Shown: in pieces, positions 1 to 64,000 of the stretch | Layout of the letters: each line of letters begins with the position of its first letter | How positions within the stretch are numbered: position 1 is the stretch's first letter | Assembly: GCA_020721005.1 (NCBI GenBank) | Contig: DYNP01000003.1 | Span: forward strand, 62,001 to 126,000 | Length of the DNA: 64,000 bases | Source: Thiomargarita sp. | Lineage (GTDB): Bacteria; Pseudomonadota; Gammaproteobacteria; Beggiatoales; Beggiatoaceae | Direction: 5' to 3' | Notes under the pieces: model-generated | Seen by the model: the letters and a program-made list of their open reading frames with translations, nothing else | What the model was told of the DNA's origin: nothing | The model's database searches: none | Translations under genes and position numbers: made by a program

Positions 1-1
1 C

Positions 2-169
2 AGTCGGTTGACTCCAATACCCACGGCTCAGGAAAATTCGACTGGTTTGGGTCTATTTATCGTCAAAAAGTTAGTGGAGGCGATGCAAGGCCGAGTGTGG
101 TGTGAGAGCGAATTGGGAAAGGGCAGTTGTTTTGTCGTGGAATTTTTGGCGGCGTCATTCAGTGGTTAA
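2..169 (+). CDS. C-terminal end of a sensor histidine kinase (partial)
   Basis: Only the last 55 codons lie in the window, and the gene enters from the left edge. The reading frame gives a G2-box-like stretch ([18 protein letters not shown]) followed by [17 protein letters not shown] and a TAA stop. This is the end of a GHKL ATPase domain, in which the glycine-rich motif holds the ATP lid and the final strands close the fold. The gene therefore encodes a two-component histidine kinase, or the kinase part of a hybrid. Its sensory input cannot be seen. It ends 15 bp before rsmA on the same strand, so read-through is possible, but the functions are unrelated. Confidence 0.8.
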
Positions 170-184
170 TTTAAGGGGGAAGCC

Positions 185-976
185 ATGACAGCATTTTTGC
201 CCCGCAAGCGATTTGGTCAGCATTTTTTGCATGATCGACAGGTAATTGAACATTTGGTCACGGTGATCGCGCCAGAGTTTGCTCAGCAATTGGTGGAGAT
301 TGGACCGGGTAAAGGGGCTTTGACTTTGCCCTTGTTGGCCCAGGGCTCAAGTTTAATTTTAATTGAATTGGACAGGGATTTGGTGGATTATTTAAAACGG
401 GTTATTCCTGAGAATAAGTCGGCAGTGATTTATGGGGCCGATGCTTTGCGTTTTGATTTTCGGCAGTTGCCCAATCCACCCTTGAGAATTGTGGGCAATT
501 TGCCTTATAATGTGGCAACCCCCTTGTTATTTCATTTATTGTCTGGGGGGGCTCGGATTCAAGATATGATTTTTATGGTGCAGAAAGAGGTGGCGGAGCG
601 TTTGGTGGCCGCGCCTAATTCTCGTCATTATGGACGCTTATCGGTGATGGTGCAATATTATTGTCAGGTGCGGAAATTGTTTGAGGTGGCCCCGGGGGCT
701 TTTTATCCGCCTCCAAAAGTGGATTCTGCAGTGGTGCAATTGCAACCTCATTTGGTGCCGCCGGTCCGTGTTATAGAATTTAGTTGTTTTGAGCAAGTGG
801 TCAGTCAAGCTTTTGCGCAGCGTCGCAAAACGTTACGCAATGCTTTGCAGGGATGTTTGACGCAGTCAGATATTGTGACGGCTGAGGTTGATCCCCAAGT
901 GCGCGCTGAAACTTTAGGACTGGTGGAATTTGCTCGATTGGCGAATCGCTTAAAGGAGGTGTTTACGATAAAGTAA
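185..976 (+). CDS. rsmA: 16S rRNA dimethyladenosine transferase RsmA (KsgA)
   Basis: The enzyme transfers four methyl groups from S-adenosylmethionine to the two adjacent adenines in the 3' terminal hairpin of 16S rRNA, a late 30S assembly checkpoint. The 263-residue length is normal. The N-terminus MTAFLPRKRFGQHFL carries the family signature. Near residue 40 the SAM-binding motif EIGPGKGALT follows, then the catalytic NLPYN motif near residue 105. The C-terminal helical RNA-binding part includes FAQRRKTLRNAL. The ATG is preceded by an AGGGGGA ribosome site. The gene lies downstream of a kinase end and faces a minus-strand regulator across about 290 bp. Identity is secure. Confidence 0.96.
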   Translation: MTAFLPRKRFGQHFLHDRQVIEHLVTVIAPEFAQQLVEIGPGKGALTLPLLAQGSSLILIELDRDLVDYLKRVIPENKSAVIYGADALRFDFRQLPNPPLRIVGNLPYNVATPLLFHLLSGGARIQDMIFMVQKEVAERLVAAPNSRHYGRLSVMVQYYCQVRKLFEVAPGAFYPPPKVDSAVVQLQPHLVPPVRVIEFSCFEQVVSQAFAQRRKTLRNALQGCLTQSDIVTAEVDPQVRAETLGLVEFARLANRLKEVFTIK

Positions 977-1040
977 ATTCAGACAAAGTGAGGGAATTGC
1001 AATCAACGTTTTAGATAAATAGGAACTGACCGCCTGTTGC

Positions 1041-1076
1041 AAAAAAAAACCCCACTAACGAGGAGGTCAGAGGGGT
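1041..1076 (-). terminator. Rho-independent terminator, minus strand
   Basis: Read on the minus strand, an ACCCC-TCT arm pairs with AGTGGGGT (seven of eight positions) around a 12-nt loop, and a run of nine T follows immediately. It lies about 190 bp downstream of the stop of the FixJ-type regulator and is the likely end of that transcript. The rest of the 977-1263 gap shows no convincing gene. Confidence 0.6.
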
Positions 1077-1263
1077 AAATGCCATGAGAAAATCGGTGTT
1101 GGTTCTCTATTTACTGAGGAATAGAAGTAAGAAATTAAGGATAGCATAATTGATTGGTGAAAAAAAAATAGAAGTGATTGTGCTACTGTTTTAATAGTTG
1201 ACAATCAGTTATAATGAAAAGTTTTGTAATTTACTACAGATTTGCCGGCAGGAATAAGGTAAC

Positions 1264-1899
1264 TCAGTCATTATGAATGGAAATGAGTCCACATTGAATG
1301 GCCATCCGTACTAACTCTGGTAAATTACGAACCTGCATTTTTTGCATGACATTAGCCCGATGTTTTTCAACTGTTTTAATGGTAATTTGCAATTCATCCG
1401 CGATAATTTTATTGAGTTTGCCTTCCACCATTTTTCTCATCACAACTTGTTCTCGAGGTGTCAAATTGGCAAACTGAGCGTGGACATGTTGCTGACGATC
1501 TTCCCTTTGTTGCTGTTCCAATAGGTGTTGAAATACCCGTCGTAAAATTTGTTCAAATTGTTCAATAGAAAAAGGTTTTTCCACAAAGTCAAACAGGCCT
1601 TTTTTCATCTGACTGACAGCCAAGGATACATCAGCCGCAGAGGTCATCATAATGATGGGCATGGTGCATCGACATTGTATCAAATGCTCATGCAATTCAA
1701 TGCCTTTCATATCTGGCATCCAATTGTCCAATAATAAACAACCGGGTTGATGAGGAGAATAACTCGCCAAAAATTCCTCTGCACTGTGGTAACTGACCAA
1801 TTGAGTCTCCAAATTTAAACGTTCCAACATGCTTTTAATTACCACGTGCATCACTTCTTCATCATCTACCACAAAGATCGTTAATTCTTCTTTCTTCAT
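1264..1899 (-). CDS. FixJ/NarL-type two-component response regulator
   Basis: The protein has 211 residues: an N-terminal receiver domain (about 6-120) and a C-terminal LuxR-type helix-turn-helix (about 145-208). The receiver shows the acidic pair DD at 12-13, the phospho-acceptor Asp58 (LLLDNWMPD), Thr86 and Lys108 (EKPF). The output domain has the family pattern LTPREQVV...KIIADEL.ITIKTVEKHRANVMQKM, which binds DNA as a dimer after phosphorylation. The arrangement is closest to FixJ/TodT regulators. No kinase gene adjoins it on this strand. The kinase ending at the window's left edge is a possible partner but runs the other way. The target genes are unknown. Confidence 0.88.
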   Translation of the reverse strand: MKKEELTIFVVDDEEVMHVVIKSMLERLNLETQLVSYHSAEEFLASYSPHQPGCLLLDNWMPDMKGIELHEHLIQCRCTMPIIMMTSAADVSLAVSQMKKGLFDFVEKPFSIEQFEQILRRVFQHLLEQQQREDRQQHVHAQFANLTPREQVVMRKMVEGKLNKIIADELQITIKTVEKHRANVMQKMQVRNLPELVRMAIQCGLISIHND

Positions 1900-1945
1900 C
1901 CTATTTTTCTCTTATTCTTATATTACAACAGGGAGCATCCTGCTT

Positions 1946-2099
1946 ATATTTCATCTAAATTCAGTTTTGCCAAGACAGCATTTTCTCGTTCCCACGCAGA
2001 GCATGGGAATGAGAGAACACCTTGTTGAATATGCCATTTTTTAAACTAATTTATAGTGCGTTAGCTATATTTCACCTCAATTCAGTTTTACCAAGGCAT
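1946..2099. repeat. Duplicated ~34-bp segment with an intervening palindrome
   Basis: Two direct copies of a ~34-bp segment (1946-1980 and 2067-2099) share about 28 positions, with the pattern atatttca-ct-aattcagttt. The second copy covers the last codons and stop of the coiled-coil gene, which is read on the minus strand. Between them, at 1984-2014, is a palindrome with arms TCTCGTTCCCA and TGGGAATGAGA (one mismatch). It resembles the CTCGTTCCCA palindromes found around the toxin-antitoxin pair near 34.6 and 35.2 kb. This looks like a short repeat family, or the remnant of a duplicated gene end. Confidence 0.55.
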
Positions 2100-2819
2100 A
2101 ATTTTATTAAATCCTCGAAAGGAACGAGAAACATTGTGCGACATGTTGCCCACGTCATTGGCCATCACCCCTATGCCTTGACTCATTTGGGCAGTTTGCA
2201 CTTTAATATCATCCAAATGGAGCACAATGGTATCCAAATCCAATACCACCAATCGGAAGTCTTTGTGAATGCTGTTGATATCTGCAGAAACTTGCAAGAC
2301 TGATTTTTGCATATTGGCAATATCAGCAGACACCTGTAACATGGATTTTTGTGTGTTGGACATGTCCCCGGAAACTTGTAAAATGGACTGATTGATTTCC
2401 TTTAAAGAGTCCTGAATCTCAGTCACGGTCCCATTTAAATTGCCAGTGGCTTCACCCATCTGCAACATAGACTGATTCATCGTCGTCATGGATTGGGTCA
2501 TGCCTTGGTTGAGATGAGATAACTCTCCATGAATACTTTGTATCTCTTTGGAAACCATAGTCATTTCTCCCACCACAGCTTGTAAATAACGAGACACATC
2601 TCGCATATCCATAGTCACAGTGTAGATCAAGAAAAACACATAAGATGCCACCATGGCCACGATAGCAGCCACCACTCGTAATAATTTTTCTGAAAAATCT
2701 TGCCGATGTTGACGCTGCTGAAAATCAGCCAACAAGGGGGTCAAATGTTGAAGCAATTGCGTTAACTCTGGAGTGGTCGTTGCATTGGCCACAGTGTTAT
2801 GTTCAGAATGATCGCCCAT
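2088..2819 (-). CDS. Membrane-anchored coiled-coil protein of unknown function
   Basis: I do not recognise a named family. From the chosen start (MGDHSEHN, behind an AAGGGA site) the protein has 243 residues. A hydrophilic N-terminal region is followed by one strong membrane segment at about residues 49-68 (LRVVAAIVAMVASYVFFLIY). A long heptad-rich region then runs almost to the end. Within it a ~15-residue unit recurs three times (for example KSMLQVSADIANMQ and KSVLQVSADINSIH), giving an apolar stripe typical of a coiled coil. The layout resembles the signalling stalk of chemoreceptors, but no conserved hairpin tip or HAMP domain is apparent. An upstream ATG at 2867 would add 16 residues. 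Confidence 0.65.
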   Translation of the reverse strand: MGDHSEHNTVANATTTPELTQLLQHLTPLLADFQQRQHRQDFSEKLLRVVAAIVAMVASYVFFLIYTVTMDMRDVSRYLQAVVGEMTMVSKEIQSIHGELSHLNQGMTQSMTTMNQSMLQMGEATGNLNGTVTEIQDSLKEINQSILQVSGDMSNTQKSMLQVSADIANMQKSVLQVSADINSIHKDFRLVVLDLDTIVLHLDDIKVQTAQMSQGIGVMANDVGNMSHNVSRSFRGFNKIMPW

Positions 2820-2908
2820 ATTTCCCTTCGTTATTAAATCCGATAAAACAGTTGCCAAAATGAGCAATGATAGCCTCTTATTGCCCGCCCAAATGAATAG
2901 TTATTTAT

Positions 2909-3293
2909 TAGACCTCTTGCAAAAGTAAATGATGCAATAAAGATGAGATACGAAAAAGTAAAAGGTAAATCCCTATTGGATACGAAAAAATAAAAGGTAA
3001 ATCCCTGTTGGAGTGGAGGCTTTAGCCGGAGTGCAGGCTCTAGAAGCCACACTGGAGTGGAGGCTTTAGCCGGCCAGCGGTAGTCCATTGCAATTTGTGT
3101 ATGTGGGGTGAGCCTACCGCCGGCCGGCTAAAGCCTCCACTCCAAAGCCTCTATCCACTCCAAAGTTCCCATTCACTCCAAAGCTCCCATCCAGTCCAAA
3201 GCTCCCATTCACTCCAAAGCCTCCACTCCAATGTATCTTAACTGAGGGACAACTTTCATTTTTTCATGATCGCATACTTTGGCAAGAGGTCTA
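2909..3293. mobile_element. MITE-like non-autonomous element, copy A (385 bp)
   Basis: The ends are inverted repeats: TAGACCTCTTGCAAAAGTA on the left and its near-perfect complement on the right, both ending in TA, as expected for insertion at a TA target. No transposase is encoded. Inside, a 30-bp inverted repeat (arms 3054-3083 and 3114-3143, about one mismatch) flanks a 30-bp spacer. The left part carries a duplicated ~40-bp block, and the right part about five tandem units of roughly 18 bp built on CACTCCAAAGCTCCCATT (3138-3232). A shorter copy in the opposite orientation lies at 53958-54181. The element fills the gap between the coiled-coil gene and the ABC-F gene. Confidence 0.8.
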
Positions 3294-3305
3294 TTATTTT
3301 CGATC

Positions 3306-5144
3306 TTAATCTGTGGAAGATTCCAACAAACCGGTAGTTTCTAACCAATTTTCTTCAATTTGTTGCAATTGTTGAATCAACAATGTTTGTTGATGCAAGT
3401 GTTGTTGAACTCGTTCCCTATTTGCATAAATTGCTGGATCAGCCAATGCAGTGTCCAAAGTTTGCTTATCCAAAGTCAATTTGTCCAATTCCCGCTCCAA
3501 TTTCTTCAATCGATTCTGTAAGACTCGCCGCTGCTGATTCTCCAAACGCTTTGGCTTTCCTTCAATTTTGGACGCTTCCGCTCGACGTTGCTCAAGCAAA
3601 TATTGGCGATAATCTTCCAAATCTCCTTGAAATTCCTTAAGTTGTCCCTGATCAAGGAGGAAAAATTGATCCGTGGTGGTGCGTAACAAATGGCGATCAT
3701 GAGAGACGAGAATAAGCGCCCCGGGATAGTCTTGTAAAGCCAAAGTTAAGGCATGACGCATTTCCAAATCCAAGTGATTGGTAGGTTCATCCAGCAGCAG
3801 TAGATGAGGACGCTGCCAGACCAATAACGCCAAGGCCAAACGGGCCTTTTCTCCCCCAGAAAAATTCAAAATGGGTCCAAATGCCCAATCCCCGCTGAAT
3901 CCAAATCCTCCCAAAAAAGTACGAATTTCTTGTTCCGTAACAGTGGGACTTAAAGCCTGTACATGCTGTAAGGGACTTTGGCGACCGTCTAATTGTTCCA
4001 ATTGATGTTGAGCAAAGTAACCAATGGTTAAGTCATTGGCATATATGATATTTCCCTGAGCAGGTTTGAGTAAACCGGCTAATAATTTAATGAAGGTGGA
4101 TTTGCCTGCCCCGTTAACTCCCAACAGTCCCAATCTCAATCCCGAGGTGATTTGTAGACGAATTTTTTGTAACACGGGTTGTTCAGTGTAAGCCACGCTG
4201 ACATTGTCTAATTGTAACAGTTGATGTGGTTGAGTGGCGGGACCTGGAAATGTGAAATTGAATGGGGAATTGAGGTGGGCTAAGGCAATTTTTTCCATTC
4301 TGTCCAGGGCTTTAAGACGACTTTGTACTTGTTTGGCCTTGGTTGCTTTGGCTCGAAATCGATTGACGAAATTTTGAATGTGAACAATTTCTCGTTGCTG
4401 TTGTTCAAAAGCAGCTTGTTGTTGAGCCAATTGGGTGGCCCATTGTTGTTCAAAGGCGGCATAATTGCCCGTGTATGATGTGAGACTGTGTTGATGGAAA
4501 TGAACAATGGTGTCCACCACATTGTCTAAAAAGTCTCGATCATGAGAAATCAGTAATAAAGTGCCGGGATAATGTTGTAGCCATTGTTCAAACCACAATA
4601 CTGTTTCTAAATCCAAGTGATTGGTGGGCTCATCCAATAGCAGTAAATCGGAACGACTCATTAAGGTGCGTGCCAAATTGAGTCTCATGCGCCATCCACC
4701 GGAAAAGGTGTTGACTGGCAAGGTTATTTTTTCAGGACCAAATCCCAAACCGTGTAGCAATTGGGCCGCCCGGGCTCGGGCCGAATAGCCATCAATGGCT
4801 TGTAATCGAGCATGTAATTGGGCTTGTGCAATTCCCTCTTCAGTTGTGGACAGCGCTTTTTCAATCTGTTGTAATTCTCTATCTCCTTCTAAAACGTAAT
4901 CCAGCGCCAGTGTTTCTACCGCCGGGGTTTCTTGTTCAATTTGAGCAATTACCCAGGATATTGGTAGGTTAATTTCTCCTGATTCTGGAATCAGTCGTCC
5001 TTGGAGTAGGGCAAATAAACTGCTTTTTCCACACCCGTTAGGACCCACAAATCCCACTTTTTGACCCTTAGGTAAGGTGAGATTGACGTTTTGCAGTAAT
5101 AATTTAGTACCTCTTTGTAGAGATAAATTACGCAGAGTGATCAT
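3306..5144 (-). CDS. yheS: ABC-F family ATPase, YheS-like
   Basis: This soluble protein of 612 residues has two ATP-binding cassettes and no membrane segments, the hallmark of ABC-F proteins that act on ribosomes. Domain 1 has Walker A GPNGCGKS (near residue 34), signature FSGGWRMRL and Walker B LLLLDEPTNHLDL. Domain 2 has GVNGAGKS, FSGGEKARL and again LLLLDEPTNHLDL. The inter-domain linker is basic and helical (RFRAKATKAKQVQSRLKAL), where ABC-F factors touch the peptidyl-tRNA site. The C-terminus is a charged coiled coil. The order and sequence match the Escherichia coli YheS subgroup better than Uup or EttA. It is monocistronic here, with a MITE just downstream. Confidence 0.9.
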   Translation of the reverse strand: MITLRNLSLQRGTKLLLQNVNLTLPKGQKVGFVGPNGCGKSSLFALLQGRLIPESGEINLPISWVIAQIEQETPAVETLALDYVLEGDRELQQIEKALSTTEEGIAQAQLHARLQAIDGYSARARAAQLLHGLGFGPEKITLPVNTFSGGWRMRLNLARTLMSRSDLLLLDEPTNHLDLETVLWFEQWLQHYPGTLLLISHDRDFLDNVVDTIVHFHQHSLTSYTGNYAAFEQQWATQLAQQQAAFEQQQREIVHIQNFVNRFRAKATKAKQVQSRLKALDRMEKIALAHLNSPFNFTFPGPATQPHQLLQLDNVSVAYTEQPVLQKIRLQITSGLRLGLLGVNGAGKSTFIKLLAGLLKPAQGNIIYANDLTIGYFAQHQLEQLDGRQSPLQHVQALSPTVTEQEIRTFLGGFGFSGDWAFGPILNFSGGEKARLALALLVWQRPHLLLLDEPTNHLDLEMRHALTLALQDYPGALILVSHDRHLLRTTTDQFFLLDQGQLKEFQGDLEDYRQYLLEQRRAEASKIEGKPKRLENQQRRVLQNRLKKLERELDKLTLDKQTLDTALADPAIYANRERVQQHLHQQTLLIQQLQQIEENWLETTGLLESSTD

Positions 5145-5389
5145 GGGGCCATTGATCCTAAAAGTGATATTTAAAATGGGGATTAATTGGCATGATAAAG
5201 GAATAATTTCTCAAAATTAGCGAGTTGTTAAATGGGCATATTGGGGATTTACGCTTGAAGTTGACCTAAGCCAAATAATTCCCTCATTGCCTTTTTAGTT
5301 TGTTGAAGGAATTGAATCCCTTGAGCAATGCAGTCTATCCGAATGAGGTAATAATTTTTGAGTATATACTGTATTAAAGTGCAAACGTT

Positions 5390-5614
5390 ATGAAAAAAGA
5401 GAAAATTGTGTTGAGTTTATCTCAAGAAGCAATGAGTGTGAAGTGTGAAATTGATGTTCCTACTTTATTGGAGATACTTAAATTGTTAGCCGAACATGAT
5501 CAAAAGGAGCAAATTCGCTATTTTCTACTCCAATTAAAGAGTCAAGGTTACTTGTTTGAAGAGGATATTCACAAATTAGCGGAATACTACGGGGTAGGTT
5601 CTCATCTGTTATAA
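5390..5614 (+). CDS. Small hypothetical protein (74 aa)
   Basis: The family is not recognised. The 74-residue product is soluble, acidic to neutral and largely helical by pattern, with a leucine-rich centre (PTLLEILKLLAEHDQKEQIRYFLLQL). There is no signal peptide and there are no cysteines. The start follows an AT-rich stretch without a clear ribosome site (aaacgtt before ATG), which lowers confidence, although length, codon choice and the terminator just after the stop support a real gene. It converges with sat. A small protein-protein interaction or regulatory role would be a guess. Confidence 0.5.
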   Translation: MKKEKIVLSLSQEAMSVKCEIDVPTLLEILKLLAEHDQKEQIRYFLLQLKSQGYLFEEDIHKLAEYYGVGSHLL

Positions 5615-5640
5615 ATGGATGAGAATGGTGAAGTGAACAA

Positions 5641-5678
5641 TGGACAAATCCCGTTCAATAAGTCATGGGATTTGTCCA
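5641..5678. terminator. Bidirectional terminator-like hairpin
   Basis: A perfect 12-bp inverted repeat (TGGACAAATCCC and its complement) encloses a 14-nt loop, between the convergent small gene (stop at 5614) and sat (stop at 5688). No long T run follows on either strand, but its position and perfect stem make it the likely end for both transcripts. Confidence 0.6.
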
Positions 5679-5687
5679 AAATAAGGA

Positions 5688-6878
5688 TTATTTATCAAGA
5701 TCTTGATAGTAAGCCATCAGGATTTTAGCCACTTCGGGACGGGAAAATTCTGGCGGCAAATCTTTACCCGCAGATAACATTTCTCGTACTTTAGTACCGG
5801 ATAACAAAATGAAATCATCCTTGGTATGATCAGGGACATCTCGCATCATGACCACTTTATTCAATTTCTTTGAATAAGCAGTATGATCAGCACGGAAAAT
5901 TTCAATTTGCAGGGCATCTTTGGGAACTTGGGTGTCGAAAATAGTTTGAGCATCAAAGGCACCGTAGTAGTCACCTACGCCTGCATGGTCACGACCAATG
6001 ATGAAATGAGTGCAGCCTGCGTTTTGGCGGAATACTGCGTGTAATACGGCTTCTCGTGGACCTGCATAGAGCATATCGAATCCATAACCGGTGATCATGA
6101 CGGTATTGGGTGGGAAGTACAGTTCTACCATTTTACGGATAGAAGCATCCCGTACTGGCGCAGGAATATCGCCAGCCTTTAATTTCCCTAACAACATGTG
6201 AATCAGTACACCATCCGCATTAACGGTATCCTTGGCGATCTTACACAATTCTTCATGGGCGCGGTGCATGGGATTGCGCGTTTGGAAAGCAACCACTTTG
6301 TTCCAACCCCGCTCCTTGATCTCGTTGCGAATTTCTATAGCAGTCCGGAAAGTATCAGGAAAATCTTGTTGGAAATAGCTGAAATTCAAAACTTGAATGG
6401 GACCAGAAACCACATAACGACCGGCTTCCATGAAAGTTTGCACTCCGATATGTCCAATTTCTAAAGTCCCAAATACCTTTTCAGCGATAAAATTCATCTG
6501 ATCTTGGGTAAATTCTTCAATAGCTTGCACATCTTGAATGGCAAGGACTGGATTACCTTCCACGTTGGGGTCTCGTAAGGCAATACGCTTGGCTCCGCGA
6601 ATGCCAGAAACATCATGGGTAGTACTTAAAATAGGCACTGGCCAAAATAAACCGCCAGTCGTGTGCATCTTTTCTGCCACACTCATTGAGTCAGCCACAT
6701 TCATATAACCAGTTAAGGGATTAAAATATCCTCCCCCTAACATCACGGCATTACCCGCGGCTGAAGAGCTGATCACTAGGGAAGGTAATCCTTCCGCCTC
6801 TTTTTGCAGATCATGATGTTTCTTTTGATCGTAAACGAATAAAGGGTTTAAGGTTTCAGAGCCATGAGGCTTGATCAT
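5688..6878 (-). CDS. sat: Sulfate adenylyltransferase (ATP sulfurylase), dissimilatory type
   Basis: Sat interconverts ATP plus sulfate with adenosine phosphosulfate plus pyrophosphate. In sulfur oxidisers the homo-oligomeric enzyme runs in the ATP-forming direction. The 396-residue protein carries the nucleotide-binding motif QTRNPMHRAHEE (the HxxH element), the downstream GYGFDMLYAGPREA and FIIGRDHAGVG segments, and the C-terminal FILLSGTKVREML. There is no APS-kinase domain. The ATG lies behind a good GGAGAA site. It is monocistronic, and no aprAB, qmo or sox gene adjoins it. This supports a sulfur-oxidising lifestyle, although the direction of the reaction cannot be read from sequence alone. 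Confidence 0.93.
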   Translation of the reverse strand: MIKPHGSETLNPLFVYDQKKHHDLQKEAEGLPSLVISSSAAGNAVMLGGGYFNPLTGYMNVADSMSVAEKMHTTGGLFWPVPILSTTHDVSGIRGAKRIALRDPNVEGNPVLAIQDVQAIEEFTQDQMNFIAEKVFGTLEIGHIGVQTFMEAGRYVVSGPIQVLNFSYFQQDFPDTFRTAIEIRNEIKERGWNKVVAFQTRNPMHRAHEELCKIAKDTVNADGVLIHMLLGKLKAGDIPAPVRDASIRKMVELYFPPNTVMITGYGFDMLYAGPREAVLHAVFRQNAGCTHFIIGRDHAGVGDYYGAFDAQTIFDTQVPKDALQIEIFRADHTAYSKKLNKVVMMRDVPDHTKDDFILLSGTKVREMLSAGKDLPPEFSRPEVAKILMAYYQDLDK

Positions 6879-7301
6879 GATTTTCTCCTAAGGTGTTCAT
6901 GATTATACTGTTATTGACCACTTTTATTACATCTGCATTCACCTAAAAGCAAGCAAACTCTCTTATATTAGCACAAACTGATTCAATTTGAAAAACCCAT
7001 CTTTTCTTAGATTGCTCTAAATGCCGGAATTGAAATCTGGCGTTGACGAATTACTTAATTAAAGTAAAACGAGAATCAGCGTATTATTAACCTATTAAGG
7101 TAAACCTTGTTTTGTTTCATTAGACTGTCAACGTTAAAAGTCCCATTAAAAATGCTGGGCCAAAATTTTACCTTAAAAAATGGTTTGAAAGTGAATTAAA
7201 AATTATGGAATCTATGATTACAATGTGTTAAAATGACTGCAGTATACCGCTAAAAGTTATACTTTAAATTTTAAGTTTATCTTGATTGAAGGGGATTTCT
7301 G
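6879..7301. other. Divergent intergenic region (423 bp) between sat and the caspase operon
   Basis: No gene is visible. The region is AT-rich and must hold the promoters of sat (leftward) and of the caspase-serpin operon (rightward). Small inverted motifs occur near 7085-7105 (AAGGTAAACCTT). The last 70 bp before 7302 are strongly AT-rich and end in a clear ribosome site, GAAGGGG. No promoter matches the sigma-70 consensus well enough to call. Confidence 0.5.
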
Positions 7302-8045
7302 ATGGCAACCGCTCGACAAAAGTTTTCTCGTTATTCCAGGCGTTATGTTGTGCCGATTATTCTTGTCATGTTGGTATCTATTCCCACATGGTTTATATCA
7401 ACCTGTATAGATAAATGTTGGGATAATAATACTCTGCCGTTTTGCCTAAAACACTGTCTTCTGGGGGCTGATCTGGAATTTGAAATGCTTTACATTCGTA
7501 TATCTCCATTTGAGCCCAGCCCATCATTACTGAAGAGTGGAGATACTCTTCGCTCCGGAGACTATTATCGATTGACTTGGATTCCTCGTCAAAAGAGTCA
7601 TGTGTATATTTTTCAAGTCACTAACTCCAAAGAGATATATCCTTTATTTCCAATCTCTGATTTTCAAGGTGTTCCATTGGAGCATTCTAACCCTCTTAAA
7701 GCAGGTAAATTTTACGGTACTCCTTCTATGAGTCAATGGTTTGCATTGGATGAGCAATCAGGTAATGAAGCATTTTATTTTCTTGCAACTTTGGATCAAG
7801 ATTCCCAATTGGAACAACACATAAAAGTTCTTCAAACTGCTTTGGAAAAAAACGATCCTGAACAAGTACAAGTTGCCCAAGACAACTTAAGGCAAATTTT
7901 TGAGGCTAAGCAAGAGGTTAGTTTAACAAAACCGCTTGACAAACGGCAGAAAATTCAAGCCAATCGAAAGGATTTTGAGCTTCCCTTGCAGTTATTGTCA
8001 GTGTGTGATGAATGTGTGTACAAACTGAATTTTACCCATCAATAA
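7302..8045 (+). CDS. DUF4384 domain protein, membrane-anchored
   Basis: This 247-residue protein has a basic N-terminus and one hydrophobic segment (about 16-33, VVPIILVMLVSIPTWFIS), so the rest should lie in the periplasm. The core at about 80-165 matches the DUF4384 pattern: SGDTLRSGDYYRLTWIP, then HVYIFQVTNSKEIYPLFP and later an aromatic WFALDE turn. DUF4384 is typically found fused to or beside caspase-like peptidases in bacteria, and its function is not established. Four cysteines lie just after the membrane segment and two near the C-terminus. It is the first gene of a six-gene operon and lies 28 bp before a paralogue. Confidence 0.78.
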   Translation: MATARQKFSRYSRRYVVPIILVMLVSIPTWFISTCIDKCWDNNTLPFCLKHCLLGADLEFEMLYIRISPFEPSPSLLKSGDTLRSGDYYRLTWIPRQKSHVYIFQVTNSKEIYPLFPISDFQGVPLEHSNPLKAGKFYGTPSMSQWFALDEQSGNEAFYFLATLDQDSQLEQHIKVLQTALEKNDPEQVQVAQDNLRQIFEAKQEVSLTKPLDKRQKIQANRKDFELPLQLLSVCDECVYKLNFTHQ

Positions 8046-8073
8046 ATCGTCATATTTTGAGGAGCAATTGGAT

Positions 8074-8724
8074 ATGAAGTACTTAAATCAAGGGCTAATG
8101 CTGTTTTCCATAGTGTTGTTAACATGGATTTCTCCCTATTTGTATGGGACCTCCAAGGGACCAAGTGTGGTGGTTTCAGATGACAAACTCGATTTTGAAT
8201 TTAATCCGATTTATAAGGGAAAGGGGGAAATAGCTTTCTCAAACTTCGATCTCGCTGGAAACACAACCCTCAAATCTGGGGATTCCTATAAAATTGTGTT
8301 TACACCAAAGCAAGATGGTTATGTCTACATTTTTCAGCAAGACAGTTCCGGAAAAATTTACCCACTGTTCCCAATAGAGAAGTTTAAAAAAACTGACCTT
8401 AATCACCCCAAGTCAGTGAAAAAGGGGGTAACTTATTATATCCCAAGTGAGAAGTCTTGGTTTCAACTGGATAAAACAACGGGAACAGAAAGCATTTACT
8501 TCATAACTTCCAAACAACCTGATACGGTTCTTGAGGAACAAGTTAAGACTGCCCTTTCCACTGGTGCAATAATTCCTGAAAAAACTTTGATTGCGGCAAA
8601 AGGACCCTATGAGGTTGTGCCTGATCTAGAGAAGGTAAAGGGGAAAGATTTGATCAAACAGATCTTGCAAGATTGTGAGTCGGAAACTGGTTGTTATCAC
8701 AAATTGATATTTCAGCATAAATAA
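8074..8724 (+). CDS. DUF4384 domain protein, exported paralogue
   Basis: The 216-residue product starts at the ATG behind GAGGAG; a TTG six bases upstream is less likely. It has a hydrophobic N-terminal segment (about 5-23) ending near YGTS, either a signal peptide or an anchor. The DUF4384 core follows: LKSGDSYKIVFTP, then YVYIFQQDSSGKIYPLFP, then WFQLDKTTGTESIYF. It aligns with the preceding protein through the whole core and ends with the same cysteine pair before a lysine or asparagine, LxFxH tail. The two genes therefore arose by duplication. Its likely role is as a partner of the caspase-like proteins, inferred only from context. Confidence 0.75.
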   Translation: MKYLNQGLMLFSIVLLTWISPYLYGTSKGPSVVVSDDKLDFEFNPIYKGKGEIAFSNFDLAGNTTLKSGDSYKIVFTPKQDGYVYIFQQDSSGKIYPLFPIEKFKKTDLNHPKSVKKGVTYYIPSEKSWFQLDKTTGTESIYFITSKQPDTVLEEQVKTALSTGAIIPEKTLIAAKGPYEVVPDLEKVKGKDLIKQILQDCESETGCYHKLIFQHK

Positions 8725-8741
8725 TTTTTTGGGAAAATAGG

Positions 8742-10031
8742 ATGTTGAATAAATACAGTTTTTTCTTGAGCCTGTCACTGTTGTTCCTGGGATGCACTCA
8801 AAATCCAGTAACTCCCACAAACGATGAATCTTCTGATTCATTTCCTCGTGCACCTTTTATTTCAAACACTGCCAATGATTCTCCTACAGCCACCCTTCAT
8901 GCACTTCTTATCTCAGACACTCTGGATAATTCTCCTGAAGAGGATAAAAAAGAACTTGTTCGGAAAGGGTTTGAGCAAGATTTAAAGCAAATGGAGGAAT
9001 TGGTCGATGACATTTCAACACATACTGGTCTCCGCAAAAATCTCGCAATTATCAAGGGCGAAACGTTGAAAAAAGGAAAGGGTCATCAGGCAGTGACACA
9101 GGCAATGGACAGTTGGAACATTCATCCAGAAGACATTGTGATATTTTATTATTCGGGACATGGGGCTCGTCGAGATGACAAGATATCTCCTTGGCCTTTC
9201 TTGTATGTGGAAGGAAATGGGCAACCGAAAGTGCTGGATACTGACTCAGTAATCAATCGTTTGAGTAACCAGTCTCCAAAGTTTTTTGCGGTTATCATAG
9301 ATGCCTGTAATCAAAATGTCCCCGCTTCTAAAACCCCTGATATCAAGGGACCCGGTAATATCATCAATGACAACTATTCACGTTTATTTCTTGAACACCG
9401 AGGCTACTTTATTGCCTCAGCCTCCCAACCTGGAGAATATGCTTTTTCTGCTGGTGAAAATGGGGGCAAATTTACCGGACAGTTTTTAGGCAGTTTACAA
9501 GAGCAATTGCGATCTTCCAATCCTGATTGGACAATTGTAAAAGGTGGTGCAGGAAAAACCATTGTTTTATCCGAAAATGAAGCAGGTCAATCTTCTCAAA
9601 CTCCCTACATAGACTCTGTAATATACACTGGCAAATTGGAGATGGAATTACTGCCCAGTCAACAGTTTAAGGTAGGTGAGAACATGAAAATCAGCATCAA
9701 GAATCAAAGTACAGAAAAGGGCTATTTATTGGTATGGGACCTTGGCAGTCAAAAAAAATTAACTGCCATTTTCCCCAACCAGTATTCCAAATCTGATTTA
9801 TTCTTAGATGGAGGACAAACTGTCACAATTCCTGAAACTGACAGCTACGATTTGCCCATGGACGACTTATTGGGTACAGGATACATCATTGCAATCTGGT
9901 TAAAAAATAAGATAGAATTGAACAGCTCTGCAATTCCAGTCACTACCCTTATGGGTCTACAAAAGTACTTTGATCAACAAGTGGGAGCTGGAAATTGGTC
10001 AATGACAGTCTCAAATTATGAAGTTCACTAG
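8742..10031 (+). CDS. Caspase-like (peptidase C14) protein with C-terminal DUF4384-like domain, putative lipoprotein
   Basis: The N-terminus has a hydrophobic stretch ending LFLGC, an imperfect lipobox at Cys18, followed by a Ser/Thr/Pro-rich linker. A caspase-fold domain spans about 50-290. The catalytic dyad is visible as His140 in IVIFYYSGHGARR and Cys189 in FFAVIIDACN. After it, at about 300-400, comes a DUF4384-like region (FKVGENMKISIKN then YLLVWDLGSQKKLTAIFPN). Bacterial caspase-fold peptidases usually cleave after Lys or Arg. The specificity of this one cannot be read with certainty. It lies 17 bp after the second DUF4384 gene and 24 bp before another caspase gene. Confidence 0.82.
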   Translation: MLNKYSFFLSLSLLFLGCTQNPVTPTNDESSDSFPRAPFISNTANDSPTATLHALLISDTLDNSPEEDKKELVRKGFEQDLKQMEELVDDISTHTGLRKNLAIIKGETLKKGKGHQAVTQAMDSWNIHPEDIVIFYYSGHGARRDDKISPWPFLYVEGNGQPKVLDTDSVINRLSNQSPKFFAVIIDACNQNVPASKTPDIKGPGNIINDNYSRLFLEHRGYFIASASQPGEYAFSAGENGGKFTGQFLGSLQEQLRSSNPDWTIVKGGAGKTIVLSENEAGQSSQTPYIDSVIYTGKLEMELLPSQQFKVGENMKISIKNQSTEKGYLLVWDLGSQKKLTAIFPNQYSKSDLFLDGGQTVTIPETDSYDLPMDDLLGTGYIIAIWLKNKIELNSSAIPVTTLMGLQKYFDQQVGAGNWSMTVSNYEVH

Positions 10032-10055
10032 AAATTCACTAACTGGAGGATCTTT

Positions 10056-11075
10056 ATGAAAAGGCACATCGGTTTTTTATTCTTGATAGGGTTACTGCAA
10101 AGCTGTGTATCCAATTCCTCAATTGATACACCCACTGATTTTTCTTCAGAAATGAAGGGACCTCGTCCTGCTCCTGTTAAGCCTCCCTGTATTTCCCCGC
10201 GTGGGCCAGTTCCAACTTCCCATTGTGAAGATGAAGTGGATTTTCCCAGAGAGAAACAGTTTGCATTGGTGATTGGAATTAACAATTACGAGCAGGGAAG
10301 ATTAACGAATGCAGTTGGAGATGCCCAAAAAGTAGCAGCGTCTTTAAGGGATATTGGAATTGAAGTACAACTGGAAACTGATTTGAAAAAATCTGATTTG
10401 GAAGATGCAATTGCCAACTTTGCTAATAAATTGGCGGGAGCCAATGTGGGAATCATTTATTTTTCTGGACATGGTTCCCAATTTCATGGGGAGGATTATG
10501 TACTGCCCATGAATAACAAAGAGATCATTTCTGATGAAGATTTGGGATGGCGCGCAATCAAGACCCAAGATATTGTTGATAATACCCTATCTAAGGCTTC
10601 AGCTGGGATTTTGATCTTGGATGCTTGTCGTACAAACCCTTACTCCACAACAACCGGTAAAAGCCCTGCTAGAGGATTAAGTCAAACTGCCAAAGGAAGT
10701 AACTCCCTTATCGCATATGCGACCCCCTCTGGCACAGAAATACCAGACAATGGTAAATATTCCAAACACTTGAGTGCAGTGCTCAAGCAAAGAAAAAACC
10801 AACCCATTGAAAAAGTTTTCAAGGAAGTCAGCAGAAGAGTGTCTGAAGAAGGTGCAGAGCGACCTGTTTATACCTCAGGTATCGTCACCGACGTTTGTTT
10901 GGGAGGATGTTTCTCACCTCAATCAGAGCCAGTACTACCTCAACCAGAGCCAGTACTACCTGAACCTGTTCCTCCAATTAGCAAACAATGCCAGGAATTA
11001 CGGAAAGATTGGAATATGGGTTTAATTTCTGACGAAAAATACAAGAGAGAACTTGAAAAACATCATTGTCGTTAA
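10056..11075 (+). CDS. Caspase-like (peptidase C14) lipoprotein
   Basis: The signal sequence has a good lipobox, LLQSC (Cys17), so the protein should be membrane-tethered, and the residue after Cys is not Asp. The caspase p20-like fold runs from about 68 to 290: FALVIGINNY, then the catalytic His139 in IIYFSGHGSQ and Cys191 in GILILDACRTNPY. The DACR motif is typical of bacterial orthocaspases, which prefer basic P1 residues. A repetitive Pro-rich linker (PEPVLPQPEPVLPEP) leads to a short C-terminal helix (DWNMGLISDEKYKREL) that resembles SHOCT-like tails. It differs clearly from the upstream caspase, so the pair may divide labour or process one another. Confidence 0.88.
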   Translation: MKRHIGFLFLIGLLQSCVSNSSIDTPTDFSSEMKGPRPAPVKPPCISPRGPVPTSHCEDEVDFPREKQFALVIGINNYEQGRLTNAVGDAQKVAASLRDIGIEVQLETDLKKSDLEDAIANFANKLAGANVGIIYFSGHGSQFHGEDYVLPMNNKEIISDEDLGWRAIKTQDIVDNTLSKASAGILILDACRTNPYSTTTGKSPARGLSQTAKGSNSLIAYATPSGTEIPDNGKYSKHLSAVLKQRKNQPIEKVFKEVSRRVSEEGAERPVYTSGIVTDVCLGGCFSPQSEPVLPQPEPVLPEPVPPISKQCQELRKDWNMGLISDEKYKRELEKHHCR

Positions 11076-11109
11076 CATGATTCTTCCACACAAATAAGGA
11101 TATTATGCT

Positions 11110-12303
11110 ATGCAGTTAATACGCTTATTGCCTATATTGGGTCTTAGCCTGTTGCTATTGGCTTGCACTACTCAACCAATTGACCCTATAGAATTACCAA
11201 CTCCTCTTGACGTTGCAATCAAAAACATGAGCAACCATTTGTTAAGCAGCGTAATCAAACATCAAGGGACCTCATGGTTTGGGAAACCTTCAATTGTTGC
11301 CGTAAACGACTTTTTATATCAAGACAGCGGAGATATTCCCAAAGAATCCGACCGAATCCAAAACAATGTTTTTAAAATAGGGCAAACAGAACCATTTCAG
11401 AAATTGGTACTTAAAAGATTCGCCGACACCAGTACAGATGAAGCCAGTTATCTCCTGGAAGGATTGATCAGTTTTCAGCCATTGAATCCCAATTCTGCTA
11501 AAAAATATCATTTCCTCAATTCCAAAATAACGGATATCAAAACTGGACAAGAAATTGCTCAATACAGGATGCCCGTGATTGAAGAATTGGATATTTCCTC
11601 AAAATTGCCTAAGGGAGATGGAGGAGTTCCCATTTCAGTCCCCACTACTGATCCCACTGAAAAATCCCCAGTCCCTACTACTGCTTTAGACACCTTAAAA
11701 GCAAAGGAGTTACTGGCTAAAGCGGATGACGCGTATCACAAAATGGACTACCCGGCAGCAAAACACTCATATCAAGAAGCCATTAAATATCCACAACAGG
11801 ATCCTTCTCAAACTGTAAGGGCCTATGGTTACCTCTATAAAACTCTTCTTAAATTGGGAGAAAAAACAGAGGCGGAAACTGCTTTTACCGGAATGGTCAA
11901 AGAAGCAGTGCGCCAAAATAACCTAAGTGTGAGATTTGTATTTGGAATAGACAGTCCCAAGTTCCTTGAGAAGGACACTGGATTGGTCATCAACACTAAG
12001 GAAGAATATGAAATATGGTTACGTCAAATAGGTAATTATTTCAATTCCTCCTCTTCATGCCTACACATTATCGGTCACACCAGCGCAACTGGACCTGAGG
12101 ACTACAATTTGCAACTGTCTAAAAACAGGGCAACAACGGTTCAAACTGAATTGGGCAAGTATTTTTCTGATGTAGGAAGACGTTCCAAAATTTCTGGTAT
12201 GGGATTTAAGGATTGTATTAATTGCCAACCAAAAGATGATGAATCCACCGAAGTTGATCGGCGTGTGGAATTTAAACTCGTTGAATGTTCCGAAATCTCA
12301 TAA
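11110..12303 (+). CDS. OmpA-family lipoprotein with TPR-like middle region
   Basis: The signal peptide ends in lipobox LLLAC (Cys19). Residues about 30-155 look like a lipoprotein domain resembling FlgO/CsgG-like folds (conserved KPSIVAVNDFLYQDSG, TDIKTGQEIAQYR). A Pro/Thr-rich linker follows, then helical pairs at about 195-275 in TPR style (AKADDAYHKMDYPAAKHSYQEAI). Last comes an OmpA-like peptidoglycan-binding domain at about 300-395 (IIGHTSATGPEDYNLQLSKNRA, ending EVDRRVEFKL). It therefore probably ties the outer membrane to the wall and offers a protein-docking surface. It lies between the second caspase and the serpin, 34 bp and 16 bp away, which makes it part of the same unit. Confidence 0.8.
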   Translation: MQLIRLLPILGLSLLLLACTTQPIDPIELPTPLDVAIKNMSNHLLSSVIKHQGTSWFGKPSIVAVNDFLYQDSGDIPKESDRIQNNVFKIGQTEPFQKLVLKRFADTSTDEASYLLEGLISFQPLNPNSAKKYHFLNSKITDIKTGQEIAQYRMPVIEELDISSKLPKGDGGVPISVPTTDPTEKSPVPTTALDTLKAKELLAKADDAYHKMDYPAAKHSYQEAIKYPQQDPSQTVRAYGYLYKTLLKLGEKTEAETAFTGMVKEAVRQNNLSVRFVFGIDSPKFLEKDTGLVINTKEEYEIWLRQIGNYFNSSSSCLHIIGHTSATGPEDYNLQLSKNRATTVQTELGKYFSDVGRRSKISGMGFKDCINCQPKDDESTEVDRRVEFKLVECSEIS

Positions 12304-12319
12304 AAAAGGAAACCAATTT

Positions 12320-13633
12320 ATGATCAAATATTTAGGTGGGTTGTTATTTGCCACTTTGTTACTGACCAGCACCAGCTGCAGTTCCACTGGGACTGTTGAA
12401 AAAACTCAAAAAACCTCGTCTCCACAAGAACTAAGTGCCTCTCCTCCTCAAATGACTTCTGACAAAACAGATATCCCTATTCCTGACGAAAACAAAAATA
12501 TCTCGGGCACGGTCGACAGCTTAAATCAATTTGCCTTAAGTTTGTATTCTCAACTGGGCAATCCTCAAGACAATAGTTTTTTTTCACCCTACAGTATTTT
12601 CAATGCCTTAGTAATAACTTATGCCGGTGCCAAAAATCAGACTGCACAACAAATGCAGCAAGTCTTACATCTTCCCAAAGATGATCAACACCTCCACGCA
12701 ACCTTTTCTCAACTGACCCAACAACTGTCCCAAAACTCTGATCTGAAAATTGCCAACCGCTTATGGATGCAAAAGGGACAGTCTTATTCCCAGGAATTTA
12801 TAGATCTGTTGGGTGAATATTATCAACAAAACAATTTATTGGGAATCAAATCGGTAGACTTTAGCAAAGACCTAGAAGGCATTCGACAACAAATCAATCA
12901 ATGGGTTGCCGACAGCACTGCCCACAAAATTCAGGAACTGTTTGCAGAAAATACATTAACTCAACAAACAAAGTTGGTCTTGGCCAACGCCGTTTACTTC
13001 CACGAGAAATGGGCAGTCCCATTTGATAAAACTCTCACCCAATCAATGCCTTTCACTTTACTGGACAATAAAGAAATTCAAACCGAAATGATGCAACAAA
13101 AAGGTAAATTTCAACACTGGGAAGACTCAGAAGCTCAACTGTTGGAATTGCCTTATAGAAATGGTCAACTGGCCTTGGTAATTATCCTGCCAGAAAAAGG
13201 AAAGGAACGTGATTTCATCAAAAATGAGGGCAAACTGAAATATCACTTGGAAAATTTGAAAAATTTGACCGAGAAAAAACTGACCATTTACCTGCCCAAA
13301 TGGACATTAGAAACTTCCCCTGACTTAAAAACAGCCCTGATTAATTTGGGCATGCAACATGCTTTTGAGCCCGAAAAAGCTGATTTTTCAGGAATTGACC
13401 AGGGACAAAATAAGTTGGTTTTGTCTGACACCATACACAAAACTTTCTTGGAAATCAATGAAGAAGGTACGCAAGCAGCCGCCGCAACGGGTGTTACCCT
13501 GATTCCCAAAGGTCTTATATCACCCCCAGTTGAATTTAAGGCTGACCACCCGTTCATTTTCTTAATCAGAGACAAAACCAGCAATGCCATTCTATTTTTG
13601 GGATGGCTAACTCAACCTCAACCCAAACTATAA
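12320..13633 (+). CDS. Serpin-family protease inhibitor, putative lipoprotein
   Basis: This is a full-length serpin (437 aa from the ATG behind AAAAAGGA; an upstream in-frame ATG overlaps the previous gene). The N-terminal hydrophobic segment ends TSTSC, a weak lipobox, followed by a ~60-residue low-complexity linker. The serpin fold starts near NQFALSLYSQL with FFSPYSIFNALVI, continues with LVLANAVYFHEKW, and ends HPFIFLIRD...ILFLGWL. The reactive-centre hinge NEEGTQAAAATG (P17 Glu381 onward) is of the inhibitory type, with small residues at P12-P9. Counting 17 residues as in antithrombin puts P1 at Lys397 and P1' at Gly. It is the last gene of the caspase operon. Confidence 0.9.
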   Translation: MIKYLGGLLFATLLLTSTSCSSTGTVEKTQKTSSPQELSASPPQMTSDKTDIPIPDENKNISGTVDSLNQFALSLYSQLGNPQDNSFFSPYSIFNALVITYAGAKNQTAQQMQQVLHLPKDDQHLHATFSQLTQQLSQNSDLKIANRLWMQKGQSYSQEFIDLLGEYYQQNNLLGIKSVDFSKDLEGIRQQINQWVADSTAHKIQELFAENTLTQQTKLVLANAVYFHEKWAVPFDKTLTQSMPFTLLDNKEIQTEMMQQKGKFQHWEDSEAQLLELPYRNGQLALVIILPEKGKERDFIKNEGKLKYHLENLKNLTEKKLTIYLPKWTLETSPDLKTALINLGMQHAFEPEKADFSGIDQGQNKLVLSDTIHKTFLEINEEGTQAAAATGVTLIPKGLISPPVEFKADHPFIFLIRDKTSNAILFLGWLTQPQPKL

Positions 13634-13692
13634 TTTTATTGGCAAACTCTTGCCACACAACCCAACTTCCCTCCATTTCAATCATAATCCAT

Positions 13693-13721
13693 GAGAAGGA
13701 ACATTTATCTCGTTCCTTCTC
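13693..13721 (+). terminator. Hairpin downstream of the serpin operon
   Basis: A perfect 10-bp stem (GAGAAGGAAC and its complement) with a 9-nt loop lies 60 bp after the serpin stop. The T tract is poor (AAATTT follows), so efficiency is uncertain. It lies between the convergent serpin and sugar-transferase genes and could serve either. Confidence 0.5.
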
Positions 13722-13798
13722 AAATTTCCCATAATAATCTCAAATCTCCCATAAAGACAACTGCTGATCTTTAACAATCAGAAGAATGCAGTGCTTTA

Positions 13799-14431
13799 TT
13801 ACAAATACTTCGACCCTTTCACCGGCAGCGATGACCTAAAAAACACGCGTTTAAGCGTTCTTAAAATCAATACAATATCCAACCACAACGACTGCTCACT
13901 TACATATTGCTGATGATAAGCCAATTTGATTGGCAAAATTTTCTCAATATAATCTATCTCAGGCTGTTGGGACTGAGCAAGCAATTCACTTTCCTGACTA
14001 AATTCTATAGACGCATAATCAGTCATTCCCACTGGCACTGATAACACATAATCTTTAATCTTATCAGGATATAATGCCACATATTCTGGCACTTCTGGAC
14101 GCGGTCCCACCAAACTCATTTCCCCCCTCAACACATTGATCAACTGGGGTAACTCATCCAACTTATATTTGCGCAAAAAATGTCCACAACGGGTAATACG
14201 ATGATCTTCGCCAATCGTCAACTTTAACCCACATTTACCTTGAGACATGGTACGAAACTTAATGATTTTAAAAGCTTTTCCGTGTTGACCAATCCGAGTT
14301 TGTAAAAAAAACACCGGTCCACGACTGTCAACCTTCACCCACAAAGCAATGACCAACAATAGGGGGCTCAACACAATTAACCCGGGAATCACACAACTCA
14401 TATCAAATAATCGTTTTTTGCTCATAATCAT
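13799..14431 (-). CDS. Bacterial sugar transferase (phosphoglycosyl transferase, WcaJ/PglC type)
   Basis: The enzyme moves a sugar-1-phosphate from a UDP-sugar to undecaprenyl phosphate, the first membrane step in making exopolysaccharide or glycan chains. The 210-residue length matches the catalytic core alone. It starts MSKKRLFDM, then a re-entrant hydrophobic helix (about 10-32) typical of the monotopic enzymes. The family blocks follow: FLQTRIGQHGKAFKIIKFRTM, LRKYKLDELPQLINVLRGEMSLVGPRPE and the late W.D..L.L.T. The expected catalytic Asp-Glu of this class is in KYKLDELPQL. No other polysaccharide gene adjoins it. The WecG/TagA-like transferase at 60.7 kb is the only other envelope-sugar gene in the window. 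Confidence 0.9.
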   Translation of the reverse strand: MIMSKKRLFDMSCVIPGLIVLSPLLLVIALWVKVDSRGPVFFLQTRIGQHGKAFKIIKFRTMSQGKCGLKLTIGEDHRITRCGHFLRKYKLDELPQLINVLRGEMSLVGPRPEVPEYVALYPDKIKDYVLSVPVGMTDYASIEFSQESELLAQSQQPEIDYIEKILPIKLAYHQQYVSEQSLWLDIVLILRTLKRVFFRSSLPVKGSKYL

Positions 14432-14672
14432 ATACTTAGTTTAATAAACTGATAACCCTGCACAACTGCCAAAAACCTCCATAAACCAAAGACCTTTTGC
14501 GATTTGATTCCCATTTAAATTCAAAAAATTTTTCAACCGCTTTTCCTCAATTCTCCAACCGATTTTCTTCGCTCACAGCGGGATTGTATTTCCTTAAATA
14601 GAATGCTATACTCATGACAAACCGGTGCATTTACCTATTCTCTTGATAAAAAAACCATTTAGGAAAACTGTT

Positions 14673-16109
14673 GTGACTCCAAATTCTACCCCTTCTCAGC
14701 GACATTTAGAATATCGAACTGCTTCAGCCACCCGTGATGCTCTGTTATTTCTGCGCAATGTGCCCCAAGTTGCCTTGGGAGACCGAGTTTCCATTCGAGA
14801 CCATGCCGGTCGCGAACGCAATGGCCAAGTCATTCAAACCAGCAAAGAAGTGGTATTGATACAAGTCTTTGAAGGCACTCAAGATTTAGACCTAGAAAAC
14901 ACCTGGGTTCGATTCTTAGAAACCCCTTTTGAACTCTCACTCTCTCCAGATTTACTTGGACGTATTTTCAATGGAATTGCTCAACCGCGAGATGGTCGTC
15001 CTCCTTTAATCTCCAGTCTCAAGCGCAATGTCAATGGCACCTCGGTCAATCCAGCTGCCCGCGCCTATCCTCGGGAATTCATTCAAACTGGTATTTCGGC
15101 TATTGATGGTCTCAACTCCTTGGTACGTGGACAAAAATTACCCATCTTTTCCGGATCGGGACTGCCACACAATCGACTGGCAGCACAAATCGTGCGCCAA
15201 GCCAAACTGATTGGCAAATCTTCTCAATTCGCCATCGTATTTGCAGCCATGGGAGTTTCTTATTCCGATGCCAGATTCTTTCAAGAAGACTTTGAAGCCA
15301 GCGGCGTGTTAACCAACGTAGTCATGTTCATCAACCAAGCCGACGATCCTCCCATGGAAAGATTAATTTTGCCCCGCACCGCCTTGACTGCGGCAGAATA
15401 TTTGGCGTTCGATCTGGATCGACATGTGTTGGTCGTTATCACCGACATGACCCACTACGCAGAAGCCTTACGAGAAGTTGCCACTGCTAAGGGCGATGTT
15501 CCCGCTCGCAAAGGTTATCCAGGCTATCTCTATTCAGATTTGGCAGAAATTTATGAACGGGCAGGGCGCATTCGCAATCGTCAAGGTTCGATCACCATGA
15601 TCCCAGTGGTCAGCATGCCCAGCGATGACATCACACATCCCATTCCCGATCTGACTGGATACATCACCGAAGGGCAAATTGTGCTCAGTCGAGAATTACA
15701 TAATCAAGGTATTTATCCTCCCATTCATGTTCCCCCTTCTTTATCTCGACTGATGAAGGATGGGATTGGCAAGGAGCATACTCGAGAGGATCATGGACGT
15801 GTGGCAAACCAAATTTATGCCGCTTATACCCGTGCCTTAGAAGCGCGCAATTTGGCTTCCATCATTGGGGCTGAGGAACTTTCAGAATTGGATCAACGCT
15901 ATTTAAAATTTGCAGAAGCCTTTGAAAAGCGTTTCATTGGGCAGGGGGAACAAACCGATCGAACTTTGTTGGAGACTTTAGAATTGTCTTGGGAATTACT
16001 GGCATTGTTGCCCAAATCCAGTTTAACTCGGGTAACTGAAATGGATATTGACAAGTATTACCCTCAACCTTCAGAAACTTATTCTGAAACAGACTCTTTG
16101 GTCAGTTAA
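14673..16109 (+). CDS. ntpB: V-type ATP synthase/ATPase subunit B
   Basis: This is the non-catalytic nucleotide-binding subunit of the V1/A1 head. It has 478 residues from the GTG that follows AGGA at good spacing; another GTG 48 bases upstream would add 16 residues that do not fit the family. The family start EYRT..A appears at once. The body carries LGRIFNGIAQPRDGRP, FIQTGISAIDGLNSLVRGQKLPIFSGSGLPHN (in place of a Walker A), VVITDMTHYAEALREV and SMPSDDITHPIPDLTGYITEGQI. It is followed by subunit D. The catalytic A subunit and the membrane subunits are not in the flanking DNA, which is unusual. Confidence 0.93.
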   Translation: MTPNSTPSQRHLEYRTASATRDALLFLRNVPQVALGDRVSIRDHAGRERNGQVIQTSKEVVLIQVFEGTQDLDLENTWVRFLETPFELSLSPDLLGRIFNGIAQPRDGRPPLISSLKRNVNGTSVNPAARAYPREFIQTGISAIDGLNSLVRGQKLPIFSGSGLPHNRLAAQIVRQAKLIGKSSQFAIVFAAMGVSYSDARFFQEDFEASGVLTNVVMFINQADDPPMERLILPRTALTAAEYLAFDLDRHVLVVITDMTHYAEALREVATAKGDVPARKGYPGYLYSDLAEIYERAGRIRNRQGSITMIPVVSMPSDDITHPIPDLTGYITEGQIVLSRELHNQGIYPPIHVPPSLSRLMKDGIGKEHTREDHGRVANQIYAAYTRALEARNLASIIGAEELSELDQRYLKFAEAFEKRFIGQGEQTDRTLLETLELSWELLALLPKSSLTRVTEMDIDKYYPQPSETYSETDSLVS

Positions 16110-16143
16110 AAATCAGTCTCTTTATCGATATGGGAATTTCAAC

Positions 16144-16770
16144 ATGGCTCAAACTCGTCTAAAAGTTCCACCCACCAAAAGCACCTTACTGATTCTGAAA
16201 CGAAAATTGGCCTTTTTGGAGCAAGGCCATGGGCTTCTTGAAAGAAAAAAAGAACTGTTGACTCGTCTGGTGTATGAACGATTGAAGCAATATCGTCAAC
16301 TGCGAGAACAATTGCATGAACATTTTAAACAAGCCTATCATTGGTTGAGTTTAACGCAAATGCGCATGTCTGACCAGTCCTTGCAACAGACCGCTTTGGG
16401 TTTGTCTAAACCATTCGATATCAACGTGTTGCCTAGAAGCAGCTTGGGAATTCATTATCCAGCGGTCAATATAAATCCCTTGCCCTTACAACCCATAGGA
16501 TTGATGGGCACGGACAGTAGTTTCGATGAAACCCGGCATCATCTTATCAATTTGGTCCATTTATTGGCTCAACTTGGGGAAGTGGAGACCGCATTGTGGC
16601 GACTGTTGGAGGAGCAGCGCAAAACTCAAAAACGAGTCAATGCTCTCAAGTATAACATCATTCCCAGTTATTCAGCCACCATTCATTTTATCAAATCCAC
16701 TTTAGAGGAAGATGAACGCAATACCTTGTTTCAAATCAAGATTCTCAAACAACGTTCCGAGGTTCAATAG
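16144..16770 (+). CDS. ntpD: V-type ATP synthase/ATPase subunit D
   Basis: Subunit D is the central rotor stalk, a long antiparallel coiled coil that turns inside the A3B3 head. From the ATG at MAQTRLKVPPTKSTLL the protein has 208 residues, the usual size. Both ends are strongly helical: the N-terminal KRKLAFLEQGHGLLERKKELL, and the C-terminal EEQRKTQKRVNALKYNIIP...TIHFIKSTLEEDERNT, where the family signature (RRVNALE..IIP) is recognisable. It lies 34 bp after subunit B in the same orientation, so the two are co-transcribed. A palindromic terminator follows. Confidence 0.92.
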   Translation: MAQTRLKVPPTKSTLLILKRKLAFLEQGHGLLERKKELLTRLVYERLKQYRQLREQLHEHFKQAYHWLSLTQMRMSDQSLQQTALGLSKPFDINVLPRSSLGIHYPAVNINPLPLQPIGLMGTDSSFDETRHHLINLVHLLAQLGEVETALWRLLEEQRKTQKRVNALKYNIIPSYSATIHFIKSTLEEDERNTLFQIKILKQRSEVQ

Positions 16771-16844
16771 GAGAAAGTCGCTGTGTAGGATGTGCGGTTT
16801 ATTTTTATGGTTCGTTAGCTATAATAAACCAAGGACCGTTAAAT

Positions 16845-16891
16845 AATCAATGAGATGAACAAAGAAAATATCTTCATTCATCTCATTGATT
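16845..16891. terminator. Bidirectional terminator hairpin
   Basis: A perfect 15-bp inverted repeat (arm AATCAATGAGATGAA) with a 17-nt loop lies between the convergent ntpD (stop at 16770) and gspD (stop at 16920). A short T run follows on the plus strand a few bases later. Both transcripts probably end here. Confidence 0.65.
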
Positions 16892-16919
16892 AATAAGCAA
16901 TTTTTCAAGTAAATTTGAT

Positions 16920-19175
16920 TTAGGGAGCTGGTTTTTGCACTGTAAATCCCTCGATCATCAAATATTGTTCATTGAACAAATCTGCCACCAATTGCATGCG
17001 TTGTCTAAATATTTGCATGATCGGAGTGGCGTCTAATTCTGGGTTGACGATTTGCGGCACAATGATCAATACCAATTCGGTGCGCACATCTTCTCTATCA
17101 GTTGAGGAAAATAGGGTGTTCCCAACCAAAGGCAGATCTCGTAATATCGGAATGCCTTGGCTGTCATCGCGGTTACGAGTCTCAATTAAACCGCCAATAA
17201 CAATGGCATTCCCATCACTGACCACGACAGAAGTTTCTACCTTGCGTTGAATAAAAGATTGTAAACTTTCGGTGGTGCGAGTTTGTCCCAATTGAGATAA
17301 TTCTTGATAAATCTTCATGTTAATGACCCCATCGTCATTGATTCTGGGGGTCACTTTTAAAGTAATGCCGGTATCTTTATAGTTTACATCTTGAGTTAAA
17401 TTCTGATTGTTGACGGTGGAACGGTTGATCGAGCCTAAATAGGGTTCGTTATTCCCCACATTGATCGACGCTTCTTCATTATTGCGAACCAGCAAGGAAG
17501 GTCGAGAAAGAATTTTCAAATTATTGGTGGTGGCAATGGCATTTAACACGATGTTTAAACTGCCTGCAAGGTGGTCAAATACAAAACCAGTTAACGGATT
17601 TTCTGCACTGTTTCCCCCGGGAACATTGAAGTTCATTCCAGAGAAACTGCGACGATTATTGGTCCCTCGAGCACTGCCAAAAAAAGCTTGCCAATCAATT
17701 CCAAATTTACTGGCTTCAGTCAAAGTAACTTCGGCTATGACCACATTGACCATCACTTCTTTAGGCACTCGATCCAACAACCGAATGGTCTCTAACAATT
17801 GCCGATAATCTCGAGCATTGGCTCGAATTAACAAACTATTGGTACTCTCATCCGCTACAATTTTCACTTTTAATTCTGCAGAAATTGGCAAGCCCATGCC
17901 AACAGGAGGGGGTATAATTGGTTTGGGTTTGGGAACTGTTTCCCCTGTTGTCTGTATAACCTCTCCCCTTTCATCATAAGTGATAGTTACCGCTTGATCC
18001 TCTTCTCCTTCTAAGGACTTTATCTCATCTTCATCCTCTTCGGTTTTAAATACATCAGACAGGGTAGCTGCCAGTTTGCCAGCCTCCAAATTTCTCACCG
18101 AATAAATGAAAATCTGTTCTCTACTTTCCTCACTTTTTTCATCTAAAATGTTGACCCACATTTCCACATCCTTAAATCCACCACCGGGGGGAGAAACAAC
18201 CAGGATGGAATTAATCCTTTCCAACGCAATGGCTTGGTAGGCTGGGGCAGTTTTGCCGGAAATGGCTTGTAGAATTTTATCCAATTCCGGTTGCACTTCC
18301 GTAGCCTTGGCATTGCTCAACCGAAATAAACGCATTCCCCGATGTAAAAAGGGATCGGCATCCACCAGGGCCAACAATTTATTCACGCGTTCCAATTGTT
18401 GAGGGCTGGTGATAATTCCCAACACATTTACATTGGGTAAACTGATGATTCGACCTTTGACTGGCTGTAACAGAGGATTGAGAATTGCCAAGGCGGCTTC
18501 GGCTGAAATATAACGTAAAGCTACGATTTGCAGTACTTCTGGAGCTTCACTTCCTGTCAAACCAGGTCCCAAATCACCAATGGTGCCGGGAATAGCACCT
18601 GGTAATTTTTTGAAATGATAAACGCCCCCTTTTTGTTCAAGAATGATACCCGCATCGGTCAATAACAACTGCAATAGTGGCCACAGATCCTGTTTGCGCA
18701 ATGGTTTATCTTTGGAAGTACGCAACGTTACTTTATCCCCTATAGAAGGGTCTATGACCATGTTAAGCTTAAGAGAATCTCCAATGATTCGGATCAGTTG
18801 CTGTAAGGAGACCTGTTCAAAATCAAGGGTTAACGTATCCACTTGCTCCAAATCTAATTTATCTAAAGTGCTGTCATTGAAGGTTTCTACTTTGGGCACT
18901 TCTCCCACTCGATTCACCTCTTTAGGAGGAGAAGCTTGTTCCCGAGGCAAATCAGTGATAGGTTGTTGAAAAGAGGGCGGCTGAGCAACCAAGGGACTGG
19001 GTGTTTGCGAAAATGTAGTCGCCAATTCTATGGCCGTGGGAGGCGGTGCTGTAGTTTGCCTTTGCGACTGTAGGGGGAATTGACTGCAAGAGGTTAAAAT
19101 ACCCAGGGTGCAGCATAACGTGATTGCCTGTATTTTTGGGCTCGGAAATTCAGGTAAGGGTATGGAAAAATTCAT
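16920..19175 (-). CDS. gspD: Type II secretion secretin GspD
   Basis: This outer-membrane channel of the type II secretion system has 751 residues and starts with a signal peptide ending in lipobox LTSC (Cys30), so it is a self-piloting lipoprotein secretin. An N0 domain lies at about 110-180 (LDFEQVSLQQLIRIIGDSLKLNMVIDP), then N1-N3 KH-like repeats (ALRYISAEAALAILNPLL; RLFRLSNAKATEVQPELDKIL; IYSVRNLEAGKLAATL). The secretin core at about 480-720 includes VTLTEASKFGIDWQ, ILSRPSLLVRNNEEASINVG and VVSDGNAIVIGGLIE. An acidic loop (EEDEDEIKSLEGEED) interrupts the N3 region. It abuts gspF with no gap. Confidence 0.92.
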   Translation of the reverse strand: MNFSIPLPEFPSPKIQAITLCCTLGILTSCSQFPLQSQRQTTAPPPTAIELATTFSQTPSPLVAQPPSFQQPITDLPREQASPPKEVNRVGEVPKVETFNDSTLDKLDLEQVDTLTLDFEQVSLQQLIRIIGDSLKLNMVIDPSIGDKVTLRTSKDKPLRKQDLWPLLQLLLTDAGIILEQKGGVYHFKKLPGAIPGTIGDLGPGLTGSEAPEVLQIVALRYISAEAALAILNPLLQPVKGRIISLPNVNVLGIITSPQQLERVNKLLALVDADPFLHRGMRLFRLSNAKATEVQPELDKILQAISGKTAPAYQAIALERINSILVVSPPGGGFKDVEMWVNILDEKSEESREQIFIYSVRNLEAGKLAATLSDVFKTEEDEDEIKSLEGEEDQAVTITYDERGEVIQTTGETVPKPKPIIPPPVGMGLPISAELKVKIVADESTNSLLIRANARDYRQLLETIRLLDRVPKEVMVNVVIAEVTLTEASKFGIDWQAFFGSARGTNNRRSFSGMNFNVPGGNSAENPLTGFVFDHLAGSLNIVLNAIATTNNLKILSRPSLLVRNNEEASINVGNNEPYLGSINRSTVNNQNLTQDVNYKDTGITLKVTPRINDDGVINMKIYQELSQLGQTRTTESLQSFIQRKVETSVVVSDGNAIVIGGLIETRNRDDSQGIPILRDLPLVGNTLFSSTDREDVRTELVLIIVPQIVNPELDATPIMQIFRQRMQLVADLFNEQYLMIEGFTVQKPAP

Positions 19176-20381
19176 TTAGAAATTCACTTCGTTAATGCTG
19201 AAAATAGCAGACAGCATGATGATGACAATGGTGCCGACAATTGCCCCCAACGCTAAAATCAACAAGGGTTCCAGCAGAGCAACCAATCGAGCAGTGTATT
19301 GTTTTACAGTATTATCAAATTTTTCTGCAAGTTTTTCTAAGATTTGGGCAGTGCGTCCAGATTCTTCGCCAACAATAATGAGTTGGGTCAATAGGACTGG
19401 GAATTGACCTTGGTTGGACAGCGCTCTTCCCAAACTGGTGCCCCCTCGCACTTGATCTTCGACTTGATCCAAACTGTTAGCCAACACTTCATTTTCCATA
19501 ACTCCGCGAACAATATGGAGACTTTTGAGCAAGGGAATACCTGCACTTAACAGGGCACCCAGGGTGCGACAAAATCGAGAAGATTCGGATTGTAAAATCA
19601 GTTGTCCCAAAATGGGCAAGGATAACAAAAAATGATCGCGCCGCGTCCGCCTTTCAGTGGTGGCATTCAATTGTTTCCACAGCAGCATAAGTCCCACGGG
19701 AATCAGAAGCAAAGTCCAGCCGTATTGAGTCAACCAATCACTGAGTCCCAATAAAAAAGCGGCTGAGGTGGGAATGTGAGTGCCCATGTCTTTAAACAGT
19801 TGTGCAAATGAAGGAACCACAAAAATCATCAGCAAAATCACACTGATCAAGCCTGTGAATAGTAAAATTGCAGGGTAAATCAGGGAGGAAATAATCGTGC
19901 GTTTGGCTTGATCGGTCATGGCGAGGGAATAGGCCACTTTGGGCAGCAACTGGTCCAAAATTCCACCTTCTTCTCCGGCATGGACCATGTTGATGTACAT
20001 GCGAGAGAACAAGGTGGGACGAGTTTGCAAGGCTTCTGCCAAACTTTTGCCTTCTTTTACTTCTTGTCGCAAGTCTTCGATCAGTTGTTGTACCGCGGGC
20101 TTAACAGTGGTGTTTTGCAGTAAAGTAAGTGCCCGATCGATGGGAATTTTGGCTTCCACCAAGGTGCAAAGACCTTCTGTAAAATCAATGATATCCCGAC
20201 TGGAAACGGTTTGACGTTCCATTAAACTGCGGGTTTCTGGCTCTTGTTCAATTTTAAGCGGGATGAGTTGCTGATTTTGTAAGTTGAGGACCGCTTCTTG
20301 TTGATTTTCTGCACTGAGCCGGCCTGTGAGAATGTTACCTTCCACATCACAGGCTTGGTAAAGGTATTGATGTAGGGCCAA
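19176..20381 (-). CDS. gspF: Type II secretion inner-membrane platform protein GspF
   Basis: The 401-residue protein has the two repeated T2SSF domains, at about 65-190 and 270-390, each beginning with a soluble helical bundle and ending in membrane helices. Family blocks are visible: RDIIDFTEGLCTLVEAKIPIDRAL, AGEEGGILDQLLPKVA, CRTLGALLSAGIPLL and VGEESGRTAQILEKLAEKFDN. Three membrane segments are evident, near 170, 220 and 370. GspF anchors the ATPase GspE and the pseudopilus assembly. It lies between gspE (15 bp upstream) and gspD (0 bp downstream), so translation is probably coupled. Length is normal for GspF and PilC. Context favours GspF. Confidence 0.92.
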   Translation of the reverse strand: MALHQYLYQACDVEGNILTGRLSAENQQEAVLNLQNQQLIPLKIEQEPETRSLMERQTVSSRDIIDFTEGLCTLVEAKIPIDRALTLLQNTTVKPAVQQLIEDLRQEVKEGKSLAEALQTRPTLFSRMYINMVHAGEEGGILDQLLPKVAYSLAMTDQAKRTIISSLIYPAILLFTGLISVILLMIFVVPSFAQLFKDMGTHIPTSAAFLLGLSDWLTQYGWTLLLIPVGLMLLWKQLNATTERRTRRDHFLLSLPILGQLILQSESSRFCRTLGALLSAGIPLLKSLHIVRGVMENEVLANSLDQVEDQVRGGTSLGRALSNQGQFPVLLTQLIIVGEESGRTAQILEKLAEKFDNTVKQYTARLVALLEPLLILALGAIVGTIVIIMLSAIFSINEVNF

Positions 20382-20396
20382 GGGAATCCTCTTTTT

Positions 20397-21863
20397 TTAA
20401 GCAGCTTTGGTGACTCGAACAATTTCTTCTGGGGTGGTGATGCCTTGATAAAGTTTTTCTAAAGCATCTTCTCGCAAAGTGCGCATGCCTTCTTTAACTG
20501 CTTGATTGCGAATCTGATTGGCATCGCCTCCTGTCCCGATCACGTGTCGAATGGGATCGGTGACAACAAGCAATTCATACAGTCCCAAACGACCTCGATA
20601 ACCGGTATTGCCGCAACGTTCACAGCCTCGTCCACGACTGATGATGGGGAATTGTTTTTGAGACATGCCCAACAAGTCGGCTTCTTCTTCTCTTAATGGT
20701 TGCTCTTCTTTGCAATGGATACAGATTTTTCGCACCAAACGTTGTGCCATGGTTGCAATTACACTGGAGCTGATCAAGTAGCTGTCTACCCCCATATCTT
20801 GCAAACGGGTCACTGCTCCTGCAGCGTCATTGGTGTGTAAGGTGGAGAATACTAAGTGCCCGGTAAGTGCTGATTCTATGGCAATTTCTGCAGTTTCATG
20901 ATCTCGTATTTCCCCCACCATGATGATATCTGGATCTTGACGTACTATAGAGCGCAGTCCAGAGGCGAAAGAGAGTCCAATTTTGGCATTGACATGAATT
21001 TGGGTGATGCCTTCCAATTGATATTCCACCGGATCTTCAATGGTGATGATTTTTTGCGTGCCTGTGTTGATCTTTTCCAAGGTGGCATAGAGACTGGTGG
21101 TTTTGCCACTGCCAGTGGGACCGGTGACCAGGATAATACCATGGGGTTGTTGAATAAGTTGGGCATAGGGTTTAAGCACATTGAGAGGCATGCCCAGTTG
21201 TTCCAAATTCACGCTGATATCGCTGCGGTCCAAAATACGCAAAACAATGGATTCTCCATGCACCCCAGGCAAAGTGGAAATCCGCATGTCTAGGGAACGG
21301 TCTCCCATTTGATATTGAATGCGTCCATCTTGAGGCAGACGTTTTTCCCCAATGTCCAAACGAGCCATGAGTTTAATGCGAGAAGAGACTGCCGGTTGGA
21401 CATTGGCTGGCAGACGTTCAATATTGACCATGACTCCATCGACCCGGCAACGGACCACCAGGTATTTTTCTTCCGGTTCAAAGTGAATGTCACTGGCATT
21501 GAGGTCTAAGGAACGTTCCATCAGGTGGTTGACCATGCGAATGATTGGAGCATCCGAAGCAATGTCTTTTAAATATTCATTGTCAAGAACTTCTAAACCA
21601 TTGTTATTAGAGCCTTCTAAGTCCGGGGAAAGCTTGGCACGCCAATGTTTGATCAGACGAGAAACAACCTCTTCTGAGGCAGGCTCAAAGCGCACATAGG
21701 CACCTAAAATGAAACGAATTTTAGAGCGGTCTTCAACTTCTGGAGGAATTGTAAACTTGAAGCAGGGATCGGTGGAGAATTGCTCAATGGGAGCAATATT
21801 TTTTTTGGAAAGGAGTTGCGTGAATAACGGTAGAGTAAGGGAATTGCTGGCCATAAGTCTCAA
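20397..21863 (-). CDS. gspE: Type II secretion ATPase GspE
   Basis: This is the cytoplasmic hexameric ATPase that drives pseudopilus assembly. It has 488 residues: an N-terminal domain that docks to the platform, then the RecA-like core with Walker A GPTGSGKTTS near residue 256, the Asp box ITIEDPVEYQ, Walker B DIIMVGEIRDHETAE and the His box STLHTNDAAGAV. The zinc-finger tetracysteine of GspE/PilB is present (CIHC and, after about 30 residues, CERC). The start overlaps the preceding gene by four bases. Nothing is missing, so the enzyme is predicted active. Confidence 0.93.
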   Translation of the reverse strand: MRLMASNSLTLPLFTQLLSKKNIAPIEQFSTDPCFKFTIPPEVEDRSKIRFILGAYVRFEPASEEVVSRLIKHWRAKLSPDLEGSNNNGLEVLDNEYLKDIASDAPIIRMVNHLMERSLDLNASDIHFEPEEKYLVVRCRVDGVMVNIERLPANVQPAVSSRIKLMARLDIGEKRLPQDGRIQYQMGDRSLDMRISTLPGVHGESIVLRILDRSDISVNLEQLGMPLNVLKPYAQLIQQPHGIILVTGPTGSGKTTSLYATLEKINTGTQKIITIEDPVEYQLEGITQIHVNAKIGLSFASGLRSIVRQDPDIIMVGEIRDHETAEIAIESALTGHLVFSTLHTNDAAGAVTRLQDMGVDSYLISSSVIATMAQRLVRKICIHCKEEQPLREEEADLLGMSQKQFPIISRGRGCERCGNTGYRGRLGLYELLVVTDPIRHVIGTGGDANQIRNQAVKEGMRTLREDALEKLYQGITTPEEIVRVTKAA

Positions 21864-22597
21864 CTTTTTAGGGTAGCAAAGATTGCAGGGACCAGTTCCA
21901 ATGGCTTTCTGGGGAGAGGAGAATAACGGAAGTAAGGCTCCGTTAATTCTGCTTCTGCTTTGAAGGAGACCTGCATTTGCCGATGTGGGAAAGGGGCAGT
22001 GGCGATCAACGGAAGAGACTGAGTCAGAGCGCCATTGATTAGGGGAGGAGGATTGTCTGTGGGATTGGGTTGACTAAAGCCGGTAATTTGCAAGGATACA
22101 TTTAATTTGCTGCCAGCAGTTCGTATGGTCAAACTGCTGATCACCAGTTTTTTATTGCTATAGGTGAGCCCATTTAGGAAAGTCATGAGATTCTTGGAAT
22201 CTGTATCCAATTGAATCAGTTGAATAACTAATAACCATTGCTCATTTTTGGACACTTCTATTTTGGGGGGATCCATACTGCGAATAGCTACTCCACTGCG
22301 TCTGGCAGTGTCACTGATCAGTTTTTGCAAATTGGCCCCAACCAATTGAGTATTTTCACCTTCTAACAAACCTTGAGTCACTTCCAACAATTTCTGTTTG
22401 GCACGGTCATTTTCAGCTTGCCAATATTGGGTCCTGGCCTCTAATTTTTGAGAATTCTCTATATCATTCTGTAAATTTTGAATGTGTTGCCAATAATCTC
22501 GTATCCATTGTTCAGTGGTCGGAAAAAGTTGCACCATAGCAAAGACCATGAAAATGATCATTGCCCAACGTATTAAGCGTTTTTCTTTAGGAGTCAC
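21860..22597 (-). CDS. gspM: GspM/PilO-like type II secretion protein (subtype b)
   Basis: The 245-residue bitopic protein has a short cytoplasmic N-terminus, one membrane helix (about 10-26, WAMIIFMVFAMVQLF), a coiled-coil segment (about 35-75) and a ferredoxin-like periplasmic domain (LVGANLQKLISDTARRSGV, then FLNGLTYSNKKLVISSLTIR). This order fits GspM subtype b and PilO, which form the inner-membrane ring that links the platform to the secretin. It is the first gene of the cluster and overlaps gspE by four bases. GspL, GspC and the pseudopilins are absent from the window, so they must be encoded elsewhere. Confidence 0.75.
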   Translation of the reverse strand: MTPKEKRLIRWAMIIFMVFAMVQLFPTTEQWIRDYWQHIQNLQNDIENSQKLEARTQYWQAENDRAKQKLLEVTQGLLEGENTQLVGANLQKLISDTARRSGVAIRSMDPPKIEVSKNEQWLLVIQLIQLDTDSKNLMTFLNGLTYSNKKLVISSLTIRTAGSKLNVSLQITGFSQPNPTDNPPPLINGALTQSLPLIATAPFPHRQMQVSFKAEAELTEPYFRYSPLPRKPLELVPAIFATLKS

Positions 22598-22667
22598 TGG
22601 GTTATCCGTTCATAAGGGTCCCCTTTTTCATAACCAGGGGACCTTCAATTCTCAAAAGACGTTCAGG

Positions 22668-24539
22668 TTAATCTAAAAAACTGCGCAATTGTTCCGAGCG
22701 ACTTGGATGGCGTAACTTGCGCAAGGCTTTGGCTTCAATTTGCCGAATTCTTTCCCGAGTCACATCGAATTGCTTACCTACTTCTTCCAAAGTATGATCA
22801 GTGTTCATATCAATACCAAAACGCATGCGCAACACTTTGGCCTCTCGTTGGGTCAAATTGTTCAACATTTCTTGGGTGGCGCGCCGCAACCCCTCGAAAG
22901 TGGCTGATTCCAAAGGGGCTTGGATGCTGGTGTCTTCAATAAAATCACCCAGATGGGAATCTTCATCGTCTCCGATGGGAGTTTCCATAGAAATGGGCTC
23001 TTTGGCAATTTTAAGCACTTTACGCACTTTGTCTTCGGGCATGTCCATGCGTTGAGCTAACTCTTCTGGAGTGGCTTCCCGACCTTTTTCTTGGAGAATT
23101 TGTCGAGAAACTCGATTGAGTTTGTTGATGGTCTCAATCATATGCACGGGAATGCGAATGGTACGAGCTTGATCAGCAATGGATCGGGTGATCGCCTGTC
23201 GAATCCACCAGGTGGCATAAGTTGAGAATTTGTAACCTCGCCGATATTCAAATTTGTCCACTGCTTTCATCAAGCCAATATTGCCTTCCTGAATCAGGTC
23301 TAGGAATTGGAGACCCCGATTGGTATATTTTTTGGCGATGGAAATGACCAAACGCAAATTGGCTTCGATCATTTCTTTTTTGGCTCGTCTAGCTTTGGCT
23401 TCGCCAATGGACATCCGACGATTAATCTCTTTGATTTCAGAGAGTTTGAGGCGACATTGCCCTTCTAAATCGATTAATTTATTTTGTGCTTCATTCAGTT
23501 CTTGATGATACTGCCTTAAGGCATTAACATAGGGTTTGCCACTGTTGAGTAACAGGCTGATCCAGTGGGGATTGGTGGCATGATTTTTAAAAGAAGTCTG
23601 AAATTCTTTTTTGCACATACCGACTTTGAGCACGCAAATATCTCGAATACGATTTTCCTGTTCCCGAATCAAAGCTACGGTATCTCGCAGTTTCATGGTC
23701 AAATCTTCAATCACTCTGGGCACGAGTTTAAATTGCAAGAAACTTTCGGCAACTTCTTCACGCAAACGAGCATATTCAAAGGATTGATTGCCATGGGTGG
23801 CTTCAGTCTCCATCAGGCGTTTGTAAATTTCCCGCAACCGGTTGAAATGGCCCCGCGCTTCTTCCGGGTCCAAAGCCATTTCTTCTAATAAAGGCACTGC
23901 CGGTTCCTCTTCTTCTTCTTCAGAGACTGCGGGTACCAGGGGAGAAACTTGTACCACAATGGTTTTGATTTCTTCAACAACTTTGAGATCTTCTTCTTCC
24001 AAGGTGGTTGGGACTTCTTCCATGGAGGCGATGGGATCGTTGAAACCGCTGATCACTTCGAGCAATTTGATTTCATCCGCTTCCACTCGGTCATACCATT
24101 TCAGGAATTCAGCCACGATATCAGGATGAGTGGCCAGGGCTTGTAAGGCATCATTTAATCCTTCTTCAATCCGTTTGGCAATTTTGATTTCCCCTTCACG
24201 AGTCAACAGATCCACGCTGCCCATTTCTCGCATATACATGCGCACCGGGTCCGTGGTGCGTCCAAATTCGCTATCTACACTGGCCAAGGCAGCCGCAGCT
24301 TCCTCAGCAGCATCTTCGTCAGGTATGGTTTCATCAATTAACAAAGTATCATCATCGGGTGCAAAATCATGAACAGGAATACCCATGTCATTGATCATAC
24401 TCACGATACTTTCGATTTGATCGGGATCAACAATGTCGTCTGGCAAATGATCGTTCACTTCATGAAAGGTCAAAAAACCTTGTTCCTTGCCTTTGGTAAT
24501 CAGTGATTGCAATTGCGATCTTTGTTGTTCTTGATTCAT
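22668..24539 (-). CDS. rpoD: RNA polymerase primary sigma factor RpoD (sigma-70)
   Basis: This is the housekeeping sigma factor, 623 residues. Region 1.1 lies at the N-terminus ([22 protein letters not shown]), followed by an acidic segment and region 1.2 ([16 protein letters not shown]). The long non-conserved region typical of gammaproteobacteria comes next. Regions 2.1-2.4 include [38 protein letters not shown]. Regions 3 and 4 end with [22 protein letters not shown], whose helix-turn-helix reads the -35 element. It is the last gene of the macromolecular synthesis operon, 273 bp after dnaG, a gap that may hold its own promoter. Confidence 0.97.
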
Positions 24540-24812
24540 AGTATTTTAGTGTACCTGTGCAATGGTAGATTGATTATACTGGTTATAAGCATAAAAAGGG
24601 ACACGATGCGCGACAGATTGGAGGGGCTAATGCATTTATTTCAGGAGAAAAAATAGGCAAAACACCGTTCTCATTTAAATTGCGCAGATTGTTCCAAAAA
24701 GGTTCAATGATAGGTTGGGGTGATCGATTATAAATTGGATAATTTTGGGTGACGAATAAGCGATAAATGAATAGGGAAACATTTAACCAGATTCGGAACA
24801 GTATTTTTTTGC

Positions 24813-26603
24813 TCAGGGATTGCTTTTTTTTAATTCTGCAAACAGGTCTTGTAATTCCTGTGATTCTTCAACAGAAAGAGAATTCTTTTGAGTTAAGTCT
24901 TGAATACGTTGTTTAATCATATAGTTAAGCAATCGATTCATAGCGTCGGCAAATTCTTGTTCTTTATTCAATTTTGAATCGATATCCACATTGGCCAATT
25001 GTTTCAAGCGTTGTTCATACACAGTTCCCTGCCAATGCTCATAAATTCCCGCATAAGTCATTTGTGGATTTTGTTGGGTTAAACTGAGCAGCTCTAGCAA
25101 TAATTGCACATTGTCTTGTTGTTTTAGGGAAATCAATTTTTGATAATCGGTGGCTTGCAAGTGCTGGGACAAATTGGGTTGTTGCAATAGAAACACGATC
25201 ATCTGCTCAGCTATGGAAAGGTCTCGCAAACTTTTAATGTTAGGTAATTGAGGAGCAGGAGTTGGAGAAATTGGCCGATATCCACTTTTTGGGGTAGAGG
25301 GTTGATTAAAAATCCAATCGGAAAGTTTTTCAACCGGCAATCGGCTGTCCTCAGCCAATTGTTGTAATAGGGAATGTTGATAGATACCTGATGGTAGTAG
25401 TTTCAAAAGTTTCTTGGCTTTTTCAATGAGTAAACTGCGTTGCTCTGCACTGTTTCGTTCATCGGGAGTTTGCCAGTTGATCTGGTTTTTTAAGGTGCTA
25501 AACAGCAGATCAGATAAGGGAATCTGGGGCAGTTTTTGGAATGGATCCGGGCCATGTTTGCGAATGAAACTGTCTGGATCTTCGGTTTCTGGCAAAAAAA
25601 TAAAATAAACTTGTCGTTCGCTATGGAGCAAAGGTAAGGCAGTTTCCAAGGCCCGCCAGGCCGCTTGACGACCGGCTGCGTCTCCATCAAAGCAGAAAAT
25701 TAGTTTGGGAACTTCTTGAAATAAACGAATCAATTGGTCACGGGTGGTCGCCGTGCCCAAAGTAGCGACCCCATTTGGAATATTATGTTGGACCAAAGCA
25801 ATTAAATCTAGATAACCTTCTACAACAAAAACACTGTGAAGCTGACGAATTTTTCGTGCAAAATACCAGCCATAAAGTTCCCGACCTTTCTGAAACAGTG
25901 GGGTTTCCGGGGAATTCAAATATTTTGGTACTTGTTGTTGAGTAAGCGCCCGTCCCCCAAAACCAATGATGCGGCCTTGTCGATCATGGATAGGGAATAC
26001 CACCCGGTGACAAAAACGATCTTGTAAGTGACCTGTATTTTCCAATTGTTTAATCAAGCCTGCTTTCAGCAACCAAGATTTTTTTTCGGAATTAGTGCCC
26101 AAGGTCCTGAGCAAATTGTCCCTGTCCCCAGGTGCATAACCCAAATTAAAATCATGGAGAATTTGATCAGTGAGTTTTCTGGTTTCTCGCAAGTAATTTA
26201 AAATGGGGGGATTATTCAGCAATTGTTGTTGATAATAAGTGGCTGCTTGAGCCAAGATATCATAAAGGGCGCTGGGTTCAGAATATTTAGGAGAATGGCC
26301 GGTTTCATAAACCACTTCCACTCCGACTTGAGTGGCTAATTCTTGGATGGCTTCCACATAATTCAGGCGACAATATTCCATTAAGAAAGTAATACTGGTA
26401 CCATGTGCCCCACACCCAAAACAATGATAATGTTGATTTTCTGGGAAAATGATAAAGGAGGGGGTTTTTTCCTGATGAAAAGGACAACAGGCCGTAAAAT
26501 AACGGCCTGCCTTGCGAAGAGGCACGTAACTATTGACCAGTTGCACAATGTCAACCCGAGTGAGCAAATCGTCAATAAAGTTACGTGAAATAGTCCCTGT
26601 CAT
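24813..26603 (-). CDS. dnaG: DNA primase DnaG
   Basis: DnaG makes the RNA primers for chromosome replication. The 596-residue protein has the N-terminal zinc-binding domain (CPFHQEKTPSF then HYHCFGCGAHG, near 40-65). The central TOPRIM catalytic core carries FVVEGYLDLIAL, then FCFDGDAAGRQAAWRA with its acidic metal ligands. The C-terminal helicase-binding region has the expected length (about 450-590) but diverges, as is usual. It follows yqeY by 52 bp in the operon rpsU-yqeY-dnaG-rpoD, which couples translation, replication and transcription. The start MTGTISRNFIDDLL agrees with the family. Confidence 0.96.
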   Translation of the reverse strand: MTGTISRNFIDDLLTRVDIVQLVNSYVPLRKAGRYFTACCPFHQEKTPSFIIFPENQHYHCFGCGAHGTSITFLMEYCRLNYVEAIQELATQVGVEVVYETGHSPKYSEPSALYDILAQAATYYQQQLLNNPPILNYLRETRKLTDQILHDFNLGYAPGDRDNLLRTLGTNSEKKSWLLKAGLIKQLENTGHLQDRFCHRVVFPIHDRQGRIIGFGGRALTQQQVPKYLNSPETPLFQKGRELYGWYFARKIRQLHSVFVVEGYLDLIALVQHNIPNGVATLGTATTRDQLIRLFQEVPKLIFCFDGDAAGRQAAWRALETALPLLHSERQVYFIFLPETEDPDSFIRKHGPDPFQKLPQIPLSDLLFSTLKNQINWQTPDERNSAEQRSLLIEKAKKLLKLLPSGIYQHSLLQQLAEDSRLPVEKLSDWIFNQPSTPKSGYRPISPTPAPQLPNIKSLRDLSIAEQMIVFLLQQPNLSQHLQATDYQKLISLKQQDNVQLLLELLSLTQQNPQMTYAGIYEHWQGTVYEQRLKQLANVDIDSKLNKEQEFADAMNRLLNYMIKQRIQDLTQKNSLSVEESQELQDLFAELKKSNP

Positions 26604-26655
26604 AGGTGGGGTGAGTGTGTTCTTAATGCAAGGGAATTTTGAGTGGGGGTAAAAC

Positions 26656-27105
26656 TTAACCCAGTTTTTGTTTGATCAGGGTGCTGACCTGTTTCATGTC
26701 AGCACGCCCTTGAATTTGTGGCTTCAAATGCTTCATAACCAGTCCCATATCCTTTCCAGAAGTGGCACCGCTCTCACTAATTGCGGTACTAATCAACAGT
26801 TCCAGTTCCACCTTGGTCAAAGGTTGTGGCATATAATGCTGGATCACTTCGACCTCAAACAACTCCTGATCAACCAAATCTTGGCGGTTAGCCTGTTGAT
26901 AATGTACCAATGACTCCCGACGTTGCTTGATCATTTTCTCAAGTATGCTGATCACTTGTTCATCATTCAAGACAATGCGCTCATCCACCTCCCTCTGTTT
27001 GATGGCAGCTTGAATCAAGCGAATGGTGCCCAAACGTTGTTTATCCTTGGCTCGCATCGCCACTTTCATATCTTCTTGAATTTGTTCTTTCAATAGGCTA
27101 GTCAT
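26656..27105 (-). CDS. yqeY: GatB/YqeY domain protein
   Basis: The 149-residue protein resembles the C-terminal domain of the amidotransferase subunit GatB, a helical bundle that binds tRNA in that enzyme. Recognisable blocks are LKEQIQEDMKVAMRAKDKQRLGTIRLI, EQVISILEKMIKQRRESL and the C-terminal GKDMGLVMKHLKPQIQGRADMKQVS. The role of the stand-alone protein is unsettled. Its position between rpsU and dnaG is common in gammaproteobacteria. There is no ordinary ribosome site; a GC-rich hairpin ends just 8 bp before the start codon, so expression may be coupled or restrained. Confidence 0.9.
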   Translation of the reverse strand: MTSLLKEQIQEDMKVAMRAKDKQRLGTIRLIQAAIKQREVDERIVLNDEQVISILEKMIKQRRESLVHYQQANRQDLVDQELFEVEVIQHYMPQPLTKVELELLISTAISESGATSGKDMGLVMKHLKPQIQGRADMKQVSTLIKQKLG

Positions 27106-27112
27106 AATAATG

Positions 27113-27129
27113 CCCGCCCAGTAGGCGGG
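27113..27129 (-). promoter_or_regulatory. GC-rich hairpin between rpsU and yqeY
   Basis: CCCGCC, a five-base loop and GGCGGG form a perfect 6-bp GC stem. The 3' foot is followed by CATTATT on the minus strand, not a T run. In the E. coli version of this operon an intrinsic terminator after rpsU lowers downstream expression. This hairpin is in the equivalent place and occupies the ribosome-binding region of yqeY. Confidence 0.5.
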
Positions 27130-27166
27130 TAACCTCGTCGCGAATTGCTATTTTGAAGAGTGACAG

Positions 27167-27382
27167 TTAATATGAACGTTCTCTACGCAGTGAGTTATGC
27201 TTCACCTTCTTCAGGTGCCGTTTAACCGCCGCCGCCGCCTTTCTTTTACGGATGGTTGTCGGCTTCTCGTAAAATTCCCGTCGATGTACTTCCGCTAAAA
27301 TCCCCGCTTTTTCGCACATCCGCTTAAAACGACGGATAGCTCCCTCAAAAGTTTCATTTTCTTTCACTTTAACTTGTGGCAT
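27167..27382 (-). CDS. rpsU: 30S ribosomal protein S21
   Basis: S21 is a small basic protein of the 30S platform that helps base-pairing near the anti-Shine-Dalgarno sequence. The 71 residues from [21 protein letters not shown] to [10 protein letters not shown] match the family exactly, with the basic stretch [17 protein letters not shown] in the centre. A strong AAGGAGG lies 11 bases upstream. Two further in-frame ATGs (27406 and 27391) would add residues not found in homologues. This is the first gene of the macromolecular synthesis operon. The AT-rich DNA from 27383 to about 27480 should hold its promoter, read leftward. Confidence 0.96.
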
Positions 27383-27631
27383 TGAAAGCATAACCTCCTT
27401 AAACATAAGATGATAAAAATAAGTGAACTTTTTATTATAAGGATGTTTTATATCAAAAGTAAAGGCCTACCGTCATTGATCAGGGTCAATCAGCCCTTTT
27501 TTCCTAAATACATCCTTATTAAAGGGAGGAAATTGCCTCCCTCTCAATCGCCACTTGATCTCATGCAAGACCTTAAAATAAGTATGACAATGCACAATAT
27601 CACCCTCCTAAAACTGATCCTCCAAGCCTGC

Positions 27632-28078
27632 TCAAGGCGATTCGTCATCCACCAGGTGTTCTCCAGACCACCCTTTTTGACGGGCAGACTCTATGGCAGC
27701 TTCATAAATGCGAGAATGCTGAACCCGTAACTCAGCCGGCAACTGACTGGCCAAATGCCCAAATGGCTGCCAAGCCTCAAACACCTGATTATACAAATTC
27801 TGCAACTGCCCTTCACTCCACCCGGAACATTTTTCTGTCTCTGGAATAATCCCAAACACCCACGCATCCCGAATGATTCTCCCAATCTCACTCATCCCCC
27901 CAAAGTCATCCTGATCAATACCCACATATCTACGCTCATTCATACCGCTAACTCCATAACCGTCTAAAACCATCTTAATTGAAAGTGACTCTAAATTAAA
28001 AATCATTAACTCACTGGTAACACCAGCTATTCTCTCAATAAAACTTGAATAAGTCAACCACTCTATAGTATCATTCAA
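27632..28078 (-). CDS. Hypothetical protein (148 aa)
   Basis: The family is not recognised. The protein is soluble and acidic (many Glu and Asp), with a low-complexity Gly segment (DGYGVSGMNERRYVGIDQDDFGG) and a helical C-terminal half (AIESARQKGWSGEHLVDD). The open frame can only begin at a TTG, because a stop lies two codons upstream, or at internal ATGs, so the start is unsure. It lies between rpsU and the large poly-PAS gene, transcribed away from the latter. The flanking 162 bp to the PAS gene are unusually C-rich on the plus strand. Confidence 0.5.
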   Translation of the reverse strand: MNDTIEWLTYSSFIERIAGVTSELMIFNLESLSIKMVLDGYGVSGMNERRYVGIDQDDFGGMSEIGRIIRDAWVFGIIPETEKCSGWSEGQLQNLYNQVFEAWQPFGHLASQLPAELRVQHSRIYEAAIESARQKGWSGEHLVDDESP

Positions 28079-28240
28079 AACCTAACGAGGGAAGTTCTCC
28101 TCTCAAAAAATACCAATCCTACACTACCCAACACCCCAAAACCTAAAAATATCCCCCATTTCTACCCAAAAACACTGTGGACCCAATTATTACCATTTTC
28201 CACTTTTTAACCCACTTATTTGCCTAATTAACTTGCCTAT

Positions 28241-31200
28241 ATGTTACTTGAAAATCCATCTCACACTCACTTCTTCTCCGCCTGTCATTCCCTATTTGGT
28301 ATTGTGGGTTTTGCAGGCAACTTTCGACAAGTCAATCCTGCTTGGAAAAAAGTGCTCGGCTACACCACTCAGGAAATTTACAAAAGCCTATACATCGACC
28401 TTGTCCATCCCAAAGACAAAGAAAAAACGGAAGGCTTGCTGGAACAATTGGCTACCCCCGGCCACCTTAACTTTATCAACTTCACCAATCGCTTTCTACA
28501 CCATAATGGAGGCTATCGGGAAATGATGTGGGAAATCACCCGCGCAGACACAGAGCCTGCTTTTTTCCTGGTTGGTATGGAAATCACCGCTTACCATGCC
28601 CAAATGCAAGAAACCTTACAACTTGCCAAAGAAGACTTTGAATTTATTATGGAAAGTAAACGAGAAGGTGTGTTAGATTGGAATTTACAAACCCAACAAG
28701 TCCACTATTCTCCTCGTTGGCGAGGCATTGTTGGACACACCCAACAAGAATTGGGTCATCAAGTTGAAGCTTGGTACACCCTCATTCATCCCAACGATCA
28801 CCACAAAGTTGTACAAGAAGTGCAACGCTGTTTAAGAGAAAAAGACTATCCAGTTTACGAAAAAACCCATCGAATTCGACACAAAGAAGGTCAATATCGT
28901 TGGGTTCACAGTCAAGGGACTGTATTAAGAGACGAACAAGGACAAGCCTATCGTTTCCTCATCTCTTTTATCGACATCACCGAACGAAAACGCATGGAAG
29001 ATGCCCTGTATATCAGTGAAAAATATGCCAAACTGTTCTTTTTTCAAGGAGAAGCCACCCTATTGGTTAATATTGAAGGCAAAATTTTTGATCTCAACCC
29101 AGCTGCCTGTCGTCTGTATGGATACACTCGGGAAGAATTATTAAACTCCAAACAACCCGAAATCTTCACCGAATTAACCAGTCTCAAGACAGTTGAAGGC
29201 CAAAAATTCCTAAAAACCAAACACAAAAGAAAAGGCGGACAACTGTTCTCTGTAGACCTGATAGCCAGTGCTTGGGAATGGCAAAATCGCAAACTCTACA
29301 TTTTAACCATTCGAGACACCAGCAGCACTCAGGAACTCATTCAGTCCCTTACTGACCGTGAACAACAATACCAAACTTTTTTAAACAATTTGCCCGAAGC
29401 CCTCACCATTTGGAATTTAACCACCCAAAAACCTATTTTTGTCAACCAAACTGCGCGGGAATTATACGGATATTCTCCTCAAGAATGGCAAACCTGTCAA
29501 CCGGAATATTTGGGAATTGACCTTCAACAGCTGAAATTACTCACCTTACATCAATCTCAATATTTACTGCCCAACCTGGAATGGCAAACTGCCAAAGACA
29601 ACACTGCTTTTCCCGTCGAAATTGCCCTCAGCCGTTACCCTATTCAACAAGAAGATCACCTTTGCATATTGGTGCGAGCAGCGTACGATCGTCACAAACA
29701 GGAACAAGATTTACACCAATTACAAGGACTGTATGACCAATTTTTACAAATTGCTCCAGCCTTCTTCATGGTCCTGTCTGCTGACAACAAAATTATCTTT
29801 CTTAACAACACGTTACTGAATGAGCTGGGTTATGATTTGATTGAAGTTTTGGATCAAGACTATCTGATGTTACTGGTACCAAGCTCAGACCATCCTTTTA
29901 TCACTGACATTTTGGAGACCACGCTCAATACAAACCAACAAGTCCTTGCTGAAAGTACTCTCAAAACCAAACAACACACCTTATTGGCTGTGGAATGGCA
30001 TTACCTGGCCAGTCATCACCACACTCAGACTTTTATTGTTGCCATTGGCATTGACCTTAATCTCCGCAAGCATAGTTATCAACAACTGCGTTTGTACAGA
30101 AAGATCATTGAGACCGCTTGGGAAGCCTTGGTGATTCGACGCGCAGATGGCAAATTAATTTACTGTAATCCAGCTTATGAATCTCTGTTTAAAACTGATC
30201 AATCTCATTTTTATGAGCACGTCACCCCTAAAACTAACCTAGTGTTTACTCAAGAAATTATGCCCTTATTGCAGGCTGGAAAATCTTGGGAAGGCATCTT
30301 GGAAGTGATCGATGTGAATGGCAGACAATTTCCAACTTGGCAACGTTTTGCTGCCGTTTGCAATGAGCAGAGACAATTGTTATTTTTTTATGTCATGTTA
30401 CATGATATCAGTCACGAACAAAGTTTACGTGAACAATGTCAACAGTATGAATTGTTATTCCACTCTCTTCCTTTGGCTGTGGCTTATCAAGATAAAAATG
30501 GTTATATCGTTAAAGCCAATTCCAATTTAACTCATTGTTTAATTAAGGAAAATCAAGATTTGATTGGGTTGCCTTTGGAACAATTTTTACCCAAGGAAAT
30601 CATCGAGTGGTTTAGTCAAGAGAATGCGTTAATTTTACAAACGGGTCAGGCTAAATTGGGTATTTTACATCCTTTGGGTAAAAATTATTTTAAGACCAAT
30701 AAAATTCCTTATTACAATCTACAAGGAGAGAGCCTAGGAATATTGCTTATTTCTCAAAATGTCAATGAACAAATTCAATTGGAACAACGGATTAGAAGTG
30801 AGTATCAACAGTACGAATTAATTTTTGAATGGGCACCCGTGGCCATTATTTATAAAGATCCGCAGGATCGGATATTGCGCATCAATCGGGCAGCCGCTCA
30901 GTTATGTCAGCAAGTGGCAGAGGAATTGACTGGTCAAGTCTTTTCCAAAGTGATGCCTGTTGAAGTGAAAAAGTATCATGCTGATGATCTTGAAATATTG
31001 ACCACTGATCAGGCTCAATTGGGGTTGATTGCAGAATATCAAGAGGGTCGATATTGGCAGGTGGATAAAATACCAGGACAGCATGCTCAAGGTCAAATTT
31101 TGCTCATTTTTGCCACGGAAATCACTGAGCAAGTGCAGGCTCGACGGGAATTAATCTATGAAAAACAACAGTATGAAAATATTCTCCATCATGCTCCTTT

Positions 31201-32713
31201 GGCGATTTGGTGCAAGGATCGGCGCGATCGTTTGTTGTATGTGAATCAGTATTTGGCGGATTTATGGGACACCGTTCCTGAGAAATTGCAAGGGTTGGCT
31301 TTTCATGATTTGGATTCTGATTCCGAGTATCAACACAGTGATGCTAAGGTGATGAATACTGGTGAGGCTGAGTTGGGAATTATTGAGGATTATTTTCAAG
31401 TTGAATGGTTGGTTTATAAAATACCTTATAGAAAATCTGAGCAGATTGTCGGTCTCATTGTGTATGCTTTGGACATCAGTGATCAACGAAGTACTGAATT
31501 TCAGTTGCGTCGGGAATTGGAAATTGCTCAACGTAATGAGAGAGTGTTACAAATTGGTATTGATAGTTTGCCAGTGATGGTTTATGCCACCGATCATGAG
31601 GGGCAGATTGTGGTTTGGAATCGTAAATGTGAGCAGGTGACCGGGTATTCTTCTCATGAAATTATTGGCAATTCAGAGGCTTGGGAGTTATTGTATCCGG
31701 AGACTGAATATCGGGAGCAGGTGTTGAGCATGAATTTGTTGAAACATCATGAGAATTTGCAACATTGGGAATGGCAGTTGTTTTGTAAAAATGGGTTGCA
31801 GAAAACTGTGGCTTGGTCGATGATCAGTCAGGGCAATGGTGGAGATTTTTCTGCGGAAATGGAGTCTGCTGCAGTGGACCTGGAGTCACCCTGGGAATGG
31901 AGTATTGGGGAAGATGTGACGGAACGGGAGCAGATCTTACAGTCCATTCAGGAGAATGAAATGCGTTTGCGTTTGGCTATTGAGAATTTGCCGATGATGA
32001 TTTGTGCTTTGGATGAAGATGGTCATTTTGTGTTGTGGAATCAAGAGTGTGAGCAGATCACCGGGTTTAATAAGTTGGAAATTATTGGTAACCCGAAGGC
32101 TTGGGAGTTGTTGTATCCTGATCGGGAATATAGAGAGCAGTTGTTGGAGACCCAGAGAGATATGTTGCAGCAGTACGGAGGAATTCGGCAGTGGGAACTT
32201 AAGTTGCAGTGTAAGGAAGAGGTTTGGAAAACAGTGTCTTGGTCGGTGTCTAATCAGGTTAATATGGGAGGATTTGCCATTTGGTGGATTGGACAGGATA
32301 TGACTGAGCAGGAGCAGGTGTTGGAGCAGTTGTGTGACAGTGAAGAGCGGTTGGGATCCTTGTTGCAGAGTATGCCGGTGATGGTAAAGGCTTATGATGA
32401 GCAGGGTACTTTGTTGGTCTGGAATCGTTGTTGTGAGCGGGTGACGGGTTATCAGGCTGGAGAGTTGAGAAATTGGGAGGGAGAGAGTGCTTTGTTATAT
32501 CAGTCTCAGTGTGATATGGGTGGATCTGATTGGGTGGCATGTGATTTGGGTTTGTCTTGTTTAACCACTTATTTTTTAAAGCGAAAGTTTGCATTGCGGA
32601 CCAAGGAGGGGGGAGTAAAAATGGTGATGTGGTCTAATGTTTCTTCAGAATACCCTATTTCGGGTTGGTACAGTTGGTGGATTGGGGAAGAAGTGGAAAT
32701 TGCTGAATTATAA
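28241..32713 (+). CDS. Giant multi-PAS protein (about 12 PAS domains) without visible output domain
   Basis: The 1490-residue protein consists almost wholly of PAS sensor domains. They begin near residues 13, 126, 258, 372, 494, 615, 732, 852, 973, 1098, 1238 and 1366. Typical PAS cores are seen, for example GKIFDLNPAACRLYGYTREEL, GKLIYCNPAYESLF and GQIVVWNRKCEQVTGYS. PAS 2 and its flank (YRWVHSQGTVLRDEQG) are of the PAS-3/PAC type. The last three units are close copies of one another and share EIIGN..AWELLYP. There is no histidine-kinase, GGDEF, EAL, HD-GYP or methyl-accepting domain, and no membrane segment. It may be a scaffold sensor. No clear ribosome site precedes the ATG. Confidence 0.87.
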   Translation: MLLENPSHTHFFSACHSLFGIVGFAGNFRQVNPAWKKVLGYTTQEIYKSLYIDLVHPKDKEKTEGLLEQLATPGHLNFINFTNRFLHHNGGYREMMWEITRADTEPAFFLVGMEITAYHAQMQETLQLAKEDFEFIMESKREGVLDWNLQTQQVHYSPRWRGIVGHTQQELGHQVEAWYTLIHPNDHHKVVQEVQRCLREKDYPVYEKTHRIRHKEGQYRWVHSQGTVLRDEQGQAYRFLISFIDITERKRMEDALYISEKYAKLFFFQGEATLLVNIEGKIFDLNPAACRLYGYTREELLNSKQPEIFTELTSLKTVEGQKFLKTKHKRKGGQLFSVDLIASAWEWQNRKLYILTIRDTSSTQELIQSLTDREQQYQTFLNNLPEALTIWNLTTQKPIFVNQTARELYGYSPQEWQTCQPEYLGIDLQQLKLLTLHQSQYLLPNLEWQTAKDNTAFPVEIALSRYPIQQEDHLCILVRAAYDRHKQEQDLHQLQGLYDQFLQIAPAFFMVLSADNKIIFLNNTLLNELGYDLIEVLDQDYLMLLVPSSDHPFITDILETTLNTNQQVLAESTLKTKQHTLLAVEWHYLASHHHTQTFIVAIGIDLNLRKHSYQQLRLYRKIIETAWEALVIRRADGKLIYCNPAYESLFKTDQSHFYEHVTPKTNLVFTQEIMPLLQAGKSWEGILEVIDVNGRQFPTWQRFAAVCNEQRQLLFFYVMLHDISHEQSLREQCQQYELLFHSLPLAVAYQDKNGYIVKANSNLTHCLIKENQDLIGLPLEQFLPKEIIEWFSQENALILQTGQAKLGILHPLGKNYFKTNKIPYYNLQGESLGILLISQNVNEQIQLEQRIRSEYQQYELIFEWAPVAIIYKDPQDRILRINRAAAQLCQQVAEELTGQVFSKVMPVEVKKYHADDLEILTTDQAQLGLIAEYQEGRYWQVDKIPGQHAQGQILLIFATEITEQVQARRELIYEKQQYENILHHAPLAIWCKDRRDRLLYVNQYLADLWDTVPEKLQGLAFHDLDSDSEYQHSDAKVMNTGEAELGIIEDYFQVEWLVYKIPYRKSEQIVGLIVYALDISDQRSTEFQLRRELEIAQRNERVLQIGIDSLPVMVYATDHEGQIVVWNRKCEQVTGYSSHEIIGNSEAWELLYPETEYREQVLSMNLLKHHENLQHWEWQLFCKNGLQKTVAWSMISQGNGGDFSAEMESAAVDLESPWEWSIGEDVTEREQILQSIQENEMRLRLAIENLPMMICALDEDGHFVLWNQECEQITGFNKLEIIGNPKAWELLYPDREYREQLLETQRDMLQQYGGIRQWELKLQCKEEVWKTVSWSVSNQVNMGGFAIWWIGQDMTEQEQVLEQLCDSEERLGSLLQSMPVMVKAYDEQGTLLVWNRCCERVTGYQAGELRNWEGESALLYQSQCDMGGSDWVACDLGLSCLTTYFLKRKFALRTKEGGVKMVMWSNVSSEYPISGWYSWWIGEEVEIAEL

Positions 32714-32805
32714 ATGATTACGTGTTGTAAAATTGTTGTTGGGTATCTCTCCTAAGTTGTGTTAAAATGGCTTGGGTCAGTGGAAACTTTTTATAAGGAG
32801 TAACT

Positions 32806-34332
32806 ATGTTGTTGGCGTTAAAATTGATTATATTGGCGATTTTGTTTGTGATTAGCGGCGGTAGTTTATTTTCCGAAACATTTAGAAAAAATCTGTATTT
32901 AGGATTGTCCGCTGGAGCGATTGCTAGCTTGACACTGAGTTATATGTTATATGATGTGATGAGGGAGATGCATTTTATTCCTGAAAATCCAGTGGGACCT
33001 GTTATTTCTTTATCTCCTTCAAAAGAGACTAAAATTCAGCCTCCTCCAACTGAGGTAGTGGTTAAGGAGCCCCTTCGGCCTAAAATTCCAGTTTTGCCTG
33101 CTTCTGATAAATTGCCCTTGAATGCCGAGGGTCAAGTGGATTTTGCGGCGGTGTTTTCTCCAGTGATGTCGGAGCGGGATGTGTTGGAGACCAATGCCGA
33201 ATTTGCCGAACGGCAGCGGTATTTTGAAGTGCATAAACAGGCACTTATCAATACTTTGAATGAAGCCAGTTTGCAACAGTTGTCTGGAGTGCAGGCTGGG
33301 ATCGTGTCTTTGGTGTTGGATAAGGCGCATTATGATGTGGACACTGGGGTTTTTAAAGTGTCTGTGCAGTGGTTAGCCTGGCCCCAACAGTTTGTATCTT
33401 CCTTGACTAACCCGGTTTTGGAAGGTGTTTTCCAGGTTGGACGGGAAGATGTCAAGCAATTATATGCTGAGGGCACTGAAAAAGCATTGTTTATCACTGT
33501 GACTGGAGATCATCAGTTACAAAGCAGTTTTTTAAGCGGAATTGGGAAAACATTTCCTCTCAACTTGGAGTTGTCATCCGCAAATCAAGTTTCTCAGGAA
33601 AAATTGGCTGCAGGTCAAGTATTTCAAGATTCATTGAAAGATGGAGGCTTGGGTCCCAAAATGGTGTGGATTCCCAAAGGCCCATTTGATATGGGCAGTG
33701 ATACGGGAGACAGTGATGAAAAACCGGTGCACAAAGTGACCATAGATTACGATTATGCCATGAGTCAATATGAAATTACATTTGATGACTATGATCGATT
33801 TTGCGAGGCCACAGGGCGCGCAAAGCCAGAGGATCAAGGTTGGGGGCGGGGTCAACGTCCAGTGATCAATGTGGATTGGAACGATGCCAAAGCTTATACT
33901 CAATGGTTGGCAGAGCAAACCGGTAAATCCTATTGGTTGCCGAGTGAAGCAGAATGGGAATATGCATGTCGGGCCGGAACCACGACTGCTTACTCATTTG
34001 GGGATGATGTAAACCAATTGGGAACTTATGCGTGGTACACAGAAAATTCAGGAGGAAAAACTCACCCGGTGGGTGAAAAAGAGCCGAATGCCTTTGGATT
34101 GTATGATATGCACGGAAATGTTTGGGAATGGTTGGAGGATGTGTGGCATTCGAATTATGAAGGAGCGCCGCTTGATGGAAGTGCGTGGATGAGTGGAGGA
34201 ACTTCTGACGCGCATCCCCTTCGTGGGGGTTCTTGGGACTACAATGACGATTGGTTGCGTTGTGCCTCCCGTAGTTGGAACAATACGACTGGCGGGAACA
34301 GCGGCTGGGGTTTGCGTCTTTCCAGGATGTAA
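32806..34332 (+). CDS. SUMF1/FGE-fold protein with membrane anchor
   Basis: The 508-residue protein has two N-terminal hydrophobic segments (about 1-22 and 30-48), a Pro-rich linker and a middle domain of unknown type (about 95-270). A formylglycine-generating-enzyme-like domain follows at about 285-508: MVWIPKGPFDMGSDTGDSDEKPVHKVTI, YWLPSEAEWEYACRAGT and LYDMHGNVWEW. The C-terminus RGGSWDYNDDWLRCASRS...GWGLRLS closes the fold. Many bacterial members of this fold are not true sulfatase activators, and some are hypervariable ligand binders diversified by retroelements. No sulfatase gene is near. It has a good AAGGAG site and lies 92 bp after the PAS gene. Confidence 0.85.
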   Translation: MLLALKLIILAILFVISGGSLFSETFRKNLYLGLSAGAIASLTLSYMLYDVMREMHFIPENPVGPVISLSPSKETKIQPPPTEVVVKEPLRPKIPVLPASDKLPLNAEGQVDFAAVFSPVMSERDVLETNAEFAERQRYFEVHKQALINTLNEASLQQLSGVQAGIVSLVLDKAHYDVDTGVFKVSVQWLAWPQQFVSSLTNPVLEGVFQVGREDVKQLYAEGTEKALFITVTGDHQLQSSFLSGIGKTFPLNLELSSANQVSQEKLAAGQVFQDSLKDGGLGPKMVWIPKGPFDMGSDTGDSDEKPVHKVTIDYDYAMSQYEITFDDYDRFCEATGRAKPEDQGWGRGQRPVINVDWNDAKAYTQWLAEQTGKSYWLPSEAEWEYACRAGTTTAYSFGDDVNQLGTYAWYTENSGGKTHPVGEKEPNAFGLYDMHGNVWEWLEDVWHSNYEGAPLDGSAWMSGGTSDAHPLRGGSWDYNDDWLRCASRSWNNTTGGNSGWGLRLSRM

Positions 34333-34456
34333 ATCTCAGCACTGTGTCCTTATGACCCTTTACTCTTTAAATCTTTTTACTCTTTAAATCTTTGTCTTTA
34401 CAGACTTAAAATCTGAGGGGAGGGGAAATTTGGGAATTGGCCGGCGCGGGGATTTT
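34333..34456 (+). other. Structured region after the FGE gene: possible DGR initiation-site analogue
   Basis: Directly after the stop is a pyrimidine-rich stretch with a tandem duplication (TACTCTTTAAATCTTT twice), then a near-palindrome CAGACTTAAAATCTG, a purine run GAGGGGAGGGG and a GC block GGCCGGCGCGGGG. In diversity-generating retroelements the variable repeat at a target gene's 3' end is followed by a GC-rich initiation site and often a hairpin. The resemblance is in layout only. No reverse transcriptase or template repeat is in the window. Confidence 0.35.
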
Positions 34457-34589
34457 GTAGACTACCCTAAATAAGTACAATCAATAGTCTGAACCAGAGC
34501 CTCAAGGATGATTATAAAAGGTAAAAATTTATGGAGGGTCTGCAAAGGTCTCTTATTGTGATATTGGCTGATCAAGCAACAAAAAGACA

Positions 34590-34629
34590 TTGCCCACCTA
34601 CCTGGCTTAGATAATTGTAGGGTGGGCAA
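34590..34629. repeat. Palindromic repeat unit (TTGCCCACC)
   Basis: Arms TTGCCCACC and GGTGGGCAA are perfect, extended by TAC/GTA after a one-base bulge, with a loop of about 16 nt. It lies in the gap between the FGE gene and the toxin-antitoxin cassette and could be a MITE fragment or a terminator of the FGE transcript. Confidence 0.5.
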
Positions 34630-34640
34630 CAGTTTCTCGT

Positions 34641-34691
34641 TACCTCGTTCCCAAGTGCCACTTGGGAATGCAGTCTTGACCGCGTCGCGGT
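34641..34691 (+). repeat. Left 51-bp inverted repeat of the toxin-antitoxin cassette
   Basis: This segment begins TACCTCGTTCCCAAGTG and contains two internal palindromes (TTCCCAAGTG.CACTTGGGAA and GACCGCG.CGCGGT). Its reverse complement recurs at 35218-35268 with only three mismatches, so the two arms bracket the toxin-antitoxin genes. Confidence 0.85.
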
Positions 34692-34728
34692 TTCAGTTGT
34701 TCACCTGAATTTATGAGGTAATAACAAT

Positions 34729-34929
34729 ATGACTAATGTGCATGAAATTAAGGAAGCGATTAGACATCTATCATCAGAAGATTTCTCATTGTTTAAGGAA
34801 TGGTTTTTAGAATTTGAGGCGAATCAGTGGGATCAACAAATAGAAAACGATATTCAGGCAAAGAAATTAGACAAATTAGCTCAAAATGCTTTAAAGGCTT
34901 TCCAAGCAGGCAAATGTACTGAATTATGA
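34729..34929 (+). CDS. Type II antitoxin (addiction-module protein)
   Basis: The 66-residue acidic protein matches the small antitoxins that begin with a helix of the pattern HEIKEAIRHLSSEDFSLFKEWFLEFEANQWDQQIE and continue DIQAKKLDKLAQNALKAFQAGKCTEL. The C-terminal part is the flexible segment expected to wrap around the toxin. The ATG follows GAGGT at nine bases. Its stop overlaps the toxin start by four bases (ATGA), the standard way of keeping antitoxin ahead of toxin. The complex would be expected to repress its own promoter, which lies in the 37 bp after the left inverted repeat. Confidence 0.85.
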   Translation: MTNVHEIKEAIRHLSSEDFSLFKEWFLEFEANQWDQQIENDIQAKKLDKLAQNALKAFQAGKCTEL

Positions 34930-35180
34930 ATCATCATGCAATGCCTGATTTTTGGAGGTTATATCAGCAATTACCTTTGGGAATACAGGCATTGGCAAGT
35001 AAAAATTTTGAGTTACTGAAACGAAATTCACGACATCCATCATTAAAACTCAAGAAAGTTAATGAGTATTGGACAGTAAGAGTTGGACTTAAATACAGAG
35101 CAGTTGCTATCCAAAAGGGTGGTGATGTTATTTGGTTTTGGATAGGTTCACATGCAGAATATGATGAGTTGTTGAAGTAG
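34926..35180 (+). CDS. RelE/ParE-superfamily toxin
   Basis: The 84-residue basic protein has the fold pattern of RelE/ParE/HigB toxins: two N-terminal helices (PDFWRLYQQLPLGIQALASKNFELLKRN), then the beta strands SLKLKKVNEYWTVRVGLKYRAVAI and VIWFWIGSHAEYDELL. The motif R.G..YRA...W.WIG.H.EYD is typical of the subgroup annotated as HigB/RelE-like. Such toxins cleave mRNA at the ribosome or poison gyrase. Which applies here is unknown. It overlaps the antitoxin by four bases, and only the right inverted repeat follows. Confidence 0.85.
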   Translation: MNHHAMPDFWRLYQQLPLGIQALASKNFELLKRNSRHPSLKLKKVNEYWTVRVGLKYRAVAIQKGGDVIWFWIGSHAEYDELLK

Positions 35181-35217
35181 TAGTGTAGGCAACGTTTTTT
35201 TGTTTACCTCGTTCTTG

Positions 35218-35293
35218 ACCGCGGCGCGGTCGAGACTGCATTCCCAAGTGACACTTGGGAACGAGGTAAAAGTGACACTTGGGAACGAGGTAA
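35218..35293 (-). repeat. Right inverted repeat plus 24-bp tandem duplication
   Basis: Positions 35218-35268 are the reverse complement of 34641-34691 with three mismatches. At its outer edge a 24-bp unit starting AAGTGACACTTGGGAACG is present twice in perfect tandem (35246-35269 and 35270-35293). The duplication at the outer edge suggests repeat slippage or repeated insertion of the element. Confidence 0.85.
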
Positions 35294-35340
35294 TTTGAGA
35301 TAATCAGTACCAATGCCTCTTTAACAAACAGCTAGAGGGA

Positions 35341-35367
35341 TAAAAAAAGGGACTCTTGTCCCTTTAT
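35341..35367 (-). terminator. Terminator of the pnp operon
   Basis: On the minus strand the stem AAGGGAC with loop AAGA pairs with GTCCCTT and runs straight into a tract of seven T, a textbook intrinsic terminator. It lies 36 bp after the pnp stop. On the plus strand the same stem ends in CCTTTATTAT and could also stop the toxin transcript. Confidence 0.8.
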
Positions 35368-35402
35368 TATCATTATCCCTTGTGGTTGACTGGGTCTATT
35401 GC

Positions 35403-37487
35403 TTAGTCATTAACGCCCTTCATGCTTAAACGAATGCGTCCCTGTTTGTCAATTTCCAAAACCTTGACTTTGACAGTGTCACCTTCCTTTAATTTGTCGC
35501 TGACTTTTTCCACACGTTCATCAGAAATTTGAGAAATGTGCACTAAACCATCTTTGCCTGGAATAAGACTGACAAAGGCACCAAAATCCATGAGTTTAAC
35601 CACTTTTCCTTCATACACCAGACCCACTTCAATTTCCAAAGTGATCTGTTCAATGCGTCTACGAGCCTCTTCTCCAGCTTTCAGGTCGACTGAGGCAATT
35701 TTTACAATGCCTTCATCATTGATATCCACAGTAGCCCCGGTCTCCTCGGTAATAGCCCGAATGGTGGCGCCCCCTTTGCCAATTACATCACGAATCTTAT
35801 CAGGTTTAATCTTAAAACTGACGATGCGCGGAGCATGTTTGGACATTTCTTCCCGCGGTTTGGCCAAGGCTTTTTCCATTTCCCCTAGAATAAATAATCG
35901 ACCTTCTTTGGCTTGTTGAAGGGCATTGTTCATAATTTCTGGAGTGATGCCATCAATCTTGATGTCCATTTGTAACGCAGTGATTCCCTGATGAGTGCCA
36001 GCCACTTTGAAATCCATGTCCCCCAAATGATCTTCATCGCCCATAATGTCTGATAAAACAGTATATTGCGGACCTTCCTTAATAAGTCCCATCGCAATTC
36101 CCGCAACCGTAGACTTGATGGGAACGCCTGCATCCATGAGCGCCAAACTGGCGCCACATACGGTGGCCATGGAACTGGAGCCATTGGATTCCAAAATTTC
36201 TGAGACCAGTCGCACTGCGTATGGGAATTCTTTAAGAGTGGGCATGACAGCTTGAATGCCGCGTCGGGCCAAGCGTCCATGACCAATTTCTCGGCGTCTG
36301 GGGGTGCCAACCCGTCTGACTTCCCCCACTGAAAAGGGTAAAAAATTGTAATGTAGAATGAAATTTTCTTTATATTCTCCTTCCAAGGCATCAACAATTT
36401 GAGCATCCCGCTCTGTTCCCAAAGTGGTGACAACCAAAGCCTGAGTTTCTCCTCGGGTAAATAGGGCAGAGCCATGGGTACGAGGCAATACTCCAGTTTG
36501 AATGCTGATGGGCCGAACGGTGCGTTGGTCTCGACCATCAATGCGAGGGGTCCCGGCTAAAATATTGCCTCGTACAATGGTTTTTTCCAATTTTTCAATG
36601 GCTTGGCTAACTTCTATAGCAGTATAAGGAGATTCAAGCACTTCAGTCAATTGTTGCACAATGGCTTTGCGGAGGTCCTTGAGTTGTTGATAACGGAGTT
36701 GTTTTTCATGAATTTGATAGGCTTGACGCAGTTGAGATTCTGCCAAATCAGTCACTTTAGACAATAACTCGACGTTCTCAGGAGGAGGTTGCCAAGACCA
36801 GTCAGGGGGAGCTGCTTGAGACTTAAGATCTTCAATAGCTGCAATAATGATTTGGAGTTGTTGGTGTCCAAACAGGACCGCTCCCAGCATGATTTCTTCG
36901 CTGAGTTGTTTGGCTTCTGATTCCACCATGAGCACAGCATTTTTAGTACCGGCAATGACCAAGTCCAATTCCGATTCTTGAAGTTGTTTAAAAGTGGGAT
37001 TGAGCAGATAGTCTCCCTCCCTATATCCGACTCGAGCGGCACCAAGAATGTCTCTCATGGGCAGTCCAGAAACGGCTAGGGTGGCTGAGGTCCCAATCAA
37101 AGCGGGTAAATCAGGATCAATTTCTGGGTCCAAAGAGAGGACCGTGGCGATAATTTGTAATTCTTGGTTAAAATTATCAGGAAACAGTGGGCGAAGGGGA
37201 CGATCAATGAGGCGAGAAGTGAGGGTTTCCTTTTCCGCAGGTCGACCTTCACGTTTAAAATAGCTGCCTGGAATTCTACCCGCGGCATAAGTACGTTCTT
37301 GGTAGTCTACAGTCAGGGGAAAAAAATCGCCTTCTGAAACAGAATCAGGGTTGGCCACTACTGTAGTGAGGACAACTGTGTCCCCCATACTGGTGAGCAC
37401 TGCACCCGTGGCTTGACGAGCCAAGCCGCCGGTCTCCAACGTGATGCTGTGCTGGCCAAATTGAATGGTTTTCTTGTATGTAGCCAT
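35403..37487 (-). CDS. pnp: Polynucleotide phosphorylase
   Basis: This trimeric 3'-5' exoribonuclease uses phosphate to degrade mRNA and is part of the degradosome. The 694 residues comprise two RNase PH domains (about 1-230 and 310-545), separated by a helical domain. The second holds the active-site region, with [26 protein letters not shown] and [20 protein letters not shown] domain follows ([21 protein letters not shown]), then an S1 domain ([16 protein letters not shown]...LVHISQI). It lies last in the operon after rpsO, as in E. coli, with a hairpin in the leader. Confidence 0.97.
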
Positions 37488-37625
37488 AATCTCGATATTT
37501 TTGTAGGTTATGAGTGGATTGGGAACAGGTTGCTGTGAGGTTCTAGGCTAGTGAGGACCTTGAAAAATCCAAGGTGTTCCGATTGTGTGGGAGGTCAGAT
37601 GGAGATTGGAGTAATGGGGCGAAAT

Positions 37626-37650
37626 GGTGCGTCATACCATATAACGCACC
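37626..37650 (-). promoter_or_regulatory. Hairpin in the rpsO-pnp spacer
   Basis: Arms GGTGCGTCATA and TATAACGCACC pair over 10 of 11 positions around a 3-nt loop, midway between rpsO and pnp. In E. coli the pnp leader folds into a stem that RNase III cuts and PNPase then uses to limit its own synthesis. This hairpin is in the corresponding place. It could alternatively act as a weak rpsO terminator. Confidence 0.5.
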
Positions 37651-37685
37651 GCATGCAGTTTATGGGAATATTCCACCCATGGAAA

Positions 37686-37955
37686 TTAATGGCGTAGACC
37701 TAATTTGGTGATCAGCGCTTGGTAACGAGTCAAATCTTGGTGTTTCAAATAGTCCAGCAAACTCCGCCGTTGATTGACCATTTTTATGAGGCCGCGACGG
37801 GAATGATGATCTTTCAAATGGGTTTTGAAGTGTCCAGACAAAGCGCTGATGTTGGCCGTGAGTAGGGCAATTTGGACTTCCGGAGAACCAGTATCATTGG
37901 GCAGACGTTGGTGCTCTTTGATGATTTCAGCTTTGGCTTTGGCAGTTAACGACAT
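37686..37955 (-). CDS. rpsO: 30S ribosomal protein S15
   Basis: S15 binds the three-way junction of 16S rRNA early in assembly. From [16 protein letters not shown] the protein has 89 residues, the family length, and ends [12 protein letters not shown]. The motifs [33 protein letters not shown] and RRSLLDYLK are diagnostic. A TAAGGAG site lies just upstream. An ATG nine codons earlier would add residues not found in homologues. It is placed between truB and pnp as in most gammaproteobacteria. Confidence 0.97.
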
Positions 37956-38183
37956 TCCGGGCTCCTTAAGTGAGGATGTCAAAAGAGTTGATTGAATTAA
38001 AAGGTATTTTTTGTTCCCATGATGTTTTAAAATGGGCGGTGTAAATTGAGAAAGTTATAACCCAATTCTCATGCTATCATAAGAATGGGAAAAAGTCAAT
38101 GAGATAACCGGAGCTTCGCCATAAGCGAAATGTAGAGTGGGTTGTCAAATCAGTAGGAAGTTAAAATTTGAGTCCCGATTTTT

Positions 38184-39107
38184 TTATTCGGATGGAGAAG
38201 AATTCCTTGGCAATAATAAGCGTTTGGGCGCCACCCGGCCATCTTCTAAAATGTATCCAATTCCCAGTAAATCATGGTGTTGATTAAAGAGTTTAACCCA
38301 GCCTGCAGTGGGTGCCTTTGGCACTTGGACGGGATGTCCCTGAGAAATGTAATAGGCTGATTCTGTGGGTAAAATAATTTTTGGCCAATCGGGCAAAGCA
38401 GATTCCATGGGCAGTAAGCTTGCTTCCAGTTTTTCAGGTCCTTCTGCAACCAAGTTTTCCAATTGACTAAAATCCAGCATGTTAGTGTAGGGACCGACTG
38501 CCAATCGATGTAAGGCACTGACATGAGCCCCACATCCTAAGCGTTGCCCAAAATCGTCGGCTAAACTGCGAATGTAGGTGCCTTTTGAGCAATGGACTTC
38601 CAAGGTCAGTTTTTGGTCGTGACAGTGGTGTAACTGGAGACTATAAATCGTGATGGTACGAGGAGCACGTTCGATGGTTTGTCCTTGACGAGCCAATCGA
38701 TAAAGGGCTTGTCCCTTGTATTTTAAGGCAGAATACATAGGGGGCACTTGTTGAATGCAACCCGTGAAATGAGAGAGAGCGGCTTGAATCTCGGCAAGGG
38801 AATAAGGGGAATAAGGGGGAGTTTCTAGAATTGTACCTTCTGCATCTCCGGTGGAAGTTCTCACTCCCAAAGTAAATTCAGTGAGGTAACGTTTGTCACT
38901 TTCTAATAGAAAACTGGATAATTTAGTGGCTTCTCCCAAACACAATGGCAATAGACCACTGGCTAATTTATCCAAACTGCCGGTATGTCCCGCTTTTTGG
39001 GCTTGAAATAGGTGTTTGACTCGTTGTAAAGCCGCATTGGAGCTGATCCCAACGGGTTTATTAAGGAGTAAAATGCCATGGATGGGTCGACCGCGTTTTT
39101 GTTTCAC
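38184..39107 (-). CDS. truB: tRNA pseudouridine(55) synthase TruB
   Basis: TruB makes pseudouridine 55 in the T loop of nearly all tRNAs. The 307-residue protein has GILLLNKPVGISSN at the start and then the catalytic motif HTGSLDKLASGLLPLCLGEATK, where the Asp is the nucleophile; homologues more often have Pro in place of the Lys after it. TYIRSLADDFGQRLGCGAHVSALHRLAVG follows in the C-terminal half, and a PUA-like tail completes it. It is separated from rbfA by 51 bp and followed by a small hairpin (TTCGC/GCGAA at 38115-38129) before rpsO. Confidence 0.95.
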   Translation of the reverse strand: MKQKRGRPIHGILLLNKPVGISSNAALQRVKHLFQAQKAGHTGSLDKLASGLLPLCLGEATKLSSFLLESDKRYLTEFTLGVRTSTGDAEGTILETPPYSPYSLAEIQAALSHFTGCIQQVPPMYSALKYKGQALYRLARQGQTIERAPRTITIYSLQLHHCHDQKLTLEVHCSKGTYIRSLADDFGQRLGCGAHVSALHRLAVGPYTNMLDFSQLENLVAEGPEKLEASLLPMESALPDWPKIILPTESAYYISQGHPVQVPKAPTAGWVKLFNQHHDLLGIGYILEDGRVAPKRLLLPRNSSPSE

Positions 39108-39158
39108 CCGATGTTCCTCACCTGAGCCAACGAATAGGGAATAGCGTTGATTTTTTCA

Positions 39159-39560
39159 TTAAGATGGATTAGAGACCGCTTCATTTTGTTGATTTTCAGT
39201 AAGATGAGGCGCCGGTTGTAATGAATTGATCAGAGCCGTTAAGCGACGGGCATGTTCTATGGAGTCATCGTGATTGAATTGTAATTGAGGGGTGATCCGC
39301 AAAGTCAATTGTTGAGCAAGGTGATGTCGAAAGAGACCGGCTTTTTGATTAAGGTATTCAACAGCTTCTGTGATTGGGCAGGTTTCTCCAATCAGGGTAA
39401 AATAGATGTGAGCTGTTTTGAGATCCGGAGTTACTTCAACTGAGGCAATAGTGACCAGTCCCAATTTTTTGTCAGGTCTCAATTCGCGTTGCATTAACAA
39501 GGCGAGTTCTCTTTGAATAAGTTCGCCCACTCTTTGGGCACGATTGTATTCTTTAGCCAT
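39159..39560 (-). CDS. rbfA: Ribosome-binding factor A
   Basis: RbfA is a KH-fold factor that helps mature the 5' end of 16S rRNA and supports growth in the cold. The 133-residue protein from MAKEYNRAQRVGELIQREL includes LVTIASVEVTPDLKTAHIYFTL and FRHHLAQQLTLRITPQLQFNHDDSIEHARRL, both diagnostic. Twelve additional upstream codons are open but have no counterpart in homologues. It is part of the infB-rbfA-truB unit, though about 240 bp separate it from infB and a hairpin lies in between. Confidence 0.94.
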   Translation of the reverse strand: MAKEYNRAQRVGELIQRELALLMQRELRPDKKLGLVTIASVEVTPDLKTAHIYFTLIGETCPITEAVEYLNQKAGLFRHHLAQQLTLRITPQLQFNHDDSIEHARRLTALINSLQPAPHLTENQQNEAVSNPS

Positions 39561-39675
39561 TGGGAAAATCTCTGCGTGAATTGGGTTGTTTGGCAATCAT
39601 GTTTATTGCTGCATGGTTAAACTGTGTTGTCATGAATAAAGTTAGCGATTGTTGAATAAGAAGTTTTTATTCCCA

Positions 39676-39707
39676 AACCTGCCAGATTTCAAAAAAATTG
39701 GCAGGTT
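39676..39707 (-). terminator. Hairpin between infB and rbfA
   Basis: A perfect 9-bp stem (AACCTGCCA and its complement) encloses a 14-nt loop with an A/T tract inside. On the plus strand it is followed by TTTTC; on the minus strand only by TTGGG. It may attenuate transcription from infB into rbfA or stabilise a processed end. Confidence 0.45.
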
Positions 39708-39797
39708 TTCGTTCTCTTTTTAAAAATAAGTGAGGGGTTGATCTCCTTATCGTTCCAGAGAAAATAGCGCATAGGATATATTTTTCTCAGCGGAATA

Positions 39798-42731
39798 TTA
39801 CAGGCTCCGAGCCACGGTCACTCTTTCATAAACTTCAATTTGATCACCTATTTTGACATCATTGTAGTTTTTGACTCCAATCCCACATTCCAATCCTGCT
39901 TTCACTTCACTGACATCTTCCTTAAAACGTCTCAGGGAATCCAATTCACCTTCAAAAATGACCACATTTTGTCTCAATACTCGAATGGGATTGCTGCGTT
40001 TGACGACTCCGTCTTGAACCAGGCAACCAGCAATGGCGCCCAGTTTTGGGGAACGAAATACTTCGCGGACTTCGGCCAGACCAATGATGCTTTCTTTAAC
40101 TTCAGGGGCGAGTAGACCGGAGATGGCTTTTTTCACTTCGTCAATGGCTTCGTAAATGATGCCATAGTAGTGCAAATCCAATCCTTCTTCATTGATGACT
40201 CGACGAGCACTGTTGTCAGCCCGCACGTTAAAGCCAATCAAAATGGCGTTGGAGGCCACTGCCAGATTGGCGTCAGATTCGGTAATTCCTCCTACACCAC
40301 TGGCGACAACATTGACTTTAACTTCCGGGGTGGATAGTTTGGTCAGCGCTTCTTGTAAGGCTTCCACAGAGCCATTGACATCGGCTTTCAATACAATGTT
40401 CAAGGCAGTGTTTTGACCAGGTTGCATTTGTAAAAACATGTTTTCCAACTTGGTCGATTGTTGGCGCGCCAGTTTGACTTCTCGGAATTTGCCTTGTCGA
40501 AATAGGGCAATTTCTCGGGCCTTGCGTTCGTCAGTTACAACAAATACCTCATCACCAGCACTGGGAACGTTGGACAGTCCCAATACTTCAACAGGAACTG
40601 AGGGGCCAGCGCTGAGCAAAGGTTTGCCCAATTCATCGGACATGGCTCGAACTCGCCCAAATTCTTGACCAGCCAGCAAAATATCGCCTTTCTTCAACAG
40701 TCCACTTTGTACCAGTATGGTGGCGACTGCCCCACGTCCTTTATCCAAACGAGATTCAATGACTACGCCACGAGCAGGTCCCTGATTGACTGTTTTCAGT
40801 TCGAGCACTTCTGCTTGTAACAAAATTGACTCTAATAAAGTATCAATACCTTCCCCAGTTTTGGCGGAAACATTGACAAACATGGTACTTCCTCCCCATT
40901 CCTCCGGAACCACTTCATGTCCAGATAATTCCTGTTTCACTCGGGCTGGATCAGCAGCTGGTTTGTCAATTTTATTCACTGCAACCACCAATGGGACTTT
41001 GGCTGCCTTGGCATGTTGAATGGCCTCTATGGTTTGGGGCATAACTCCATCGTCAGCAGCCACTACGAGGATGACAATATCAGTAACTTTGGCACCTCGA
41101 GCTCGCATTTGGGTAAAAGCGGCATGGCCTGGAGTATCTAAGAAACAAATGCTGCCTCTGGGAGTGTCAACATGATAAGCACCAATGTGTTGAGTAATGC
41201 CACCGGCTTCACCAGCCGCCACTCTGGTAGCCCGGATATGATCCAACAGGGAAGTTTTTCCATGATCGACGTGACCCATGATGGTCACGACCGGGGCTCT
41301 ATGTAACAATTCCCCATTTTGTACAGTGCGAGCCAATTGTTCTTCAAGGGCATTTTCATTGAGCAACTTAGGAATATGTCCCATTTCAGTGACCACAATG
41401 GCAGCAGTTTCCTGATCAACAACCTGATTAATGGTGGCCATGACTCCCATCTTAATCATGGTTTTGATCACTTCAGCTACTTTGATAGACATTTTCTGGG
41501 CCAGTTCCCCAACTGTCAAAGATTCTGGCAAGGAAACTTCTCGCACAATGGGCGCCGTCGGTTTGATAAAACCAAATTGTTGTTCGGAAGATACTTTTTT
41601 AACCTTCCGTTTTACCCGCTTGCCTTCCCCATTCTCTTCTTGGCGTTCTAACTTGGCACCTTTATCCTCTCCTCGAGATTTCTCTTTGCCCTTTTTGTTA
41701 CTTTTAGAGGCAGCATCCTTACTGACTGGGGCCGTCCTAGAAGGTGGTTTTTTCTTAACAACGCTTCCTTTTGCAGGCAAGACTTCGGCAATTGGAAAAT
41801 CATCTTCTAAATCACCTTCTCCCAAAGGCAAAACTGGTTTTTTACTTACGGGAACATGAGACGTTCCCTTAGGAGAATTTTGAACTGAATTGGTAGGACT
41901 TGAGGAAGTTGTGGATTCATCACTTCGTTTAGAAAATTTACCTGCTGGAGTTGACTTTGTTTTTTTGACAGTGCTGGAATTCCCTGTATTGGAATGAGGC
42001 CGTCTTGATTCTGGTCTTTGAGTAGAATTTGGAGTAGAATTTGGAGTAGTTTCTGGTGAACTGGATTTAGTTCTGAAAACCGTTTTAGTCTGTTCTCCTT
42101 TTACGGGAACAGGTGGGGGAGTTTCTAGTATTGGCAAAATGGGATCTTTGGAAGTGACAGTGGATTTTGAAGGCACTGGATTATCCACAACGGGGGTGGA
42201 AGGTGCCGATTTTGTAGCAACAACTTGAACTTGAGCCACTTGTGGGGAAGGAATTTCCTTTTCAACTGGAACTGCCAATTCAATCGTGGGAACTGGATTT
42301 TGAACAGGAGGGGATGTTACTTGAGGTGGAGTTACCCCAACAGTGGATTGAGCTGAAGGCTCGGCAACCTTTTCCCCGGCAGATTTGGGAACAGTTGTTT
42401 TGTTATCCTCAGAAGCATTGCGTTTGACATAAGTTCGTTTTTTACGCACTTCTACGGGCACTGTTTTGGAACGACCTTGGGCATTGGGTACTCGAATTTC
42501 AGTTACAGTTTTGCGCTTCAAAGTGATCTTACTGGGCTCTGGATTATCGGGTTTTTGAGTGTCTTTGCCATGAATGTGCCGTAAATGAGCCAACAATTGT
42601 AACTTTTCTTTTTCAGTTAGATAATCCTCTTCATTTTTTGCGGATAGACCTGCGTCATCCAATTGTCCTAATAGACGTTCCACTTGAACGCCCACCACTT
42701 CTGCAAATTCTTTAATCGTTATTTCAGTCAT
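39798..42731 (-). CDS. infB: Translation initiation factor IF-2
   Basis: This GTPase positions initiator tRNA on the 30S subunit. From [21 protein letters not shown] the protein has 977 residues, at the long end for IF-2 because of an extended Pro/Ser/Lys-rich linker (about 75-400). The linker contains TPNSTPNST, encoded by a short DNA tandem repeat. The G domain carries [25 protein letters not shown] and NKIDKPA. Domain II and the C-terminal tRNA-binding C2 domain follow ([24 protein letters not shown]). An in-frame GTG four codons upstream is an alternative start. It is 44 bp after nusA. Confidence 0.96.
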
Positions 42732-42775
42732 AATGGTTACCACTTCTTAATCTGAGTGTATCATTCCATGGGGAA

Positions 42776-44257
42776 TTACCAGTTAGCCATGGTCATTTCC
42801 CGGGCTTGTAGAATCAGTTTTCCAGCTATGGATGCGTTCATTCCCTCCAAAGTTAATAAATCATCCACAGAAAGCTCAGCCAGTTCCGCCAAATTAGAAA
42901 TTCCCCGCGCAGCCAAGGCTTGCACTGTGGGCAGATTCATACCTTCCAGTGTTAATAATTCACTGTTGCCGGGAGTTTCATCCGCTCGTTCCTCACTGAC
43001 AATTGCACGGGTAATTAAGGCATCTTTGGCACGTTGTCGTAAATCTTTGACAATGTTTTCCTGCAATCCTTTGATTTCTAACATCTCGTTGAGGGGAATA
43101 TAGGCAATTTCCTCTAATGAGGAAAATCCCTCTTGAGCCAGAATTTTGGCTACTTCCACGGGAACAGCAAGTTCTTTTTCAAAAAGTTGTTGAACTACAA
43201 CAGTTTCATCTTGATTTTTTTGGGTGGCTTGGGCCTCAGTCATCACATTGAGGGTCCAGCCAGTAAGTTGGCTGGCCAAGCGCACATTTTGTCCATTGCG
43301 CCCAATGGCTTGGGATAATTGTTCCTCCCGTACGGCAACATCCATACTGTGTTCTTCTTCATCAACCACAATAGAAATTACTTCGGCAGGAGACATAGCA
43401 TTGATCACATACTGGGCAGAATTTTCATCCCATAAGATGATATCGACCCGTTCTCCAGAAAGTTCATTGGAAATGGCTTGTACCCGGGAACCCCGCATGC
43501 CCACACAAGCGCCAACAGGATCGATGCGACCATCTTTGGTACGTACTGCAATTTTGGCTCGTAATCCGGGATCCCGGGCAGCTCCCATGACTTCGATGAG
43601 ACCTTCACCAATTTCCGGGACTTCCAATTTGAATAAAGCGATCAGCAGCTCTGGAGCAGTGCGACTGAGGAACAGTTGGGGACCTCGAGGTTCAGGACGA
43701 ATGCTGTGCAAGTAACCTCGCAATCGATCTCCGGATCGTACTGATTCCCGAGGAATCAGTTCCTCTTTGGGAATTAAAGCTTCGGCATTGCCCCCTAAAT
43801 CTAGGATAACATTGCCTCGTTCAACTCGTTTAATTACGCCGCTGACCAGTTCTCCTTGGCGATTTTTATAGGCTTCGACAACTTGAGCCCGTTCCGCTTC
43901 CCGAATTTTTTGAACAATGACTTGCTTTGCAGTTTGGGCGCCAATTCGATTAAATCCTTCAGATTCAATGGGTTCTTCAAAAAATGTGCCCAGTTCGATG
44001 GAGGAATATTTTTCCCTGGCCTTGTCTAGGGAGATCTGCAAATCCGGGAATTCTACGGTTTCAACAACTTGCCAGCGTCGAAAGGTTTCATAGTCTCCAG
44101 TCCTTTGGTTAATGGTTACCCGAATGTCAATATCATTACCATAACGTTTTTTGGTGGCACTGGCCAGGGCACATTCTAAGGCATTGAAAATAATGAGTTT
44201 ACTGACGCCTTTTTCATTGGCCACGCTTTCAACTACCATTAAGATTTCTTTGTTCAT
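42776..44257 (-). CDS. nusA: Transcription termination/antitermination factor NusA
   Basis: NusA binds RNA polymerase and RNA and controls pausing, termination and antitermination. It has 493 residues in the full gammaproteobacterial layout: an N-terminal polymerase-binding domain (MNKEILMVVESVANEKGVSK), an S1 domain (RQGELVSGVIKRVERGNVILDLG), two KH domains (VGACVGMRGSRVQAISNELSGERVDIILW; AIGRNGQNVRLASQLTGW) and two C-terminal acidic repeats (LTLEGMNLPTVQALAARGISNLAEL and LTLEGMNASIAGKLIL) that bind the alpha subunit. It follows rimP with about 117 bp between. Confidence 0.97.
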   Translation of the reverse strand: MNKEILMVVESVANEKGVSKLIIFNALECALASATKKRYGNDIDIRVTINQRTGDYETFRRWQVVETVEFPDLQISLDKAREKYSSIELGTFFEEPIESEGFNRIGAQTAKQVIVQKIREAERAQVVEAYKNRQGELVSGVIKRVERGNVILDLGGNAEALIPKEELIPRESVRSGDRLRGYLHSIRPEPRGPQLFLSRTAPELLIALFKLEVPEIGEGLIEVMGAARDPGLRAKIAVRTKDGRIDPVGACVGMRGSRVQAISNELSGERVDIILWDENSAQYVINAMSPAEVISIVVDEEEHSMDVAVREEQLSQAIGRNGQNVRLASQLTGWTLNVMTEAQATQKNQDETVVVQQLFEKELAVPVEVAKILAQEGFSSLEEIAYIPLNEMLEIKGLQENIVKDLRQRAKDALITRAIVSEERADETPGNSELLTLEGMNLPTVQALAARGISNLAELAELSVDDLLTLEGMNASIAGKLILQAREMTMANW

Positions 44258-44374
44258 ATTCTCACCCTTATTTGATGTTCATTTGTTGACTGGTATGGAA
44301 AGTCGTTCTCAAATTCCTGAGGTTATAGTCAATAGGAGGAAGTTGGGAACTCACGGTGGAGAAGGCAAGGTCAG

Positions 44375-44842
44375 TCAAAAAATGTCTTCAGGTACTATTC
44401 TCGCTTTGTCGATGTTGTCGTATGCGATACGATATTCTAGTCCTTCCTCCAAGATAACTACTTGATTTTCTTCAATGGCTTGTAAAGTGCCAGTAAGATG
44501 GCGGCGTGGACTTGGGGAGTCCAAGGGTCGAAACAGTTTAATCTTCAGGATACGACCGATAAAACGTTGAAACTGGGTTAAGTTAAACAGAGGACGATCT
44601 AAACCTGGAGAGGAGACTTCTAGAGTATAGGTACCCGGAATAGGGTCCTCCACATCCAGTAGCCCACTGATTTGGTAACTGACTTGTTCGCAGTCTTCCA
44701 ACGTAATGCCTAGGGAATTGTCGATATACACGCGAACTAAGAAGCTACGTTTGCCTTGCGGGAGGCGTTCCACACCCCACAGTTCATAGCCTAAAGCAGT
44801 GATAATGGGTGTTAATAATTGTTGGAGTTCCTTATCTATCAA
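44375..44842 (-). CDS. rimP: Ribosome maturation factor RimP
   Basis: RimP helps assemble the 30S subunit, acting on the S12 region. The 155-residue protein has the alpha-beta N-terminal domain (LLTPIITALGYELWGVERLPQGKRSFLVRVYID) with LEDCEQVSYQISGLLDVEDPIPGTYTLEVSSPGLDRPLF, the family signature, and an SH3-like C-terminal domain (LTGTLQAIEENQVVIL). It leads the rimP-nusA-infB-rbfA-truB-rpsO-pnp order. A plausible sigma-70 promoter lies 58 bp upstream. Confidence 0.95.
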   Translation of the reverse strand: MIDKELQQLLTPIITALGYELWGVERLPQGKRSFLVRVYIDNSLGITLEDCEQVSYQISGLLDVEDPIPGTYTLEVSSPGLDRPLFNLTQFQRFIGRILKIKLFRPLDSPSPRRHLTGTLQAIEENQVVILEEGLEYRIAYDNIDKARIVPEDIF

Positions 44843-44899
44843 GATGTTATCCTCTTACAAGGATGAAGTAAGATTAACTTTAAATAGGTCATGTTCCTT

Positions 44900-44928
44900 T
44901 TCATAGTAGCCTATTCATCCCGATTCAA
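44900..44928 (-). promoter_or_regulatory. Candidate sigma-70 promoter for the rimP-nusA operon
   Basis: On the minus strand TTGAAT is followed after exactly 17 bases by TATGAA, ending 58 bp before the rimP start codon. Both hexamers match the consensus at four of six positions. It lies downstream of a terminator-like hairpin, which would isolate it from upstream transcription. Confidence 0.35.
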
Positions 44929-44965
44929 TGGTTGACAAGAAGGGTGCAGATGGGAGACTTTAGAA

Positions 44966-44988
44966 ATAAAAAATGGGCACAAAGCCCA
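44966..44988 (-). terminator. Terminator-like hairpin upstream of the rimP promoter
   Basis: On the minus strand TGGGC, a five-base loop and GCCCA are followed by six T. No annotated gene reads into it from the right; dapC points away. It may end a short unannotated minus-strand RNA made from the dapC-rimP spacer. Confidence 0.5.
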
Positions 44989-45075
44989 CTTCCTTACAGT
45001 AAAGCCGTCCTGCAATGAATGCTATTTCTGGACGCTCAACTTGGGTTACATTGCAAACTTATTTCATCCATCCCC

Positions 45076-45105
45076 TTTGCTATCATTGGCATAATCGAAT
45101 AGAAT
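45076..45105 (+). promoter_or_regulatory. Candidate sigma-70 promoter for dapC
   Basis: TTTGCT and TAGAAT are separated by 18 bases and end 32 bp before the dapC ATG. The matches to consensus are moderate, and the position is right for a short leader. Confidence 0.3.
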
Positions 45106-45137
45106 ATCGCATTTTTTAACATTTGTCATGCACTATC

Positions 45138-46340
45138 ATGAACCCAAATTTAACTCTGTTACAACCTTATCCGTTTGAAAAATTGGCACAACTGAAAGTG
45201 GGTTGCCATCCTCCCACTGATTTGAAGGCAATTAATTTGTCGCTGGGGGAGCCACAACATCCTACTCCAGAGTTGATTTTAAGTGCCTTACACGCCGCTT
45301 TTCCCACGCTGAATCGTTATCCAACTACCAAGGGAAGTGAGAGCTTGTTGAACAGTATAACATATTGGCTACAACAACGCTTTCAACTTCCGGCTGGCAG
45401 TATTGATGCGCAACAGCAGATACTGCCTGTAAATGGTACGAGAGAAGCGTTATTTTCTTTTGCTCAAGCAGTGATTAATGTAAAAAAGAATAACCCTTTG
45501 GTGGTTATGCCTAACCCATTTTACCAAATTTATGAAGGTGCTGCTTTATTGGCGGGAGCTCAACCTTACTATCTGCCTTGTTTAGAGGAAAACGGTTTTC
45601 AACCTGATTTTTCTCAGGTACCTCTAAAGGTATGGCAGGACTGCCAATTGCTGTACTTATGTTCCCCTAATAACCCTACTGGAGCAGTTTTGGAACAGGC
45701 AACTTTGGAAATGCTCATTCGCTACGCTGAAGAGTATGATTTTATCATTGCTGCAGATGAGTGTTACAGTGAGTTGTACCTGAATGAGCAATCCCCAAGT
45801 GTCGGTTTGTTACAGGCCTGTGCCCATTTAAAACGTTGGGATTTTAAACGATGTATCGTATTTCACAGCCTCTCAAAACGTTCTAATGCCCCAGGTTTAC
45901 GCTCAGGTTTTGTGGCTGGAGATGCGGAAATAATCCGCCAATTTCTCCATTATCGTACCTATCATGGGTGTGCCATGTCCCCAGCAGTTCAAGCAGCCAG
46001 TACTGCTGCTTGGCGGGATGAGAGCCATGTTGTCGCCAACCGCCAATTGTACCGTGAAAAATACGCTGCCGTCTTAGAAATTCTCAAACCAGTGTTGTCC
46101 CTTACTTTGCCAGCGGCAGGATTTTATCTATGGCCACAAACGCCTATAGCCGATGATAAATTCGCGCAACGCTTATTTAACCGTTATCATGTCACAGTCC
46201 TGCCCGGTCGTTATCTCTCTCGACCTACGAATGATGGTGATCCAGGCCAGCAACGTTGCCGTATTGCCCTCGTCGCCCCTTTGGCTGATTGCATTGAAGC
46301 CGCTCAAAGAATTCGTTATTTCCTAGAAACAGGACTCTAA
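45138..46340 (+). CDS. dapC: Succinyldiaminopimelate transaminase DapC
   Basis: This PLP-dependent aminotransferase of class I/II makes N-succinyl-LL-diaminopimelate from the 6-oxo precursor in the succinylase route to lysine and peptidoglycan. From MNPNLTLLQPYPFEKLAQL the protein has 400 residues. It shows INLSLGEPQHPTP at the start, YLCSPNNPTGAVL, the Asp of AADECYSELY that contacts the pyridine nitrogen, and the PLP lysine in FHSLSKRSNAPGLRSGFVAGD. That last block and the adjacent dapD distinguish it from aspartate aminotransferases. A TTG five codons upstream is an alternative start. It is co-directional with dapD, 65 bp apart. Confidence 0.92.
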   Translation: MNPNLTLLQPYPFEKLAQLKVGCHPPTDLKAINLSLGEPQHPTPELILSALHAAFPTLNRYPTTKGSESLLNSITYWLQQRFQLPAGSIDAQQQILPVNGTREALFSFAQAVINVKKNNPLVVMPNPFYQIYEGAALLAGAQPYYLPCLEENGFQPDFSQVPLKVWQDCQLLYLCSPNNPTGAVLEQATLEMLIRYAEEYDFIIAADECYSELYLNEQSPSVGLLQACAHLKRWDFKRCIVFHSLSKRSNAPGLRSGFVAGDAEIIRQFLHYRTYHGCAMSPAVQAASTAAWRDESHVVANRQLYREKYAAVLEILKPVLSLTLPAAGFYLWPQTPIADDKFAQRLFNRYHVTVLPGRYLSRPTNDGDPGQQRCRIALVAPLADCIEAAQRIRYFLETGL

Positions 46341-46405
46341 TCTGAATTCTCCTCTCTATTTACTGATTGTCCAACCGCCAACTTCCCAAATTAACTGAAA
46401 AATTT

Positions 46406-47224
46406 ATGAATGAATTAAAAAATCTCATCGAAACTGCCTTTGATAACCGCCAAGATTTAACTCCTCGAACTGCCCCTTCTCATATAAAACAAGCTATTCA
46501 AGAAGTGCTGTACTTATTGGATCAAGGACAAATCCGAGTTGCCGAGAAACAAGCAGGTACTTGGGTGGTTCACCAATGGATTAAAAAGGCTGTTCTCCTG
46601 TCCTTTCGTCTGGAAGATAACCAATTTATGAAAGGGGATGTGACCAATTATTATGACAAAGTGCCCACTAAATTTGCTCAATTTGGACATATTGACTTTC
46701 AAAAACAAGGAGTTAGAGTAGTGCCTCCAGCCAATGTCCGAAAAGGAGCCTACCTAGCTTCAGGAGTTGTTTTGATGCCCTCTTATGTCAACATTGGCGC
46801 CTACATTGACAGTGGTACCATGGTAGACACGTGGGCTACTGTGGGCTCTTGTGCACAAATTGGCAAAAATGTTCACCTTTCGGGGGGAGTGGGAATTGGT
46901 GGCGTTTTAGAACCTCTACAAGCCACTCCCACCATTATCGAGGATGATTGCTTTATTGGAGCTCGTTCAGAAGTTGTTGAAGGCGTGATTGTGGGAGCAG
47001 GCTCTGTAATCTCCATGGGAGTGTATCTTGGACAAAGCACCAAAATTTACAATCGCCAAACTGGAGAAATTAGTTATGGCTATGTACCCCCAGGTTCAGT
47101 AGTAGTCTCAGGTAATTTACCCTCCTCAGATGGAAAATACAGTCTATATTGTGCTATCATTGTCAAACAAGTGGATGAAAAAACTCGTGGCAAAGTTAGC
47201 ATTAACGAATTGCTGAGAGATTAA
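46406..47224 (+). CDS. dapD: 2,3,4,5-tetrahydropyridine-2,6-dicarboxylate N-succinyltransferase DapD
   Basis: DapD succinylates tetrahydrodipicolinate, the step before DapC. The 272-residue protein from [18 protein letters not shown] has the N-terminal helical domain and then a left-handed beta helix of hexapeptide repeats ([47 protein letters not shown]), followed by the C-terminal domain ([31 protein letters not shown]). Size and motifs match the gammaproteobacterial enzyme. An upstream ATG at 46367 would add 13 residues. Pairing with dapC indicates the succinylase pathway. Confidence 0.96.
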
Positions 47225-47302
47225 CCCTTTAAATTCAACTTCATCATTGACTGTCGGAGGGAAAATCTCTTCATTGAAGTTTTCTCTCCCACTAAAAAAA
47301 TT

Positions 47303-48322
47303 ATGACCACACACCCTTCTCCCAATTCAGAACTTTTTGATGACACGACAAAAGACTTTTACCGTCATTGGTTTGAACAGTTGGGTTTAACTGTAGAAAC
47401 TCAACGAGAAATCTTTTTTCGGGGTCGGGCCATTGACCTGGTGGTCGGCTGTCCCACTCTGAAACAACAACAAAGTTTAGAAACAACTTTATTCTCCTAT
47501 TTCAAACGCTTAAATGCCATAGAATTCAAAGGTATCCACGATCCTCTCACTATGTTGGATTACAATAAGATCATGATGCGAATCTGGGGACTGGGAGCGA
47601 TGCAAACAGAATTCCCTAATGTTCTCAGTGCTCAACATGATCCACTTAACCAATTACCCAGCCAAAGGACTTTGACTATTGTTTGTGTCACCAAACCAGA
47701 CAATATTTTACGTTTATCCAACGAGTTTCAGTTTTATCCCACTTCAACTCCTGGGATTTATCATTGCCCGGCTCGCATTGCACAATGGATAATTCACCCT
47801 ACGGAGTTAGAATTAGCACCACTAAATTATCCATTATTACCTTTGGCTCGTGGCAAAAAACTGGCAGAATTCATTCAGTTATGCTTGAAACAAGGGTTAT
47901 TAAACTATATCTTATTAACATTGAGAATAGGATTACTCACCGATCCATTAACCATTTGGCAAAAAATTTGGGAGATTCAACGCATGGAACTTCAAGAATC
48001 TGATGTACATGAAGCAGTAATTCCCTACATCGAACGTTATTTTCAGACCTATCCCGAGGAATTGAAACGGTTGTCAATTACCAGTGCCTTGTTAAATGAG
48101 CAACTGCAAAAAGGTTTGCAGGAAGGAATACAACAAGGTGTTCAACAAGGAATACAGCAACAAACTAAAAAATTACTGTGGCAACAGGTGCGACTAAAAT
48201 TTCCAACGGTTGCAGAATCGGTACGAGAACGAATTGAGGCAACTTCGGATTTGGAACAACTAGAAACTTGGTTGACTCAAGTGTTGACAGCCAATTCTTT
48301 GGCAGAAGTAGGATTAGAATAA
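47303..48322 (+). CDS. Rpn/PD-(D/E)XK nuclease-like protein with DUF4351-like C-terminus
   Basis: The 339-residue protein belongs to a family abundant in cyanobacteria and large sulfur bacteria. The N-terminal part carries a PD-(D/E)XK-like core: Asp45 in GRAIDLVVG and Glu74-x-Lys76 in NAIEFKGIHDP. After a helical region comes a Gln-rich repeat (LQEGIQQGVQQGIQQ, about 272-287). The C-terminal DUF4351-type helical domain follows (LKFPTVAESVRERIEATSDLEQLETWLTQVLTANSL). Relatives include recombination-promoting Rpn nucleases and proteins annotated as transposase-like, but no terminal repeats flank this gene. Its function is unknown. It follows dapD in the same direction. Confidence 0.78.
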   Translation: MTTHPSPNSELFDDTTKDFYRHWFEQLGLTVETQREIFFRGRAIDLVVGCPTLKQQQSLETTLFSYFKRLNAIEFKGIHDPLTMLDYNKIMMRIWGLGAMQTEFPNVLSAQHDPLNQLPSQRTLTIVCVTKPDNILRLSNEFQFYPTSTPGIYHCPARIAQWIIHPTELELAPLNYPLLPLARGKKLAEFIQLCLKQGLLNYILLTLRIGLLTDPLTIWQKIWEIQRMELQESDVHEAVIPYIERYFQTYPEELKRLSITSALLNEQLQKGLQEGIQQGVQQGIQQQTKKLLWQQVRLKFPTVAESVRERIEATSDLEQLETWLTQVLTANSLAEVGLE

Positions 48323-48550
48323 TTTCCAACTTTAGGAATTTTATGTTATGACGGATAACCACTTTAGAACGTTTCTACCTTTCTAGGGATAGTTAATTTG
48401 CGGGAGGGATTGATAGGTGCTTGATCACACAAGTACTTCCCGAAAATAATTTCATCCAAAGACTAGACAATCGGCTTAATTTTTTGTAAAATGTTCCCTT
48501 CATTTTCAATGTCTCTGAAAATGTTGATTTGTCATTTTCACCACAATTTT

Positions 48551-48641
48551 GGAGAGATGTCCGAGCGGTCGAAGGAGCACGCCTGGAAAGTGTGTGTACG
48601 ACAAAATCGTACCGAGGGTTCGAATCCCTCTCTCTCCGCCA
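48551..48641 (+). tRNA. tRNA-Ser (GGA)
   Basis: The 91-nt gene has a 7-bp acceptor stem (GGAGAGA with TCTCTCC), discriminator G and an encoded CCA. The anticodon loop CTGGAAA reads TCC and TCT. A long variable arm (GTGTGTACGACAAAATCGTACC), with a GTACGA/TCGTAC stem, marks a class II serine tRNA. The T loop GGTTCGAATCC is standard. Confidence 0.95.
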
Positions 48642-48647
48642 AATTAT

Positions 48648-48759
48648 GGTAGTCAGTGTCGGTCCCCTCGCAACATGAAGCTGTAAATCCCGTCAGGTCC
48701 GGAAGGAAGCAGCGGTAGCAGCCGTAGTGAGTGCCGGGGTGTGGCTGGCAAAGGCTACC
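48648..48759 (+). ncRNA. ffs: 4.5S signal recognition particle RNA
   Basis: The diagnostic SRP domain IV loop GTCAGGTCCGGAAGGAAGCA is present near 48690-48715, followed by GCCGGGGTGTGGCTGGCA. The ends GGTAG and CTACC pair, giving the single long hairpin of bacterial 4.5S RNA. It targets Ffh-bound ribosomes to the membrane. It lies between tRNA-Ser and dnaX. The exact ends are estimated to within a few bases. Confidence 0.93.
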
Positions 48760-48976
48760 GCCCCCATGGATGTTACAATCGTCTTTAAAATCATGAACAG
48801 ACGCTAGTTTTCTATTCTATAGTACTCTGTTGCCCATATTCTACCTTTCTTCCCTGACTGTCCAGAAAGATAATCCCCTAACCCAAATATGTAGTAAACT
48901 CTAGAAATTTCTCCCCCTATTGTGGAGAACTGACAGAGACGGTTGTTATTCCCCTTCACTCTTTAGGTCTGGAAGT

Positions 48977-50626
48977 ATGGCTTATCAAGTACTAGCCCGT
49001 AAATGGCGGCCACGTAATTTTCCTGAAATGGTGGGGCAAGCCCATGTGCTGCGGGCTCTGACCAATGCCCTTGAACACAATCGCCTCCATCATGCCTACT
49101 TATTTACAGGAACTAGGGGAGTGGGTAAAACCACCATAGCTCGTATTTTAGCCAAATCGTTAAACTGCTTAAAGGGAGTTACAGCCTATCCTTGCGGAGA
49201 ATGTGCGGCTTGCCAAGAAATTGATACGGGACGTTTTGTAGATTTAATCGAGGTAGATGCGGCTTCTCGTACTCGAGTTGAAGATACTCGGGAATTGTTG
49301 GAGAATGTACAGTATTCTCCTACTAAAGGGAGGTTCAAAGTCTATTTGATTGACGAAGTTCATATGCTATCTACCCACAGTTTCAATGCCTTATTGAAAA
49401 CTTTGGAAGAACCGCCTCCTCATGTAAAGTTCCTGTTAGCCACCACTGATCCTCAAAAATTACCTCCCACTATTTTATCTCGCTGCCTGCAGTTTAATCT
49501 CAAACGAGTACCTTTGGATTATATCAGTCAACACTTGGAAAAAATCCTCAAATCTGAAGGAGTTAATTATCAATTGCCAGCCTTGCAACTCCTTGCTAAG
49601 GTGGCGGATGGCAGTTTGCGAGATGCTCTCAGTTTGTTAGATCAATCCCTTGCTTATGGCGCGGGTCAGATATTGACGGAAGAAATTCAAACAATGTTGG
49701 GTAGTTTGGATCGCAAAGTGGTGATTGCACTGCTAGAAAATTTGGCGGATCATAATGCCAGTGCTTTGTTACAAACTGTTGCTCAATTGGCGGAACATAA
49801 TCCTGATTTTTCTTCTGTATTGAATGAGTTATTGTCCCTGTTACAAATTTGTGCTCTAGCTCAGGTAGCGCCATCTACAGTGGAAGCTGATCAGTCAGAA
49901 GCAGCTTCTATTTTGAATTTGGCCCAGCGTTTATCTCCAGAAGATCTGCAGTTATTTTATCAAATTGGTTTGTTAGGTAAACGGGATTTACCCTTAGCTC
50001 CGGATTTACGAGGAGGATTTGAAATGCTTATGTTACGCATGTTGGCATTTCGTCCGCAAGCCTATTCCCAACCTGCCATTCCCATGCAACCTGCAATTTC
50101 TGTTAACCATCGAGACAGAGAATCTGTTCCTCCTACTCAGCCCTCTGCTCCTGCTTCCCCTCCTCAATCCACTTCTTATTCTCCAGTTTCAACACAAAAT
50201 TTTTCTGAATATTCCTCGTTAGAAAAGCCAGAGTCAGCTCAGGATGAGTGGTCAGTGTTGGTATCTACTTTGCCGGTCTCTGGCTTGACCAAACAATTGG
50301 CTATCAATTGTGCATTTAAAAAGCGAGAAGGTCCGCATTGGTACTTGGTATTGCCCGGTAATATGAAATCCTTATTGACTAAAAAGGACGGATTGGAAAA
50401 AATATTACAAACTCAAGTGGATGATCAACAGTGTATTCATATCAATTTGGGCTATGCAGAAGGAGAAACTCCGGCTGTTCAACAAAAACGAGTTCGAGAA
50501 ACCCAAGAGCAGGTTTTTCGAGATTCCTTACAAGAAGATGATTTCATTAGGGAAACGAAACAGGATTGCCAGGCTGAAGTTAGAAAAATCATCCCATTGA
50601 GAGGAAATGAAGAAATCGACAATTAA
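48977..50626 (+). CDS. dnaX: DNA polymerase III subunits gamma/tau
   Basis: This is the clamp-loader ATPase. From MAYQVLARKWRPRNFPEMVGQ the protein has 549 residues, shorter than E. coli tau but complete. The AAA+ motor has Walker A LFTGTRGVGKTTIA, the zinc-binding cysteines (CLKGVTAYPCGECAAC), Walker B YLIDEVHMLS and sensor 1 LLATTDPQKLPPTILSRCLQF. A Pro/Ser-rich hinge near 365-420 leads to the polymerase-binding tail. Runs such as CTAAAAAGG exist in the tail, but I cannot claim programmed frameshifting. The usual downstream partners ybaB and recR are not here. ubiG follows instead, after 143 bp. Confidence 0.94.
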   Translation: MAYQVLARKWRPRNFPEMVGQAHVLRALTNALEHNRLHHAYLFTGTRGVGKTTIARILAKSLNCLKGVTAYPCGECAACQEIDTGRFVDLIEVDAASRTRVEDTRELLENVQYSPTKGRFKVYLIDEVHMLSTHSFNALLKTLEEPPPHVKFLLATTDPQKLPPTILSRCLQFNLKRVPLDYISQHLEKILKSEGVNYQLPALQLLAKVADGSLRDALSLLDQSLAYGAGQILTEEIQTMLGSLDRKVVIALLENLADHNASALLQTVAQLAEHNPDFSSVLNELLSLLQICALAQVAPSTVEADQSEAASILNLAQRLSPEDLQLFYQIGLLGKRDLPLAPDLRGGFEMLMLRMLAFRPQAYSQPAIPMQPAISVNHRDRESVPPTQPSAPASPPQSTSYSPVSTQNFSEYSSLEKPESAQDEWSVLVSTLPVSGLTKQLAINCAFKKREGPHWYLVLPGNMKSLLTKKDGLEKILQTQVDDQQCIHINLGYAEGETPAVQQKRVRETQEQVFRDSLQEDDFIRETKQDCQAEVRKIIPLRGNEEIDN

Positions 50627-50769
50627 GCGGGGAATTGGGGGTGGATGTGAGAGAGAACAAGGAGTCTATTTTATCGAGTGATGACCGATTTACTGGGGAT
50701 TGAATTGTCGACTGTTTGGCATTCGATCTCAATTTTATTCCACCTTGATATAAGGTTAGGATATTCATC

Positions 50770-51483
50770 ATGAAAATCATGAACAATGTTGATCAACAGG
50801 AACTTACGAAATTCAGTGTATTGGCAGCCCGTTGGTGGGATCCACACAGTGAGTTTAAGACTCTGCACGATATCAATCCATTGCGTTTGAGCTATATTCT
50901 CCAACAAACAGGGGGATTGGCTGGAAAAATGGTTTTAGACGTGGGTTGCGGAGGTGGAATTTTAAGTGAAAGTATGGCTCATCATCGAGCTATAGTGACT
51001 GGAATTGATATGAGTCAAGCTTCATTAAGTGTTGCCAAATTGCACCTGTATGAATCTGATTTAAGTATTACTTATCAACAAGTTACCGCAGAACAATTGG
51101 CCGCGGAACAACCGGGCAGTTTTGATGTGGTCACCTGTATGGAATTGTTGGAACATGTTCCCAAACCATCTTCCTTGGTGATGGCCTGTCATGATTTAGT
51201 AAAGCCAGGGGGACACCTGTTTTTTTCAACGATCAATCGCAATTTAAAATCGTATTTATTTGCAGTGGTGGGGGCAGAATATGTTTTGAAAATGTTGCCT
51301 CGTGGAACTCATGATTATGCCCGGTTCATTCGACCAGCTGAATTGGCTCAATGGGCTCGCCACGCCCATTTGAAAATTAAAACGATTACAGGGATGACTT
51401 ATCATCCCTTGACTCAACATTATTCCCTCAGTAAAGATGTGTCGATCAACTATTTGATGCACTTGCAACGTGATGAAATGTAA
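50770..51483 (+). CDS. ubiG: Ubiquinone biosynthesis O-methyltransferase UbiG
   Basis: UbiG performs both O-methylations in ubiquinone synthesis, using S-adenosylmethionine. The 237-residue protein begins [35 protein letters not shown], the family signature, then the SAM motif [27 protein letters not shown], and late [14 protein letters not shown]. Its stop shares one base with the gph start (TAATG), so the two genes are translationally coupled, an arrangement common in gammaproteobacteria. Confidence 0.96.
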
Positions 51484-52151
51484 TGGGATTGATTCAAAGT
51501 GTATTATTTGATTTGGATGGGACTTTGTTAGATACGGCTCCAACTTTGGGATTTGCCTTGAATGTAGTCTTGTCTGAACAACAGCGCATGAAACTGCCCT
51601 TGGAACAAATTCGTCCATGGGTTTCTTTCGGAGCACGGGCATTGGTTAGACAAGGATTTCAAATTGAAGAAGATCATCCAAAATTGGAGGTGTGGCGGCA
51701 GCGCTTTTTAACTGTTTATGCTGAGCATATTGCCCAAGATACTCAATTGTTCCCGGGAATGGCAGACGTGCTTAATACTTTGGAAAAGCGTGGTATTCCC
51801 TGGGGAATAGTGACCAATAAGCCGGCCTATTTGACTCAACCTTTGTTGGAAAATTTGGGCTTAAATGTTCGCAGTCATTGTTTGGTGAGTGGAGATACCT
51901 TACCTTATAGCAAACCGCATCCGGCGCCCTTGTTACAGGCTTGTCAATGGTTGAATTGTTCCCCCCAAAACAGTGTTTATATAGGCGATGCTTTGCGGGA
52001 CATTGAGGCAGGTCAACGGGCAGGCATGTCTACCGTAGTGGCCTTGTATGGTTATCTCAGTGCCACTGATAAACCTTGGGAATGGGGGGCTAGTGCAATG
52101 GTTGAACAACCATTGGCTTTACTTAATTGGATGGATTCTGTAAATGGCTAA
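51483..52151 (+). CDS. gph: Phosphoglycolate phosphatase (HAD family)
   Basis: This 222-residue HAD hydrolase has motif I VLFDLDGTLLDT (nucleophile Asp), an alpha-helical cap domain at about 20-85, motif II IVTNKP, motif III Lys in SKPHPAPLL and motif IV YIGDALRDIEAGQRAGM. It would remove phosphate from 2-phosphoglycolate, a by-product of DNA repair and, in carbon fixers, of Rubisco oxygenation. Coupling to ubiG and overall similarity favour Gph over related sugar phosphatases. Its last eight bases overlap the next small gene. Confidence 0.9.
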   Translation: MGLIQSVLFDLDGTLLDTAPTLGFALNVVLSEQQRMKLPLEQIRPWVSFGARALVRQGFQIEEDHPKLEVWRQRFLTVYAEHIAQDTQLFPGMADVLNTLEKRGIPWGIVTNKPAYLTQPLLENLGLNVRSHCLVSGDTLPYSKPHPAPLLQACQWLNCSPQNSVYIGDALRDIEAGQRAGMSTVVALYGYLSATDKPWEWGASAMVEQPLALLNWMDSVNG

Positions 52152-52437
52152 AATTGCAATTAAGGTATTGACTTTAAAAGATTTACAGATTGAGAATGAA
52201 CAATGGGGACCGGTAGTTGCCCAGATATTTGCCCATTTAAAAGTGAAAATTGTTGAGGAAGAAATGCATGTAGAGCCTCAACGTTCATTTGTGATCACAG
52301 TTTTACATGCGGTGGCAGTGATCAGCGATTTTGCCGCTGAGAATCATTGGGATGAGGAAGAAGCTTTCAGTGCTTGTGTTGAAGTGGTTAGAGAATTGGC
52401 CCAAAAAGCAGGTTATTTGCCAAAATATCTTCATTAA
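52144..52437 (+). CDS. Small hypothetical protein (97 aa)
   Basis: The family is not recognised. The protein is acidic, soluble and mostly helical, with a short N-terminal strand region (KIAIKVLTLKDLQ) and a charged helix near the end (DEEEAFSACVEVVRELAQKAGYL). It has no signal peptide. It starts inside the end of gph with an eight-base overlap, which argues for a real, translationally coupled gene. Downstream there is a short direct repeat (AAACTCAGCCAA twice near 52438-52465). Confidence 0.6.
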   Translation: MAKIAIKVLTLKDLQIENEQWGPVVAQIFAHLKVKIVEEEMHVEPQRSFVITVLHAVAVISDFAAENHWDEEEAFSACVEVVRELAQKAGYLPKYLH

Positions 52438-52594
52438 ACTCAGCCAAGAAAAACTCAGCCAAAAAGTTGCAGAATGCAGGCGGTCCCTTGTAAATGGATG
52501 GACGAGTGCTGTTTTTGTCGCAATGGATGACCAGGAACCGGTTTCTTTTTCTTGAGTTTGAAATGATATCAGTTCCCATGCTGGCGGCTGGTCA

Positions 52595-53218
52595 TCATTT
52601 GGTGATTTCTCCCAGTTCAATGGCTTTGATGACAGCCTGCATTCGATTATTAACTTGCAGCAATTGGAAGATATTTTTGATGTGTTTTTTGATAGTTTCT
52701 TCTGAAATATTCAGTTTTTGGGCGATTTCCTTGTTAGACAGACCTTTTTCAACTAAGGATAGGATGTCTTTTTGGCGTTGTGAAAGTAACTGGTCAGCGG
52801 ATTTTTGGGTGGCATTGAGAAAAGGGTTAATCAGTATTTCTGGGAGGTAAATACCACCAGCGAGAACAAGTTTTACTGCATTGAGTATGATGTCGCTGTC
52901 AGTGGACTTGGGAATATATCCAGATACTCCACTTTGGATGGCTTGACGGATGTCATCCATATCTTCAGAAGCGGAAATAATGATGATCGGAGTGTGAGGA
53001 ATTTGTTCTCGAATAGAATGAAATGCGCTCAAACCCGTGGTGCCCGGCATGTTAAGGTCCAACAAAATGAGGTTCAAATCAGTGTGTTGGGTCAATATAC
53101 CCAGAGTGGTGACTAAATTGTTAGCCTCTAATATGGTGATGTTTTGTTCGAGTCGTCTTAGCAAATAGCGACAAGCATTGCGAAATAAGGGATGATCGTC
53201 GACAACTAAGATTTTCAT
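52595..53218 (-). CDS. NarL-family two-component response regulator
   Basis: The 207-residue protein has a receiver domain (about 1-120) with acidic residues DD at 7-8, phospho-acceptor Asp54 (LILLDLNMPG), Ser82 and Lys104 (YIPKS). A LuxR-type helix-turn-helix (about 143-205) follows: LLSQRQKDILSLVEKGLSNKEIAQKLNISEETIKKHIKNIF. Unlike the regulator at 1.3 kb it is a NarL-type member. No kinase is adjacent. It lies upstream of moaE (18 bp from its stop) on the same strand but after it in transcription, so it could be the last gene of moaD-moaE-regulator. Confidence 0.88.
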   Translation of the reverse strand: MKILVVDDHPLFRNACRYLLRRLEQNITILEANNLVTTLGILTQHTDLNLILLDLNMPGTTGLSAFHSIREQIPHTPIIIISASEDMDDIRQAIQSGVSGYIPKSTDSDIILNAVKLVLAGGIYLPEILINPFLNATQKSADQLLSQRQKDILSLVEKGLSNKEIAQKLNISEETIKKHIKNIFQLLQVNNRMQAVIKAIELGEITK

Positions 53219-53236
53219 GGTGAGTTTATCACAGCC

Positions 53237-53686
53237 TTAAGGTGCAGAATAAGGAGGAGTGTTAGTGGTAACCCATCGACATCCTTGAGAACAAGTTTCT
53301 TGTTTCCAAAAGGGGGCTCGATGCTTCAATTCTTCAATAAGGTAACGACAGGCTTCAAAAGCCGGAGCCCGATGAGCAGACCACACGCCAATAATGACAA
53401 TGGTGTCTGCTGGATAAATTTGTCCAACTCTGTGCAAAATTAAGGTGTCTACAATTTCCCAACGTTGATGAGCAGTGTGTGCAAGGCGTTGTAAATAGTT
53501 TTCAGTCATACCAGGATAATGTTCTAGCCATAAAGCGTCTATAGTTTCTCCCTCGTTATAATCTCTCATGGTCCCAATAAAGGTGGCCAATCCTCCCCAC
53601 TTACCTGCTTGATCCTTTAAAAGAGCTTCGTGATTAGCTAACTCTTTCCAAGGGTTTAAGGGTTGATCGGTAACGGCAATTTTCAC
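53237..53686 (-). CDS. moaE: Molybdopterin synthase catalytic subunit MoaE
   Basis: MoaE with MoaD inserts the dithiolene sulfurs into the molybdopterin precursor. The 149-residue protein from the GTG behind GGAGG starts VKIAVTDQPLNPWKEL and carries GGLATFIGTMRDYNEG, LEHYPGM and HRVGQIYPADTIVIIGVWSAHR. The catalytic-lysine motif ELKHRAPFWKQE follows. A longer frame upstream overlaps moaD entirely and has no family support. The start lies one base after moaD. The enzyme's product serves MsrP at the other end of the window, among others. Confidence 0.93.
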   Translation of the reverse strand: MKIAVTDQPLNPWKELANHEALLKDQAGKWGGLATFIGTMRDYNEGETIDALWLEHYPGMTENYLQRLAHTAHQRWEIVDTLILHRVGQIYPADTIVIIGVWSAHRAPAFEACRYLIEELKHRAPFWKQETCSQGCRWVTTNTPPYSAP

Positions 53687-53687
53687 A

Positions 53688-53921
53688 TTAACCTCCAGTG
53701 ACTGGTGGAAAAAAAGCCACTTCATCCCCTTCTTTGACAATGGCATCCGCTTGAACATACTCTTTATTGAGAGCCATCAGTAAATATTCGGGTAATGGAG
53801 TATTTGGACAAGCACTTGTCCAGACTTGTTCCATAGTAAGCGGAGTATGTAAAGTGAGTTTGAGCTGGTTAGTGCCTATTTGTTCTCGTAGGCTGGCAAA
53901 AAATTTAACGGTAATGGTCAT
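53688..53921 (-). CDS. moaD: Molybdopterin synthase sulfur carrier subunit MoaD
   Basis: The 77-residue beta-grasp protein begins MTITVKFFASLREQIG and ends EVAFFPPVTGG. The C-terminal Gly-Gly is the residue pair that is adenylated by MoeB and then turned into a thiocarboxylate. The moaD and moaE reading frames nearly touch, so stoichiometric expression is likely. The nearest MoeB-like gene lies 487 bp upstream, with a MITE inserted between. Confidence 0.93.
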   Translation of the reverse strand: MTITVKFFASLREQIGTNQLKLTLHTPLTMEQVWTSACPNTPLPEYLLMALNKEYVQADAIVKEGDEVAFFPPVTGG

Positions 53922-54407
53922 ACTGGGTGCCCGGGGCTAGAAAGTGAAAGAATTCAGTAGATCTCTTGCTAAAGTATGCGATCATGAAAAAATGAGAGTT
54001 GCCCCTCAGTTAAGATAGTTGGAATGGAGGCTTTAGCCGGTCAGCGGTAGGTTCTTGCAATTTGTGTATGTGGGGTGAGGCCTACGGCTGACCGGCTAAA
54101 GCCTCCACTCCAACGGAGATTTTCCTTTTATTTTTTCGTATCTCATCTTTATCGCATCATTGTACTTTTGCAAGAGGTCTAATGAAACAATTATGGCAAT
54201 TCCAGTTAAAAATGGACAGAGTATTTAATAATTTTTCCCTCATCAGCAGTGGATAAAGAGAATATTCTTGAGTTAAATCCATTTCTAAGGTCATTCCTAT
54301 CAAACAATGCTTCATTTATAATAAACTCAGTGATTTGAAAATTGAAACGACCTCAAAATAAGGCTGGTGGCTGAGGAAATAACATTTTGACGCTTAGGTA
54401 GACTGAT
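53922..54407. other. Intergenic region (486 bp) between moeB-like gene and moaD
   Basis: Apart from the MITE copy at 53958-54181, the stretch 54182-54407 holds no supported gene. It is AT-rich, with stops in all frames. The insertion separates genes that probably belonged to one transcript, so moaD must rely on a promoter in or near the element or on read-through. Confidence 0.5.
53958..54181. mobile_element. MITE-like element, copy B (224 bp, inverted relative to copy A)
   Basis: The left end TAGATCTCTTGCTAAAGTA matches the complement of copy A's right end for about 70 bases with few differences. The right end matches copy A's left end. Both termini end in TA. The central palindrome (arms with GGAGGCTTTAGCCGG and CCGGCTAAAGCCTCC) is shared, but the tandem 18-bp units and the duplicated block of copy A are missing. 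B is therefore the simpler, probably more ancestral form. No open frame of note. Confidence 0.82.
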
Positions 54408-55163
54408 CTAACTGAGTAGTTTTGAGGGACTTTTAGTAGAGCAGGAGGGACACAAAGGGTCCTTATTCAAAGTTAATATACGTCTTTGCATATTATAGGC
54501 GTCTATTAATAATAACCGACCACATAAGGTTTTGCCAAGATTGAGCAAGATTTTAATCACCTCCAGTGCTTGTAAACTGCCTATCACACCAACCAAAGGG
54601 GATATAATTCCGTTATTGTGGCAGGCCATTTCCATGTCTGGAGTGTCCGGATATAAACAATGGTAACAAGGACTGCGGGACTCCTGCAATAAAAATACCG
54701 TCAACTGTCCAGCAAAACGTAAAGCCGCCCCTGAAACTAAAGGTTTTTTATGATATAAACACGCCTGATTGATAGCAAACCGGCTGTTAAAATTATCAGT
54801 GCAGTCCACAATTACGTCTGATAGCGAAACTTGTTCCGATAAAAGGTCAGTTTCCAAACGACAAGGCAACAGGCGGATTTGAATCTGAGGTGCTAATTGC
54901 CGGATTTTTTGACGAGCGGATTCCACCTTCCACTGTCCTAAATCTTGATTGGTATGAATGATCTGGCGTTGTAGGTTGGATAATTCTACCTTATCGGAGT
55001 CAACCAAAGTGAGATGACCCACTCCAGCCCGCGCTAAATGGAGAGTAACTGGAGCGCCAAGTCCCCCCATCCCGATAATCAGTACTCGAGATTGCGCCAA
55101 TTGTGGATAAAAGAGATCACCAGACAATAAAATAGGAGGGGGGGAGTCAAGAAAGGAATACAT
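54408..55163 (-). CDS. moeB: MoeB/ThiF/HesA-type adenylyltransferase
   Basis: The E1-like enzyme adenylates the C-terminal glycine of a sulfur-carrier protein, here probably MoaD. From the internal ATG the protein has 251 residues, the MoeB size. It shows the nucleotide fold RVLIIGMGGLGAPVTLHLARAGVG, then VDSDKVELSNLQRQI, VDCTDNFNSRFAINQAC and SGAALRFAGQLTVF. Two zinc-binding pairs are present (CYHC and CPSC). The usual N-terminal RYSRQI.L stretch with its ATP-contacting arginine is replaced by MYSFLDSPPPILLSGD. Forty-four further upstream codons are open but look non-coding. MoeB is favoured over ThiF by the moaD/moaE neighbourhood. Confidence 0.85.
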   Translation of the reverse strand: MYSFLDSPPPILLSGDLFYPQLAQSRVLIIGMGGLGAPVTLHLARAGVGHLTLVDSDKVELSNLQRQIIHTNQDLGQWKVESARQKIRQLAPQIQIRLLPCRLETDLLSEQVSLSDVIVDCTDNFNSRFAINQACLYHKKPLVSGAALRFAGQLTVFLLQESRSPCYHCLYPDTPDMEMACHNNGIISPLVGVIGSLQALEVIKILLNLGKTLCGRLLLIDAYNMQRRILTLNKDPLCPSCSTKSPSKLLS

Positions 55164-55562
55164 GGACCTGTTCTGAGAAACGAAGTATACCGTAATACCA
55201 AAGGTTGAGTTTGAACATTGACAAATGATAAAGACAACTTTGACTTTGAACCCCCATCTGGATATCCTGTGAAATCGGAATTCACGATGCTTCATAATAG
55301 GCTAACCAAGAAAGTTTGTCGAGACCTTATAACCGGTTGTACAACTCCTCACTTAACCATAAAATGCTCAGATCAGCCTAACTGAATAGTCCCCTAAAGT
55401 CAAATATTAAGTTACAAAAATACTGACTATTTACTGGAACAATATGCCCAACTTGTGGAAACTGAGAATCAACCCCAAAGTCTCTTGACAATAAAGACCC
55501 CTCCGATTAAAATCTTTATACTCCATTAAGTCCATACACTTCACCCAAAACCGAGGTCACCC

Positions 55563-56156
55563 ATGCAAAAACTACAATTCATCACCCTTCTGGCTGGACT
55601 GTGCCTTCACCCTTTAACCTACAGCAGTGACACTCTTGAATCTCCAGAAGAAAACCCACTGACCCACTATCGAGCCACTGTCAAACAACTGGGCGACTCT
55701 CTATTGGCAGAATTGACCGCAGCCCTCAAAAAAGGCCCAGAAGCAGCCCTCGAAGTCTGTCAACAACAAGCTCCCCAAATAACCAGTCAAGTCACTGAAA
55801 GTACAGGGATACAGGTGGGACGAACCAGTCTAAAAGTCCGCAATTCAGACAATGCTCCAAAAGATTGGGAACGTACCGTGCTCCAACAATTTGAAACTCT
55901 AAAAGCTGCCGGTGAAGACCCCAAAACCTTGGAATACTACAAAGTTGAAACTGCAGATGGCCACTCTCAAGTGCGTTATATGAAAGCCATTCCCACGGCA
56001 GAACTCTGTTTAAGCTGTCACGGTACTGAAATTGCTCCCTCCTTGCAGACCAAACTCCAAACACTATATCCCAATGATCAAGCCACGGGCTTTAAAGTTG
56101 GCGATCTCCGAGGCGCCTTCACTTTAACTGCCTCCCTAAAAGCCACCGAAAAGTAA
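55563..56156 (+). CDS. DUF3365 (Tll0287-like) haem-binding periplasmic protein
   Basis: The 197-residue protein has a signal peptide (about 1-22, LQFITLLAGLCLHPLTYS) and a DUF3365 domain. The c-type haem motif is Cys149-Leu-Ser-Cys152-His153, followed by GTEIAP. The domain continues with YPNDQATGFKVGDLRGAFTLT, typical of this family of haem sensors. It would be exported and matured by the cytochrome c machinery. Members may act as redox or gas sensors, often fused to kinases. This one is free-standing. It lies alone between the MoeB-like gene, transcribed away, and a large unknown gene, 208 bp downstream. Confidence 0.85.
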   Translation: MQKLQFITLLAGLCLHPLTYSSDTLESPEENPLTHYRATVKQLGDSLLAELTAALKKGPEAALEVCQQQAPQITSQVTESTGIQVGRTSLKVRNSDNAPKDWERTVLQQFETLKAAGEDPKTLEYYKVETADGHSQVRYMKAIPTAELCLSCHGTEIAPSLQTKLQTLYPNDQATGFKVGDLRGAFTLTASLKATEK

Positions 56157-56363
56157 CCATCAATTGAGTGTTCCCAAACTCTTAATATGAACTTTCTGTC
56201 CTGTTCCCATACCAAGCTATGGGAACAAACAATTCACCCTCCCCTCCAACCCCCTCTTTGGCTCTTACCCCCCAACCCCCACTTGAAAATCTCAATTTAT
56301 TCATCAAACTTCACACTGAATTAACCCTCAATAACCCCCTCAAAAAACACTAGGTCAATACCC

Positions 56364-58334
56364 ATGCGCTACAAAGACTATCCAAAAGAAAAGGTAACTT
56401 GGATTTTACAACATAAAACTGATGACGAATTTTGGCAGTTTTTCAACGAAATTGCCGGTCCCCCTAAAAAGAAACTCATCAAACTGCTTCCCAAAGTCGA
56501 CGGTTTCCGAGCCAACAGCATGGAAGGCATCTGTCGACAACTCAAAAACTTACTCCAATATACCGTTGATTCAAAAGAATTGCCCAGAGCCCAATACTCT
56601 AGGACCTGTTTTCAGGAAATTTGGAAAACTTGGATCTATTCTCAACCCACTTTACAACAGTTTTTGGAAAAATATGACAACGAAGCTGATTTTTTAGAAG
56701 GACAAGAGCCCCCCCCTCCAAATACTCTATTGGACATTGGTTGCTTCAACCACCTTGCCGAAACCCAACAAATCCCTCGTCTTCTAGTTCAACGTTTTTA
56801 CGAATTTGGCTATTTTAAGCAAGATACGGAAATTGAAAGCATCTTGCAAAAATTTCCAGAAACTATTGAACCTTCCTCATTAGCAGTTATGGGCTTAGCC
56901 TTAGGAGACCTGCCCAAATTACTACAAGAACTTCATAAACGAGTTTCCTATTTAGAAAACCGTATGCACCTGACCAATCAATTCCCTATAGAGAGCTTGG
57001 CCAAAATGAGAGAATTAATCATGGGTGAAGTCTCAAAACGTCTATTCATTCTTGAAAATCATTATGAAACTCTACTCACCACTGCCACCGTCTTATCCAG
57101 TAAGATGAAAGAAATATCCCAAATCACTTTACTCATCAAACAACAACTCGATACAGTCAACCAAGACCCAAAAATAACTCTCTTAAAACAACACATTAAA
57201 CAAATGGAGCAACGTCTGATTGATGATTTGTTGCCGGCAATGATGCTGTTTCAACAACAACTCAGTCACTCAGTCTCCAAGGCAGAACTGAATGATTTTA
57301 TTCAACAATTCAACCAACTCAAATCCAATGTAGAAGTTCAAGAAGAATTATTGTTGGAAGTCAAAAGTACCTCTGCAGACAACAAAGGAGAATATCTGGT
57401 TTTATCCTCTGGACTCTATCTATCTTACCTGCCAACTCAAGAAACTCCAATCAAGGAATTGCTGACCATAGAAGAAACCCTATACCAGTTAATCAATCAC
57501 TTAAAAAACTGTGGTCTAAAATCAGACAGCGCCCAAGAATTGGCCAAAGAAGTATTGGCTGGCCTACGATCTGGAGAATTGATAGTATTTTCTGGTGCTT
57601 TGGCTGTGAATGTTGCTACCGCCTGTAGTCAAGCCATTACTGCTGGCAAATTCTCTCCAACATTTCTGCACATTCCCACTGGACTTTTACATGGACAACA
57701 ATTTCATGATTACCTATGGGATATTATCAAAAAAGCAAAATTATCTGGAAATCTATGCGCTATTATTTTAGAAGGTCTCAATCGCTCAGCCTTGGAAAGT
57801 TACGCCCAAACCTTACATCATCTTATCAGTCAACGCTTATTGGGACAATCTGATCCCGCTTCTCATATCATCTTTTTCGGCACCCTGATCACTGGCGCCA
57901 CTGCCTTGCCCACTCCCTTGGAACTCTGTGAATTGGGCCCTATTTTTGACACCAACCTGTTAGAATGGGATAACCAGTCCCAACCCATTGCCACTCCTCT
58001 GGGCTGCATTTCTGGCGTCCAATGGCAATTTTGGTTAACTCAAGCCCATGAAAATATTGAAATTACAGAACCACTGCACCTATATTGTCAACATTGGGAA
58101 TTTTGTCACAACCCATTATGGCAACGCTGTGTACAAAAAGCCCATTATTATCTAGACCGCCAATTATCCTCCCTGGCTTTTGGCTGGTTAGTGCCTCGGG
58201 CAATTGCGGAGAAAATTGTGTGGCGGGAAATTAAAGAATGGTTACTGGAGTCCATTTTCAGTGGTGAGCAAGAAATCAAGGACACGCGACTGCTCAAATT
58301 GCTCGATCACCACTTGAGAACGGAAATAAAATAG
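56364..58334 (+). CDS. Large protein with coiled coil and degenerate AAA-like domain, unknown function
   Basis: The family is not recognised. The protein has 656 residues and no signal peptide or membrane segment. Residues 1-180 are a helical domain (CRQLKNLLQYTV...FQEIWKTW). A long coiled coil follows at about 187-350 (LHKRVSYLENRM, LLKQHIKQMEQRL). From about 365 an AAA+-like module appears: GLRSGELIVFSGALAVNVATA sits where a P-loop would be but lacks the Gly-Lys-Ser/Thr. CAIILEGLNRSALESYAQTL looks like the Walker B region of McrB-type ATPases, with LEGLNR replacing DE.NR. It resembles proteins that sense or load onto nucleic acids in restriction systems, but this is only suggestive. No partner gene is adjacent. 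Confidence 0.7.
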   Translation: MRYKDYPKEKVTWILQHKTDDEFWQFFNEIAGPPKKKLIKLLPKVDGFRANSMEGICRQLKNLLQYTVDSKELPRAQYSRTCFQEIWKTWIYSQPTLQQFLEKYDNEADFLEGQEPPPPNTLLDIGCFNHLAETQQIPRLLVQRFYEFGYFKQDTEIESILQKFPETIEPSSLAVMGLALGDLPKLLQELHKRVSYLENRMHLTNQFPIESLAKMRELIMGEVSKRLFILENHYETLLTTATVLSSKMKEISQITLLIKQQLDTVNQDPKITLLKQHIKQMEQRLIDDLLPAMMLFQQQLSHSVSKAELNDFIQQFNQLKSNVEVQEELLLEVKSTSADNKGEYLVLSSGLYLSYLPTQETPIKELLTIEETLYQLINHLKNCGLKSDSAQELAKEVLAGLRSGELIVFSGALAVNVATACSQAITAGKFSPTFLHIPTGLLHGQQFHDYLWDIIKKAKLSGNLCAIILEGLNRSALESYAQTLHHLISQRLLGQSDPASHIIFFGTLITGATALPTPLELCELGPIFDTNLLEWDNQSQPIATPLGCISGVQWQFWLTQAHENIEITEPLHLYCQHWEFCHNPLWQRCVQKAHYYLDRQLSSLAFGWLVPRAIAEKIVWREIKEWLLESIFSGEQEIKDTRLLKLLDHHLRTEIK

Positions 58335-58354
58335 GAAACATCCTGAAAAACAGC

Positions 58355-58385
58355 GGACTGGCAGCTTTCAAAAAACTGTCAGTCC
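58355..58385. terminator. Hairpin between convergent genes
   Basis: GGACTGGCAG pairs with CTGTCAGTCC at nine of ten positions around an 11-nt A-rich loop, 20 bp after the stop of the large unknown gene. No T run follows. It probably helps end that transcript. pgm converges from the right. Confidence 0.45.
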
Positions 58386-58484
58386 TGACACTTTATATCA
58401 TGAATTGGCAATCACTTACTTTGTCAACTTGATGAAAAATAAGAAATTATTGGCATCCTCCCCACATTCGGATCGTCAACAATA

Positions 58485-60122
<1,638 letters not shown>

Positions 60123-60352
60123 TTATCCTTTTCATTTGTATCAATGGCAGATGCCTAGGGTCGATGGAATGATGGTAAAAACGGGTCATTAATCAGGAAA
60201 AGTAAAATATGATCAGAAATTTCGTGTGGCATAGGACAATTTCTCGGCATAATAAATAACTTGCCATTTGTTGGAATTTTGGCCATAATAAATTGCTTGT
60301 ATCTGAAATGAATCGCTTGTATCTAATTTTTTAACTCTTAAGGAGTTTAATG

Positions 60353-60631
60353 ATGAATCCTGATGACCTTGCTAAAGAGCAACATATCATGGTAGTTATG
60401 CGTAGGGTATTAACAACCATTATTCGAGAAATTACCCCTCAACCTGGTGAAAAATATCCACTTTCGGAAGAGACCGTACAAGACATTAAGATGTGTTTGG
60501 GTCTTATTGTTGCCCGAGAACGGGAATTGGCGATAGAAAGTGGAGACAGTCCTATGGAACGTCCTTATTACACTGATGAGCCAGCCACCACTCAGATTGG
60601 TCCCTTCTATGAGAAAAAGACAGAGCACTGA
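60353..60631 (+). CDS. Small hypothetical protein (92 aa)
   Basis: The family is not recognised. The ATG follows AAGGAG at seven bases, and an adjacent ATG three bases upstream is equally possible. The protein has a helical N-terminal half (LAKEQHIMVVMRRVLTTIIREI; then LSEETVQDIKMCLGLIVARERELAIES) and an unstructured Pro/Thr-rich tail ending GPFYEKKTEH. It is soluble and lacks a signal peptide. Good ribosome site and codon choice support a real gene. The region upstream to pgm (60117-60352) is AT-rich and holds no other gene. Confidence 0.65.
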   Translation: MNPDDLAKEQHIMVVMRRVLTTIIREITPQPGEKYPLSEETVQDIKMCLGLIVARERELAIESGDSPMERPYYTDEPATTQIGPFYEKKTEH

Positions 60632-60682
60632 TTTTTCTCCCGAAACTGCTATTCCAAACGGGGCTAATAAGGGCGAGCAGGG

Positions 60683-61444
60683 CTAAGAATGAGATTTTGA
60701 CCATTTCCAACGCAAAACTCGCCATATAAACAGTGGGTTACCTAGGATGTAACGTTTAAAAAGTCGGCGAGGCTCTTGATACAAACGATAGGTCCATTCC
60801 AAACCTTTTTTACGTAGCCACAAGGGGGCTCTGGGTATGTTACCCGAGTAAAAGTCAAAGAGTCCACCCACTCCTATTAACACTTTGGGTGCCAATTGGG
60901 ATCGATGGGCAGCCAACCATTTTTCTTGCAAGGGAGCACCCAAGGCTACGAGTAAAATGTCGGCTTTGGAATTATTGATGTTTTGAATGAGAATTTGCTC
61001 TTCGGAACTTTTAAAGTTTAAATAGCCATGTTGACTGCCCACAATATTTAATTTTGGATAGCGTTGCGTCATGGTTTGTTTAACCTGATCAGCCACACCT
61101 GGTTTGGCACCAAAGAGGAAGAGGGAAAAATTGTGTTGAGCCGCTCGTTCGCAAAGCAATGGGAATAGATCGGTACCATTGACATTGTCCAGCAAAGTTT
61201 CGCCCATGATCCGACAGCCTAAACGTATTCCCGAACCATCGGCAAACAGGTGATCGGCTTCTTGTAAAGTGTGTCGGTATTCTGGGTCATCAAAGGTTTT
61301 ATTTAAACAGTCAGCATTGATGATGAAAATAGTTGTCGTGGTGCCTTGATGGATGATGTCGGTAATTAAATCAAGGGCTTGGTACATCCAGATGTTGAGA
61401 AAGTGGAGATCAAACAGTTGCAATTTAGGTAGAGACTGGAGCAT
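60683..61444 (-). CDS. WecG/TagA/CpsF family glycosyltransferase
   Basis: The 253-residue enzyme belongs to the family that adds N-acetylmannosamine or a related sugar to a lipid-linked first sugar. It shows the early Thr/Asn segment FIINADCLN, HLFADGSGIRLGCRIMG, the glycine-rich LFLFGAKPGVADQVKQT and the C-terminal DILLVALGAPLQEKWLAAH, GVGGLFDFYSGNIPRAPLWLRKKGLEWTYRLYQEPRRL. The last block is diagnostic. It is probably peripheral at the inner membrane and acts in exopolysaccharide synthesis, in the pathway begun by enzymes such as the sugar transferase at 13.8 kb. It lies 19 bp after msrQ on the same strand. Confidence 0.92.
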   Translation of the reverse strand: MLQSLPKLQLFDLHFLNIWMYQALDLITDIIHQGTTTTIFIINADCLNKTFDDPEYRHTLQEADHLFADGSGIRLGCRIMGETLLDNVNGTDLFPLLCERAAQHNFSLFLFGAKPGVADQVKQTMTQRYPKLNIVGSQHGYLNFKSSEEQILIQNINNSKADILLVALGAPLQEKWLAAHRSQLAPKVLIGVGGLFDFYSGNIPRAPLWLRKKGLEWTYRLYQEPRRLFKRYILGNPLFIWRVLRWKWSKSHS

Positions 61445-61463
61445 AAGTTATCAGTGTCAATTG

Positions 61464-62111
61464 TCAAAACTGATCGGGAGTTTTTCGAGTCAGCCGATTC
61501 AGTAAGGGGGGAAATCGTAAAAGTAGTAGGAAGGCTAAAATGCCGGCATAGATGATGGGGTGCTGTAAGTCGGCCTTCGATTGGGCCAGCCAGAGAAAAT
61601 GGCCAATGCTGCCAATGGCAATCCAATAAATCAGGTGGTGCAGGTGTTTCCAGCGTTCGGTACCCAGTCGTTTGATAATTGTAGAATGGGAGGTGATGGT
61701 CAAGGGTAACATGAGGAGAAAGGCACACATGCCAAGCAGCAGTGGGGGGCGAGTGGAGAGGTCTTTGATGAATAAGGTTAAGTCGAAACTATGTTCAAAC
61801 CACAGGTAGGCCAGCAGGTGGAGACTGCTGTATAAAAAGGCAAATAATCCCAAAATGTGCCTTAATTTCAAGCGTTTGTTAAGGTCTCTCCAACCTGTGA
61901 TCAAGCGTAGTGGGGTGATGGTCAGGGTCAACAATAGGAAGTTGAGGGCCCATAATCCAATTTCTTGAATGAGAGCAGTCAACGGATCAGCACCCAGTCG
62001 ATCGGTGCCCCACAGTATTCCCAGTCCCAGCCAAGGCAAATTGCCAAATAGGATGAGTGTGGATTTGACCAGGGGGTCTAAATGGGGGGGAAGGGGGGTT
62101 GTTGTTTTAAT
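61464..62111 (-). CDS. msrQ: MsrQ, haem-binding membrane subunit of the periplasmic methionine sulfoxide reductase
   Basis: MsrQ passes electrons from quinols to MsrP. The protein has five or six membrane helices. The family blocks [33 protein letters not shown], the haem histidines in [20 protein letters not shown] and [10 protein letters not shown] are present. The first helix ([22 protein letters not shown]) is fully encoded, but no ATG, GTG or TTG precedes it in frame. The first ordinary start, TTG at 62039, would remove half the helix. An ATT at 62111, behind AGGA with good spacing and overlapping the msrP stop, is the likeliest start and is used here. Runs of six and seven G on the plus strand lie in this stretch. 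Confidence 0.8.
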
Positions 62112-63081
62112 AGTATTTCCTCAAGTCCATGCCATGGTATAAACTGGCCACTTGTTCCGCATAACCGTTGAATAACAGGGTGTCTCGTTTGGCAAATTCT
62201 CCAATGCGTCTTTCTCGAGCTTGACTCCAACGAGGGTGGGGAACTTCAGGGTTGACATTGGCATAAAAACCGTATTCAGAAGACGCCACTTCTTCCCAAC
62301 TGGTCAACGGTTGTTTCTCCATTAACCGAATGGTAACAATGGATTTGATACTTTTGAAACCGTATTTCCAAGGCACTACTAAGCGCAAAGGTGCCCCATT
62401 CTCCTTGGGTAAAGTTCGTCCATACAGTCCCAAACTGAGTAAAGTTAAAGGGTGCATGGCTTCATCTATGCGCAGTCCCTCTTGGTAGGGCCAATTTAAG
62501 ATGGGACGGCGTTGGCCGGGCATTTGTTGAGGATCAAGGAGGGTGAGGAATTGCACAAATTTGGCTTGAGAAGTGGGTTGAAAACGTTTGAGGAATTGGG
62601 CAAGGGATATGCCTAACCAAGGAATAACCATAGACCATCCTTCAACACAACGTAACCGATAGATGCGTTCCTCCAAAGGGAATAAACGGAGGATATCTTC
62701 GATACCAAGCACCCCTGGTTTTGCAACTGCTCCAACCACATTGACCTGCCAAGGATCGACTTTAAGAGAGTGAGCATAGTTTACCGGATCTGTTTTGTCT
62801 GTGCCAAACTCATAGAAGTTACTGAAATTAACCACTTTTTCCAAGGGAGTGGGGGCCTCATCAGTGCTCAGCAAACTGGTCGAAGTTGGGGAAAGCGGTT
62901 GGGTGGTGGGTAAGCTGCCCACGGAATGAGGATCAATGCCCTTAGCCCAAGTGGCAGTGGACAGAGTATTGGCAATAATGGCAGTGGATAAGGTGGCTTG
63001 AATGAATTGACGACGGTTAAGATAAGTGGTTTCCGGAGTAATTTCAGAGGGTAATGGAGTGTCAGGGTGTGGAATTGACAT
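62107..63081 (-). CDS. msrP: Protein-methionine-sulfoxide reductase catalytic subunit MsrP
   Basis: MsrP is a periplasmic molybdoenzyme that repairs methionine sulfoxide in envelope proteins. The 324-residue precursor has a twin-arginine signal ([19 protein letters not shown], Arg23-Arg24). The molybdenum-ligating Cys145 lies in [17 protein letters not shown]. The molybdopterin-contacting region [19 protein letters not shown] follows, as does the late [18 protein letters not shown], and the end DLRKYY is typical. It runs into msrQ with overlapping ends. It needs the cofactor whose synthesis involves moaD, moaE and moeB in this window. Confidence 0.95.
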
Positions 63082-63513
63082 GAGAGGTCTCTGTTGCTGA
63101 TAGGTTTAAACAGGTCATGCGCTTTTCCAGGTAAGTGGGACGGTCATCTGGTTGCGCTAGACGAGTCGAAAAAAAAATTGATGCCGGAGAGTGAAAAGCA
63201 CAGGTTATACACTGGGTTGTCAGTATAACAAGGATTGTAAACGGAATCAATGGTTTTTTAGGGATTTATAAACTTAAGATTATTGTTGCGGCAACTGTTC
63301 GTAAAAAGCTTAAAAAATAGGATAAAAATGATTTTTCATGATCCTGTTCCCATATTTTATTGTAGGAAAAAAATAGGATATTTCTTTATTAGAGTATAAT
63401 CTTAAATTGACGTTAGGCTCTCGGGCCTTACTCTTTAGGTTTTGCTGGTATAAAAAATGCGATCTGATTATAATTTGCTTTTATCACTCACCATTGTACG
63501 GAGGAAAATAACC
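63082..63513. other. Intergenic region (432 bp) with promoter signals for the crystallin gene
   Basis: The divergent spacer between msrP and the crystallin gene holds no supported coding sequence. It is AT-rich from about 63250 on. A perfect TATAAT occurs at 63469-63474, 39 bp before the crystallin ATG, without a good -35 at standard spacing. A second TATAAT-like box lies near 63395. A clear GGAGG lies nine bases before the ATG. Confidence 0.4.
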
Positions 63514-64000
63514 ATGACAAAAGGTTTAACCTTAATTTTACTGTTACTCAGCGCTCAGGCGTTGGCCATTGATCGGGTATGTTTATATGAAGAGGAAGAT
63601 TATCAAGGTTGGGAACTGTGTTTGGAAAGAGACCATACCAATTTCAATCAGTTAGGTATCAATGACAAGGTCTCTTCCCTGCGAATTGAAGGTAATGTGC
63701 AGGTTGAACTGTATGAACATGTCAATTATCGTGGATTCAAGCGGGTATATCTTAAGGACAGTCCTCGTTTTGATTATCAGGACGACGATGCTTTTTCATC
63801 CCTAAAAATCCGTTTTGATCAAGCCGTGGGTCATGTTTGTCTCTATGAGGAACCTCATTATCAGGGCGGGGAACGTTGTTTTACAGAAGATCAGGCCAAT
63901 TTTAAGTTTTTGGGGATCAACGATCGTATTTCTTCATTGCGCATCAAGGGCGATATTCAAGTCCAACTCTATCAACATGCTGATTATCAAGGCATCAGCC
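63514..64000 (+). CDS. Exported beta/gamma-crystallin-like protein (partial)
   Basis: The gene starts at the ATG behind GGAGG and runs off the right edge, with 162 codons visible. A signal peptide (about 1-18, TLILLLLSAQALA) is followed by repeated Greek-key motifs of the beta/gamma-crystallin fold. The first is VCLYEEEDYQGWELCLERDH with the calcium-binding signature NDKVSSLRI. Next come VELYEHVNYRGFKRVYL with DDAFSSLKI, then VCLYEEPHYQGGERCF with NDRISSLRI, and a fourth begins VQLYQHADYQG. The (N/D)-(N/D)-x-x-S-S signature occurs three times, so calcium binding is expected. The mature protein would be secreted to the periplasm or surface. Neighbours give no hint of its role. Confidence 0.88.
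   Translation, partial: MTKGLTLILLLLSAQALAIDRVCLYEEEDYQGWELCLERDHTNFNQLGINDKVSSLRIEGNVQVELYEHVNYRGFKRVYLKDSPRFDYQDDDAFSSLKIRFDQAVGHVCLYEEPHYQGGERCFTEDQANFKFLGINDRISSLRIKGDIQVQLYQHADYQGIS

Follow-up and report, generated by a model that had tools for sequence, protein, structure and literature searches.

Six co-directional genes of a Thiomargarita genome, at positions 7302–13633 on the plus strand of the window (the whole 64-kb stretch of DNA that was analysed), encode two caspase-like proteins together with an apparently exported serpin, and C14–serpin clusters recur in other genera of the family and in a second phylum. There is perhaps an even chance that the operon constitutes an outer-membrane-anchored clan CD protease module equipped with its own irreversible brake. 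The features concerned, in window coordinates, are the following:

7302–8045, plus strand: gene A, DUF4384 protein of 247 aa with a hydrophobic segment at the N-terminus (PF14326, 6.5e-07)
8068–8724, plus strand: gene B, DUF4384 protein of 218 aa with a TTG start and a signal-like N-terminus (PF14326, 3.8e-16)
8742–10031, plus strand: gene C, caspase-fold (C14) protein with a C-terminal DUF4384, 429 aa, lipobox-like FLGC
9159–9161, plus strand: His140, the catalytic His of gene C, the same in all 12 aligned rows
9306–9308, plus strand: Cys189, the catalytic Cys of gene C; neither it nor Asp187, two positions earlier, varies in any of the 12 rows
10056–11075, plus strand: gene D, paracaspase-like C14 protein of 339 aa, lipobox-like LQSC, two-Cys tail at the C-terminus
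10470–10472, plus strand: catalytic His139 of gene D
10626–10628, plus strand: Cys191, the catalytic Cys of gene D, the same in all 14 rows, of which two are pieces of one gene
10989–11069, plus strand: C-terminal tail of gene D, which runs from Cys312 to Cys338 and is predicted to fold as a helical hairpin
11110–12303, plus strand: gene E, lipoprotein with an N-terminal alpha/beta domain, TPR-like helices and an OmpA peptidoglycan-binding-type domain
12320–13633, plus strand: gene F, exported serpin of 437 aa, start codon re-assigned
13460–13513, plus strand: reactive-centre loop of gene F, from the hinge EEGTQAAAAT to P1 Lys (codon 13508–13510) and P1′ Gly

The intergenic gaps are 22, 17, 24, 34, and 16 bp if ATG 12320, preceded by AAAAAAGGAA, is taken as the serpin start; a longer serpin reading frame, from 12236, overlaps gene E. 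With this start, the initial annotation's description of six genes on one strand separated by 16–34 bp is borne out, and Pfam agrees with the gene set it had named (two DUF4384 proteins, two caspase-fold proteins, an OmpA/TPR lipoprotein, and a serpin). The families found above the curated cut-offs in genes A to F are DUF4384, DUF4384, Peptidase_C14 with DUF4384, Peptidase_C14 (1e-28), OmpA, and Serpin (2e-107), the TPR match in gene E being weak and below its cut-off. Lipobox-like motifs are recognised by a lipobox pattern in genes C, D, and E; the serpin N-terminus is signal-like, and its STSC is not accepted by the pattern. An export signal, anchor, or lipobox had been claimed for all six proteins and is indeed apparent in each, as judged from this pattern and from reading by eye. 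The whole genome has 2 serpin, 11 C14, and 5 DUF4384 matches (some of the C14 matches being pieces of one frame), and the 6.3-kb operon alone holds 1, 2, and 3 of them, respectively, which is more than chance would give. A scan for promoters and terminators was uninformative (19 promoter-like and 8 terminator-like sites vs. 17.0 and 6.0 in shuffles). At gathering thresholds, Rfam finds a tRNA and the SRP RNA in the window, both outside the operon. As a check for an anti-phage caspase defence system, in which a caspase effector has a sensor partner, PADLOC run on the six genes gives matches to its caspase model (1.5e-12 and 3.6e-06) and matches of ZorB to the OmpA part only, with no further model at E ≤ 0.01.

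The His/Cys dyads proposed for the two caspase-like proteins, His140/Cys189 and His139/Cys191, are intact and confirmed. The Asp lying two residues before the catalytic Cys is likewise invariant, in 12/12 rows for gene C and in 14/14 rows for gene D (two of the latter again from one gene); both proteins keep beside the Cys an acidic residue suiting Arg/Lys substrates. The caspase fold is supported by a predicted model for gene D and by Pfam only for gene C, which has a weak similarity to metacaspase-9 (E 0.037). The best solved relative of gene D by sequence is MALT1 (3.5e-07), to which its predicted model is also matched by Foldseek (E 7.2e-16); the caspase part of this model mostly reaches pLDDT 81–98 per 10-residue block, with one stretch at 69. 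Asp89 of gene D aligns with an Asp of MALT1, and Asp189 and Asp89 would probably form its S1 acids, as the corresponding Asp residues do in MALT1. No Ig family was found in gene D by Pfam at E ≤ 1, for which reason the protein is termed here paracaspase-like rather than a paracaspase. Gene D also has a weak overlapping CHAT match (0.0026), and none of the six operon genes gives a CHAT match above the curated Pfam cut-off.

The helical tail with two Cys at the end of gene D is common to varied proteins and is often encoded just upstream of a TPR/OmpA lipoprotein related to gene E (37 such relatives were aligned). The idea that the tail marks gene E neighbours exclusively was dropped: it nearly holds among the loci retrieved, but across whole genomes no more than 25 of 45 tails are encoded ≤1.5 kb upstream of a relative of gene E. 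The predicted model of gene E has a pLDDT of 84.7. A known fold for its N-terminal domain was sought with no clear solved match (HpaA chains appear at low coverage), and a second structure aligner gave rows mainly over the TPR and OmpA parts.

The serpin domain of gene F is full-length (positions 2–370 of 370 in the PF00079 profile, 2e-107). Its hinge EEGTQAAAAT is of the inhibitory type, agreeing with the small-residue consensus E-E-G-T-x-A-A-A-A-T. P1 Lys and the Asp-x-Cys signature of the caspases fit an Arg/Lys-specific caspase–serpin pair, by analogy with AtSerpin1 and metacaspase 9 in vitro. A basic P1 (K/R) is found in 23 of the 31 Thiotrichaceae serpins with a readable hinge vs. 23/110 others (Fisher 8e-08), and in 4/61 cyanobacterial serpins; the count leaves out nine serpin ORFs with no recognised hinge, several of them fragments, and the broad set omits four Thiotrichaceae loci (L107, L128, L136, L150). 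Two Thiotrichaceae serpins with unread hinges (L056 and L080) look non-basic, and with them the family figure would be 23/33. Among the Thiotrichaceae operon serpins, K/R stands strictly at P1 in 2/5 and within P2–P1′ in 5/5, the other three having it at P2 by the strict count. In Desulfobacterota, P1 of the operon serpin is Ala in G407 (locus L130, counted on the sequence) and Met in G556 (locus L235), in both cases beside C14 partners with the same Asp-x-Cys signature, so an inhibitor P1 matching the partner S1 is not found in every case. Nor do the operon serpins have a P1 code of their own: this possibility was considered and rejected because P1 Arg is also found in stand-alone Thiotrichaceae serpins, and a basic P1 is therefore not tied to operons.

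Conserved synteny had been set beforehand as a test of the pairing, which was to fall if no other genome showed it. This refutation fails: C14–serpin adjacency recurs in G014, G019, G407, and G556, that is, it is present in the Thiotrichaceae genera g8 and g13 and in two Desulfobacterota genomes. A C14 gene lies ≤2.5 kb from a serpin in 4 of 34 serpin loci of Thiotrichaceae (Beggiatoa/Thiomargarita kin), the window included, in three genera, vs. an expectation of 0.59 when placement is simply taken as uniform (Poisson p 0.003); the remaining 30 have no C14 within this distance, 12 of the 34 lacking 2.5 kb on one side. One cluster of G014 reads C14, E-type gene, OmpA, C14-DUF4384, serpin, lipoprotein, C14, serpin, and another has three successive C14 genes followed by a serpin with a 22 bp gap, while in G019 three C14 genes are followed by a serpin 906 bp further on. 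In Desulfobacterota, the order is C14-DUF4384, DUF4384, OmpA, C14-DUF4384, TPR-OmpA, serpin in G407, and C14-DUF4384, TPR-CHAT, DUF4384, DUF4384-C14, serpin (28 bp), OmpA in G556, whose serpin is flanked by two TPR-CHAT proteins, one on either side. In the serpin tree, both Desulfobacterota operon serpins fall outside the Thiotrichaceae group.

Among the controls, C14 was found near a serpin in 1/76 non-family broad loci, 1/40 Desulfobacterota/gamma loci, and 0/60 cyanobacterial loci, although very divergent caspases may escape these counts because the C14 profile was built from Thiotrichaceae sequences. An independent motif search (GHG...DxC) gave no caspase in the cyanobacterial loci; its matches in L108 and L236 are not supported by the C14 profile. 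An isolated coincidence was dropped because the cluster recurs, and a general habit of bacterial serpins is ruled out by the cyanobacterial and broad non-family figures. Both flanks reach at least 2.5 kb in 22/34 family, 50/76 broad, 19/33 Desulfobacterota, 4/7 gamma, and 51/60 cyanobacterial loci. The 214 serpin loci include some entered twice, and genomes G429, G431, and G444 are common to the broad and Desulfobacterota sets. From 37 serpin genomes, G660 and G536 were left out for fragmentary matches, and G407 and G424 as already present (L130 and L124); G117 and G376 were left out of nine non-family genomes, and further serpin places were sampled as 60 regions picked mostly by rank. The recount used all ORFs of at least 80 aa, greedy ORF picking having given no serpin at L232, L234, and L252. 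Per genome, the median number of C14 matches is 12.5 with a serpin vs. 4 without one (26 vs. 16 genomes, p 0.002, uncorrected for kinship). Most of these genomes have many more C14 matches than serpins, and most C14 genes therefore have no adjoining serpin.

A mechanism may be proposed in which C and D are lipidated, periplasm-facing caspase-fold endopeptidases cutting their substrates after Arg or Lys. Protein E, bound to peptidoglycan via its OmpA domain, would hold caspase D by the two-Cys tail of the latter, and the DUF4384 proteins might assist this complex, whether as partners or as sensors. Serpin F, exported to the compartment of the caspases, would offer its P1 Lys as bait; a caspase firing outside its presumed trigger would cleave the loop and become trapped as a covalent acyl-serpin complex. 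The recurrence of the cluster, the enrichment of basic P1 residues in the family, the MALT1 likeness of gene D, and the C14 counts per genome speak for this reading; the non-basic P1 of the Desulfobacterota operon serpins, the P1 Arg of stand-alone family serpins, the 30 family loci with no nearby C14, and the excess of C14 matches over serpins speak against it. As for the self-contained envelope protease system initially envisaged, there is support for the gene set, for export of the products to what appears to be one compartment, and for their functional coupling, but none for the suggested role in stress, programmed death, or interbacterial defence.

Serpins mostly target serine proteases, and serpin F might instead shield the envelope complex by trapping trypsin-like serine proteases, whether these come from grazers, from neighbours, or from the periplasm of the cell itself; it would be co-expressed with the caspases because one stress requires all of them at the outer membrane. 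We find this explanation rather unlikely. As is generally known, P1 Arg/Lys suits trypsin-like enzymes too; the stand-alone serpins with P1 Arg are many in Thiotrichaceae, and the Desulfobacterota operon serpins lack a basic P1. In addition, bacterial miropin has been reported to inhibit plasmin (PMC8233489). However, such a shield leaves unexplained both the recurrence of C14, DUF4384, and OmpA genes beside serpins from distant lineages of the serpin tree and the larger number of C14 matches in genomes with a serpin.

It is improbable that the enzyme held back by the serpin is a different clan CD protease of the system (e.g., CHAT) or a paralogous caspase encoded elsewhere, its P1 being tuned to that enzyme and co-location marking the system rather than the exact target. 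The position of the G556 serpin, with its P1 Met, between TPR-CHAT proteins and the further C14 genes of the Thiomargarita genome would agree with such a target, but the CHAT matches in the operon are all below cut-off, and P1 Lys suits the neighbours C and D. That the genes merely form an island of exported proteins with no functional link we consider very improbable: the effect sizes are small and the p value comes from a simple placement model, yet the tight gaps, the single strand, the several C14 copies per cluster, the recurrence in a second phylum together with these accessory families, and the absence of C14 from the cyanobacterial loci all argue against coincidence. Returning to the caspase–serpin brake, we suggest tentatively, and at somewhat less than even confidence, that bacteria have assembled, at least twice, a periplasmic circuit in which outer-membrane-anchored paracaspase-like proteases, docked by a Cys hairpin on a peptidoglycan-bound OmpA/TPR lipoprotein, are restrained by a co-encoded suicide serpin.

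AtSerpin1 has been reported to inhibit metacaspase 9 (AtMC9) in vitro, its major in vivo target being the papain-like protease RD21, and plant LR serpins are described as having Leu-Arg-small at P2–P1′ (PMC3534287). The likeness of the Thiomargarita set to this pair lies in the basic P1; unlike it, the set comprises exported bacterial proteins of one operon, the serpin being a candidate inhibitor. Orthocaspases are described as cutting after positively charged residues (PMC6426788). Gene D resembles MALT1 in sequence, predicted fold, His/Cys dyad, and S1 Asp positions but differs from MALT1 and orthocaspases by the lipobox-like signal, the two-Cys C-terminal tail, the adjoining serpin, and the lack of a Pfam Ig domain. 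Staphopains are secreted cysteine proteases co-encoded with dedicated inhibitors, staphostatins, which are small, cytoplasmic, and not serpins; the Thiomargarita operon differs in pairing a clan CD protease with an exported serpin as candidate inhibitor. A serpin-versus-caspase arrangement is also known from poxviruses.

A metacaspase-rich Thiomargarita genome of the same family as the present one has been reported to contain 59 PF00656 genes, the roles of bacterial metacaspases being described there as poorly understood in general; the word "serpin" is absent from the main text (Flood et al. 2016, PMC4853749). A literature search found no description of a caspase–serpin pairing of this kind. 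To our knowledge, there is no earlier case of prokaryotic caspase relatives having a serpin as their natural inhibitor.

Relatives of caspases abound in prokaryotes, most of all in giant sulfur bacteria, but little is known of what regulates them or what they do. The pairing in other genera and in a second phylum is a hint that serpins may serve to control caspase relatives in bacteria as well. If this is true, a natural inhibitor encoded beside the caspases would provide a handle on when these enzymes fire, environmental bacterial serpins, for most of which no target is known, would gain a testable one, and the serpin-versus-metacaspase arrangement of plants would extend to the bacterial envelope.

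All six genes that the initial annotation had assigned to the operon are present, as judged from open reading frames, Pfam families, and His/Cys dyads, and within this layout only the serpin start had to be revised, to an ATG at 12320, which lies 16 bp 3′ of gene E (the TPR/OmpA lipoprotein) and has a good ribosome-binding site ahead of it. The window corresponds to positions 62001–126000 of contig C96 in a genome of 4.05 Mb, and the genes downstream of the operon (14625–16770) resemble, by eye, what we take to be those of V-type ATP synthase subunits B and D. The same genome bears a second serpin at G000:C79:353531–354607 (loci L002 and L076), which is divergent, is placed on a long branch, and has Met at P1, the bait residue of the reactive-centre loop; the flanks examined contain no gene for a caspase-fold (C14) peptidase.

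The adjacency of C14 and serpin genes pointed out in the window recurs in the Thiotrichaceae genomes G014 and G019 and in two Desulfobacterota clusters, L130 and G556. In this gammaproteobacterial family, to which all 42 genomes searched in the order belong, serpins are matched in 26/42 genomes, C14 in 40/42, and DUF4384 in 34/42. Among 34 family serpin loci, examined with as much as about 9 kb of flanking sequence, five contain C14 genes, and in four of them (the window, G014:C201, G014:C23, and G019:C48, the last at 906 bp) C14 lies within 2.5 kb of the serpin; G019:C62, where the distance is 4.7 kb, is counted in the wider class only. If C14 genes were placed uniformly at their density, with kinship and clustering disregarded, C14 would be expected within 2.5 kb at 0.59 loci (p 0.003) and within 5 kb at 1.19 (p 0.007). 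Sequence on one side falls short of 2.5 kb at 12/34 loci, as at G011:C77, where the contig ends inside the gene E relative directly upstream of the serpin. Genomes with a serpin also have more C14 matches (median 12.5, n = 26, vs 4.0 without, n = 16; one-sided Mann–Whitney p 0.002), as do those at least 90% complete (13, n = 19, vs 4, n = 13; p 0.0003), with p values that ignore kinship. At G037:C183:7327–8314 and G027:C103:7746–8784, serpin fragments are spread over more than one frame and look like copies in decay.

Gene order of C14–serpin clusters outside the window, and barrel-like caspases
G014:C201 (family, one strand): C14 with two-Cys tail, gene E relative, OmpA, C14+DUF4384, serpin, small lipoprotein, C14+MORN, serpin, small lipoprotein
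G014:C23 (family): C14, C14, C14, serpin
G019:C48 (family): order similar to G014:C23
L130 (Desulfobacterota): C14+DUF4384, DUF4384, OmpA, C14+DUF4384, TPR-OmpA, serpin
G556 (Desulfobacterota): C14+DUF4384, TPR-CHAT, DUF4384, DUF4384+C14, serpin (28 bp), OmpA, TPR-CHAT, TPR-OmpA
L074:1783–3540 (−) and L072:5937–7847 (+), two genera: caspase with barrel-like C-terminus near serpin; weak Pfam support

The C14+DUF4384 gene of G014:C201 and its serpin overlap by 4 bp. G014:C23 and G019:C48 each encode one caspase with a long C-terminal extension resembling an outer-membrane barrel; both extensions end in an aromatic residue, and Pfam OMP_b-brl is matched weakly (0.052) in one of the two. Small lipoproteins of similar look, with no credible Pfam family, are encoded directly downstream of serpins at L070:11707–12177 (G014) and L073:1672–2115 (G011).

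Among the best 80 serpin loci listed from named genomes (the broad set, 76 of them outside the family), one non-family locus, L130, contains C14, and C14 is matched anywhere in 17/49 genomes that supplied these loci. L130 comes from a MAG labelled Desulfomonile tiedjei, in a phylum where 37/395 genomes have a serpin. Upstream of its cluster (L130:1472–3122), an ECF sigma factor is encoded together with a protein that weakly matches a zinc finger (zf-HC2) and is possibly an anti-sigma factor; such a pair might place the C14/DUF4384/OmpA/serpin cluster under stress control. A set of 33 Desulfobacterota and 7 gammaproteobacterial serpin places yielded one further cluster, that of G556 (L235), where TPR-CHAT proteins (954–4673 and 12228–15572) flank the serpin and C14 genes; the C14 part of its first C14+DUF4384 gene was called by a custom profile and motif. 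In cyanobacteria, the serpin family is matched in 116/386 genomes (above the curated cut-off in 70), and none of the 60 loci examined has C14 nearby. The class Gammaproteobacteria has serpin matches in 11/369 genomes, two of them family members.

In a serpin tree of 144 sequences, built by a quick method, one group (SH-aLRT 88) unites the five operon serpins of the family, with serpins of G011, G021, G031, and a Thiomargarita MAG as neighbours (84). It is separate from a group of 20 family serpins (96) without C14 in the flanks examined. The two Desulfobacterota operon serpins are placed elsewhere and not together, which implies either two or more origins of the linkage or an exchange of serpins next to the protease genes. 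The operon label requires three changes on the tree, at least two of them forced by well-supported branches, and none of 500 shuffles gave so low a number. The L130 MAG may be mis-binned, which would leave the separate position of its serpin unaffected.

With the hinge Gly counted as P15, the window serpin has Lys at P1. K/R occupies P1 in 23/31 family serpins and lies within P2–P1′ in 29/31, vs P1 counts of 17/76 in the broad set, 6/34 in Desulfobacterota/gamma, and 4/61 in cyanobacteria (family vs broad plus Desulfobacterota/gamma, Fisher 8e-08); two family serpins with an unread hinge (L056 and L080), which look non-basic, were omitted, and their inclusion would give 23/33. Among the exceptions are the second window-genome serpin and the serpin of G005, which has Ile and whose genome contains a single C14 match. 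In the family operon serpins, K/R is strictly at P1 in 2/5 and one place earlier in the remaining three. The caspases of the serpin clusters retain GHG and Asp-x-Cys. By both sequence and predicted fold, the closest match of gene D is MALT1, an Arg-specific enzyme. Bait and enzyme therefore fit in the family. In Desulfobacterota, where the operon serpins have P1 Ala (G407, the L130 genome, counted manually on the sequence) and Met (G556), they do not fit at the standard register.

Gene E has 37 aligned relatives (25–32% identity), and its predicted model (pLDDT 84.7) comprises an alpha/beta domain, TPR-like helices, and an OmpA domain resembling Pal (VIA Z 14.0, 106 residues, rmsd 2.2). The proteins encoded just upstream of many relatives are very different (DnaJ-domain, Ser/Thr kinase, TPR, C14) and end in a common tail, C..LL.Q.S.G..PLT..Q......C, in which two Cys and a Gly are invariant in 20/20 aligned rows. 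Copies occur at window positions 10989–11069 and at loci L070 and L184–L221; gene D carries the tail, predicted as a helical hairpin. Family-wide, 26/42 genomes carry 45 copies in all, 25 of which are located upstream of a gene E relative at a distance of no more than 1.5 kb. This arrangement suggests that the tail is a docking element bound by gene E, and the two may make up a docking pair of modular type in the cell envelope.

Among open-licence full texts, the searches yielded no account of a bacterial serpin–caspase operon. For plants, PMC3534287 describes AtSerpin1 as an in vitro inhibitor of metacaspase 9 and the LR serpins as having Leu-Arg-small at P2–P1′. For Thiomargarita, Flood et al. 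2016 (PMC4853749) gave a count of 59 metacaspase genes; neither that paper nor PMC2853523 uses the word “serpin” in the main text. A serpin phylogeny paper (PMC8233489), whose main text lacks the word “operon”, lists Beggiatoa as one of the free-living prokaryotes whose serpins are chordate-like, and in PMC6426788 a C-terminal DUF4384 is noted for QC-type pseudo-orthocaspases.

For the role in death or defence proposed initially, there is no evidence either way. Whether the serpin directly inhibits the co-encoded caspases appears evenly balanced; that the serpin and caspase genes of the cluster are functionally coupled is very probable.
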